DNA of 64,000 nt, taken from assembly GCF_019649055.1 (NCBI RefSeq), contig NW_026570263.1, positions 620,001 through 684,000 on the forward strand, in the 5' to 3' direction. Below, piece by piece: positions 1 to 64,000 of this stretch (positions are counted from its first letter, which is position 1; every line of letters starts with the position of its first letter). This DNA comes from Paramacrobiotus metropolitanus. Its lineage: Eukaryota; Tardigrada; Eutardigrada; Parachela; Macrobiotidae. The position numbers were made by a program, and so were the translations under genes. Below the pieces are notes generated by a model. The model was not told the DNA's origin, ran no database searches, and worked only from the letters and a program-made list of their open reading frames with translations.

Positions 1-11
1 TTCGCAAAAAT

Positions 12-66
12 GGCGATGGAGCGGAATCGAACCGCTGGCTACCGAGTGAGATCCACGTAGCACAGG
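12..66 (-). repeat. Partial copy of a tRNA-like Pol III module
   Basis: This stretch matches the tRNA-like module at 5744-5813 almost base for base over its 3' half. On the minus strand it shows a B-box-like GGTTCGATTCC inside a perfect 5-bp T-arm-type stem, followed by CCATCGCC and a TTTTT run (positions 6-10 on the plus strand). The 5' half (A-box side) seen in the other copy is missing here, and the sequence jumps to DNA that in the other copy lies about 65 bp further on. I read it as a truncated duplicate carried with the F-box unit and probably not a working RNA gene. Confidence 0.4.
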
Positions 67-130
67 GCGGCTGTCGTGGGCACAGAGTAGTCTACTCTAA
101 TACGGTGCAGCTTAACTGCACCACTGAACA

Positions 131-180
131 CCTTCAGCTATTGCTAGCCGCCTGGGTGCGGCAGCTCAGTGCCCACTGCT
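131..180 (-). repeat. F-box upstream conserved block, copy L
   Basis: A block of about 50 bp with the core gcctgggtgcgg...ctcagtgcc. Diverged copies lie about 230 bp upstream of the start codons of F-box genes A, C and D. Its presence here, in the same orientation, implies that another F-box paralogue begins within about 250 bp to the left of position 1. It may be promoter or 5' UTR sequence of the family. I cannot tell whether it is functional or only carried along by duplication. Confidence 0.5.
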
Positions 181-261
181 TTCGGCACTCAGAGGAACTG
201 GCCACACAATCGGCATAGAGATCAAAGGGTCGGTTGCAACTTGTAACGCGTCAGTCAACGT

Positions 262-342
262 CGTGCTAGCCGCCATAAGTTCGTCCTCGGTAAAGTTGCG
301 GACAACCGACAGGTTCTCGCCCTCCCGCGTCCAGCTCCATTA
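262..342 (-). pseudogene. Relic of the SORL1 terminal exon, copy L
   Basis: Read on the minus strand, this segment resembles the last coding exon of the SorLA gene at 23177-23256. The peptide VVRNFTEDELMAAS corresponds to the authentic [18 protein letters not shown]. The upstream Glu-Leu-Asp codons are recognisable, but an indel breaks the frame and the stop codon is lost. Copy L and copy C (18748-18833) share a changed flank (ccagctccattaaa in place of the intron acceptor), so they descend from one duplication. It is a non-functional fragment. Confidence 0.55.
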
Positions 343-849
343 AATGAGCGTCGCGGTAAAACAGCGCCCGTCAGAACAGATTTTGTTCGACCTCTGGAAG
401 GAATCTTACTTTGAGTCCGATAATTATATATTAGTTAATTAAGTATAAAAACTGTGCTCTTAAAACGAATTCGAATTCGAATTGCTTATACAGCCCTATC
501 GAGGGAGCTCTACGACTGTTCAGGTTGGAAAAGGATGCGTGGTCACCAATCAGCTACGATTATCAGAGCGAAAAAAACCAGTTCACTGTGCTGTCTGTGT
601 GGACAAATAAATCACAGGCCTAATTTGCTAGAACGTCACAAAAGAAAACGGATCAGGTTTAGAAATAGAAAAGCAGCTTTTGATAAATTCATTATCTTTC
701 AAGCGAAGCGGTTCAGGAGAGAAAGTCACCACATGGTGAACCGTTTAACCGGTATTCAACCGCTTTAGTAATAAGTGTTTCTTTTTTTTTATTTTCAATA
801 ATAACAAAATCACAGCCGAGCTGAGAAGAAAAACAACATCGGGCACTAA
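343..849. other. Intergenic, no gene seen
   Basis: A/T-rich sequence with a short ttcgaattcgaattg run near 467. A 104-codon plus-strand frame at 454-768 has no recognisable domain or splice context, and I do not support it as a gene. Confidence 0.5.
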
Positions 850-1143
850 TCATTCCCGATCAGCCAATCTAAAAGCTAAAAAAACGTCCTCGTTGTCTCG
901 CATCTCATTAAATGTTCCGAGGACAGACACCGCACTTCCGCGTTGTATCTCGGTGCTGATTCTCTGACGCAAAAACTCTCCCGACCGAGGGTTACCACTA
1001 CATTCGCAAATCTTTCTTGACAGGTCTTTGAAAAACTTCTTGATTAGCGGTCCAAAGGTTCCCGTAGTTTCAAAAGCCAGAGGTTGTACTACGTATCGAT
1101 CCGCGAGTCCATCGTACTTCCGTAACTTCTGATTCTCTCTCAC
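850..1143 (-). pseudogene. Non-LTR retroelement C-terminal fragment, copy 1
   Basis: This frame of about 97 codons aligns along its length with the C-terminal half of the longer frame at 19172-19753. Shared blocks include YVVQPLAFET against YIVQPFAFET, and EIQRG...VLGT. That type of sequence occurs at the 3' end of reverse-transcriptase polyproteins in many animals, downstream of a restriction-like endonuclease region. Only the last part is present here, with no reverse transcriptase or zinc-knuckle part. It lies between the SORL1-exon relic at 262-342 and exon 3 of F-box gene A, the same order as copy 2, so it was probably duplicated as part of the unit. Confidence 0.55.
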
Positions 1144-1764
1144 TTCCGCTGCGCTTCCAGGAACACGTGATGTATGGCCTATGTAGGTCTATGTAGTGTT
1201 TCTTTTATCTAGATTCTAGAGTAGATGATGCCTTAGCAGACGCAATCATTTGTGTACTTACTGGAAAAATTCAATCACAGTATTATGAAGTCCAGTAGAC
1301 AGCACTGCTCAGATTAGCCAGTAACCATGTTCCCCTTCAATTTATTTCTGTCGTAACAACACAAGCGGCAAGTCGTGTCTTATTTACTAGAGAATGCAAT
1401 AGAAAATATCCATCAGAATAAGGCAAGGTGCACGCGCGTGCACACTGTACCGTACAACAGAAACTAAACGAAAAACAACCAACCTCTCTATCCTTCCGTT
1501 GGTTAAAAGGTAGCGCAGCTTATAAAAAAGCGTAAAGCGTAAACACATTATTATTAAGTATCCTAAATTCATAGACCAACTAAAGTAGTACACATTACAC
1601 TATAACTGTACGTCGATAACTATTTCACCGTCGATCGAAAGTCCGGGACCTATTACACAATTAACGCGATGCCGGTGCTGGCTGCCACACAATATAGGGC
1701 TAAATTGGCTAATTACCATCAATTTCAACAAAGCGCTTTGACAACAACCGCAGAATCTGAATCC
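1144..1764. other. Intergenic, no gene seen
   Basis: Non-coding spacer between the retroelement fragment and the last exon of F-box gene A. It should contain the 3' UTR of that gene. I see no other feature. Confidence 0.4.
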
Positions 1765-4700
1765 TTAGTGGCCACTGTAAGGCAGGCGCTTCTCGAGGTA
1801 GCAATCCAGGGCAAGTTGCGCCACTTTTGACAGTTTGTACACATCCACATTATCGCGCGTCCATTTCTCCGGTACGCCATTCTGCGCCGCACGTGGATCA
1901 GCACCGATCGACTCGTTTAAAACCTAGAAATACAGTAAAGAAATTACAGCACGGTACATACCGTAGGAGTACACTCGGATGGCTCCGTTTATCGCATTTA
2001 TTTGAATCACGTACGGTGCATGATTCAATAGGGAATTTTAGATTTCACATGGTTTAGGCCCCGTCCAAACCATGTGAAATCGCTGCCGTCTCCTCTCTCT
2101 GACCCTGCCAATTCAGTATTTACCCAGCTACAATGCCTGTTGACAGTGGATTCTTATCCAAATTAATTTGCTGCTAAACCTGCGGTCTGTATGGTCTGTA
2201 TGGTGCGTTTGCTAGAGAAACGAAAATTAAATCAGGAAAATGCCCGTACAGCGTCTGCAATCTACATACGTCAGTTGAGACCAGTCGCTTAATTTGAAAT
2301 GGAAGAAAAATAAAAATGTGTTTCCATCGTACGGCTCACCCACCGTCCATGATAAGCATGTCTAGTCTGCCCTTCATCGTCAGCCTCCGAAAAAATATTA
2401 GGGAATTTTAGATTTCACATGGTTTAGGCTCCTTCCACTAGAAACTACCGCGCCACATAAACAGTACGTTAGCAGACTGAAAATCGTTTAAAATGCTTGT
2501 ACGGATGCAGACTTGCAGTGACGTACAGCTGAAAAATAAATCGAATCGAGAGTGCCGAGAGCGTGACCAACCTGCTCTCGGGGAGGCGGTTAGAGCACAA
2601 AAAAAATCCACAGGCAGAATACGCTGGCTTATTGCTCAGCGATATGGCTGAGCCGTTGCACAGTTCCACGTCAGGCAGATAGTTTTTACGCGTCAGCCAA
2701 CGACGTTGGGTAACGGCGCCTTACGTCGCGAACGGACGTAAATCTAACCGTAACGCCAACTTCTATCCGAACGTCGAACTGCACGTAACTTGTTTTGTGA
2801 AATCTAAAATTCGCTAATATTACAAACACCAGCGGCACAAGTCTCACTCACGTCAAAGCCTTCAACTATACCGTAATTATCGAGTTTGTGGCTCTCCCGC
2901 AATAAGCCCGACCCGCTTCCCCAACCTGGTGTGAAAAATAAGCACGCACCCCGAAATTACGCTCCAGGGTGCCGTTAATAATTTAATACCTGCAAAATGG
3001 TAGACATAGCTGATCATCATCATATACCGTAAATTTCTTCATCACAGTTGCTGCGATTTAGGATAAAGTATAAACAGTAGACGGACATCAACATGATGTG
3101 GTGTTTGCTGGCAAACAGCTGTATTCGTATTAATATGATCCAAAATTTTACTCGCAAGAGTTGTTGTGTAGTTGCATATACCGGTAACTACTGCGTTCAG
3201 TTTTACTACCCTAGAACACCATGCGCAGGTGTTTGAAAAACAATGACCCTTCCATAAATATATACTGCTTGAAAAAATATTGCCACCCCCCTGAAATTGC
3301 ACCCCCTCCGCTCTGACCTTCGAAATATTTGCACCCCGGGGCCAGAAATTCGATAATTGCGGTAGCAGAAGTGTAACACAGTCATCTCTTGGCAAAACAC
3401 GGCTGTACAGATAGCTTATACCCACATACCCTGAGGAAGCCAGCGCATGCGTCATTACGCCACGAGCGGACCCTGACACAACCGTCCACCCATGCGGCCA
3501 ACCGCGGCAAATCCATCGCCTTGCGCAGCACCAGTGACCGTTCAAAAGCATCCCACACCTGCACCAATCGCTGCGCAGCCGCATCCCGCAGATAGAATCG
3601 CGCGTGGGCCACGTGGGCGCGCGTCTCCCGCAGCGACATGTCACACGCGCGCCACACCACCGCACCGCACGTCGCGGCCAACGCGGACACTTCCTTATTG
3701 GTCCGTTCCAAGTGAGCCTGCAGCGATAGCGTCACGTCGCGTTCGCTGAAATCGCACTGCGAGAAGACCAGCGTCTTCAGGCAGCGCTTCTGCAACGCTG
3801 TGCGCACGTGTGCCCAGGATGCCGACACGAGCGATTCCGAGGCATCCTCAATGACGACGGTGGTAGTGGCCGGCGTGGCGCACTTAAGTAGGCATCCAGC
3901 CAGCAGAAACTGCTCGGAACGGTAAACGTGTCGCTTGCGGAAGGAGATCCACAGATGCTGACCGGCCGTCGCATCGCCGCTGACGACTGCCTCCCACAGG
4001 CGGCAGACGCGGCGCAGACGGATCCGCTCGATGGTGTCCAGTGACTGGAAGACTTCTGCCAATATTTCACGGGGTAAGGGGATGCCACGCCCAGCTGGTC
4101 CCGGTTCGGCGAGCGGCGCTTGAACGGTCTTCGCCGGAGTAACGAAGCGACGGCCAATCCACTCGCCTGCCAGATCTTGGTCTACGCCACGGAACAATCC
4201 GCGCTCACTACACTCTTGAATAACGTGATCACACACGCCTTCCTGCAAATCAAAAGCCAACAACTAAAGAAACGCTACTAATGCAATCTCGAACCAAATT
4301 TCACTTCATTCAACATCAAAAACTTGACTGAGTCATCTACAAAAAAATCAAAACTCTGAACCAAAATGGCCGTGATACAGGGCAAAAAGTCATAAAAGTT
4401 TAAAGCAAGTCAAAATATAAAAATGCTACTACAGTCTGCACATCGATAGGGTTATGAACGGTTTTCGTGGTTTTTCCATGCTTAAATGTCGATCACTAAT
4501 TCGTGTCCATAAGGTTAGAAGGTACTGTAACGGCCATAGAGGTAGGAACTTACGAATTCAGCGGGTGTTAGAGGCTGCCCATCGTTCTGCTGGAAATACA
4601 ACAGCGTACTCTCGCTCTGCCGAACAACGGCAGTGCAGCAGGCGCTGCAGTCGCGGCTCAGCTGCTGCCACAGCAGCCCATCCGCCACTCTGCGCACCGA

Positions 4701-5237
4701 CCAGTAGCGGCCGGGCAGGCTGCATTCGCGGTTGACAAAATAGTGAGGAGGCAGGCGGCGCTGCTGCAGCTCATCCGACGACGGCGCAATGCGGATCTGT
4801 TGGACTGGGACGATCACTTTCATCGTCGCGTCGCCCAACCGCACCTCAACTAGCGCACAATCGATATCGCTGCAGTACGTTCCGACCGTACTGGAATCTT
4901 CGAGCAGAACGAGTTGGACGGGCCACCACGTCCACGCACGTTGTGGACCGACGCGTAACAAGGCCTGCAACGGATAGATCTCCGTCCACGCACGCTCCTT
5001 CCATGATTCGATGGCGACAGAAGGACAGCTGAAGAGGTTCCCGTACTCGACCAACTCGCAGTGACGTTGCGGACAGTCGAAGTCGATGAGCAGGCCCTGG
5101 TTGGCGTTGTCACCCGATGCCAGACCGATGACGACGCCGTGTTGCAGCGCTCCGTTGATCAGCACATCCACAGCGTTCCACTGGTACACGTCGTACACAA
5201 CGCCGCAGTAACGAGTGTTGCTGGCGAAGAGGTGCAT
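1765..5237 (-). CDS. F-box protein, tandem family member A (3 exons)
   Basis: Exons 5237-4554, 4242-3430 and 1923-1765 join in phase 0 at both junctions (donors GTAAGT and GTATGT, acceptors ttgcag and ttctag) and give 551 aa, exactly the length of paralogue B. Residues 1-228 form an unidentified domain with conserved QWNAVDVLINGALQHGVVIG, DFDCPQRHCELVEYGNLF and AWTWWPVQL. The F-box is at about residues 275-315 (LPREILAEVFQSL...VCRLWEAVV). A longer helical or leucine-rich-like region follows. The last exon ends the protein with a GADPRAAQ...KWT motif shared by B and D. F-box proteins recruit substrates to Skp1-CUL1 ligases. The F-box call is firm; the substrate is unknown. Intron 2 is long (1.5 kb) and holds a MITE. 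The start ATG is conserved in the other copies. Confidence 0.8.
2031..2081. repeat. Perfect 15-bp hairpin made of MITE end sequence
   Basis: gatttcacatggttt (2041-2055) is followed 11 bases later by its exact reverse complement at 2067-2081. The left half, from about 2031, repeats the 5' end of the MITE at 2394. It is either a solo fold-back remnant or two element ends joined head to head, within intron 2 of F-box gene A or at its edge. Confidence 0.6.
2394..2821. mobile_element. MITE, about 428 bp, with 26-bp terminal inverted repeats
   Basis: The first 26 bases (2394-2419, beginning aatattag and ending tttcaca) and the reverse complement of the last 26 (2796-2821) match at 25 positions; the single difference is G versus C at base 9. 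The interior holds no transposase frame. The element sits inside intron 2 of F-box gene A. Partial copies of the same end occur at 2031-2060. No long target-site duplication is evident; TA or a short A/T duplication is possible. The superfamily is not assigned. Confidence 0.7.
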
Positions 5238-5460
5238 GTTGCAGGGAGAAGTCTTCGTGAATAAGAATATGTGGTAGTGCCGAATTGTACCCGGCTTGAC
5301 TACTCCATAAACAATCAGTCAAGCGGAGGATCGAACGACGAACGGAGGACGAAATCAAAGTTAAATCACTTAAATGCTAACTACGAAATCACGAGCAGGC
5401 ACTTCCTGATTTGAAAAGTGACGAGTCAGAGCGCTGAATTTGACCAAAGTGTCAATAACC

Positions 5461-5510
5461 ACCTTTCAGCTACTGCTGCCGCCTGGGTGCGGGAGGCGCC
5501 GCTCAGCGCC
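5461..5510 (-). promoter_or_regulatory. F-box upstream conserved block, copy A
   Basis: This copy of the 50-bp block (core gcctgggtgcgggaggcgcc) lies about 230 bp upstream of the start codon of F-box gene A. Copies at similar distances precede genes C and D, but none was found before gene B. About 40 further bases (gcgctgaatttgacc...) are also shared with copy C. The constant distance from the ATG suggests promoter or 5' UTR sequence. The role is inferred, not shown. Confidence 0.4.
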
Positions 5511-5743
5511 TTATCGCCTACTACCGTGTTGGTGTGTAAATACTTATTTTGGTGTGTTTAGTTTCGGCAATCATCATCTCAGTAATGTGCGAATTGTTTG
5601 TCGTAGTTGGATCAGTTGTTTGATACGGTTTTATCGAGCTGTAAAGTGTAACAGAGGCAGCCATAAGTCGGCTGTTCGTGGTGATCTCAGCGAGGGAGGG
5701 CGGTCAGATGAAGATCCTGTCTGTTGAGGAAATTCCGAAAAAT

Positions 5744-5813
5744 GGCGATGGAGCGGAATCAAACCGCTGGCTACCGAGTGAGATCCACGTAGCACAGCCA
5801 CTGTGCCATCGCC
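5744..5813 (-). ncRNA. tRNA-like Pol III module
   Basis: On the minus strand this 70-nt segment starts GGCGATGG and ends CCATCGCC, a perfect 8-bp terminal stem. It contains a 5-bp T-arm-type stem around TTTGATT, a 6-bp GCACAG/CTGTGC hairpin in the D-arm position, an A-box-like TGGCACAGTGG, and a CTAC/GTAG stem in the middle. It is followed at once by TTTTT (5738-5742 on the plus strand), a Pol III stop. A/B-box spacing and arms do not fit a standard tRNA, so no anticodon is assigned. It may be a degenerate tRNA or a tRNA-derived SINE head. The other copy (12-66) is truncated. Confidence 0.35.
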
Positions 5814-6749
5814 GCTGTTGGCGAAGATCAAGATATTTGTGCTTGAGCTTGAGCCAACCAGGTAGGCGGCGGATGGGCGGCTGCTGTGTGTACAGAGGAT
5901 TCTCCTCTTACAAAAGGCAACTTTACTTAACAGATATCAGTCCAGTAGATGCTACAGCATAATCGTTATTGACAACAGCCATCCGATTAACAAAGTTACA
6001 GCTGCTGGTACATTACGCAACAGTTAAAATTTAACATTAAAAAAAACAACCGAATTCTGTCTTTTCTCGGTTTAAAAGGATACTAGCGCAACACCGCCGT
6101 AGCATTTCCCTTTACAACAGCAAGACCAAAACCGCGGTGATATGTGACGGTTGGAGAGTCATCGCAACACGCTTAATAAGTCGCTCAAATGGGCACAAAA
6201 TAACCGGAAACAGAGATTTATAAAGGTCAACGATAGCCGGATCAAAATCAGTCAGGTCGAGCCCGAGGTCTCGCATTGTCGGTTTGTTAAACTTTGGATC
6301 CTTAATTCTGAACGCCCAGACCACAGGAAGCGCAGAGGCGAAACCATTACTCTTCAGTTAATTTTAGCGTAACAACAGAAGCGGCGTTAGGTTGACATAT
6401 ACTCATTCGGTAAACTCATATGTGGCATCATAAATTCATTTTATAAATCCTGAAATCCGCCACGCAATACAGCTAGTAAGCAGACGAGATACTTATCTGC
6501 GCCCGAGGTTCAGCATCGAAATTCACCGCAGAAACATCCTGGGAATCCTGGCAGCCTCGGCCAGTTTAGATCAAATGTTGTCTGTGATTCGGTCGCCTGT
6601 TTCGGATCTCTGTTGATGCTGTGCGATGTTTCATTTTTGAAAAGTTGGCTTGATCACTTTGTACTTTTTTGGGAAAATTAATAATAAAGCGGCGGCTACT
6701 GGCTAGTAAGCACTTGCTAGTTAATACAATGAACAGGAACGAGATACTG
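5814..6749. other. Spacer between F-box genes A and B
   Basis: No gene is supported. The only longer frames (6112-6324 minus, 6151-6372 plus) overlap each other and show no recognisable domain. The 3' UTR of gene B should lie at its right end. Confidence 0.4.
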
Positions 6750-8819
6750 CTACAGTGGACGGCCGTTAAGCGGCCCTCGCCAGTAGTCCAAGGCACACTG
6801 CGCCACCTTCGCCAGCCGGAACACATCCAACTTGCCCAGATTATCCATCGTCCACTCCTGTTCGCCATGCTGCACCGGCGAACGTGGATCAGCACCGATG
6901 TACTGGTTAAGGGTCTAAGGAAACACAAAACATGAAATACTAGCACGGTATAGAATGAACTGCAAAAAAACTACGCATGAGATCACTTGGAATCATAATT
7001 CTCACCGGAGTTACGGCTACAACCGGATACCAGTGGTTTAAAATTAGACTACCCAGTATAAAAAAATCTCCTTTTGGTAACATACGACTGCAGTCTGGAC
7101 ACCTGCATACCCACCGATATGATCTTATTGCACGCTGCCACGTTTCGTCCGCTGACACAGCTCGCCACCCACTCGGCCAGCCGCGGCACATCGACCACCT
7201 CCCGGAGCACCAGTGACCTTTCACACACATCCCACAACTGTATCAGCCGTTGAGCCGGCGCATCACGCAAACAGAATTTCGCAAAGGTCACGTGCGCGCT
7301 GGTCTGCTTCAGCGCCATGTCGCACTCGCGCCACACCACCGCACGGCACGTCGCGGCCAACGCGGACAGCTGACCAGACAACTGGTCTAAGTTGTCGCGC
7401 AAACTGAAGTAGTAGAGAGGATTGCTGAAATCACACCGGGAGAAGACCAGCGTCTGGAGGCCGCGGTTGTGCAGGAACATGGCTAGCACTTCTCCTACGT
7501 GTCCCCAGGACGTCGACACGAGTGATTTCGAGGCATCCTCAATGACGATTGTTGCAGTGGCCGGTGTGGCACACTTGAGCAGGCATCCAGCCAGCAGGAA
7601 CCGCTCGGAACGGTAGACGTGTCGCTTCCGGAAGGAGATCCACAGATGCTGACCGGCCGTCGCATCCCCGCCGACGACGGCGTCCCACAGGCGGCAGACG
7701 CGGCGCAGGCGGACCCGCTGGATGGTGTCCAGTGACCGGAAGACGGCAACCACCAGTTCCCCGGGCAAGGGAATGCCACTTCCCGCTGCTCCCGGTTCTG
7801 GCGGAGCGTGTACGGTCTTCGCTCGAGTGACAAAGCGCCGGCCCATCCACTCGCCGGCCAGATCGAGGTCTCCTTTACCGGCGTCGCGATCACTGCGCGC
7901 TGTAGCGTCGTTACACGTGCGTTCCTGTTAACCAAAAGCCGTGCACGCACGATCACAGGAATATTCAACAGTGCCATATGGCATTAATCCCTAGCAAGAT
8001 ACTAGCTGAGACTACCTCACACCGCAGAGGCGGTAACGACCAGAAGCGTGACGTGCCGAAGCACCCTGAATGGCTCAAGCCCACGTTCCTCACATATCTA
8101 GTCAAAAGGTTTTCAAACGGGCTTGTAGTAGTACTTACGAATTGACCGGGTGTTATAGGCACACCATCGTGCCGCTGGAAATACGAGAAGATCCCGTCAC
8201 GAACGGCCACGCAGCACGCCCGCCAGTCGCGGCTGAACTGCTGCCACAACAGTCCGTTGGCCACCATGCACACCGGCCAGTATCCGCTAGTCAGACAGCA
8301 CTCCCGGATGACAAAATAGTCCGGCTGCAGACGGCGCTGCTGGAGATCGTCAGGCGACGGGACACAGCGGACCTGCTGGCAAGGGAGCACTTCTTTAATC
8401 AGCGTATTCCCCAGCTGCACCTCCACCACAACCCACCCCATTCCGATGCTGTACGTGCCGTCGTTATTGGCGTTCTCCGCCACGAGGCGCTGCACGGGCC
8501 ACCACGTCCACGCCCGTTGGGGACCGACGCGCAACAAGGCCTGCAACGGCCGAGTCGCCGCCCAGACATGTGCGGGTATCCGCTGCTGGTCCCAGGGTCC
8601 GTTGGCAACGTACGGGCAGTGGAAGAGGTTCCCGTACGCCATCAGCTCGCAGTGCCGCTGCGGACAGTCAAAGTCCACCAGCACGCCCTGCTGCGCGCCA
8701 GCCAGACCGATGACGACGCCGTGCTGCAGCGTCCCGTCGAGCAGCACGTCCACCGCATTCCACTGGTACACTTCGTACACCTCGCCACTATGGTAGGTGC
8801 TGCTGGCGAAGAAGTGCAT
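6750..8819 (-). CDS. F-box protein, tandem family member B (3 exons)
   Basis: Exons 8819-8139, 7924-7115 and 6914-6750 join in phase 0 and give 551 aa, the same length and exon plan as gene A. Exon 1 encodes the family's unidentified N-terminal domain (conserved QWNAVDVLLDGTLQHGVVIG and RAWTWWPVQ). Exon 2 holds the F-box (LPGELVVAVFRSL...VCRLWDAVV) and the C-terminal helical region. Exon 3 encodes a GADPRSPVQ...EWT tail. The start was set at the ATG conserved in A and D; an in-frame ATG six codons upstream exists. The protein probably acts as a substrate receptor of an SCF ligase. All three exons are open and splice sites are normal, so it looks functional. The conserved upstream block found at A, C and D is not present here. 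Confidence 0.8.
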
Positions 8820-9919
8820 GTTGCAGGGGGAGATCAAGCTACAGAATGCCCAGCACGTGGCAGATGGGGAATCGAAAAAAGGATTGGGGGACGAAGACTC
8901 AGACTGGCGACTGAAGATTCAAAAGCCAACAACTACGTACAGTACACACTACACACTATTTATACATAAATAAATAAGTAGGAGATTTTTACAGATTATA
9001 GCAGTCAGTCAGACGCAATGCACAGGACGAACACATTATACATTAACGGTAGCTGGACCTACCTGTACACGCAAAACAACAAATTAACAAAATTAATACT
9101 TCTGAAGTGCGAGTATATAAATAATCACGCAAAAGCCACTTAAAAAAAATATAAATAAATAATCACTTTTTCCACTCGTGCTCCTTAACCGTTTGTAAAT
9201 TTTGCAGAAGTATTTGCAGAAGAAATTTTGCAAAACATTATGGTTACCACTCCTGACACACCCTTGTGCTCAGTACACAACCTCTCGGCACTACCCTTAT
9301 CTGCGTGCACTACCTTGTATTTTTTAAAATTTTTTCACAGCTCAGTTATTTCTGGAACTGTCACTTTTTCATTAGCAGCAGCTGCATACTTCAAAGTATC
9401 ATCGGCTGTTACAAAATTGAATTTCCGTGAGAAAAAAATTCCAGGCGCCCTTGCGCTGGTTTTTCTTCGCACGATTTGGAGTTGGGACATTGCTTTTCTA
9501 GCTTGACATATCTGTAGTGCAGTCTTTGCTTTCCGAGCCTGACATACATGTAGTGCAAAAGTTTTAGAGAAAATACTCCAGATTACCATAAGTATAAATA
9601 ACAGTTATCAAAGATCTTGAAAGGAATTACCGCAATAAACGTTTGTAGCGGGAAGACGTTATAAATTGTAGCCGGTAGCCGGTAGCCGTAGCCGGTAGCC
9701 GGGAGCCGTTATAAATTTGAAGCCGGTAACATGGCCATTGTTAGGTGCGGGAGTGGGCTGGGTGTTTTTGTAATGTGGTTTGAAATTTGCAACTCAGAAG
9801 TTTTATGTTTGCTTTTCCATGATTGTGTTATCATATCCAGACCTACATTCAGTCGCTGTGACATTTTCTTCGCTGCAGCGTATACAGATTAGTACAGACA
9901 ATTATGTTCATCTTTGCAG
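8820..9919. other. Intergenic A/T-rich spacer with a short tandem repeat
   Basis: No gene is supported. A run of GTAGCCG units occurs at about 9668-9712 (gtagccggtagccggtagcc type, partly imperfect). The 5' exon or exons of the Ulp1-like gene starting at 9920 may lie here but were not recognised. Confidence 0.4.
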
Positions 9920-12900
9920 GAGACGTGGTGTACTTTTATGATAAAATCAAAGGAAACCGAATACAAGGTCAAAAGCGCCGGAAACTTAAGGGGCCAGCCA
10001 AAGTTATATCAGCAAGGGCAAGTGATGCTCAAATTCGATACGGTGCAACTCTACAGTTCATTCCCAACTGTGATGTCCGCATACCCATCAAGTTAAGTCG
10101 CCAGGAACAAAGCCTCCGTTCTGAAATAAGCGACAATGTAAGTATGGAGTTTAAGTGCGGTTATTAAGATAAGACCAGATATGTGACGTACCATGGGCTT
10201 ATCCTGCTTAGTAAGTACATCTGTTCATATTTTAACGAAACTTAATCTCAGTACACATTCAGGTTTTACGCAGGCGCTGCATGGTTGAAACCAGCAAGCC
10301 TATATATGATATATGGCAGACGTAATCTGTCTATGTATTATATATAGTATAGGATCCCACGTGTAACTGAAAGGTCAGAACGATTCCCTCTAACTGAATA
10401 GGTCAGAATGATTCTGTTTGCACTCAGCTTCGTCTTTTTATAGTCTTACGGCGGAAAGATGGAAAGCTAAAGGTCAGCCTGATCCTGGCTGCTCAATTGG
10501 TGATTCTCTCTGTCAGATTCCCTATGGAGTCGCAAAGAAACACCATTAAAACATTTCAATTCTTTTCCGCGTTTATTTTTAACCAATCCCAGCGCCTGCG
10601 TAAGGTTTCCGTAGGAAACGTTACGAAGAAGATCTTTCCTTGTAGCTTGAAAAATCCTCGAATGCTGGATCAGATATTGCCGAAATTCCATCAGCAGCAG
10701 ATGCAAAAATCTCTCCGAAGTCCTTGATTGATGGCGAAACCATCTGTTCGCGTAACGGTTTGATGATACTCCAAAGCGAGTTGGAACGGCTCCGCAATAA
10801 TGGCGACATCTCCCCTGATATTGTTAATGCATTTTCTGAGACCGTAATTCGGAATACCAAGAACGTATCAGGGATGCTGCATACTTTTACCCCTTTGGCC
10901 CCTAGTTTTCGCGGATTAGAAAAAGGCTCAAAGGTCTGTTGTCAGATTCACTTTAATGACGTGAATCACTTTTGCGTTTCCTCTTGGGACCAGAAAAATA
11001 ATGAAGTCCTGTTGTACGACTCCTTGGCTTTACCGCTATCAGAAGGCCTCAAGTATCAGTTATGGAAGTGCTATGGTAGGAACTGCCAGAATATAAAAGT
11101 TCGCTACATGCCGGTACAAAAGCAGTTGGATGGTGTCAGCTGTGGGTTTTTTGCAATGGTTTTTGCTGCCGATATCGCTGTTTTTCATAAGGATCCATGT
11201 ATGCGCCATTATGATCCCGCTGATCTTCGCCGATGGGTTGAGAACACTATAGCATCCGGAAAACTCGAATCGCCAGAAACGCATGACAACCTAAATGTCA
11301 AACGCATATCCAACCGTCTGCCCGTCATCCTAATCACACGCGAAGAAGCCGAAAACATTGGACTTCGAATAGAAACCGAAGTAAGACTTACAGTTTTAAG
11401 TAGTAGTAAAACGACAAATAATCCTACGATTGCTAAAACTGGCATACGGTATTGTGATTGATCTGGTAATAATAAATACTTGTGTCTTGTGCAGAAATTG
11501 TCGAATTTTCCCGAGAGGGATAAATTGCCTTACCTGCAGAAACTTTCTTCGAATGGCAAAGCAAAGGTAAATTAAATCTTTCCTGCAAAATACAAGACCA
11601 TTTTTCGTTGAGTGACATACCGACACCTGAAGGGCTAATTGTACTTAATGGCACTGGTTATGGTGAGTTATGGTCACTTTATCTATAAGAAAGGGTTCTC
11701 ATAATTGTAGTTTTCATAATGGTACTCATAAATAAATTGTATGGTTCTCATAATTAAACGAATATTCAATATTTTCGGTTAGAAAATATGCAATTTCCGC
11801 AAGCATTATTGTGTAAAGGCAGTAAGCACCCTTTTGAAACAAAGCAACATATAGGAACTAACGAATTAATTACTTTTTGTCTTTCTGTGTAGGTGCAAAA
11901 AAAGCTAACCGACATGTATCCCGCTTTTCGCCTTGCGAATTCACCTTGTAAAGGGAATCCTGTGCTGGTCAAGCGGCTAAATCAAGCTTATTTAAGAAAT
12001 CCGAAGAAACGAGTGCGTTTTTCCCGTGCGGCAACTGCTTCCGGCGCTCGCGATATAACTCAATCAGATCCTGCTGATCAGATCAAAATGACCTCTCTAA
12101 CCAGCTCTTTTCAGGCTGTGCGTCAGTTTTATCGGTTACCAAAAAGTATTTTTCCGCGAAACTTCTGCGCATTTGCCTGCCCGGATGTCAGCAACATTAC
12201 ACGGGCCACCTTCAGTGACGTCAGGAAAGAAACGCACAACACGAAGCCGTGGGTTCAGATTATTTTCGTCGAAGAAAGTCGCTTCGTCCTAGCTGTGTGC
12301 ACCAACTTGGGAAACGTCGATGTGTACGACAGTACAAATTGCAGGGAATTAACGGACCGTATGACCGAAAGCTACTGGCAGATGTTTGCGTCGGAGGAAG
12401 GACATCTCCAAATAAAGTTCCATGCGCTTTCATTTCCTGGAACTAAAACAGCGATTAGTTCAATTGCTCACGCTTGTGAGTACATATTCGGAGTGTCGGT
12501 AGCGAGTAACCGCCATGGAACTGAAAATGAGCTAGCCGACTGGTTCAAGCAACTCGTCGAATCCAAAAGGTTTTCCCTCCCGCCGTACGGGCTTGTAACG
12601 CGCACTGCAGCAACCAAGGCTGCAGCAGCTACACATGTTGAAGTTGTGGATCATGACCGTTTTAAAAAGGCTGTCAGCAACCTCTACAAGTCTGGTATGA
12701 ACGAAGCCCGCCAAAACGGGTTGGCGAACAACAAACCAGAATCCGAGATTACGCCCGCGGCCTTGAAAGACATGACACCGAAAGGAACCGGTGGTCAACG
12801 TTCCATGATCGTTCCTACTGTGCCCAGGCAATTGTCTTCTGCAACAGGACAGTCCGCAGCCAAAGTCACCAAGTCAATCTCTAATTCAGTGACTGCGGGG

Positions 12901-15562
12901 TCAAGTTTACTTTCCCAAGACTCAAGTACTACGGATTCATATGACCTTGTGAGCGTATTTTTGCGCTGCGCGGAGAAAAATCTTCCAAAGAATATTTGTG
13001 GATTCTTCTGTCCTGTTGTTGACGGTTTAGGCCGCCACATTTTTGAACGTATCAGAAAGAATGTTGAGGACAGAAAAATGTGGGCGCAGATCATCCGTTT
13101 TGATGACGACTTCTATGTTTTCTGTACATGTTCCAAACTGGGAGCCGTGGACATTTATGACTGCACGAAGCATCCGCTGACAGATGAAATGATTGAAAGA
13201 TACTGGGAGCTGTTTGGCACAGAAAACGGCGACTTAAAACTGAATTTTAAGAATGTGCCAGTTTCTCCAAAATATTCAGGGATGTACAGCATTTTATTCG
13301 CTGCTGAGTTTCTGGCGGCTTCCCCTGTTGCATCGCACCCGTACGCTCATAATAACGAACTTTTAGCATGGTTCAAGAAGTGCGCGTCATCAGGGGGTTT
13401 TAGCCTGCCCCCGTACGATGGCAAGGGAAATATGAAAATGGACCGTAGAAAACCAAGCACTGTGACAATCAGTAAAGAGAAGTTTGAATCTGCTAAAGCA
13501 AAGCTGTATGAAGAATCATTGGCTATTCAACAAGCCTTTCATGATCGGAGAAAGGTATGAAACGAAAATTATTTTACATATTCTAATATGATTTAAAGGT
13601 GAAATGTTATTTTTCTAAAAATGCTACTGTACTACTGTATATACACCAGTGTAAATTTAGAATTATCAAGACGATCTGTATTACAACAACCCCGTCCCCT
13701 CTAGAAAAAAAACTGTTTTGAATTTGAAAATATAAAACCGCAATTAGATTCAGCATGGTTGAAAACAGTGTCACTTGCGTTTTGATTCAGAAAAAATTGG
13801 CTCCTAACCCCTCTCCCAAATATTAGTACCGATGCTGATAGAACGATAATTCTCAAAGTGACCTTGAAAAAGTTTTCAAAGTGTGGTTTCATAGAGAAGA
13901 AACTCAATAAATTTAGTTCATGCTTAAAACTTGGATAATAAACTCAGAATTCTATTTTATCATAATTACCGGCCATGCGGCTCGTCTTTCCTTACAATCT
14001 TTTTAAAATCGTTAGGGGGTGTAAAGTGTGAACATGAACTGTCATACAAAATGCCTATTAAGGAAACCCGTTTTATTTAAATCACCGCCCTAACCCAGGG
14101 TGAATCAACACAGTCTCACACCCGAAAATCGAAAAGAATTGACACATCTTGCCATATGCAACAACATAAAAATTCAGTATTTGACGCATTCACCCTTCAG
14201 TATGCGAGTAGAGGTTGTACGGCATCTGTAGACGTTGTACGATAACGCGTACGGTATCCGGTATGCAAAAAAAGAAGCAAAATGTCCCGTTATTTTTTTT
14301 ATTAAGTATATTTTTGTTTAAGGAACTCGAGGCCCTGTTGGGAGAACGCTCGGATGCAGAAGATGAGATATCGGACCCGGAAATTACTCGAAGTTTCGAA
14401 AATCCAGTGCAAGCGGTCGGAATCCAAACGTCAAGACGCTTATCCTCAGTTCTGTCGGATATCGGATTGACCCATGAAGATTTAGCCAGCATACTTGCAC
14501 CAAAGCAGCCTCTGACAACTTTCATAATTTCTGGAGTATTAGAAATTTTGAAAGCTCAGTTTCCGCATATTGATGGTTTACACCCAATAGAAGTCTTGGA
14601 CGACAAAGGCGAATTGTCACCAACCCGGCGTTCTTTATTCTTTAAGGATCGCAAATTTCTGCAAATTGCGTTTGTTCACCGCAACCATTTCCTTGTGCTC
14701 CAAGGGATCGGCCAGCAAGCCGGAAGAAAGTCACCCTTTATTGTAAATGTTTTTGACAGCTTGGCGCTTGAAATGGGAAAAGCCAAAGACTCGGAACTTA
14801 TGAAAATAAGTGCAGCTCTGGCTAACACTACTGCTAAAGAAATCGAAATACGTCTGCAGCCCTGTGACCAACAGCCAAATCATATCGATTGTGGACTCTA
14901 CGCAGTGGCTTCTGCCACATCTGTTTGTTACGAACAGGACCTGAGCAAAATCGTGTTCGAAAAGGATGAGGTAACTATTCGGAACTTCGTTAATACACTC
15001 GCTTACCAAACACGAAACTTTTTTTGGAAAGCGTATCCAAACATTGCTTTTCTGGTTTATATAACTAACGCCTGTCATGCCAGATTGCCGGTACACAAAA
15101 ATGCCGAATTATTTTTTGAACGCTCCTTGTACTGTTTCCGAACTTGCAAAATTTTAGAGGCCTATTTCCAGTCAGCCGTTCTGCTGAGATAAAAATTTAG
15201 CATACAAGGTTTTTCAAATCAAAAACTGAACTAAGCGCCCCTAAAAGCATTTTATTTATTATGCTCTCTTCGCATAGATGCGTCAGCACCTTCACAACTG
15301 TGTCGTGAACAAGTTCATGGCGCCGTTCCCTTGCACCGAAGTCCAGACAAATTTATTGGAGGCATGCGACGATCCCCAACGATTTACCCATCGGTTTCCA
15401 ATCATATGCAGCTGCAGATTGCCTGCACCAACTTCCGCTAAGAAAGTGATCAAATGCCGATATAAAAATTGCCCGATCCAAACGTTTCACACTAGCTGCA
15501 TTCCAGAACGCCGTGCAAAAAAAGAAAAGTTTGGATGCAGCCTTTGCAGCCGCAAAATTTAA
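9920..15562 (+). CDS. Multi-Ulp1 (C48-like) protein with integrase-C-like domain and PHD-like finger, 5' incomplete
   Basis: Exons 9920-10137, 10646-11380, 11495-11566, 11893-13554, 14323-14970 and 15278-15562 join in phase 0 throughout. Exon 1 (GDVVYFYD...KGPAKVI) resembles the SH3-like C-terminal domain of transposon integrases. Exon 2 encodes a Ulp1/C48-type cysteine protease with His (NHFCV), Asp (YDSL), Gln and Cys (QLDGVSCGFF). Exon 4 carries two diverged repeats that keep the Asp strand (VDVYDST, VDIYDCT) but lack the His and Cys. Exon 5 is another Ulp1-like unit (RNHFLVL, FDSLAL, HIDCGLYA) that continues into MRQHL...FPC of exon 6. The end is a Cys-rich CxC...CxxC finger with the spacing of a PHD. 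It is probably a transposon-derived gene or old element. Exon 1 starts at an acceptor with one base owed by a missing upstream exon. Function is unknown; deSUMOylation-type activity is inference only. Confidence 0.65.
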
Positions 15563-16092
15563 GGAAGTAGTGGAAAGTTCTTCTTCCGATACTTTTTTTC
15601 AGTCGTGCAACATGTATGACCTTCTAAGATCAGCTCAGATGGAAAATAGAAATTCGTGTGTGTCCTCTGTGGGTGCAGAAACAGTACAGTACTTGGAACT
15701 GTTTATTTGTCAACAGCACTAACTATGAGCAGTGTATTACTTAGCGAATTTGAAAAAAAACAACACTGTAAACGGATGCAATGGTACAATTCTCAAAGGA
15801 TAGCAGATAATAAACGCAGCCTCCACAATGGAATGAAATAAAATTTTGCAGATAAAAGATAACATCTAAGTGCTTTGAAAACAATTAATTACGGTTTACA
15901 ACGATCAGTATGGATGCCAGTTGCCCGGTGCCAGTAAAAACAGTCAGCACAGGCAATTGTAGCGTTCATTTGTAAAAAATTATGCACTGCATTAATAAAG
16001 AGAAAACGCTTCTCTAATTTCGGTGTCGGTACAGTCCCTAGGAAGCTGCATCTGATGCTGCAGCCCGGTTGGGCTAACGCTACGCAGAATGT
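15563..16092. other. Intergenic, no gene seen
   Basis: This is the 3' flank of the Ulp1-like gene. AATAAA-like strings occur near 15809 and 15837. Nothing else can be supported. Confidence 0.4.
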
Positions 16093-16200
16093 CAAATTTC
16101 GCTGTTATTGTGCCGGTTCGGCTGATATATTGGAGTTCCTATAGACAATGCATAGCGTTGGGTCGGCAGAAATGTGGGTGCAGTTCGGCAAATATATTGG
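16093..16200. repeat. Interspersed repeat, copy 1
   Basis: This stretch aligns with 16698-16800 at roughly 80-85% by eye. Each copy contains the motif ttcggctgatatattgg (16117-16133 here). In this copy a second version of the motif closes the unit at 16184-16200. No coding capacity is seen. It is probably a small non-autonomous element. Confidence 0.55.
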
Positions 16201-16697
16201 TCGTTGTATGTAAAATATTTTTTAAATTTTGGGTGCCCAAATTTTCCATGACTTCGCCAATTTAACTGCAAATATGTTCATGTTGCCTATGTGTTGAAAA
16301 ACTTAAAGTACTTATGGCGTTTCAATAACCTTTGTCATTTCGTTTACAGTTTCATCAGTGCATATAAAGGCATACCAAACTGGTTTGTACAGTGACTGTT
16401 GCGGAACTAAATGCTTGATAGTTTTTAAGTTCTGTAAAGTTGTCTAAGGGAAATGTACATTGTACAGCATTCACAGTTTGTATGCGTTAGAAGAATAGTT
16501 ATTTGGAAAAATATAAATATACTCATCAATTAATTTTGTTTTGCGATGATGTCCTCTCCTGCAAGGATTAGACACGGCGCAAGAGAAAGCGCGGGCTTCT
16601 CTGCCTGTTTAGTGGCGGTACAATATGCTTAGTCGGCTGTATGTGTATATGACGCAGCCCGGGCGTGCATCTGCCAGCTCGCACTCAGCAAAAGTAT

Positions 16698-16860
16698 CAA
16701 ATTTCACTGTTGCGCCGGTTCGGCTGATATATTGGAGATCCCATAGACAATGCATAGGTCGGGTCGGCAGAATTGTGGGAGCAGTTCGGCAGATTTATGG
16801 GAGAAAATCCACTTTCCTGCCGGGCTCGCCAACAGGAAACAGGCCAATATATCTGCCGGC
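16698..16860. repeat. Interspersed repeat, copy 2, with inverted end
   Basis: This is the second copy of the 16093-16200 repeat. It carries ttcggctgatatattgg at 16719-16735, and an inverted version (ccaatatatctgccgg) near 16843-16858 would allow a fold-back of about 140 bp. It looks like a degenerate MITE or fold-back element. Confidence 0.5.
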
Positions 16861-17045
16861 TACAAGCGCCTACTACCAATTTTGTTTTTCCGCAAAATTT
16901 TCTCCATGGTTTTGGCAAGTTTACTGGTTTGTGAAGTGGTTTTTCCGAAAATGGACTAAGTAGGAGTGGCTACTGGCTAGTACCCGGTACACGCCTTTTA
17001 ACTGAGAAGCCAAAATAAAAAGAAAACCGACACCAAAAAACACAA

Positions 17046-17293
17046 AATTTCCGCCGGCAGAAAATTCCGCCGCCGTTTTGACATTGGCCGTTTGTCTCTT
17101 TTGCGCGGCTCAGGTATTCTCTTGAACTTGTTCGCGCGTTCTGTGCAGACTGCCGAAGCAGCAAGACTGTACATGCATGCGACCCGATAAAGAGGGTTAT
17201 AATAAATTAAAAAGTTACAAAAATTCCGCCGGCAGTTTGACCACGAGAATTTCCGCCGGCAGAAAATTCCGCCGCCGTTTTGACATTGGCCGT
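17046..17293. repeat. 46-bp direct repeat pair
   Basis: The same 46 bases, starting aatttccgccggcag and ending acattggccgt, occur at 17046-17091 and 17248-17293 without a mismatch. A third partial ttccgccggcag lies at 17223. The 156 bases between them are unique. Near-identity suggests a recent duplication or the ends of a small element. Confidence 0.65.
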
Positions 17294-17650
17294 CAGAACT
17301 GTTAGCCACACGCTAAATATGGGACACACGAATAGTGACATTATTCCTCCGGTAAATGGCAAAAGAGAAACGCACAAAAAACAAACGAATGGTAAAAGTT
17401 CCTAAGAGGCAATAAATAGCCATCACCATAACCCACGAAGAGCCATTGCGGGGCTGTACCACTTATCAGTCGAGGCAACGCCTCCTTTTGAGCTAAGACA
17501 GAAAAATTTGAACATAGGATACATAATGGGATACATTCAGGTTACAATTGCGCTGATCTTCGCAAAAAATTTTCTGAAAGTGCGTGCGTCGCATGACGAC
17601 TATTTAGTATTTACACAATCTTAGTAAACCCATTACGACTAAGGACTTAC
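17294..17650. other. Intergenic, no gene seen
   Basis: I searched this stretch for the F-box exons 2 and 3 that should follow the exon-1 copy at 17651-18333 and found neither. Nothing else can be supported. Confidence 0.4.
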
Positions 17651-18333
17651 AAAATCATCGGGTGCCATAGGGAGTCCATCGTTCCGTTGGAAATACAACA
17701 ATAACCTACTTTGTCGAACGGCAATGCAGCCAGCACTACAGTCGCGGCTCAACTGCTGCCACAGCAGCCCATCGGCCACATTGGGTACCGACCAGTAGCG
17801 CCTGGGCAGCCTGCATTCGCGGCTGATGAAGTAGCCAGGAGCCAGGCGGCACTGCTGCAGTTCATCCGCCGACGGTACACTGCGGATCTGCTGGACGGGG
17901 ACGATCTCTTTTATCAGCGCATCGCCCAACTGCACCTCAACCAGTACACACTCCATATCGCTGCAGTACGATCCGGCCGTATTGGAATGTCCTTCCTGGC
18001 AGAACGAGTTGGATCGTCCACGCACGAGCTGGACCGACGCGTAACAAGGCTTGCAGCGGATGGGTCTCCGCCCAGGCCCGGTCCTTCCATGCGTCCCACG
18101 ATGCGACGGCGACCGACGGACAGCTGAAGAGGTTCCCGTACTCCACCAACTCACAGTGACGCTGCGGACAGTCAAAGTCCACCAGCAGACCCTGCTGCGC
18201 GTCGTCCGCTGACGCGAGACCGATGACGACGCCGTGTTGCAGCGTCCCGTTGATCAACACATCCATGCCGTTCCACTGGCACACTTCATACACAGTGCCA
18301 CTGTAATGAGTGGCGAATGGCGAAGAGGTGCAT
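17651..18333 (-). pseudogene. F-box family exon-1 pseudogene, member C
   Basis: The sequence matches exon 1 of genes A and B from the ATG (18333) to the donor (TTT|GTAAGT at 17651). It has at least two frame breaks. One comes within the first dozen codons, so the ATG frame stops after about 15 residues. Another comes near 18000, where the WTWWPV stretch is shortened to WTIQL. Family motifs such as NGTLQHGVVIG and DFDCPQRHCELVEYGNLF remain readable. No F-box exon lies downstream before 15.6 kb. It is a decayed partial copy. Confidence 0.75.
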
Positions 18334-18520
18334 GTTGCAGGGAGAAGTCTTCGTAAATAAGGATATGTGATAGACTGATAGCGCCGAATTGTACCCGGCT
18401 TGGCTACCCAATAAACAATCAATCAATCAACCGGCGGATCGAACCAAGAACGGATGATGAAATTACAATTAAATGTTTGTAAAATCACAAGCGCTGAATT
18501 TGACCGAAGTGTCAATGACG

Positions 18521-18570
18521 ACCTTTCAACTACTGTTGCCCCTGGGTGCGAGAGGCGCCGCTCAGCGCCT
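18521..18570 (-). repeat. F-box upstream conserved block, copy C
   Basis: A copy of the 50-bp block (core cctgggtgcgagaggcgccgctcagcgcc), about 190 bp upstream of the ATG of pseudogene C. The sequence between the block and the ATG (taaacaatca, gcgctgaatttgacc) is also shared with copy A, so the duplicated unit includes the whole 5' region. Confidence 0.5.
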
Positions 18571-18747
18571 AGCCACCTACTACCCTGTTCGTAACTACGG
18601 TACTTACTTATTTTTGTTGTGTTTGGCTGCTTGATTTGTTTTTCCGAAAACTGACTCAAAAACCGGCAAGAACACCACAGGTCCACAACGAGGGACAAGC
18701 AGAGACTAAGCGGATCGGTTGCAGTGAAGAGTGTCTGCTCGCAGAAT

Positions 18748-18833
18748 CTATGACACGTTAACCACCAAGCGTTCATCGTCCGCAAAATTGCGGAACACCG
18801 GCATGTTCTCATGTCTTCGTTCAGCTCCATTAA
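18748..18833 (-). pseudogene. Relic of the SORL1 terminal exon, copy C
   Basis: On the minus strand this reads [18 protein letters not shown] and a stop, against [18 protein letters not shown] and a stop in the real SorLA terminal exon (23177-23256). Bases after the stop also match. Two extra bases upstream of the Met break the frame from the preceding ELNED codons, and the intron acceptor is replaced. It is a dead copy carried with the F-box segmental duplication, 4.4 kb from its source. Confidence 0.75.
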
Positions 18834-19171
18834 ACTCAAGTGGCAATAAAACAGTCAAAATCCACAATCCATGATGCCTCAGCCATGCTTGTAGCCAGAT
18901 GTCAGCACTGCATCCATTTTCTCCTTTTATTACAGGAGCAGGAGATCCACCTCTGAGTACGGTGCGAACTGTTTGCCTGTTTGGTTCTGTTGTTGTTCTG
19001 ATACGGTTTTAATCGAGCCATATAAGTAAGTTGAGTCTCGCACTTTAATACTTGTCCAGTAGATACATAGCAAATTTGCGAAATATAACGCGGAATAATC
19101 GATCAGCCAAACTACGTACTGTACAATTGGCGTTTTACTTCATTGCACAAGCATTTTCAATACACAGTAAA

Positions 19172-19753
19172 TTAGAAAACCAAAAACAGTTCATCAAGAT
19201 TGCGACTGCACTCAACTGTACCAAGAACAAAAGCAGCAGTGCCCCGTTGTATTTCTAAACTGCAACGCTGCAACAAAAACTGTTTCGTACGGCTTTCTCC
19301 AGTCTGCTCCCGAATACGTTTGGTCAAATCCGAAATAAAACCACTGGTACTTGGTCCACAGCGTCCCATAGTTTCGAAAGCAAAAGGCTGGACAATGTAT
19401 CGATCCCTCAACTTCTCATATTTTCCCAGTTTTCGAATTTCAGCGGCTTCCGCAGCGGCGCCAGGGTTGTCAGAAGTCTGGCCGATATATGTTGCCGCTC
19501 GCGTGTCTGCTACAGTGACATCCCACACTAAAGGTTTTCCATATTGCCAAGGATACATAGTCATGCCATCTGGTCGTTTTCCAGTTTCTCTATCAAGTCC
19601 GGGAGGTTCCAAGATAGCCGATATTTTAGCAGATCCGCAAGCCCGCTGAACTATGTTGTAAAGCGCGCTGTGGCGCCGCATCCGTCCTGCACTTTTCTTA
19701 CAGCAAAGGCCATGATGACCGTATCTGTCAACCATTTCGCCACAACTATACAA
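19172..19753 (-). pseudogene. Non-LTR retroelement C-terminal fragment, copy 2
   Basis: This open frame of 193 codons begins CGEMVDRYGHHGLCC...RRHSALYNIV, a Cys/His cluster. It continues with ILEPPGLDRE, KRPDGMTMYPW and LVWDVTVADT, then a C-terminal block shared with 850-1143. The spaced acidic residues (RPDG, WDVTVAD) after a Cys/His cluster resemble the restriction-like endonuclease region of R2-type non-LTR elements. That assignment is by pattern only. No reverse transcriptase domain adjoins it, so it is a 5'-truncated fragment, as expected for non-LTR insertions. Confidence 0.55.
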
Positions 19754-20061
19754 TTTAGCACTGTGATACCGTTATTTCTCATTTGTCTGCAGTCAGGCCG
19801 TATTTCTTCAGCCAAGAAAAACACTATTACTGTAATACGGTACCATAGGTAGTGTGCTGGAATCAGAAAAAGCACCACAGTTGCACAAAAATCATGTTGA
19901 ATTTTTAAGTATCGCCGTAGAGAAAGACAACCGGCTCAATAACGATTTTGGTTGTTTTTTCAGTGTTGAAACTCGTATCGTATCGTTGAAACTCGTTTTA
20001 ATTAGTGGCCAGCGCAAGCATTGTTGTATGTGCATTGGCTTTTGCTGAATAAATCATTCTT

Positions 20062-22222
20062 TCACATGCTATCGCCAATTCGGCCGTACAAGGCAACTTG
20101 CGCCAACTTTGTCAGCCGGAACACATTCAAGTTGGCCAAATTCTCCGTCGTCCATTTTTGATGAGCACTGCACTGTGCCGTTCGTGGATCAGCACCCATA
20201 AACTCGTTCAAAACCTAAACACCAAGAAAAACAGCGGCTTTCAGGCAAAAGCAGAATGCGTTGCATAATGCGGCTTTAGCCTGCAGGCTCATACCGATAT
20301 TATTCCTTCGCACTTGTTAGTATCCTTTGTGCGGACACAACACGCCACCCACTCAGCGAGTCTCGGCAGATCCACCAGCTCTCTCTCCACTAGTGACCTT
20401 TCATGGACATCCCACAACTGTAGCAGCCGTTGCGCGGCTGCATCCCGCAGACAGAACTTGGCAAAGGCCACGAGGGCGCTGGTCTCCGGCAGCGACCACT
20501 CGCAATCGCGCCACACCACCACACGGCAGCTGGCTTCCAGCTCAGACCACCGGTGATTGATCAACCTCATGTAATGGCGCAGCTCGTAATCGTAATCACT
20601 GAAATCACACCGGGAGAAGACCAGCGTCTTAATGCGGCGCTGCTGCAGCAAGATCAGGACCACTTCGTACACGCCCCGCGACCAAGAACATAACTCGGAT
20701 GAATCCTCCAGGATGATGGTGTCCGTGGCGGATATGACGCACTTGAGCATACATGCCGCCAGCAGGAACTGCTCGGCCTCCTCACTGCGGTACCTGTGGA
20801 AGGGATGTCGGCAGGAGATCCACAGGTGCTTGCCGATCGCATTCGAATCCAGCATCGCCTCCCACAGGCGGCAGACGCGCCGCTTGCGGACCCGCTCGAT
20901 GTTGTCCAGTGACTGGAAGATCTCCGCCAATAGTTCGCGTGCCAAGGGAAGGCCGCGGCCCGTTCGATGCTCGTCGGTGGACCGAGCTTTGACTCTTCTC
21001 AAAGAGGGAGCGAAACGATGGCCGGTCGATTCTCCTTCTTCTGGGCGTCCATCGCTCTCGCCGGGCGCCACAGACGCGTGATGTTCGATGTCAAAACTTG
21101 GTTCCTTCGAATTTCAAAAGGTATCAGTTATTTTAAAACGCTCGCCCGCTTGATTAGTTATAGGCTATAGCAGTTATTTACAGTACTAACACCACAATCA
21201 CTAATTTTACTCTAAGTTTGCAGACTGCAGTTGTTGCTAATTGAGAAAAAAAATGGCACTTATTGTGATGTCGCAGTTGTGTTTGTTAAAGGAGATTCAT
21301 TGTTAAGAAACTGTTTATCAGAACAGGCGAGAGTTATTCCACTTGCTTTTGTTTCAACATTTAAGTCTGGAGATTACGCGTGATAATGCTATGGCCTATG
21401 AGTGTATGTGCACAATCCCTTCTCATGTTAATTGGGACATATAAAAATTCTTGCTTCAGTGGTGCTCGTTGGTGTGTATATCGAAAAGAAAAATAACAAC
21501 TTATGTATCACTTCGAAGAGAAACATTCTGCAACCTGTAACAACCAGCTTACCAATCTGTCAAGGGAAATAGCAAGCCCATCGCGGCGCTGAAAGTACGC
21601 AAAGCTGTCAGTACGTGCAGCAGTGCAGCAGGCTTGAAACTCGCGGCTGAGCTCCTGCCACAGCAGTCGCGTCGCCTCCGGGGGCGCCGTCCAGTATCCC
21701 TTGGGTAGACGGCGTTCTCGGCTGACGAAATACTCCGGTCCCAGACGGCGCTGCTGCAGATCTTCAGGGGAAGGTACCTCGCGGATCTGACGCAGCGGAA
21801 TCACGCGCATCGCCCCACTGCACCTCCACCACACCACAATCAAAATCGCTGCCTGACTCTTTGCACGCCTTGGCAATCTCTGGGAGGGCTAATTTGACCG
21901 GACACCATGTCCAGGCGCGACCATGACCGACGCGCAGCAGCGCTTGCAGAGGATGGCTCCGCGCCCACGCAGCCTCCTGCCACGCGTCCCAGGACGCGGG
22001 GAGCAGGTACGGGTCGCTGAAGATGCTGCCGTACGCGCCGAATTCGCCCTGCCGCTGTGGACAGTCGAAGTCGATGAGTAGGCCCTGGTTGGCGTTGTCG
22101 CCAGATGCCAGGCCGATGACGACGCCGCGCTGCAGCGCTCCGTTGATCAGCACATCCACCGCGTTCCACTGGTGCATATCGTACACAACGGCGCAGCGAT
22201 AACTGCCGGCGAATAGATGCAT
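20062..22222 (-). pseudogene. F-box family member D, frameshifted exon 1
   Basis: Exons 22222-21553, 21104-20295 and 20214-20062 match the plan of A and B. Exon 2 is 810 nt as in B and fully open, with the F-box LARELLAEIFQSL...VCRLWEAML. Exon 3 is open and ends in the family tail (GADPRTAQ...KWT). Exon 1 is 670 nt, one base out of phase. The frame breaks near 21810 after VVEVQWGDA, where A reads GDATMKVIVPVQQIR and the other frame here reads RVIPLRQIREVPSPEDLQQRRL. Either it is a recent pseudogene or there is a sequence error. It is the family member closest to SORL1 and may represent the source locus of the duplications. Confidence 0.7.
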
Positions 22223-22451
22223 GTTTCAAGAAAATATTAAACCTTCAGCTCCTGACAAGTGACGGATCGAACAGCTGAAGAGCGAAGATGTACAGTTCGT
22301 CCAGGAGCACGCAAAAAGCTAGAACAAAAACACTGTCAAATAACTCAAACTGACAGTGTCAAATTGTCAATGCTCTCCTGGTTTCAGTACTTTGTTTTAT
22401 TGAATTTTGCTTTACTTTGTCGTGCAGGACTGCAGGGTGCTTTAGTTTTAC

Positions 22452-22500
22452 GTCTCAGCTGCTGCCCTCCGCCTGGGTGCGGAAGACGCCGTTCAGCGCC
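22452..22500 (-). repeat. F-box upstream conserved block, copy D
   Basis: A copy of the 50-bp block (core cgcctgggtgcggaagacgccgttcagcgcc), about 230 bp upstream of the ATG of gene D and about 680 bp downstream of the SORL1 stop codon. Confidence 0.5.
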
Positions 22501-23176
22501 TACTATAGTTTCGAACTTTCGATTTGTCTCTTCGAAAGTCCTTTCTCCGTGTACTTTTTGCTAAGTTTTTTAGTTTGTGAAGTGGCGAAATTTAACTTGA
22601 TACAGTATCTGTTATTCCACGGTGTAAGCCTTGTAATTGCACAGCCCAAAACAAAGAAACTGACCGTAGTTGGCCCGGCGAGAGCGCATTATTTATTCAT
22701 TCGGCAGAAGAGAGCCAAGTGTATTTGTACACTCTGTACACTCTACCGGCTGTTCTCAGTGGAAGGAAATTAATTCATTAGAAATCATCACAAATATTCT
22801 GAGCCAAAAAATAGTAGCACAGATCACAACTGGCAAACACACAAAATGAAACAACAGCGACCGGCCGAAATTAAAACAGTCAAATTGAGCGTCATGATTA
22901 CCAGTTATCCGCGCCGGGAAGCGGTCGCCACCCGAGCGCCGTAAACAGCTGCCAGCACAAACAACACCGTCACCATCACGACAACAAAACAACAGAAACA
23001 CCACAACAAAAAGTAGAAAGTGATTCTTAATGGACACCGAGACGGACAAGGTGGATTGGTCGGCGATCCAACGGACCTGCGCAAGCAGGAGGGCCGTGAG
23101 ATCAGGGAGAATGGGCGAGCTGGCCGAGGAAAACCAAGCTGATCGGTTGACACACAGCGCGGCTCTTTAAAAGAGT
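22501..23176. other. SORL1 3' flank and spacer
   Basis: No gene is supported. It should hold the SORL1 3' UTR on the minus strand. Part of the sequence just left of the SORL1 stop is also recognisable beside relic copy C. Confidence 0.4.
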
Positions 23177-26100
23177 CTAGGACGCGTTGGCCACCAGCGG
23201 TTCGTCGTCGGCGAAGTTGCGGAACACCGGCATGTCCTCCTCGTCGTCCAGCTCCACTGCACACACAACAACACCGTCAGCAACTGATTCACTTCCATTT
23301 TATTGCACAATTCACATTTCTCCACCGGCAATTTTAATTTTAACGTGGTTTTCTCACTTTATTCTACTACAGATAATGTAATTTAAAAGGTAATTACAAT
23401 TCATTTGAATTTCGTAAAATTTGTTCTAGGCCTGGAACATAATGCAATCAAATTTTCTTTACCTTGTTTAATTTAATTTTTGGAAATATTTGTGCATCAC
23501 TTACGAGATTCCAATCCGTAGGGCGCATTGCGGAAGTGGCTGGACAAATGTGAACGCATTTCCTTGGAGCGACGACGCTGCCGTCGCCACCTCACCACCA
23601 CGACGGCCACCACCGCGGCGATCAGCAGCAGGAGCACGACCAACCCAGCCAGGAGACCGGCCGAGTCGGAGGTATCCTCGCTTCCTTGCGCACCTGTTTT
23701 ATTATTAATATTATTATTATTATTATTATTACGGTACAAGAGCAGGCGAACCCATCAGCATCCGCTCCGCAAGTAGCAATATAAAAATAAACACCCTCAC
23801 CGTTATCCATCGCTCCAGCGATAACCGCCGCCACGGCGATATTACTGGAGTAATCCCCGACGTTCCCCTCGCCATCAGCGACGGCCACCCGGAAATTGTA
23901 AAACCCGACGACATCCGGCAAGTGCAGCAGCAGTGAACTGTTGTCGGCGTCGTAGTGCATGACGTTGGCGGCGTCCTCGCCCGGCTTGTCGATGGGCGCC
24001 CCGCTGACCGCCACCCGGTAGCGCACTAACTGCCCCTCCTTCTTCACGCTCTTGGGCGGCTGCCAGGTCAGTAAAATGGAGCCGTTGGGCAGGCGGGCGG
24101 CGTACACCTGCTCGGGCGTGGCGTAGGTCGCTGATGTGAACAGAACCTGCAAACCAACGTTTTTCTTATGTTTTCTCAGGTTTTCTTAGATTTCCTTAGG
24201 TTATCTTCTGTTTTATTAGGTTTCGTGCGTCAAGTGATTAACAGAGACATACCGGGTTGCTGGAATAGGGGCGCTGAGCGTTGGGGATGACCTTTACGGC
24301 ATAGCGCGCGCCCATGCGGACGCGGATGCGCTGGCTGCGGTTGGCGGCGGCGGCGAAGGGCACCTCGATGGTCTCCTCGTAGCCAGCGGATCCCTCGGGG
24401 ACGGAGTAGTTGGTCAGCTGGATCAGGTACGACGCGTTCACCGGCGCCGTGTCCCCGCCGCAGCCGCACGTCCACGACACGTTCACGTGCTTCCGGTCAT
24501 CTGGCCCGCGCATACAATTATTTTTCCCGGTAATTTATTCTGACTTGATCAATTTAAACTTACCAAGTTTGGCCACCTTGAGATTGCTGACATACTGCGC
24601 GACATTGCGACTGGCCGGCAGCAGCAGCGCCGGGCTGAAGGCCGTGTGCAGCCCCGGGCCCAGCACGCGCACCTGCAGCACGTAGTCCCGGCAGGGGTCC
24701 ACCTCCTTCAATACCGCCTCCCGCTTCCCGGTGACATTCAGTTGCGGTCCGCGCAACACGTTCTCCTGCAGATTGCTGCCCAGGTACACACCGAACACCG
24801 CTTGCCCCGCCTCCATCCCTTCCACCGCCTCCTCCAGGGCCCACTTCCAGCTGACTGTCACCCGCTCCAGGGATACCTAAATTTTAGCATTATTTTACAA
24901 CAATATTGCTTTATTTCAATATTAATTTATTTGTTATACTAATTTAATTAACAAATTGGACGCCCCACTACGAAATGCAGACATAAATGCATTTCACTGA
25001 TCAGTTTCCGCTTCCGAAGCTACATTACAAGCAAGAGCTACAACCGACTACTAAGCAATTTAAGCCTTTAGCTAGCACCGAGCAGTGCAACTACGTTACT
25101 TTGTGTCAATATTATCTTACTCTAATACGCTTTTTACAAGGAATTGTTTGTAGGAATCTGGAAAATTGCCAGTACTTTGTGGTTCAATTTTCTGGGATAA
25201 AAATTAAACCACCCAGCTCACCTTGCCGCGCGCGGCCTGAAGCTCCCAGGGCGGTCGCACCAGCTTCCCCTTGGTCGTCACATCCATCTCCGCCGCCGGA
25301 CCGACAACCGTCACCTCCCCGATTTTATTAAACGCCGCGATGAACAACCGGTACAGCGTCCCGGGCGCGAACCCGCACCCCGCCCACTGCGTCGCCCCAC
25401 ACTCCACGGACTTCTCCACATCCAAAACGCGATATTTAATCCGGTAACCGGCCACGGCGCCCGTCAGCGGCGGGCTCCACTGCAGCGCTACACAGGTTTT
25501 GTTGCTGGACGCCGATAAATTGCGCACCGGGACGGTCAGGGCCTCCCCGCTGACCAAATGGCTGACCGGGACGGAGGGGTCACTCTCGAATAAATTGGGC
25601 ACCAGCGGACTGCCCACCACCGCTTGGACGGACACGTTGTACACGCGGTGGAGCGTGGGATGGTAGAATATCGAAGAGAACTCACTGCCGGAGACGCTCT
25701 GCGTGGCCACCGCGGGCGGCGGTCCGGAGGTGGATAAAGTGATGCGGTATTTGCGGATCTGTCCGTTGGGATGCAGCGGGGCGTCCCAGCTGATGCGCAG
25801 GGATAATTGGTCCGCGCCGAACTGGTTGACATGCACGTTGCGCACCGCACTCGGTTCTGCAACAACGCATTACTTATGTATCTTATTATCAACATTTACT
25901 GATTTATTTCACAGGAAATTGATGTTTTTATTTATTTGTTTAATTTTATATAACTTCTTACTGCTCTACATATTTCATTCTGTTAGAAAGTTTCTTGATT
26001 TGTTCACTGTTTACTTCTTGTTGTTTATTCTTCTGCTGCTAGAGACTATGGTTGAAATCACACTTTCAATAATAAAAATCTTTGTTTGTTTGAAGTGATT

Positions 26101-29100
26101 TCACATGGAAACATTATTTTCATAATGAGCTCGTATGATTGCCTTATTAAGCTCATTTTTAAATCTGATTAAAAAAACACTAGTTTTATATCCGCTTCGC
26201 GTAATTTACACACAAAAGAAACCGCATAGTAGGAGAGTTTACCATCGAGCTTCAGCCATCACACTACAATATTTGTTGATTAACAAGTGTGTTGCCGGGT
26301 ACACTTTTGAACTGTTGTGTTAGTTTACGAGGAAAAGCTCAAGGAATTTAACAAAAAACTGATGGAACGCTGTGGAAAAAGTTTAAAAATACGTCAGAAA
26401 ATATCTATACTCAGTAGTCTGAATTAGCATGATTTAACTGATGATTAACAACAAGATTTGTGGAAAAAAAGATTATATTATAATTTTTCAATTTATACGG
26501 ATATTTTACTTCCAATCAATTTCTGGTGGATTCAGTCAAGAAAACTCGCAGAATTTTCCATCGTATATTTTTATCAATTTTGGTCATTTTCTTACTGGTC
26601 ATTTTGGTGATAAAGGTGACGGTGCGGAGGGCGACGGCCTTCTTCTTCAGGGAATAAATAGCCGCGCGGTACTTCGTGTAGGGCGTCAGATTCTCCACCA
26701 GTTTCGACTGGCGGCGCGGCTGGTCGGCGATGGTGTAGTTGAGGGGCGAGTGTCCCTCGCCCAGCACGCTGAGCACGTACTGCGTGGCGCTGCGGGCGGC
26801 CCCGTCCCACTCCCACCACAGGTACGCCGCCGAGGCCGTCACGTTGTCGCGCGCCACCTCTAGGAGGCGCAGCGGCTTCTGTTTGTCGGGGAGGCTGTGG
26901 CAGCCTTGCTCATCCGATCCGTCGTTGCAGTCTTCTCTCTGCAAGCCATTCAATACATCAGAACAAACACCCAGACAGAATAAATAAAAAAAAAATAAAA
27001 ACCTAAGTTAATTCCAATTCAAAGGTCAATGATTATCAAAACTGACAAGAAATATTCACATTTTTTGAAGGCAAAACCTGACAAAATACAATATCAATTT
27101 TCCGAAATCGAAAATCAAAATCGGAAAACTCTGGTTTAATAGCAATTTTTGAAGATAAAAGTCAAAAACAAATCCGAAAAAGGATGTAACACTAAAATTT
27201 AAAAAGCTCAAAAAAACAGTCCAACTCAAAATGCCAGAAAAAGTCCGGCAAAATAAGAGATAAATTTTCAAACAACTAAAAGCAACAAACCCAGACAAAA
27301 TAAAAAATAAATGGATAAATCCTGATGGCCTGTTTGAAACAAATATCGATTTTCTATAAATCGCTCGGTAACATACTTGCTAACGCAAGAAAAATTGTAG
27401 TGTGGTGGCCTATGACTCGTTCATCTAAGTGCAAATAAATCCATGATTCCCAATAAAAAAGTCTAAACGTTGTAAAATAAGCGAAACGGTTGCAAGAGAT
27501 ATAATTTTTTGAAAAATTTTAAAATTTGTTCATGAGAATTGAACGGAAGCTGAATGAGAAGGTAACAAAATTACCGGAATCAATTAAAATTCAACCGAAA
27601 ATTAGCAACTGAAACATAAGAAAAAATTTAATTACAAACTAGCACTTTATAAAAATTTACAATGTAATAAAAACTAAAAATCTGGGGAAAAAGAAACGAA
27701 CTAGAAATAAATGTAAAACTGAAAATGCCAGAACAAGACCAAAACTGAAAAATTAAAAACTGGGAAAATTAATGGAAAATAACGGGCAAATTGCAGTAAA
27801 ATCAGGCACCCACCCCGTTGCAGCGCGCCTCCATGGTGACACACTGCACGCCGTCCCAGCAGGCCAGCGGGGTCTCCGGGGCACACACCCCCATCCCCCC
27901 GGGCAGCGTCATGCACGCCGTCTCGTCCGACCCATCCGCGCAGTCCGCCTTCCCGTCGCACACCTTGTCCTGGTCCACGCAGCCGGCGGCGAAGCGGCAG
28001 CGGAACTCGTTGGCGGCGCACTGCACCCTCCGTCCGCGGCACAGCTCCACGGCCTCGTCGGCCCCGTCCGGGCAGTCCCAGTCGCCGTCGCACACCCAGC
28101 TCTCGGCGATGCACTGGTGGCCGGTGTCGGCGCCGCAGTCGAACTCCTCCGCGTCCGTGGCGCAGGCGCACTGCGCCTCGTCCTCCCCGTCGCGGCACTG
28201 CTCCACGCCGTCGCAGCGGGCGCTGGCGTTCAGGCACACGCCCGAGGAGACGCACAGAACGGCATCCACCGGGCACTCCGTCGCCTGCGGTGCAAATCTT
28301 GTCTCAAATGTAGCACACACATTTCATTGATAAATCAAAACAAAGAAATGAAAAACCAGTTGGAAATATCAGCAGTAATAATAACCTTTACAAAAATCGC
28401 AAAACTTGAAAAACATGACAGAGAAAAAATTAAATTCAAAATTCAAAAAATAAAATTTAGCGGACATTTTTTTAAACTAAACGGGCTGCGAAAACTGGAA
28501 CCAGTCTGGCATGAACAATTTAATCTGTGTTTGATTATTATTTATATACTTGTACTTACTTTTACTGGTGACGCTTATCAGATTAAATTCCGGTCTAAGA
28601 AGACATAAATAAACGAAATAACTATTGAAATAACGATCCAGTTGTCAGTAACGGTTATTATTAAATATTTAATAAAATTTTTATTAAATGCCGCTTATAC
28701 AGAAAAAATATTGGGAAAATAAAATACAAACTTGTTAAATCACTTGAATGGTACATTGCACTTCAACAAGAATCATATGAAAAACGGTCAAAACTGCAGC
28801 CTTACCATTGCCGGAAACAGGCCCTGGCAGCCGCGCTCATCCATGCCGTTGCTGCAGTCCTCGGCGCCGTCGCACTTCCAGTTGAGGGGCACGCACTGCG
28901 GCGTGGATCCACTGCAGTTGAACATGTCCACGTCGGCGCAGTTAAACGACGCGCCGGCGTCCACCTTGGAGTGGTCCAACTCCGAGCTGCAGTTGGCCTC
29001 GTCGCTGCCGTCCAGGCAGTCGCTCATCCCGTCGCAGCGCCACGTCTCGTAGATGCACTTGCTGTTGGCGCAGCGGAACTGCAGTGGCAAACAGCTGCGA

Positions 29101-32100
29101 TTGTGGCAGTCATTCTGCAAACCGAACCGAAAATGCATGCTAACCGGTCGGGGTGGAAATCCATAAATCTTAGGTTTTCTTGAACTATGTCAGCAGGCAT
29201 TTCTGTATCACCTAAATCTTCCTTCAATTCCGTCATTATTTTTCGCTTATAAACAGTTCAACTGACCGCAGCCGAATACCGATATGCACTCATACTGATT
29301 TGCAAAGATATTGCCTGACAAAAACATACTGTAGAATCAAGACGTTATTGTAGTGTGATGGCTTGAACCCAAGGGGCATGCGACCATGTCACAGGTTCTC
29401 ACATGCAAGTTACAACTCTTTCTAAGGTGTGTAAAGAAAAGATTCCATTTTTCAAATCAAATTGGCAGTTTGAACCCTCCTTTTGAATTTTTCAAATAAA
29501 GAATTTTAAATTAAATTTAGAAGGCACTTAGAAGGCAATTAAATTTAGAACAAATTGTAGTCACCGGAAAAACGTTTTTCAAATTGAATTACATTCGCAG
29601 TTGGAAACCATTTGAATTTGGAAAATCGGAAATATTTACTTAAATCTGGAAGCCTAATAGCAAATTGTAGTCACCGGAAAACATAATGCGAAGGTCTACT
29701 TGATGGCGAAACGAAACTGATCTGACGTTCCAAACTGGTGTAAAAAAAAATGTGCCGCGAATAACTGCAGCCATCGATGAGCGGTACCTCGTCGCTGCCG
29801 TCGGGGCAGTCGTTCTCGCCGTCGCACTGGAAGGTGCTGGAGATGCAGGTGCCGTCGCGGGTGCAGGCGAACTCACCGTCCTTGCAGTGCAGCGTGCTGT
29901 TCCCGGGCTCCACCTCGCAGTCCCACTCGTCGCTCCCGTCGGCGCAGTCGTCCTCGCCGTCGCATCTCCAGCCCGCCGGCACGCAGCGCCCGCTGTCCTG
30001 GCAGCGGAAACTGCCCGGCGTCTTGCACACCGCCGAGCTGTGGCCGCTGCAGTTGCGCTCGTCCGAGCCCTCCACGCAGTCGTTGTCGCCGTCGCACACC
30101 CAGCTCTTGTGGATACACATTCCGTCACTACACCGCACCTACGGTAGCACATATGCAAACTGTTAAACACTTTGACAAATTATTTAAAATGCCATTTACT
30201 CCAAATAAATTTTGACATTTAATGTAGCATTTTTTTATTTTTTGTACTCTTCCAAAACGCCAGATTTCAAGCGCTAAAAATGGTAAACCTAAAAAATTTC
30301 CGACTGAAACTGGGAATTATTTCCATGAAACTTTAATTTATGTTATACTATTTTTTTCGAACACGTTTGTTTTTGGATTTCGGGCGATCATCGGTAAAAA
30401 AAGAATATTTCTCGTTGATTTCTACATGTTTCGGTAAACACCTTTCGTCCCATCTTAATTCGTTTCCATAATTTGATTCGCTTAAAATTATCTAAATTAC
30501 TGTATTCAAAAAATAATTTTTTTAATCCCGCGAACAACAAAGGAGATTTTGAGGTTTGAAAGTAGAAATCCTGAAAGTCTGATTACCTGCCCGGCCTCGC
30601 ACTCCATCTCCTGCTCCACCCCGTCGCACTCCTCCTCATCCCGGTTATTCCCGCAGTCATCCTCCCCGTCACAGCGCCACACCCGCGGAATACACGCCAC
30701 ATGCTGGCCGTCCTCCGGGTCACTGCACTGGAACTGCCCGCTCCCGCAGCGCTGACTGTTCGCATCGAAACACGTCCCCTTGGCCGCCAAACTACTATTA
30801 TCCGCACACAAGCAATCACTTCCGACCGTCCGCGTCGCATCCGGGCACAGGCACTTGGCGGTGTTATTCGGCATGGCCACGCACAACCCAGGACATCCGC
30901 CGCACTGATTCCGGAGATTCACCGGCTCCGAAGTAAAAACCCGGATTAAATTGGTGTCCGCGTCCACCGCGGTGTAATTGCGGATGATCCCGGCGCGCAG
31001 CACCGCGCGCTGCACCATCGCCAAGGATTGCTTCGCCGGCAACGCAAAGAACACCAAATCCTTGAACACCGCCACCAGCGTCGGCGTCAGCGTGGCCGCG
31101 CCCCGGTACAGCACCGTCACATCCTCCCGCTTCCCGAAATTCTCCACGCCCACCTCCCGGATATTGGCGTCGCCCCAGGAGACGAAGATTACGGAGTTGC
31201 GTCGCGCGTCCACGGCGAGACTGACCGGGAAGATGTCCCCCGGGTAGCGCTGGATATCCGTCCCGTCGGACAGCGCCCGGAAGAGTCCCCCGGATTTTTT
31301 GGAGGGGTTGCACCAGAAAATGTGCCCGCTGGCGGGGTGGACCACGAGGTCCGTGGCGCCGGCCAGGGAGGTGTGGTTGTGGATGATGGCGCGGCGCATG
31401 CGGTCCGCGCCGGATTTGTCGGTGTGGATGGCTTCGATGGCGCTGCGCTGGGTGTCCAGCCAATACAACGTGCGGCTGCTGGTGTCCAGGGCCAGCGCGA
31501 CGGGCTTCTCCAGGTTCTTGGTGATCAGGCTCGTCCGGTTGACGGTGCCGTTGAAGCACATCCGCTGCACAAGTGCCACATTCACAGCATTATGGAAATA
31601 TTTATTTGCTTATTTATTCAAAAGGATATCTATCATTTTGTTTACTCGTATTTACCCATTTATTTATACATTATTTGTTTATTTATCGATCCATTTAGCA
31701 CAATACTACGATACCCATATTGACGTATTCTGTTAAAATTTTGAGTTGCTTAACAGCAGATAAATCTGCTTATTTTTCTTGACAGAGTATTGGCTGTTTA
31801 ACGGAGCACACAGAACGTACCATGATCTTGCCGGGAGCGACGTGCGCCCAGTACAGACAGCGCGTGGAGTGGTCGTAGTCGGCGCTAATCACAGTATGTC
31901 CGCCCGTCTCCAGCACACCGGCCAGCTGCACCTCCTCCGGCTGTTTGACCAGCAGATTAAATCGCCGCACCGATTTGGAATCGGCCACGAGAAGGAAGCT
32001 GTCGCTAGCTGCAAACCACATTACATTTTTTGTGTCAGATCTCATAAAAAAATTAAGTAAAGACAGCCAAACAAAAAAATCAGTAAAATAAATTTAAATA

Positions 32101-35100
32101 AAAATAATATAAAGAATAAAAATAATAGTAAAAATGTACTTGACTGACCGGGCCACGGACAGGGCACGTGCAGCGGCCCCAACCGGCGACTCAATCCGTC
32201 CACGCAGGAATCCAGCGGGATCTTCCTGAATCCCCGCGTACGCTGCTGCAGCTGCCCCACCGCACACACCGCCGGCAGCGCCGCCTCCCCCTCGCCGCTC
32301 TTCGTGCAGGTGAAGCCCAGCTGGCCCTTGGAGGTCGTCCGCGTGTACCCGAAATCACTACACCCATCCATCATCAACCACCGCACGGATTTCATAAAAC
32401 ACGGACGGCTTACCAGTCGAAATCGTGCTGCTGACACGTGCAGTTGTCCAGCTTGATATCACGCCGGAAATCCCGTCCTAGCAGGCACTTGGCGGCCGGC
32501 CGCTTCTTTTCGTAGCGAATGCGGCTGCCCATCACGCAGAACTGGCCCGGGATGGCGTCCTCAAAGTACCACTCCTTCATATCCTTCGCCGTGCACATTG
32601 TCTCTGTAGAAAGCACAAATCTCTGTTGATAACAAGTACCCACGATAACAAGCTAATTCATCAATGTGTATTTTCACTATTTTTTACTACATTAAATATT
32701 TATAATTTTCATAAATGTATGATGTAAATTTCTTCGCTTATGTATTTAAATACGTAAAATAAGATGAGCGTTTCGAATTTTGTCCCCAACTTATAAATCA
32801 ACTTTACAAACATCATTAATTTTTACCTTACAAGAAAACTGAAAAATACGTAGTACAGTGTCGATTGCACGCAGTTTTTCAATCTCACAAAGTTTACGGC
32901 ACTGCTTATTCAATTACACGTAGGTACTTTCAGTTACTGATTTGTTTTTTTTTCTTTCATTTATTCGAATGTATTGATGTATTTTTGTGTTTAATTATAA
33001 TATTTTTCGGTAGGAAATTATAATTAAAATTCGCAACAAAGCAAAATAAACTGAAAATACATTATGAAACATTTTAAAAATTCAAATAAATTGTTAAAAT
33101 CGGTTCAATTAAACGTGTTCCCACCGTTGAACAGCGGCGCCAGATTGAGGCGGATAATCTTCCACTGGTGCAGCACCGTGGTGTTCTCCTTCAGCGTGCC
33201 AAAGAGCGTGAACACGGCCGCCTTCTCCCCGGGCTCACTCATCACCGAGATGACCCGCATCCGCTCCTTCGCGAACTCCACACTGTCCCAGGAGACCCCC
33301 TCGTTCCACGACACCAGCACCTCCTTCGTCCAGCTGATACTCACCGCCACCAGCACATTCCCATGGTCGCCCACCGCCACGCGGAACACCCCGCGCAGCG
33401 CCTCCCGCCACCGCAGTCCGCCGTTGCTGCTGACGAAGACCCCCATCTCGCCGCTGGTCACCGTCTCCCCGACACTGCCCCCGCCGATCAATAATCCGGG
33501 GGCGCTGGCGGCGGAGTAGAGGCCCTGGGTGTAGGCCGGGGAGAAGACGGGGTACTTCTGCATGAAGTTGACGGAGCAGGGGGCGGCGGGGCTGCGGCTG
33601 CAGTCGAAGGGGTGGCCGTGGTAGTCTAGGCGCGGAGGGGGGAGGGTCTGCCAGGTGGCGCCGTTGTCCTTGGTCAGCCGGCTCACCGAGTCGCCCATGT
33701 GGCGGCGGATGTCGGAGACCAGCTGGCTGGCGATGTAGACGCCGCGCAGGCCCTTGACGGGGTGTACTTCCGCGAAGGACGCCGACTGCTGCCAGATTTC
33801 CCTGAATAACACGCAATAATTTCATACATTCTACAATTTTTGATAAATAAAAACATACATTTAAAATAATTAAAATATGCAATAAAATAACATTTGCAAT
33901 AAATAAAAACAGTCGTGTCTAAAACGAAGACTTCAATTCAATGCCGAATAAAAACGGCACTGCATTGAAATGAAAACCAACACGGTCCAGTTATTAATTA
34001 TCAAACAGGAAAAATAAATACACCGTAAATTTATTGAAATAAGCAAAAAATAGAGAAATACAATAATTTCATTGTACTCTTATTACAGAGCCGTTTCTTA
34101 CTTCATACTGGAGAAGCGGCCGATGCTGGGATCGGGATGGTAGAAGAGCACGCTGTCCAGGGAGCGCACAAATTTGTTGGTGGCCGGCACGGAGAAGTAG
34201 AGGTGCGTGTCGTTGCTGGCCAGCGTCACCGCCACCACGATCTGCGCCTCCACCACGTTCACCACGTGGAAGTCCTGCCGCAATAAAATGCTCATTTTCA
34301 CGTCTGCGCTTACGAGCAAATATGTCAGCATGTACCAGTAAAACTCTAACTACAGCCAAATCCTCAACCATCCACATTTCACCAAATCAAGTCACTACAA
34401 AATTAAAACTAAAGGAAAACTCATTCTTCAAATAATCATAAAAATCATAACACATATTCATTAATCTTGGCAAATGCAGAAAAAATCAAAAACTATTACT
34501 GCTACAACAGCTTGGCCAATTGAAATGTCAGTGCCGTACAGTATGATTTGCTTAGAAATTCATGAAACGGAAGCCATCGCACTACGTTATTCCTAATATT
34601 TTTCACAATGCAGTAACAGCAGAATGTTTTCTGAAAAATTTGCTCAACAAAATACGATAAAGTAAATTCGTTTTCGGTTTTCCAGTCCGTTTTATATAGC
34701 ACCATCTCAGGAAAATGTTCAAAGATTTTGAATTCCAGTCCCACTTACAATGATGGATTCTTCCGTGAGGAAATCAGCCTGCAGGAAGCTCTGCCGTTTG
34801 TACGCAAACCACAACGCTATCGTACTTTTCCCCGTTTTCAACTAGAGATACAAGAATAAATGAACAAAAAATAGCCCAAATTATTCGTTAATCTATTACG
34901 AAATAAAATGAATACCTTAATCGCTTTGGTGGCGAAGAGATAATCTCCCTGCGCTTCGAACTCCTCGATTCCGTCGATAACGGCCTCAGTGAGCGGCGTC
35001 GCCGCTGCGTAGCCGGAAAAGCGGACAATATCAAACAGCTTATCCGGGCGCATTCGCTGAACATACAGGCTGTAAACTGCAAATAAGGCGCTATAATATC

Positions 35101-36645
35101 TGCTGACCGGAAACTGGAAAAGCAAAAATTCAGTGTACTTTTCGTGGCGTTGGGCTCGTGCTCCTTGACGAACGTGAAAGTGTGGACAAACCGCTCGAGG
35201 ATGCTCCACTGCATGCCGAAATCGCGGGAGATCCACAACCGCCGCTGCGTGTCCTTCTCGTCCAGCGCCACCAGCACCCGCGCCTCCCGGGGGTCGATCT
35301 GCAGGACGCTGGGGATAAAGGGAACGCTCCAGCGGGAGAAGCTGGCGCAGGCGTCGCTGCTGGTGAAGATGACGCTCGGTTTGACCTCCACATCCGTGAA
35401 GACGTACTAAAAGCGAATAACGGTGAATTTAAGCAACAGGAGGTGAAGAGGCGCTTACGTGGAGGGGCGAGGACGCCGTCTTGACGGCGGCGAAGAGCTT
35501 GGCCGGGGTGTTGTCCGGCCGGCGCATCTGGTCGGCCAGGTCGCGGAAGGTGCGGCCGGCGTCGGTGGAGACGTAGAGGTGGCTGGTGTGGGGCAGGCTG
35601 TAGTTGTTCATGCGCGTGAAGGCGAAGAGCAGGCCGCTGCCCTGGCCGGCCATGTGCAGGAACAGCTGGTCGTTGCTGTCCGTCGTGTCGAACTGCAAGA
35701 GTGGGCACGGCGCGTTATAATAGCGTCCAATATTGTTCTAATTATAAACTAATTAGTACTACGTATAGTTATTACTTATGACAAATTTAAACAAAATCCA
35801 TCGACTAAAAACTCGTCGCCAGTTGCAAAAAGCGCGTTTCTAGAACTGCGATCAGCGATTCATCTTGTATTTATAACTGAGTGTCAGAATTAGTAATTTT
35901 ATTACGTGTAAAGTGACTAAAGTCAAATGCAAAGTAATGGCTATTTAACAAAACTGTATCTACAATTATGTATCTGCAGCAAGTTAAGATACAACCATAC
36001 AGAGTACTTGCACATGGGTCAAATTGTTCAAACTACTTCCACAGCGAAAAAGATCGGTTATTGACAAAGCCCAATTTCACCAGGGAAAACTTTTCTCATT
36101 GGGATTTTATGGAATCTACAATGCACTGACCCTATGTACAGTCTAACCCGTCCGTTACAAAGTAAAACAGAGAGCGTAAGTAAGGGAATCCATTCCCAAA
36201 TGAAGACTAAAAAAACCTGTACATTCATTACAAATCAGTCCGTTTAGTGACTTTTTATCCTCAATAATTCTCACCGCTTTTTTGAAGAAAAATACCAGTA
36301 TTTTTTTAAAAACGACCCACATACCGTGGTGACCAGCGACGCGACCAGGCTGGAGTTGAACGGATGTTGGGTGGACTTGAAGGCCCCGTTCTGCCGCGCC
36401 AACAACTCCTCCTCACTGTTCCGGTCCACCGCGGCCAGGGCGCCTTTCCGGAGGTGGTGGGGCGCCGTAGAGGGGGGCGAGGTGGGCGTCCAGGTGGCCG
36501 AGGCGCGGCGCACGCGATGCACTGGTGCTTCAACATCCAGACGCGTCCAGGTGCTGGCTTCGCGGACGGGATTCAAACTGGCGACGCTGCTGCATCGCCA
36601 ACACACGGCCGCGCATAATAACCATACAAACGTCGCGGTGCCCAT
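23177..36645 (-). CDS. SORL1: SorLA / sortilin-related receptor (21 coding exons)
   Basis: Coding exons 36645-36325, 35692-35459, 35406-35139, 35076-34916, 34841-34749, 34274-34102, 33801-33125, 32603-32414, 32357-32149, 32008-31821, 31564-30587, 30138-29788, 29114-28806, 28284-27814, 26938-26596, 25856-25222, 24876-24564, 24500-24253, 24146-23801, 23693-23505 and 23256-23177 splice in frame to about 2258 aa (human 2214). Order: signal peptide, VPS10 propeller with Asp-box motifs ([18 protein letters not shown]), 10CC module, YWTD-type propeller, ten LDLR class A repeats, six fibronectin III domains, a TM helix ([18 protein letters not shown]), and a tail with FRNAPY (like the FANSHY retromer site) and an acidic FADDEPLV end (GGA-type signal). 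It sorts cargo between Golgi and endosomes. An in-frame ATG lies 24 codons upstream; the chosen one begins the signal peptide. Confidence 0.92.
23701..23731. repeat. ATT microsatellite
   Basis: A run of about ten TTA/ATT units in the SORL1 intron between the last fibronectin exon and the transmembrane exon. Confidence 0.8.
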
Positions 36646-37957
36646 CGCAAGGCCAAGGGATACGTCGACTATCGGAATAAACTCGGCTCTCGTCACTCGC
36701 AATGTGGAATTTTCCAATCACAGATTCCTACAGCAACGAGTAAGTTCACCTCACTCGTACAGATGATTTTGCGCGAAGCGCACTTGCCAGAAGCAAGAAC
36801 CCAGTCAAGGACAAACGCCGCAAAACTGCTGTAAAAAACACTTACAAACGGACCGGGATGATGACAAGTCCATGAAACAGAACGTTGTCTAAACGACAAG
36901 ATTCACAAGGAAAAAGAACGAAGCACTCGTCGTTTGCACGTCTAGACTTACACCAGCCAAAACGCAAAAACTGACTAACTGGGGAGCTCCACAGAAAACA
37001 GTAGTAGGAAAGAATGTAAACGCAGCATTATCAGCAAATATTTGTGGAGAAAAAAGTAACAACAGGCTGAATCATCGTCTGACGCGCCAAGGTAAACAAC
37101 ACCGTGGAAATTGAAAACTTTCTCGCTTCTGAAGTTGAACATGTTGCAACTTGCTTGACGACGGTGGTGGCCGTGTGGCGTGTGGCGAGATCAGTGGCCC
37201 ACATTTTAAACTGGAAAAGGCCAGTCGCGCCGGCCAACCGCCACCACGGCGCCGCTCACCTGCTCTTCCCTTAGGCTAATTTCTGCGAGTCGTATGCTTA
37301 CGTTGTCAGCGACAGCGACCCGTGTAACGTGTGTCTTTTGCCTTCAGCAGCGTATTTTAAAAACAGAAAAATTGACTTCTCGTCGTCTTCTCCCGTTGGA
37401 TAATTTGTGGAGTCTGTTTGAAAATATCACGGATTAATCAAGAGACGGAGGAATCGGAGACAGGCGTCCGTTTTGGTGGGGGTGAAGTCATACGGGAGAG
37501 AGGTGAGTGATAAGATAAGCGCGACTTGGGGCTGACAAGTGAGTCAAGCTGGGGACAGGTGAATGCTGCATGCAATAACGTGGCGGAGACCTTATGAATA
37601 TTCATATTCATCAGGCTAGGAACATTCTCGTCCCGATGTGTTGCTAAAAGGATTACAATGATCTGACAAGTACTTATCTGAGCAGTGAATAGCATGTGTT
37701 GATGGATAGGGAAAGCAGCTAAGTTTGTTCAAGCCTGTGCTTGAACGTGTTTTATCCAGGGCTGATATTGTGTCGTAATTGTTACGATTCTTAGGATGTA
37801 CTTGAATTATAATTGACTGCTTGTGGTCCAGGATTAATTATTGGCGTTTGATAGATCGCCTTTGCGGAGAATATTGGAAAGGGGGATTTTGCGTTGGACG
37901 TCGCGTGGTTTGTTGATACTTGATTGGTGCAGCTACTGGGACTTGAATTAAGTCAGG
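36646..37957. promoter_or_regulatory. Divergent intergenic region between SORL1 and TM9SF2
   Basis: The start codons of SORL1 (minus) and TM9SF2 (plus) face away from each other across 1.3 kb. The stretch must hold both promoters and 5' UTRs. I could not place a TATA box or transcription start. The central part (about 37140-37260) is GC-richer than its surroundings. Shared regulation is possible but not shown. Confidence 0.45.
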
Positions 37958-40900
37958 ATGGGGAAGGCGCGCTGGTTGCGCAGTGCACTGGCCGTGCTCA
38001 GCCTGTCCGCTGTGCAGGGCTTCTACCTGCCGGGTCTGGCGCCCGTCGACTACTGCAACAAGAAGGCCATCGACGCGGGACAGCAGGGCTGCACTCCCAA
38101 CTCCGTAAGACGCGCTCCAGCGTGCTGCAAATTCTCTACAGATTTGGCCCGTTTTAAAATAGCTTGAAACTGATATGGGAATAAAGTACAATTTGAAATT
38201 GGCTAACTTGATTTTTCCAGTTTCCTTTTGCCAAACGTTTCTCATAATAAACACCGAATTTGAATGAAATAATATTAATAAATAATTACATATCCAGTGT
38301 AATTAATGCCAGTTTAATGGTATATTTATTTTAAGCTGTTCTAATTAGCGTTTAATTTGATCAGTTTCTCCATCTAAAATTAATTGAATACTAGTAATAA
38401 TTTTGGAGAAGTGTTATTTTCATCTCTGAGATGGTTTGTCTGAAGCTTGGAATGCGAAACGTTTTGAAACTGTGATTTCTTCACTGAATGTAGCACATGT
38501 CAGAAACTGTAATTAGTGTTTGTTTGTACTTTTGGCAGGACCAGCTGGCGGTGTTCGTCAACCGGCTGAACTCGGAGCACGCCACCATCCCCTACGAGTA
38601 CCACTACTTTGACTTCTGCAAGGTGGACGACAAGGACGAATACAGCAACAGTCCGGTGGAGAATCTGGGCCAGGTGGTCTTCGGGGACCGTCTGCGGCCG
38701 TCGCCCTACGTGCTGACCTTCAACGAGGACAAGAGCGGCTGCGTGGAGGTGTGCTCGCGCAGCTACGACCTCAGCAATCAGGATCAGCTGGAGAAGGTGC
38801 GCAAACTGCGCGCCGGCATCAATCTCAACTACCAGCACCACTGGATGCTGGACAACATGCCCATCACCTGGTGCTACCAGGTGCAGGCCACCGCCGCCGA
38901 CGGCACGGCCGTCTCCAGTCCGGAGCAGTACTGCTCCATCGGCTTCCCCATGGGCTGCTATATCACGCAGGAGGGCCAGCAGAAATTCCCTTGCCCCATC
39001 CAGGACGAGGTGCGTTCAGTAAATTTGCTAAATTAATTGAAATAATTTGAAATTAAACACAATTAAGTTATTTAAAGAGGCGGAAATTAAAGTAAATTGA
39101 AATTAACGACAGGAATGTGTTGGTTTGTTAGGTGGCGCGGCGGAAAGAGGGCTTCTACATCTACAACCATGTGGATTTGGTGGTGCACTACCACCGCGTG
39201 GACGATGCGGACACCGAGGCCACCCGCGCCCGCATCGTGCGCATCGACATCAAACCCCGCAGCTTCGACCACGGAGTATGTACCACCGACTTTCTGCGCC
39301 GTACAGAATAAATATTGAACATGCTGTTCGTGTTTGTAGGCGACTTTCAGAGACAGCCCCACCTGCGACTCCTTCCGCCGCTGGCGCTGCCGGCCGACGA
39401 GAAGCCGGAGAAGGCCGGCGTCTTCAACCTGACGTACACCTACTCGGTGCGCTTCGTCAAGGAGGACAACATCAAGTGGTCCAGTCGCTGGGTGAGAACA
39501 CCGACTTTTTGGTTCATTTATGAGATTTGATTTTACCAATTTCACTGGTAATTTAAATTTTAATTGGATTTTTAATTCGTAGATTTCTTTTGGTTTAGGT
39601 TGTACTAATTGGATTGTGATTGGTTCTGAGTTTGTTTTGATTATTTGGAATTTGATTTATATTTTATGTTTTTATGTTCAGTTAATTTATTTTTACTATT
39701 TTGATTTAAATTTGTGTATTTTTATTTGGATTTTCTGATGTTTTATACAATAAACGTCGTCTTTTTCTGTTAGGACTACATTCTGGACAGCCAGCCGCAG
39801 TCGAAAATCCAGTGGTTCAGCATCCTCAACTCGCTGGTCATCGTCCTCTTCCTCACCGGGATGATCGCCCTCATCCTTTTACGCACACTGCGCCGCGACA
39901 TTGCCCGCTACAACCAGCTGGAGAACAGCGTTCGTCCACTTTATTCCACTTTAATTTCCTTGACAGTCTATCCTTCACTGTGATTGTCTGTCAACAGGAC
40001 GACGCGCAGGAGGAGTACGGGTGGAAGCTGATCCACGGCGACGTGTTCCGCGCCCCGCACAAGGGCATGATCCTGTCGGTGCTGGTGGGCTCGGGCAGTC
40101 AGGTGCTGGTGATGACGCTCATCACGCTGGTCTTCGCCTGCATGGGCTTCCTCTCCCCGGCCAACCGGGGCGCGCTGATGACCTGCGCGCTCTTCCTCTA
40201 CGTCTGCCTGGGCACCGTGGCGGGATACGTGTCGTCGCGGTTGTACAAGATGCTGGGCGGCGATCGCTGGAAGGCCAACGTCCTCCTCACCGCGCTCCTC
40301 TGTCCCGGGTGAGCACTTAATACTTATTAGCCGTTCCAAGCGGCTAAAAAAATTATAAATGTTTTTTTTCACCATTGTTAATTGCGCATTCTTAAACTTT
40401 TTTAACTCTAACAAGGAAATTTCTTTATAATGGCGAAAAACTGTACCTCTAAAATAAATTGAAAAATTGTTTTTTAAACTTATTAATTTTCAAAAAGGAA
40501 TTTGCAGATGCTTAAATTAATTTAAGCACATGCTTTTATGAAGCAACGTTTTAGTTTGGCTGTCATTAAGGGAAATCAAAATGCTACTGCTGTGTTCAGT
40601 ACGTTGCCTTTTAACCCGCGGGCGGATAGAGATTTTGGTTGTTTTTTTTTAATTTTTAAATTTTAACTGTAAAGTAGTGTGCCCGCGCTAGCACTTTTGT
40701 TGTTATGGCGGCTATTGCCCAATAAACACTATTATTTAAGCACAGTTTTTAAATGAAAATTAAACGAAATAAATTTGAAAAAATGTCGGTAGCCTTGGAA
40801 AGCTTCTCTGTTTTAAGGTTTTAAGAGATGGAAATAAGAATAAATAATTACGAAAAAAATAAATAATGGCAGGGTTGTCTTCGGCATCTTCTTCGTCCTG

Positions 40901-42201
40901 AACATCGTCCTGCTGGCGGAAGGCTCCTCAGCGGCGGTCCCCTTCACGACGCTGCTGGCCCTGTTGGGCCTGTGGTTCGGCGTGTCCGTTCCCCTGACCT
41001 TCTTGGGAGCTTACTTCGGATTTAAACGCCGGGTATGTCCTGTACATCACACTTCTTAATCTCGACAATTTAGCTAACGGTTCTGCTTTGATCCAGCCTT
41101 TGGAGAATCCCGTCCGCGTCAACCAGGTACAAAAATGCGCCAATGCTGACATTTCACAGATATTGTAATGACGAATCGTGTTAATGACAGATTCCGCGCC
41201 AAATCCCCGACCAGACCTGCTACACCCGCCCCCTGCCCGGCATCCTGATGGGCGGGATATTACCCTTCGGCTGCATCTTCATCCAGCTGTATTTCATCCT
41301 TAACAGCATCTGGTAAGCACCGAATTTTAACCTTCTTCCTGTTGTGAATGGAGGAATAAGGGATTGGTGTGTTTAGGGCGGACCAGACGTACTACATGTT
41401 CGGGTTTCTATTCCTGGTGTTCCTCATCCTGCTGGTGACCTGCTCGGAGACGGCCATCCTGCTGGCCTACTTCCACCTGTGCTCGGAGGACTACCGCTGG
41501 TGGTGGCGCTCCTTTTTAACCAGCGGCATGACGGCGGGATATCTGGCTATTTACTGCGTGCACTACTACGCCACCAAGCTGGACATGACGGGCGCGGCCA
41601 GCGGGTTTGTCTACTTTGGCTACACCCTCATCATCGTCTTTCTGCTCTGGCTCCTCACCGGCACCATCGGCTTTCTCGGTCAGTTGTGCAGCAAAACATT
41701 ATTTGACAAATCAATTTCAACCGAATTTATTCACCGGTTATTCCCTTAATTAATTAAGTAAACGGTGAAATTCGTAGTACAGTGGCCGTTAAAATCATTG
41801 GGTTTCTTTGGTAACACTTAACACTTATCGAATTATGTGTTTTAATATATTGGATGGCACAGCAAATTGGCGGAAATTTCAGCTAATAACATATATTGGA
41901 AATACATTATTTTTGAGAAGAAACTGTGTTAAAATGAATTTTATTAATTTTTTGGCTTTGACACGGAACGGTGGTATATTAACAAATATTTGAAACTCTT
42001 TCAAAAATTGAAAAGTACATACTCCAATTGATTGAACAGTTAATAAATAATCATAAAAAAATTATTTTCGTTATTTTTTTTAAATAAAAAATGGATGTCA
42101 ACGTTAGTTTATTAAGGTAAGATTTGAAATATTTCGTTGTGGATTTTGCAGCGTCGTACTGGTTCGTGCGGAAGGTGTACGGGAGCATCAAGGTGGACTG
42201 A
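37958..42201 (+). CDS. TM9SF2: Transmembrane 9 superfamily member 2 (nonaspanin), 11 exons
   Basis: Exons 37958-38104, 38539-39009, 39132-39275, 39351-39491, 39774-39929, 39998-40308, 40873-41032, 41097-41126 (30 nt), 41191-41312, 41377-41678 and 42152-42201 join in frame to about 577 aa. The N terminus has a signal peptide ending before [12 protein letters not shown], the TM9SF2-type lumenal start. Lumenal motifs include [17 protein letters not shown]-like [12 protein letters not shown] and [12 protein letters not shown]. The nine-helix region follows ([61 protein letters not shown]). The C-terminal KVD ends with the KXD/E-type Golgi retention signal known for the family. Exon 4 has two possible acceptors; 39350 keeps the frame. 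It is a Golgi/endosomal membrane protein. Confidence 0.93.
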
Positions 42202-43145
42202 GGAAGAAGGATCGTCCAGTGGAGCGTTGATTAATCTGTCGGCGTCGTTTGTGCGTGTCTGCTTGATCTGTTTCTTATGATTCCAGTCAGTAGTATAGTG
42301 TGTTTTGTTTTCCTTAATCTGCCGCCGTTAAGCCTTGCATATCGTAATTTATCCCTTTTCAGTTGTCACCTCCTGCTAAATGTCAGTCAGCCGCTAACTG
42401 TCAAAGTCTGCTGCAGAGCTCTTATTCATTTCGGCAAAGTTTATAATATTCCGCAGAGGATCTTCTAGATTGAGCTTAATGTTAGTGTGTTGGCAACCCG
42501 ATGGCTGATTTTCTTTTTGTAAAGTTTTTTGTTTGTTCGAGCGCTTGTGCTTTTTCGTTCCGTCGAATGTGATCACATTCACGCGTGTCCGCAGCAGTTT
42601 GGCTATTAAATTTATCAATTACATACATCAGGGCGATACCGGCTATTACTTTTTTATTGACAAAACATTCGTCCATTTATTCTCAAAAATATTCTACTGA
42701 CGACGGCATTTTTGATTCTATCATCACCACTAACCAAGTAATAAACCTGCAAAAACTTTTTCTAGCTCTATAAAACTGGCAACAATTCCAAGAAGAAATT
42801 CCGCGCTGAATTTCTCCGCTTGCCAAAAGAATCGTAGCGCAAACCAATATCATAAATAAATACATACAAAATCTACATTACATATATGTATAAATAATAC
42901 TCGACACGGTATTATTGTAGTTTGTAACCAACAAGAAAAGCGAGAGGAACAGAATGCAAAACTTAAACTTATAAAAATGAATAGCATGCCAAGAAAATTG
43001 TCCACACCGTACTGGTTGATTTTCTTAAACCGGAAATTCGGAATCGAGCTGTATCACTCGGTATACAACGAAAGCACCGCTCTACTCACCATGCAAAATT
43101 AAAACAACAGAACGCGTATATATAACTGTATGACGAATGCTGTGT
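42202..43145. other. Convergent 3' flanks of TM9SF2 and the chromobox gene
   Basis: Both genes end here tail to tail, so this region holds their 3' UTRs. Short frames on both strands show no domain, and I support no gene. Confidence 0.45.
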
Positions 43146-44597
43146 CTACAACGGACTGGATTCACCGGCTTCACGGGAACGTCGCGGCGAGAAAGACGCG
43201 CAGCTCTGGTAGTACAAGAGCAGTTTCTCCGGCAGATACTGCCGCACCAGCGCCAGCGGAAACGCCTGCAGGAAATCCTTGGCGGAGGCCGGAGGGACGC
43301 CGTCCGCCGCCGCCCGGAAGTGGACGAAGGCCCGGTCGACGGCCGGCTCCAGACCGGCGCCGGCGGCGGCGAACTGGATGCCGACGACGGCCACCGCCCG
43401 CGACTGCCACTGCCGGAGGTCGGCGGCCTGGCTGTCCAGGCGGCTGCTGCGCGATGCCTGTCGGGAGGTGGACAATTAGGCCGGGGGTTCCGGAAAGGGG
43501 AGCGAGGGCGGACTTACCTCGTTTTCCGAGGAGGCGGGGGCCTCGGGAGGGGCGGCGGACGGAAAGGGCCGCCAGTAGACGAAGTGATCGTCCAGATCCG
43601 CGCCGCAGCACACCTCGCGCACCGCCACCACCGGGGCCGGCTCCGGGGTCGGAGTGGGAGGCTTCCCGCTGCCGCTGGGCCCGGCGACCATCTCCGGCCA
43701 CGGCAGCCGTTCCGGGAGGGTCCCCACGCTCTTTGCGGCGCTGACGGAACGCTCCGCCTTCACGGTGCGCTTGGCCGGTGGAGAAGCGTCCCGTTCGCTG
43801 TTGGGGTTTTCCGCGGGCCACCCCCGTTCCGGCCCCAGGCTGACGGAGCGCTCCGTCTTCAGGGGGCGCTTGGCCGACGGGGACGTGTCCCTTTCGCTGC
43901 TGTTTGTTGCTTCCGGGGTTTCCCCATTGGTCTCCCGCGGCTCCGCCGCCGGGGGTGCGGAGCTCTTTGGCGGCGGGGATCCCTCCGCGGAGGAGGACGA
44001 GGAGAGGACGCGGGGGCGTTTGGCGGGGGTCTTGGGAGCGGCGGGGGCGCCGAAGGTGTCCTCCCGCTCTGGGGACTGAATTCCCGGGGAGAGGGCCGGG
44101 GGCGGGGGTCGTCGGGAGCCCCGGGCGCGTCCCGCCGAGCGCGGCCGGGGGACCTCCTCGGCGCTGTCCTCCTCCGCCTCGCTGCTGGATTCCTCCTCAT
44201 CGTCGCGCGGACGACGGCGGCGCCGGGGCTTCGCGGCGGCCGTGCGGCGCTCATAGGCGTCGATGAATTCGAAGCAGTGCCCGATGTTCTCCAGGGGCTC
44301 CCACGTCGACTGCGACACGGGGTAGCCCAGCCACTTGACGCGGTAGAAGATCTGGCCGCCGCGGCGCACCTGCTTGCCGATGATGCCTTCCGCTTGATAA
44401 ATGTCCTCGCCGGCCAACTCGGCCGACGGCTCTTTCGCGGACGCTGCCAGCTGGCTGCTCTTAGCGGCCGTCTCTTTGGCAGCGCTGGCTCTACTCACAG
44501 TACCTGCGTCTCCCGTTGAAGATGAAACCGCGCCGCTGCGGCTGTCCGCAGAGGAATGGCTGCGCCGCGGATTCCGCTCCATCTCGCCGCTTTTCAT
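43146..44597 (-). CDS. Chromodomain protein, HP1/CBX-like, with long acidic linker (2 exons)
   Basis: Exons 44597-43518 and 43457-43146 flank a 60-bp intron (GTAAGT / gacag) and give 463 aa. The chromodomain is at about residues 65-115 (IYQAEGIIGKQV...FYRVKWLGYPVSQSTWEPLENI). The three cage aromatics expected for methyl-lysine binding are present: Tyr in IYQ, Trp and Tyr in VKWLGY. A linker of about 230 residues follows, rich in Ser, Pro, Glu and Arg. The second exon ends in a region (AVVGIQ...AFVHFR...FPLALVRQYLPEKLLLYY) that fits a diverged chromo shadow domain. The chromodomain is certain; HP1 versus Polycomb-type is not settled, and a shadow domain would favour HP1. It is probably a nuclear heterochromatin reader and repressor. 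The upstream Met was chosen; a second Met lies five codons in. Confidence 0.82.
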
Positions 44598-45203
44598 AAA
44601 ATGACAAATTTAGCGAAGGACTTGGACGGTTTTCTCCAGGAGACTGGCAGTGGCAGTCAATAAATCAATAAACTGCACTCATAATCATGATATCACCGTC
44701 GACATCAGACCAGCACGAAAAACGATGGCTGTGTATTGACGGAGTGTGTTGACTGTACAGTCTTTAGACTGATCGGTGTACCATGCCACGAGTCTGAGCT
44801 AACCAGCTTACCATAGTGTGCAAGCACCGATTGCATTTTACTGTAATGTTTCGTATTATGTATTAATGTAGTTGCGACTGGTTAAATTGTGATTTTTGCT
44901 AAAATCAAGGTTGCTACGTTTTATTCAAAAATACTACAGATAGAATATTCTGCATTAGGTGGAGACTGTAGGGACGTCATAGGGAATCGTCGCTTTGTTT
45001 TATTGTTGTTTGCATCCATCGTACATATTGCAGGTCTTCAGTCTGAATAAATTGTAATTAGATAACAGTTATGTGACCTTTGTTAAAAGACACTGCGATA
45101 AAGGCGTCATGGCACACTGTCGGCTTTCATGATACAACAAGATGACGGCAATCCACAGAAAAAAAGTTGCCCGGTTAATGGATGACGCGGGAGCGGGGCG
45201 TAG
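44598..45203. other. Spacer between chromobox and troponin T genes
   Basis: About 600 bp of A/T-rich DNA. It contains the promoter of the chromobox gene and the 3' UTR of troponin T, both on the minus strand. No other feature is seen. Confidence 0.4.
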
Positions 45204-48128
45204 CTACCAGGGTGACTCCTCCTCCTCTTCCTGCGCCTCGACGGCCTCGCCCTCGCCCTCCTCCTCGTCGACGTCGCCGCTGGCGGCCTTCTTGTCCTTG
45301 ACCCAGCCGTCGCGCTTCTTGGCGGCCGGCTTGTGGAGGTCGGTGGCGCCGCCGTCGGCGCGGCGCTCGTTCTCGTACAGGGACTTCTTCTCGGCGAACG
45401 TGCGCCGGTCGATGCGCCGCTCGTACTTGCTGACCAGCTGCACCTTCGGCGGGTAGCGCGAGGCGCACGCCGACGGGTCCAGGCCCTGGGCGGCGTACTT
45501 CTTCGAGTTGATCTGGCGCTGCCGCTCGTTCAGCTCCTTCAACTGCACAACCAACCAAAGGTCACCGTAGTATAATACTCGCAAAGTTCGGGGTTTAACT
45601 GGAGAGCGCGTTCTACTGTTTATCCCAAGCAGCGTTTTTAGTCTTGCTGTTGTTAAAAAAACGCTGATGCTGTACGTACATGTTTTTAGTACGTAACCTT
45701 TTAACCTGTGAGAAGGCAGATATGCATATGTACGAGTACATGCAGATATATTGTACATACTATATGTATATGCGGATATATCTATATATGCACATTATGC
45801 ATATGTATGTGCGGATATATAGATATATGCACATAAAATAAACATATTTATATGCAGATATATATAGATATACAGATGTACAGATGTACATGCAGGCAGA
45901 TATAGATATACAGATATACATATATGCAGATATACATGTATGCAGGCATATGCAGACATACATAATTATAATTATATACCATATATGTACTCTGGTTGCA
46001 TTTTTAATGTTTAAATTTTAACTATGAAGTAGTGTATCCGCGCTTTCAAAAGGCTGTAGCCAATAAAGGTCATCAAGTAAAGACTACGTACATCGTAGTC
46101 CTGGCGTTTGGCGCGCTCGACGAGGTCGTACTTGAGGGTCTCGAGGTTGACGATGGCCTTCCAGAGCTCCTCGGCCTTGGCCTTGAGCGCCGCGTAGTCC
46201 ATGTCGCCGACGGAGAGCGGCTTGACGCGGTCGCTGATGGTGCGCTCCTTCAGTGAGGCCAGTTCGCTGGTGTTCAGCGACATCTCCGTCTTGGCTTTGG
46301 AGATGTTCATGAACTGTCAAATACATCCACAACCGGCATTATATCACGTCAAGGAGACATCAAAATTGTATTTTAACCCAGTACCTTGTCCATGGTGCTC
46401 TCGCCGCTCTGCGCCTTCTCGATGACGAAGTTGCGGCCACCCACGAGCGCGGCCTCCTGCGCCGCCTTCTTGCGCTCCTCGGCCTCCTGCTTGCGCCGCT
46501 TCTCCTCCTCCTTCTGCAGCTTGCGGGCTTCCTGCAACCGACCGATACCGCGCGATAAAATTTCTTTCCAGGATCGATGTCAATAATGCGCGATGACGGT
46601 CCTTCGTAAGCGATGACCTTTATAATTACGCACGTACCTCTTCCTGTCGGCGTTGCTCCTCCATCTTGCGCTTCTGCTCCTCTAGTTTCTGCTCTTCCAG
46701 CTCGCGCTCCTTCTTGCGCGCTGCCTGTTCAACGAGCCAACAAAATAAGGATACTGTGCGGATCGGAGAAAACGCCTGGCTGTGTTTATATAAAGCCGTG
46801 CCTGTTTCTCCTTGAGCTTGCGCAGATCCTCGTCCTCCTTCTCGCGCTGAATGCGCCGCTGCTCCTCAATCTCGCGGATCCGCTCGGCATCCTCCTCCTC
46901 GGCCTTCTTCTGCTTGGCCTCGATCAGCAGCTGCGCCTCCGTCTTCACCACTTCCGGCTCCTCTTTCCTGTCCGATCGACAAACCGTGCACTTTTAATTA
47001 TTATCCACAAATTATATTCACGTCCACCATTGCAACAATATTATATACCAACAACAAATTATATTCACGTCCACCATTGCAACAATGTTGTTATGTTATA
47101 TATCTATACTTGATGTAGCTAACATACATATAAATATTCGGTACATGTATCGGTACTCTGCGTTAAATGCTATGTGACCTTAGGCCAGCAACAAGTTGTT
47201 CATAACAATTAAAGAAACTTTAGCTACAGACGTGTACAATACTCACTTGATGGGCCGGGCGCGAGACTCTTCCCTGTAAATGCAAAGGTCACACCGTCGT
47301 TACATAACCACCTAATCCGATCGCGACGTGAGTTTATCCACATCCGGTGCATGTACAGATACACCAGGCTGCTGATGCACTTCTCGGCGCACGCGCGACT
47401 AACCTGTTCCTGCAAAACAGTTAAGCTACAGTTTAGACCAAGATCTACTCCACGTGGGACGATGCAGGTTGGTTATGCAATTGTACATTTTATAAACGTA
47501 TACAGAATAAAGTCATTACGGGTGAATCGTACATATACACGAAGAAGTTTCACTTACTCTTGGGTGTCTTCGGTATCGCTGCAAAAACAAACAGCTCATC
47601 AACTTAGATACAGTATACCAGGAACTGCATGAAGGAAAATTAGCTTTAATCCAAACTGACTGCTAATGCAAGTCGATCGTCGCACAGAAAATTAACTGCA
47701 TTTACAGTACAGCGCTCTTTCGGTTTGGGTAATATCTATATGACCAGTATCAATTCCAATAATTCCAGTATTCAGATTTCTTTTACATGTACTGCATCTT
47801 TTACTTTTAATTCTGCTTATTATCTGATGTATGTAAATACAGTACATATAAAACATGCATAATAATTACGTTATATAATACGTACATAAACATATATAAT
47901 ATATTATAAGAAGATTGTATTGTTTGCAAAACATGTACATATGCACTTATACTTTACAGTGTGTACAATGCCGTTCGAAAGTTGAAAAAAAAGTTTGGCG
48001 CTTGAATGGGTTCATTTCGTTATTGATAATTATACAGTTAATTATTTTAAGAAGTTAATAATGCGGTGCCGTTGTTCAACGGTGCCGATCGCCACTTACT
48101 CGAGCCATCCACCTTCTTCGTCCGACAT
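45204..48128 (-). CDS. TnT: Troponin T (9 exons, incl. 6-nt microexon)
   Basis: Exons 48128-48100, 47578-47558, 47409-47404 (6 nt), 47273-47247, 46967-46802, 46724-46638, 46531-46385, 46313-46092 and 45542-45204 splice in frame to 347 aa. The N terminus MSDEEGGW and four tiny acidic exons form the variable region typical of troponin T. Then come EEEDAERIREIEEQRR, a Lys/Glu-rich coiled coil, KAKAEELWKAIVNLETLKYD, KRQDYDLKELNERQRQ and YPPKVQLVSKYERRIDRRT, the tropomyosin- and TnI/TnC-binding core. A Glu-rich C-terminal tail (EEEGEGEAVEAQEEEEE) recalls the acidic tails of invertebrate TnT. The intron after exon 5 uses a GC donor (CAG|GCACGG). Small exons are candidates for alternative splicing between muscles. 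It acts on thin filaments in striated muscle. Confidence 0.92.
45715..45970. repeat. Degenerate ATATGCAGATATA minisatellite
   Basis: About 250 bp of repeated tatgcagatata/tatgtatatgcggatata units fill part of the last intron of troponin T. The repeats are A/T-rich and imperfect. Confidence 0.65.
47008..47086. repeat. 32-bp near-tandem duplication in a troponin T intron
   Basis: The same 32 bases, starting caaattatattcacgtcc, occur at 47008-47039 and 47055-47086 without a mismatch, separated by 15 bases. Confidence 0.7.
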
Positions 48129-51100
48129 TGTTGTTAGTTATTTATTCCACGGAATCCGATAATTAGGGAGAGGCGAGGCGAACAAGTGTCCCAGCAAGAT
48201 GCACAAATCCTTAGACCACGGCAATAACGCGGCGTGCGGAAAAAAAAGGCGAAGCGCTAATCGTCAGGTAGAAAAGGGACACTACGCGCGTTAATTGACG
48301 CTGTTAGCCGCTTGCTGCTATAATTAGCCCGGCTTCCGCTTGTTCATTGGGCGATGATTATAGCCGGTGTTTGGTTACATGCGGCTGAAGCGTGGTCAGC
48401 AAAGCGCAGGTACATTCAGCCCAACGAATGTACGTATCTGACATAATTTGTGCAGGCAGGATGCCGGTGGCCACCGGAAGTCGAGTGGATGCTGCACCGT
48501 GCCGGTAAAGAGAGGAAAAAGCAGGTAAGTTCCGTGCACAGATACAGTATGTACGACGCGGCTCGATCGATGCCGCATTTGGTCATGTGGAAGTAATATT
48601 TGCTCCCCAAAATAGCTCCAGATAAATTCAACTGGATTTTTCTCTGCGCTGCAAGGTACTGATAACATTCCGCTCAGCATATACCGTACTGCGCACAACA
48701 GTACTTGACAGCGGAGAATTATTTGCGAATTACTTTCGAAGACCGGATATTTAATATACGACATACGTAATTCAAGTTGCTTTGAAAGTGCCGGTGATAT
48801 TGAGAACTTCGATCATTCTGATCTGTTCCGCTGTCGAAAAGGACAACATCAGAATGCAGTGACCGCCCGCTCCACTGCAGCGGCCATTAAAGCGTGCACC
48901 GGCAGGTGAAATTCCACCGCAAAGGTCACCAGCTCAATTTTACATTTGCCCAAAAATTATGCAAAATAAAACACAATCTAAAACGCAGCTAAATAAAAGT
49001 CTGAAGGGGTGGTTGTAGTCTGCAGCGCTAGAAAGTAGAACATTCATCTACACATTTCAAGTTTACATAATTGCATCCTTATTTGCGTAGTTATCGAATT
49101 TTAACCTAATGTAAAAGCTGCACTGGCGTGACCTTTTTCGAAATGGTTGTCCCTGACGACCTGCTTTATACTTGGTCTATTCCTGGAGCTGACAGTTGGA
49201 TAGGCCCAAGAATTTAAGGAACCAAAGCAGAGCATATTACATTAGCAATCAGGAGATACAACAGGTGTCCAAGGTGGACCGCCTCTCGTCCACTAGAAGC
49301 ATTTAACCTGATACACAGGTAAGGGAAGCCGACAAAATGGATCTGTAACTCTGGGGAAAAAACTGGCTCAGAGGCTGGCCGGGCGGGCTCTATATAGTTT
49401 GAAGCTATCGGGGATTCGGGTGGGGCGCGTGTAGGGCTGTGTGTTGCATGGCTAGTGTGGCGGGCCACTGTCACGCTGGAGGGGTGCGGCACTGCGGACA
49501 ATGTTGACGTTCTACAAAGCGGCAGGCTGGCAGGTACCGGTACCGTAACATGTGCAGATGTTACCTCGTATTAATGCCGGGGCCTGGCAGTGGACGGCTA
49601 AAGCTGCGACTGCTGCGTCGTACTGTTGGCAGTGACGCGCATATCCGTTGCGACTTCGTTCAGCACTTAACAGCGAACTCAGAACTGGCACGTACCCGAG
49701 GAATGCATTTCCGACTTGTCTGCTTTCCATAATTATACTATAATCAGAGCAATTAGAACACAAGACTGCGGTGGCGGTGATCGATGAATGACATTGCGTT
49801 GTACTCGGTGTTGAGGCGCCGGGACGCGCACTCCACCTAAACGGCCGGACCGTCGCCCAATTCTTATTGTTGTCGAGGGAATCAAATACCACTTTATGCT
49901 TCAAAATATGATTCCGGTACGGTAATTCCCAACAAAAAATTCAAAAATCCAATTTCTCTATGTAAACAATGGGATTTTTCCCTTTGCACCAAATCAAACG
50001 CGAATCTCACTGCCACACCGGGTGGTGGCAACGGCGTCACGCACCGGAAGCTCTAATACGCTGCGCAGGCACGCAAAGCGTACGTCCGACGTATGGGAGC
50101 TGCGCAGAGCGTAGCGCGCACGCGCAGAGGTCGATGCCCGTTACGATAAAGCACGTATGCTGTTCACAGCTTTTTTCCTGCATGAAAGTTTTCACGCAAA
50201 AGTGCGAGAGTCATGTCGCTGCTGTCAGCTGCTTGGTTTTTACAATCTTATCCTACAATTCGAAAATTAGCAAGTACATTTATTTAAGTCAGTAGATTTC
50301 AGTAACCATTGGTACGAGATTCTTTGGGGATACTGTTGGGGAACTGATTGGAAGCAGTCCGTCAGTGTGAGAAGTTGGCTTGCTTGCAGATCGTGTTGGA
50401 GCATGCGTTGAGCCTCGCGGTGCTCCTCTCCTCCTTTCCCCTCATTAGTCATCCTAATTGCTTCTCCCCGGGATGGATGGCTGAAATGGTGATTATGCTG
50501 GTTCGTGTGGTAGCTTTTCTGAGTGGATGCGTGGTTGGGTGCGCTGCACAGCACATGCTGCTGATAAAGTGCTAATCATAACAATCTGCATCGATCGATC
50601 TCCATTCTCCAGCAGTCAGTCTGTCTACCCTACCTACAGGTCTTTCTCTTGCTGTCTTGCAGACTGCGATAAGGAATCGCCAGTGCCACGGTTAATTGCA
50701 GTCTTGGAGTTCTGTGAGGTGTGCTGTACTGTCATTTGATTCTTGCTGAATCGGCCGTGTAATCTCGTTGCGATGGCAGTGTGTGGGACGTGTTGATCGA
50801 GTGGAAAGCTGCCTTGTGACTGGATTCCTGAGGTGAGACCGTAAGAGCGTAAGCTGCAGACAGGATTCTGATCAATTGTGTAAGAAGATTCTGACTATCG
50901 TTTTATGGTTTCTTCTTCAGTACGTATACTTTATGGATATTTGTGACTTTGTCAAAGAGTTCCTGATGGCTGTTGATGTTCTGCAGTGGAATAGCTCTTA
51001 CCAGACTAAAATTAATGGAAATCCAGATTAAAATTTAAAAGAGTCATATTAAAACCAATTGGGATGACTGGATGAGTGTTTTAACTTTTAATAACTGAAT

Positions 51101-51437
51101 TTTAAATTAAATAACTGAAACCTGCAAATCAAGAGAAAATTAAGTGTTCTTTTTAAAAATGAGTGTGTGTGTTTAAATCCAAAATAAACAAAAAAATCGC
51201 CATAGAATGTTGATACAATCATCTTAAATGAGCGTTTGAAAAGCTGTGGTTAAACTGTAAAAATGAGAATGAAACTAAACAAATTACTTGATAGTAAAAT
51301 CAGCTTTAAGGAGTGTACGTGCTTAAACGAGTGATAAACGTGCTTACACTTTGCAGGTTCTGTGGGAAGAAAAGGTCGCAGGGATTGCGTCCCCCTCCTT
51401 GCCCGCAAGTTCTATTCCCTTGGTCTCTTGGTCAGAA
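48129..51437. other. Divergent intergenic region between troponin T and CUL1
   Basis: This 3.3-kb stretch lies between the troponin T start (minus) and the CUL1 start (plus). It must hold both promoters and the 5' UTRs. A 3' splice acceptor at 51356 (acactttgcag) shows that CUL1 has at least one upstream non-coding exon, whose position I could not fix. Frames within it are short and show no domain. Confidence 0.45.
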
Positions 51438-54400
51438 ATGAGCGGACAGCGCCTGCAGCCGCACGGCGCCGGCTCCCTCAACGGCGCCGTGGCCGACGGC
51501 TGGTCGGGGTCCCCCGGGACGGGCGGTGGCCCCGGTGGTCCCCCCGTCCGCCACGCGTCGGGGATGAACCGCAAAGTGACGCTGGAGGAGCTGTGGAAGG
51601 GATTAAAGCCCGGCCTGCTCTCCGTCTTCCACCTCAAGGGCATGAACCGCGCCGCCTACATGCTCCACTACTCGTCAGTGCCCCCCGGCGCCCCTTTTAT
51701 CTCGGACTGTGTTGATGTGACTGTGTGTGTTGCAGACACGTGTACGGCTACTGCATCTCCATCCCGGCGGCCACCGACGAGAACGACGCCTCGGCCGGCC
51801 CCGGTCCCGCCCATCCCACCGTCTCCTTGAACTCCCGCGCCCCCACCAAGAAGCCCAAGGCCAACTCCTCCGCGTCGCCCTCCACGCAGGCCTCCTGGGT
51901 GGGCATGGAGCTGTACAAGAAACTGCGCGACTACATCGTCGACCACCTCCACGGCGTGCTGACGGTCAGTAACATTTCCAAGTAAAGTATTTTTAATTTA
52001 TCTAATTTAAAGCCTGTGTATTTATTTTTAAGAAAATCTCCTAGTGTTTATTTATGTGTTTGTTTGTGCTCTTTCGTGCTTATACGACGCTGTCGACCGT
52101 ACGCTTTCATGCAGAATAAAGTGAGTATTTTTTATTTATTTTTCCTACAAGTTAATTTATTTTTTTTGTATTTTTAAATTGAATTATTGTGTTGAAATTG
52201 TTTGTGGTTTGTGCAGCAAATCAAGGGATACCACGGCGACAGCCTGCTGGGCGTGTACTGCGCCAAATGGAAGGACTTCCGCTTCTCCAGCCAGGTGTGC
52301 AACGGCATCTGCGACTACCTCAACCGGCACTGGGTCAAGCGCGAGAACGACGAGGGCCGCAACAAGGACGTCTACACCATTTACGGGGTATGGGAATTTA
52401 TTGCCGTTTGTATTCACTCTGCAATCGGAACACTTAACTCTATGTTGGCTGCGTGTGCAGATGTGTCTGGTGCAGTGGAGGGAGTATGTCTTCACGCCCA
52501 TTGAACAGCAGGTAAGCGACAGCATTTCTTTGCAGTATAAGTGTTTTTTCATGGAAATTTTCCATAATTTATTTATCATTTATATGTGTGTTATGTTTTA
52601 TTTTTCGAATATATTTTATCATACCGAGCTTTATTCATTTATTTATCAGTTTAATAAGTTATTTATTGTTTATCTGGTAATTGTCATTTTATTTGTTATT
52701 TATTGTGTTGTTTATTAATTCTGTTCATCTGCTGTAGTTGTCGCGCGCGGTGCTGGATCTGATCAACGCCGATCGCAACGGCGAGTCAATTAACAGCCAG
52801 TTACTGCGGGAAATCATCGATAATTTCGGTAAATGAATGCAATTGCGCTTAATTTCCGGATGAATGATTGTTGATCACGTGCTGCGTGTGGCAGTGGAGC
52901 TGGGCGTGACGTCGGACGCGCAGGAGGAGGCCAACCGCAAGGGCGAGAAGGAGGCGCGGCGGGCCGGGCTGGAGGTGTACAGTTCGGCCTTCGAGGGGCA
53001 CTTCCTGGAGGAGACGGCGGCCTACTACGTCCAGGAGAGCGCCACCTTCCTCCGCAACAACTCCGTCAACGACTACATCAAGAAGGTATCAGTTCTGTTT
53101 CGGTTTGGCGGATGGCGTGAAGTTTTATTATATGATTTTTCATTCGTTTTTGAATGATGATTGTTTGGTGTGCAGGTGCAGAGTCGACTGATCGAGGAGG
53201 AGGAGCGCTCGGTGAATTATCTGCACGAGTCGACGGCGCCGGCGCTGAAGAAGGTGCTGGAGGACGTGCTCATCATCCGCCACACCGAGGCCTTCCACGC
53301 CGAGTTCATCGTGCTCCTAACGCAGGACAAGATTGACGGTATGTTAGTGCTTCCATTGCAAAATACCCATTTAATCGGTTGATCGGTCCAGTAATTATAA
53401 TCCATTTATTTCTAATTAAAAATCCATCCATTCAGTTTTACTTAAATAATTATTGAGTATTGAGTAGTTCTAATCAATCAATCATTAGTAAAATTTATTT
53501 TAATTAATAAAGAAATGCTTTTTATTTAAATTTTCGATAATATATGTATTATCATCAAGATATATTTTTTTAACGAATTAATAATAATTAATGTAATTTT
53601 GCGGTGTCGTGCGGTGTAGAGTTGGCGGCCATGTACAGCCTGATCAGCCGCGTGCCGAGCCTGGTGGAGGAGCTGCACCGGCTGGTGGAGACGCACATCA
53701 AGAGCCACGGCGCCGCCGCCGTGGCGCGCAACGTCGACCAGCTGGTCGGCGATCCGCGCGCCTTCGTCCTGACCATCTTGGACGTGTACTACCGCAGTCT
53801 CAAGCTCATCCAGGGCGCCTTCAAGAGCGACCTCGGCTTCTCCATTGCCATGGACCGGGTACGTGCTCTCTCGGGTCCGCATCGCTACGTACGATCATCA
53901 GCCTTTATCACAGAAAATTACCTGAACATAAGTCTCAAAAATTTCCCAAAATTAACCAAAAACCTTTACAGTAATAAATACTGGAAAATACCAACATTAT
54001 ACAGGATTAATTAACCAGAAAACAGTTAAAAATTTACGATTGAACAGTTAGACGGAAGTCACCAAGAAAACATTAGAAATACTCCAAAAAAATGGGATAT
54101 TATAATAATTTCAAATTATAGAAAGATTTTAACGAAGAAATGTGTGTGTGCAGGCTTTCAGCACACTGGTGAACAATAACGAGGTGACCGCCGCCGCCAA
54201 GAGTTCCTCCAAAGTGCCGGAGTTGTTGGCCCGCTACTGTGATGCGCTACTGAAGAAGAGGTGCGCAGCGCTCGCGCTTACGGATTGTCTAACATGCGGA
54301 TGAAATTATTAATGACTTTTACCTGCATAATTCATTAGAATTATCTGATGTTTTCTGAATGAATTTATTTCGTGCCTTTGCAGTCAGAAGAATCCGGACG

Positions 54401-56371
54401 ATGCGGAGCTGGACGAGTCGCTGAACCGCGTGATGATCATCTTCCGGTACGTGGACGAGAAGGACGTGTTCCAGAAGTTCTACGGCAAGATGCTGGCCAA
54501 ACGGCTGGTCACGGGCCTCTCGGCCAGCGACGACTTCGAGGCCGCCATGATATCCAAGCTGAAGGTGGCCCCTTTACTTGCGGTGTGTCCCTCCGCATCA
54601 TAGATAAACGGCGCTGTTTGTGTCGAACAGGCGGTGTGCGGGTTCGAGTACACGTCCAAGCTGCAGCGCATGTTCCAGGACATGGGTCTGAGCAAGGACC
54701 TCAACGAGCAGTTCAAGCAGTACCTGGAGCGCCACACCCCCGCCGGGACCGCGACCGGCAGCGGGACGGAGGCCCCGCCCCTCCTGTCCAGCAAGGACCT
54801 GGAGTTCACCGTGCAGATCCTCAGCACCGGCGCCTGGCCCTTCAGCGAGCGCACCGCCCTCACCCTCCCCACCGAGGTACAGTACACTAACCCATCAGCA
54901 ATTATTCTATTCGCCAGTAATTAAACATTTTTTTAATATATTTTCGGCTCTCATGCTGGTAAATATTTGGTTAATTCATTGTTAATTATGATAAAGTAGA
55001 CAAAGTCTAGTTTGGTTGAAGATCGTTGCGCAGTTGTTTTTGTGTCACGTTTGGAAGCAGTGTTAGCTGGTTATCATCGCATGGTCATCGCCCGACTGTT
55101 ACGTTGCAGTACTACAAACTTACGCCAGTATTGTGTCAAGAAATTATCGTAGAATTGTGGCACATAAAGTAAGTAAGAGTTGCTGGACTGCGTTAACGCC
55201 ACTGATGAAAAATTATGGTTTAAACCGGTTTGATTTGCATCGAAAATATTTTTCTCATCATAAATAACCATTAACTGAACTGATAAGTTAGTGTTAAATT
55301 TAATTAAGGTGTTAAATTTAAATTATTGAATGAGAACATGAAGAATAAATCAGTGAAATGATCGTTAATCATGAGTGATTATTATTGCGGTTGTGCTTGC
55401 AGCTGGAGCGGCCGGTGACGGTGTTCCGGGAGTTCTACCACGGGAAGTACAGCGGCCGCAAGCTGACGTGGCTGTACAACATGTCGCGGTGCGAGCTGAG
55501 CGCCAACTGCTTCCGCAACCGCTACATCCTGCAGGTGTCCACCTACCAGGCCGCCGTGCTGCTGCTCTTCAACGACACGGACGCCTGCTCCCTGGGACAG
55601 ATGGCGCAGCTGGTCAACTGCGAGGCGGCGCTGCTGGCGCAGATCCTCGTCGCGCTGGTCAAGAGCCGCATCCTAACCACCGACGACAGTCCCACGGCGC
55701 CGCGGGCCAGCGTCTCGGAGGAGCCGGGGCTCGGGGAGGCCGCCGGGGCGGGGGCGGGCGCCGAGGTCGAGGAGAAGGATCTGGAGCCCGGCACCGTGCT
55801 GCGCCTCAATCTCGGCTTCAAGAGGTACACTCGCACCAGAAAATAATCCCAATAAAATAGCCAAACAACTGATTAATCATACCAATAGCAGATTTATTAG
55901 GAAAATGATTGGTGTGTAGTAAGAAGCTGAAGATCAACCTGAACATGCCGATCCGCGCGGAGCAGAAGCAGGAGGAGGAGAACACGGCGCGCGTCATCGA
56001 GGAGGACCGCAAGCTGCTGATCCAGGCCAGCGTGGTGCGCATCATGAAGATGCGCAAGAGCCTCAAGCACCAGCAGCTCATCGGCGAGACCCTAGCCATG
56101 CTGGCCTCCCGCTTCAAGCCCACCGTGCCCCTCATCAAGGTACCCAGTTAATCCTTCCAGTTAATCAGCTCTTTACTTTTAATTATTATCAAGTTGGTGG
56201 ATAATCAGTTGGTAACTGAATAGCGATTTATTAATCAGTTGAAAAAATAATGCTCGATATTAATTGGAGCTGTTTGTGGTGGTTGGTTAGAAGTGCATCG
56301 AGATCCTCATCCAGAAGGAGTACATGAAGCGCGACGAGGAGAACCGCGATCTGTACAACTACATCGCCTAA
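51438..56371 (+). CDS. CUL1: Cullin-1 (14 exons)
   Basis: Exons 51438-51673, 51736-51964, 52217-52387, 52461-52511, 52738-52828, 52895-53085, 53176-53338, 53620-53858, 54154-54260, 54384-54564, 54631-54876, 55403-55824, 55920-56139 and 56291-56371 join in frame to 875 aa (human 776). A Gly/Pro-rich extension of about 36 residues precedes the cullin repeats. Diagnostic CUL1 blocks are [46 protein letters not shown] and [16 protein letters not shown]-like [17 protein letters not shown]. The winged-helix end has [15 protein letters not shown] with the NEDD8 acceptor lysine and finishes DLYNYIA. Two Ala/Gly/Thr-rich insertions (exons 11 and 12) account for part of the extra length. It is the scaffold of SCF ubiquitin ligases, binding Skp1/F-box at the N terminus and Rbx1 at the C terminus. 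AATAAA is at 56517-56522. Confidence 0.95.
52115..52120 (+). other. CUL1: Possible 6-nt CUL1 microexon
   Basis: ttcatgcag|AATAAA|gtgagtat is an acceptor and a donor exactly six bases apart between exons 2 and 3, both of which are in phase 0. Inclusion would add Asn-Lys without shifting the frame. It may be an alternative microexon or chance. Confidence 0.35.
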
Positions 56372-56516
56372 ACTGGCACGGCGGCATGCCCACCGCCCCC
56401 GGGCGCCGCCGCCCTTATGGCGATTTGCGAGCAGGGAATGGGATGGTTTTGTGATACGGTCGCGGATCGGGTTGGACTTATTAGAATGTTGTGTGTTTCT
56501 GTATTAGTTTCTAGTA

Positions 56517-56522
56517 AATAAA
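56517..56522 (+). terminator. CUL1 polyadenylation signal
   Basis: AATAAA lies 146 bases after the CUL1 stop codon, the expected place for cleavage and polyadenylation. Confidence 0.6.
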
Positions 56523-57780
56523 TCGTCTAAAGCCCTTTAATGTTTATTATTAATGCGCCCCATGTTGAGCGTTGGATATCCAATTTAATCTGTAGAATAT
56601 TCAGGAAATCTGTAGAATATTGATTACTGTAGATTAGGCGCGTTCTTGTGTTGCCAGCTGCAGCGGCGTGCTTTCTCGTCGCCGCTGAACGTTTGTTTTT
56701 AATCTACGGTTGTCTTCTGTGTTCTGCTAACAGTCAGGCTGGGATTGCTGTTAATTTAATAAATCTTACGCCAGAATCGATTATCGGTTTTTCTTCTTGA
56801 CAATTTGCACGTTAATTTATTAACAATGTTGCGCTCAACAAAGTAAAGCTGCACGAACAACGGCACATGTACAATTCGGCAAATCGAGTACAAATCAGAA
56901 TTCAACCGGAAGCTCGGCTCAGATCGCGTCGGTGTCTTTCCGCGCCGGTCACCGAACCAAACCAAAACACGGGAAACAGACGCAATGACAGACAGGCCGG
57001 GCCGACGCGGAGGGCCACCAGAGAGAAACCAACTAACGAGAACACTTGGGCAAAGCTGCATACTATAAGAAAACAAAAAAATCTAATTCAGAGTACTATA
57101 TTATATAGGAACATCATCGACAAGAGTATTGCTCGCCAGAGATTGCTGCACATGTTCACACTGGTCGCTGCCTCCCCGTTTCCCATCCGTAATCCCAATG
57201 CGGGAAAGGTCAGCGGCTGAATATACAGAAGGAAGTGCGGTCAACAGCGGGCCGCACTTCGGCACAAACAAGAACGTCCTGATTCCGCAACGGACCGGTC
57301 AATGTGCGGGTGTCGATGAGTCAGCCGTTTTCCGTTGGCGGAATTAGAGTAGCAAGAAGAGAGAGATCGTGGTGTGAGTTAAGAGGCGCGCGAATCGATG
57401 CCGGTATCCAACGCTAACGCTGGCACACGTTGACATGACCGGTTGCAGCGCAAACGCGTACAAATTAGCAGTAAGCACCGATGATATGAACGCTTCACCA
57501 GCGCGGTCAGTTATGGAAAGGTCATGGATGCCGGACACTGTCTGGTCAATATTGGTGCGAATATATATGGCCACGTTGGTGGTGTGTGACGCGGGATTGG
57601 CTAATAAGTTGCGATAAACAACGACTTCGAGCGGCCGCTGACGGATCGCTCCAAGCGGACTAGATAGCTTCGGTAGAATAGCATGGACTGCACACAACAG
57701 AAAAATACTGGGCACCGACAAGCAAAAATCACCAATCACCACGGATAATATATAACGCTGGGTAGTATCTTCCGGATGGT
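56523..57780. other. Convergent spacer between CUL1 and the zfh-1 gene
   Basis: No gene is supported. It should hold the 3' UTR of the zinc-finger homeobox gene on the minus strand. Overlapping short frames on both strands show no domains. Confidence 0.45.
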
Positions 57781-61179
<3,399 letters not shown>

Positions 61180-61312
61180 CGGCAGCGCCCGCTCCACAGC
61201 GTCGCCGCCCGGTGGGAGGGGCTGACCTGGCGCACCTGGGGACAGATGGCTGGATGGTGTTAGGCTGTGCGGGCGGTCAGCTGCCTGCTCGCCCTTCTCC
61301 TCTGCAATGCGG

Positions 61313-64000
61313 CGTCGCTATTAGCGCACAGTCACGATAAACAGCGCAGGCTGCTATCCTATCCTGTCGGCTACTGCCGTAATTATGCAAGCGCCAAGTG
61401 CAGTTTCTCCCACCAACTGCTGTCCGGTTTTAATCCCTTAGGTCAGTCAACAATATTTCCACTAATTTCTACATTTATACTTTTACGTATCCGATAACAA
61501 ATTTCATACTGCACAGAACGACAGTAATTTACATACAATTCTGATAGTTTTCGTTACCGGCTGTACCTTTTACAAAAAATTTATACGAGTAATACCAGAT
61601 CATTAAAATAACAACAGCACTGACTAAATAAAATTGTTTATTGTTGTCGATTTGTCGAATGCCGGACAAGTCACATATAGAACTTATCGTTAGAAGTATA
61701 TATAAACAGGTATGTACAGAATACGTCGGTGTACTCTGCATATAATATGCGCAGAAGTACCGATACTTGTACACAATAAACAGCAAAAAAATGTAATTTT
61801 GCTGTTTAATAATAAATTTTTAGTACGGTGACGAGTCATGACTTCCAGTTGCAGGTACAATGTACAACTTTACATGCAGAGTACATGCAACTGACTGGCG
61901 ACCGGTTTTACGTACGCTCGTTTCAGAACACTGATAAAAAAATTATTTTGGTGTAAATTCTAAAGAACCGTGTACAAGTAATGTGCTGCTGCGACCGAGA
62001 CGGCTGCTACCAAAATAAATTTACACAGCAGTTATGCCAAATGGGAAGAAAGAAGGAAGTGGTGGCAATTAAACCAAATACATAGATCCCGGAGCGTAAC
62101 AACATGACAACACTTACTCTGATTATCAACAACAACATCCAACGATCTCAGAGAAACACGTAATCCTGACTCATCGAACTACAGGTCCGTTGTATCGAAC
62201 AACATAACCAGCGAAATTGTGGAGCTCATGAGAAAAAGAAGCCAAGTCTACTTAGCTAGTGCGGGAGACAAATACGCGCATTAACCGATAAAAGTCCAGG
62301 ACAAACTGGATGATTTGGCCATGATAATTATCTATCTGATGCTGTCCTACAAGTGGGGCTTGTTGTTGAGCAAACGAATCGCAGATTGTCTGGCTATCCT
62401 GAACGCACAAGTGCCGGGAGCTGTGTGCAGCGCACGTGTGCTTATGCATGCCTATTCCCGTCCCTTCTGCTCCTATCCCCGCTCGGCCTGTGCCCATATG
62501 TGTGCGAGTGACAGCCAGCGAGTGCCATTAATGCCCGTCCCGTGCTCTCCCTTTAATTTCTCACCTACACACTGAGCACTGGGATGCAGCCCTGTCCCGA
62601 CGCCGTGATCCCGATATAAATCGCCCATCTGTCGGCGTTGCGCATGTGTGGAGTGTGTGCCAGTTGTTGACCGCATACCGCAATGAAATGCACTGGCCAG
62701 TTCAACCTTGCCTCGCTGTCTGCAAGATCGATCGTGCACCTATGCGACTGTATGCAGGCCATCTCACTGCAGCGCTGCGGATATATCCGCTGACCAGGCC
62801 AGTCAAGCCACGCCTCTCTCTCGTCTGTTTCACTGCTTCTGCCAGCTTCTCTCTCGTCTCTGTCTCTATGGCTCTGTCTGCTCAGTCACTCGGCCGTATT
62901 AATTACTTTATACACTGCGCTGCGTCTACCCGCGTGACGCGTCTCTCTCTCTCTCTCTCTCCGCTGTGAGCTGATTTGACCTGAGCCACTATGCAAAGTG
63001 AAAATAGTAAAATGGCCCAGATAATCGATCGATACAAGTACAAGTATAACAATAATTATTATACGCCGCGGCCAGCACTGTCATCCCCGCATCCCCGCTC
63101 ATATTCTCCATTCAGATGCAGTGCCAGTGGTGGTGCTGTAACAACACGGCTTACTGCGGCGCTGGCCTCGTTTGCGCTGACAATCAGCCGAGTGGAGATT
63201 TGTCTGCACCGTTGCCGTGTGTTCTGTAGTGGTGGCGTGAGTTGCGAGGTTTCGCTGGCGGAAGAGGAATGATTACATTTACATACTGTACACGGGCCAG
63301 CCAGGATTGGCAATCAGCCGCGCCGCGCAGCGCCGCCGCTTCGACGTTGTTGTAGCGTCGTTCACTCTGCTGGATGCAGCTGACTCAACCAACCAGGACG
63401 ACGCGTAATGTACACCTCCACTACAAGTATACAACGCAGGCGCACACCTAACTTCCAGCACCATCCGTGGCCTGCAGGCTTTTTCCGCGGCATCCGGTAT
63501 AGGCCAATCTTATGCGAGGACGACCGACGATGTGCGCCCAGGTTGACGCAAACAGCAAAATTAATACTTGCGGCTGAACATCCATTAGCAAGTGCCATTT
63601 TACGGTACTGCGCGTCGCACCTACGTCCCTGCCGTAAAAGGACCTATAGGCACGTAATATTCTAGGATTGTCAGACAAAATGGGTGCTGGCCGCTGAGAC
63701 GAAAGAAACCGAATGTTGTAATCTGTAGCGCAAAACTGGCAGAATAACCGTATCCAGGTGATACATGTATAATTATGGCAAATAATTTTATATACGTACA
63801 ACATGTAAACTTTAACTTTTACCTGCCACCTTTATAAATATTCTCGTAGAAAGTAGTATCTATTATCTAACCGGTAAATACAAATAAAGGAAGATATGAT
63901 AGCGCTAACAGGAGTGATTCGATTCAATACGGATGACGAATAAGCATGTCGCTGGCAAAAGAAAACGACGATATGACTTACGGGCACAGATACGTTTTGA
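61313..64000. other. Upstream region of the zfh-1 gene, no gene seen
   Basis: 2.7 kb without a frame I can recognise on either strand. It contains a short (TC)n tract at about 62941-62960 and a stretch rich in ctgtctc words around 62800-62890. Regulatory sequence or distant 5' exons of the zinc-finger gene would be expected here. Confidence 0.4.
62941..62963. repeat. (TC)n microsatellite
   Basis: An uninterrupted run of about ten TC units in the region upstream of the zfh-1 gene. Confidence 0.8.

Follow-up and report, generated by a model that had tools for sequence, protein, structure and literature searches.

Gene structure at the locus

The window, i.e. the whole stretch of 64,000 nucleotides that was analysed, carries on its forward strand a gene of six exons whose borders are all GT-AG and whose joins in phase 0, as called in the original prediction, give 1205 codons and a stop. 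The longest frame reaches 555 aa; in 200 mononucleotide-shuffled versions of the region the maximum is 185 aa. The gene lacks its 5′ part: exon 1 opens with a splice acceptor, and an in-frame ATG lies at 9904, just before that exon. A search of the window with Rfam at the gathering threshold returned nothing. The parts of the gene are as follows, in window positions:

9922..10137, + strand: exon 1, a retrovirus-like integrase C-terminal module of GPY/F-like type (here GPA); the 5′-most surviving exon, with a splice acceptor at its start
10646..11380, + strand: exon 2, the first catalytic-looking C48 (Ulp1-like) unit, with His, Asp and Cys intact
11495..11566, + strand: exon 3, a 24-aa linker exon, called on splice borders and phase in the window only
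11893..13554, + strand: exon 4, a tandem pair of non-catalytic C48-like units
12091..12600, + strand: u1, pseudo-protease unit in exon 4; Asp kept, Cys-Gly missing, Arg in place of His
12925..13428, + strand: u2, pseudo-protease unit in exon 4; Asp kept, Cys-Gly missing, Phe in place of His
14323..14970, + strand: exon 5, the second catalytic-looking C48 unit
15278..15562, + strand: exon 6, which probably completes the exon-5 C48 unit and then carries a C4HC3 zinc finger of PHD type and the stop

Five other loci of the genome, very probably that of a tardigrade, show this order of exons (C78, C58, C11 and, on C19, at 177 kb and 443 kb), and therefore these exons are read as one gene rather than as neighbouring ORFs. 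Splice borders fall at homologous places for the acceptor of exon 1 (6 of 6 copies), for the donors of exons 2 (6/6), 4 (5/6) and 5 (8/8), and for the acceptors of exons 4 (4/6), 5 (6/8) and 6 (6/8); in this comparison, which covered exons 1, 2, 4, 5 and 6, the exon-1 donor and the exon-2 acceptor found no match between copies. The parts of the window gene very probably form one polypeptide.

The predicted protein has, as had been described, an integrase-C-like and a PHD-like end. Homologues of exon 1 (47-68% aa identity) are located downstream of integrase exons in relatives, and the GP of the module is invariant in all six aligned sequences; the GPY/F position reads GPA in the four aligned copies of the window gene family and GPL or GPF in a sister family of the same genome, whose module gave no BLASTP match to that of exon 1. 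Exon 6 begins with ATG and opens with MRQHL..C..PFP, the apparent end of the exon-5 C48 unit, after which the C4HC3 finger follows. Against Pfam, window exon 6 alone gave no PHD match; it aligns with an exon of the sister element that matches PF00628 at E 1.2e-6.

Intact and disarmed protease-like units

The catalytic sets announced for exons 2 and 5 are present: both exons keep the His-Asp-Gln-Cys set of peptidase C48, with weak to moderate profile support. His, Asp and Cys are invariant in all four aligned copies of exon 2 and all eight of exon 5, and a profile comparison matches the two exons to each other with their triads in register (P 4.8e-10). For exon 2, neither the alignment nor the dN/dS values include C58 and C19:177 kb, where tblastn finds the exon split across frames. 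The expected C48 similarity was found, though it is weak. In the window, Pfam C48 reached exon 5 at E 0.022, below the cut-off, and exon 2 not at all; among the copies, one of four exon-2 sequences matched (E 0.013), and all eight exon-5 sequences matched PF02902 at E <= 1, the best at 1e-4. A genome-wide Pfam C48 scan gave nine matches at E <= 0.001, none of them at the window locus. Single-sequence searches of solved structures returned nothing significant (exon 5 against yeast Ulp1, E 0.84), and a search with the exon-5 profile found Ulp1 at E 0.0049. Viral contigs yielded 172 pattern matches, and for none of them was kinship with the exon-5 profile confirmed.

For exon 5, dN/dS pairs with few changes were set aside (C78/C19:177 kb 0.31, C11/C116 0.38, window/C210 1.47). 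Between the window and C210 about three nonsynonymous changes and one synonymous change separate exon 5, and none exon 6; the exon-6 values of the C19:443 kb copy (0.43-0.46) look unreliable, a frame problem being suspected.

The two repeats of exon 4 are related to each other (38% identity, E 3e-38) and, as had been claimed, keep the Asp and have lost His and Cys, thus failing the catalytic test for peptidase C48. Across copies the pattern is the same: all 11 inner units keep Asp and lack Cys, 10 of the 11 lack His, and the Cys-Gly loss is identical in every aligned unit. By profile, u2 matches exon 2 (P 2.3e-6) and exon 4 against exon 5 gives nothing, so that exon 4 connects to C48 via exon 2 only. 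Separation of u1 from u2 in a tree of the units is weak (65/60 and 80/79), and their number varies, with a single unit in the C11 copy and just a fragment of one in the partial C116 copy. Among three relatives, dN/dS was 0.06-0.18 for u1 and 0.09-0.15 for u2, with three copies per unit and some synonymous distances saturated (the u1 value of 0.06 has a dS of 3.64); the head, linker and tail of exon 4 gave 0.18-0.43, touching the unit range at 0.18. For the C19:177 kb copy, the exon-4 sequence analysed starts at about residue 76.

A transposon family in the genome

A retrovirus-like integrase core lies upstream of the gene at four of the five other loci and in one partial copy. More specifically, the C58 copy matches the integrase core PF00665 at E 8.2e-14 and the H2C2 zinc finger PF17921 at E 2.8e-11, and before the finger a YPYY-like motif, HYPGL...RYRLKNEKLYYV, can be read by eye. 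The best five integrase matches listed in the genome are all upstream of homologues of the window gene (C58, C19, C78, C11, C116), with an in-frame stop flagged at C78, C11 and C116.

Those copies for which two ends are in hand are DNA transposons of 13.6-17.5 kb, along with one short derivative, and have the termini TGTAGCCGGCAG, the family pattern being TGTAG..CTACA. In the 13.6-kb C58 element no frame longer than 160 aa is found beyond the transposase exons, while shuffles reach 217 aa. The terminal inverted repeats (TIRs) of the C210 copy are about 770 bp long; the longest inverted matches joining the ends are 386 bp at C58, 200 bp at C19:177 kb and 213 bp at C78, with tandem repeats interrupting them. 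At C19:443 kb the left end was not reached, and C11 and C116 each miss one recognisable end.

Exact 6-bp target duplications flank all four elements of the window gene family that have both ends in hand, and 9 of 14 short elements carrying the TIR of the window copy (an incomplete set of opposite-strand TIR pairs picked by eye), against 5 of 156 in a mismatched-pair control; the other five short elements lack an exact duplication. All 14 exact duplications have CG at positions 3-4, giving the form NNCGNN. One nested insertion with family termini has no matching duplication.

Truncation of the window copy

The flanks of the gene contain the following features:

9262..9645, no strand: dispersed repeat close to the truncation, shortly before exon 1
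9667..9709, + strand: GTAGCCG tandem repeat, starting TGTAGCCGGTAG, 11 of 12 bases like the family terminus
10261..10631, no strand: dispersed repeat inside intron 1
16092..16864, + strand: right terminal inverted repeat, which ends in CTGCCGGCTACA, has AGCGCC next to it and is 97-99% identical to both TIRs of the C210 copy

Flanking inverted repeats, which the original prediction proposed to look for, exist in several copies of the family; the window copy has the right one only, and an inverted-repeat search found no left TIR. With 40 of 82 candidates scored, the right TIR has at least 69 matches across the genome; for the region of the dispersed repeats near exon 1 (query 8970-10640) the figure is at least 54, with 40 of 128 candidates scored. 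The GTAGCCG tandem repeat is possibly a remnant of the left end; it is preceded by six bases other than AGCGCC, a string that has no occurrence at 8900-9921. The integrase exons that stand upstream of the gene in relatives gave no match better than E 0.07 in the window (tblastn, four query pieces). Over 2,455 bp the window copy is 99.55% identical to a short copy with a flanking target duplication.

To judge by its sequence, the window copy is a 5′-truncated transposon relic, with the right terminus (16864) kept and the left terminus and integrase core missing; the element-derived origin that had been suspected is borne out. Because it lacks the integrase core, the copy would be unable to move itself and, if transcribed, would yield an integrase-less protease array. 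The anatomy and the transposon identity of the gene, as read from the DNA, appear close to certain.

Relation to known elements

The window quite likely holds a 5′-truncated copy of a Ginger1-like cut-and-paste DNA transposon with one spliced transposase gene. By the features compared, the closest known kind of element is a Ginger1 transposon of the Ulp1 plus PHD type, e.g. Ginger1-9_HM (Bao et al. 2010, PMC2836005). In that paper, Ginger1 elements are described with YPYY, H2C2, a DDE core, GPY/F and a C-terminal Ulp1 or OTU domain, with PHD in one family; they have TGTNR termini, 4-bp CCGG or CCGT target duplications, TIRs of about 40-270 bp and lengths of 2.6-7 kb. The window family has in common with them the H2C2 finger, the DDE core, the C-terminal Ulp1 and PHD, introns, TGTNR termini and CG-containing targets; a YPYY-like motif (by eye) and a GP(Y/F)-type module may be shared as well. 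It differs from that description in its TIRs (about 770 bp at C210), its length (about 13.6 kb), GPA in place of GPY/F, and 6-bp NNCGNN duplications, although the central CG is common to both. It also has four C48-like units, two without the catalytic Cys, whereas the Ginger1 table of the same source lists Ulp1 and no number of units.

The sister family (C245:55278-64163 and C419) resembles the window family in having integrase, C48, PHD (PF00628) and, as read by eye, a YPYY-like motif, as well as in its ends, with a TGTGA terminus, a 956-bp TIR and the 6-bp CG-centred duplication TACGAG, but differs in that one C48 unit was found and in its GPL/GPF. At C419 both C48 (E 9.7e-4) and the integrase core (E 1.1e-4) stay below the Pfam cut-off. 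A Helitron-type element (by eye; C35, L060) shares a C-terminal C48 unit with an MRKHL..C..LLPFP tail, but has one such unit and a helicase-type frame in place of an integrase.

Alternative readings

Polinton/Maverick elements combine an integrase with a clan-CE-type protease. The window family shares this combination, and 6-bp target duplications like those seen here have been reported both for these elements and for GingerRoot; together with the long TIRs, the cysteine protease and the occasional TG..CA termini of GingerRoot (PMC10045372), this could suggest an element of either kind rather than a Ginger1-like one. However, the H2C2 finger that the window family has is reported lacking in Polinton (PMC2836005), no polymerase-, ATPase- or capsid-sized extra frame occurs in the C58 element (by frame length only), and the ends are TGT..ACA, whereas GingerRoot termini are mostly TA..TA (PMC10045372). 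Ulp1 and PHD, too, occur as in Ginger1, and such a placement is improbable. The long exons, each of which could pass for an ORF, the initial ATG of exon 6 and the two borders unmatched between copies would suit a run of separate neighbouring element ORFs, as the original prediction allowed; this reading was dropped after the splice-border comparison and is very unlikely, because the exon order recurs at five other loci with most GT-AG borders in the same place and phase, while exon 6 appears to complete the exon-5 C48 unit and the C58 element has no other long frame. That the host instead keeps a truncated, immobile copy as an integrase-free multi-protease, i.e. the domestication also envisaged there, would fit the lack of a stop across 1205 codons, the failure to find the integrase core and left TIR in the window, and the ATG at 9904, which could start translation. 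Yet the right TIR is intact, and the near-identical short copy points to recent movement of the subfamily, so that open frames need no host selection; exons 5 and 6, window against C210, give no sign of post-truncation constraint, with too few changes to judge. Domestication of the window copy is not supported, given the transposon terminus and the near-identical short copy with its target duplication, and we regard it as very unlikely.

As for the inner units, decay into remnants without function would be in keeping with their loss of catalytic residues and with the single and partial units at C11 and C116. Such remnants would be expected to show ratios near 1, but unit dN/dS does not exceed that of the other parts of exon 4, and the Cys-Gly loss is the same in every aligned unit, which makes decay highly unlikely. 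The disarmed C48 copies look as if they were kept by selection rather than left to rot, and are probably constrained pseudo-proteases that, in view of their low dN/dS, may act as binding modules, a role that the original prediction had raised.

Proposed mechanism and meaning

The full element, as represented by C58, has inverted repeats and, to judge by its frames, a single spliced gene that encodes one transposase, in the order YPYY-like motif, H2C2 finger, DDE core, GP(Y/F)-like module, first C48 unit, two pseudo-C48 units, second C48 unit and PHD. In the proposed mechanism, the integrase part would join the element ends to CpG-containing target DNA, and the two catalytic C48 units would remove a tag, SUMO or one like it, either from the transposase or from chromatin and repair proteins at the donor or target. 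The two dead units may have turned into docking modules for this tag or for whatever carries it, and the PHD finger may read chromatin. DeSUMOylation with docking pseudo-units is a reading that we hold tentatively. A more specific and rather unlikely version would make the C48 array an anti-silencing device, in which SUMO (or its chains) carried by host silencing complexes is docked by the dead units and stripped by the active units on either side, and the PHD anchors the whole on chromatin; if true, the element would counter SUMO-dependent silencing.

The Ginger paper (PMC2836005) goes no further than to suggest a role for the Ulp1 domains of some eukaryotic transposases and leaves open why they are there. 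A family with multiplied protease-like units, two of them Cys-less in the same way and yet constrained-looking, may offer a handle on this role: the dead units should have a job other than cleavage, and the sister family, which shares the genome and has one C48 unit, would serve as a natural control. The 6-bp CpG-centred duplications, in turn, would widen what is reported for Ginger1-like elements.

Gene structure and recurrence

The six exons of the window copy join in phase 0, as the original prediction had it, across GT-AG borders into a frame of 1205 codons plus a stop. In protein searches of the assembly (169.8 Mb in 533 contigs, with the window at C43:620001-684000), the exon arrangement 1-2-4-5-6 recurs at five other loci, namely on contigs C78, C19 (at 177 kb and 443 kb), C58 and C11, and partial copies are found on C116, C326 and C210. 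These relatives share about 50-62% identity with the window copy in exons 2 and 5, and 37-41% in exon 4.

Splice borders of exons 1, 2, 4, 5 and 6 were compared by extrapolation from aligned residues; the exon-1 donor and exon-2 acceptor fall in variable sequence and could not be paired between copies. Donors match in 6/6 copies for exon 2, 5/6 for exon 4 and 8/8 for exon 5, and acceptors in 6/6 for exon 1, 4/6 for exon 4, 6/8 for exon 5 and 6/8 for exon 6; the misses are indels, far extrapolations or an altered site (C11, exon 6). The common exon order and the mostly matching borders argue for the predicted single gene.

Protease-like units

The catalytic motifs read in exons 2 and 5 are present, and the search for the Ulp1-like C48 peptidase profile gave a divided answer: exon 5 matches Peptidase_C48 below the cut-off (E 0.022), exon 2 alone has no C48 match in Pfam, and a Pfam C48 scan of the genome returned no match at the window locus. 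The relatives strengthen the case, since all 8 exon-5 homologues match C48 at E <= 1, the best of them at 1e-4, and a profile built from them finds yeast Ulp1 (E 0.0049). The profiles of exons 2 and 5 align (P 4.8e-10), and their His, Asp and Cys coincide. The C48 identity thus appears thin on Pfam alone and firmer with the relatives.

Exon 4 holds two further units, u1 and u2, which are 38% identical (E 3e-38); u2 aligns with exon 2 in a profile alignment (P 2.3e-6), and a profile comparison of exon 4 with exon 5 gave no match. When 11 exon-4 units from six copies (C11 having a single unit) were aligned with exons 2 and 5, the Asp was kept and the Cys-Gly pair absent in all 11, bearing out what had been read from the window alone, while the predicted loss of His holds for 10/11 (the first unit of C58 has His there). 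A tree of the units sets u1 apart from u2 only weakly and groups the one unit of C11 with u1.

Low dN/dS ratios, expected for units under constraint, were indeed obtained for both in the C78, C19:443 kb and C58 copies: 0.06-0.18 for u1 (the 0.06 at a saturated dS of 3.64) and 0.09-0.15 for u2; the head, linker and tail of exon 4 give 0.18-0.43. The corresponding ratio is 0.21 for exon 2, from a single pair, and 0.12-0.16 for exon 5, from the pairs that have finite dS and enough changes. With the window copy as partner, synonymous sites are saturated in most comparisons; its exon 5 gives 0.12 against C326 at dS 2.18. Given the low ratios of u1 and u2, the dead units look as if they were held by selection while the family diverged.

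Integrase, PHD finger and a sister family

Upstream of the exon-1 homologue, the relatives have additional exons, which in the C58 copy match an H2C2 finger (PF17921, 2.8e-11) and an integrase core (PF00665, 8.2e-14); they are preceded by a segment resembling the YPYY motif. A genome search with the integrase stretch (best 150 of 1090 candidates scored) lists five close matches (108-194 residues long, 62-100% identical), each of which lies upstream of a homologue of this gene (C58, C19:452 kb, C78, C11 and C116); one in-frame stop was flagged in the matches at C78, C11 and C116. Neither the window copy nor the C19:177 kb copy is among these listed matches, the latter being without that segment relative to C78.

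A related element on C245 and C419 combines an integrase with a GPL/GPF motif, a PHD finger above cut-off (PF00628, 1.2e-6) and C48, of which one unit was found; in C419 the stretches for C48 and integrase fall below the Pfam cut-off (E 9.7e-4 and 1.1e-4, respectively). The PHD-like end proposed for the window gene stands in so far as exon 6, which carries the C4HC3 ligands, aligns with this PHD exon; exon 6 alone has no PHD match in Pfam. Since one C48 unit was found in the sister family, the four-unit array is probably a trait derived within a single lineage, provided that the layout with one C48 came first. A different class of transposon in the assembly also seems to carry the C48 module: on the minus strand at C35:980000-986500, a long frame read by eye as Helitron-type (Rep/helicase) closes with a C48-like unit that shares the MRKHL..C..LLPFP tail.

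Element ends and target duplications

The elements end in TGTAGCCGGCAG...CTGCCGGCTACA, and all four gene-family elements with both ends in hand are flanked by exact 6-bp target duplications.

Gene-family elements with both ends (element; length; target duplication)
C19:177 kb; 13,728 bp; GGCGCA
C78; 17,478 bp including a nested insertion; ACCGAT
C58; 13,608 bp; GGCGCC
C210; 3,566 bp, deletion derivative; CGCGCC

The nested insertion in C78 (~3.3 kb, between the exon-4 and exon-5 homologues) has the same terminal motif and no matching target duplication. The sister element at C245:55278-64163 (8,886 bp) has 956-bp terminal inverted repeats (TIRs; 96%) made of tandem repeats, and a 6-bp CG-centred duplication, TACGAG.

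Fourteen short elements share the window's TIR (on C1, C22, C47, C65, C73, C79, C94, C95, C110, C114, C161, C345 and C365); exact 6-bp duplications flank nine of them, and two more agree in 5/6 bases. As a control, mismatched left-right pairs among the 13 with both ends agree in 5/156, which is above chance because of a consensus common to the targets. Positions 3-4 are CG in all 14 exact duplications (13 from this family or its TIR type, plus the sister element), the CpG frequency in the window being 0.067.

The window copy as a truncated relic

Features around the window copy
3042-8918 and 17639-22237, minus strand: gene-like frames repeated on both sides of the element, with an F-box-like frame at 7049-7927 (PF12937, 2.4e-6) and one at 4515-5318 without a Pfam match
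9262-9645: dispersed repeat upstream, beside exon 1
9904: ATG in frame with exon 1
10261-10631: second dispersed repeat family, inside intron 1
16092-16864: right TIR

Flanking inverted repeats were recovered on one side: the right TIR shares 97-99% identity with each of the two C210 TIRs, and inverted-repeat and TIR searches found no left TIR of the window copy. Positions 14416-16870 match C210 at 99.55% identity over 2,455 bp, and the upstream integrase exons of the relatives were not found in the window. Taken together, these features indicate that the window copy is a 5′-truncated copy of a recently moved subfamily. The in-frame ATG makes a truncated protein starting there conceivable. The five integrase-bearing copies are all absent from the listed matches to the window's TIR (best 40 of 82 candidates), so that an autonomous partner with this TIR type was not found in the assembly.

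Class assignment and possible function

Judged by title, only PMC2836005, among literature naming both Ginger and Ulp1, is about such elements. Table 1 of that paper records Ulp1 or OTU family by family; the abstract, section 9 and the part of section 4 consulted make no mention of several Ulp1 units. A term search of PMC12863088, on a Ginger1-derived crustacean gene, returned none of Ulp, C48, OTU, TSD or PHD. In the part of PMC10045372 consulted, Ginger1 duplications measure 4 bp and those of Polinton and GingerRoot 6 bp. The domains of the present family are Ginger1-like, but its duplication length, TIR length and size lie outside the published description of Ginger1, so that on sequence features it is filed as a Ginger1-like variant and not as a plain member. 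The comparison covers open-licence literature, and a catalogued relative may exist.

The DNA itself shows the anatomy, the targets, which triads are intact and which missing, the low dN/dS and recent subfamily movement. The proposed mechanism goes further: (i) the outer units (exons 2 and 5) would cleave SUMO or a similar tag, (ii) the inner exon-4 units may bind a SUMO-like tag or its carrier and (iii) the PHD finger would read chromatin. An anti-silencing function is our own proposal, offered as an alternative to the suggestion that Ulp1 and OTU domains serve transposition via ubiquitin- or SUMO-controlled repair (PMC2836005).

Other frames in the window

Three further minus-strand loci were noted in the window.
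43476-44609: frame of a chromodomain protein (PF00385, E 6.2e-15)
59397-60743: frame with C2H2 fingers, plus a homeodomain-like stretch that stays below cut-off; possibly a ZEB-type factor
30506-33821: frames for LDL-receptor repeats and for Sortilin-Vps10, a combination like that of a SORL1-like receptor
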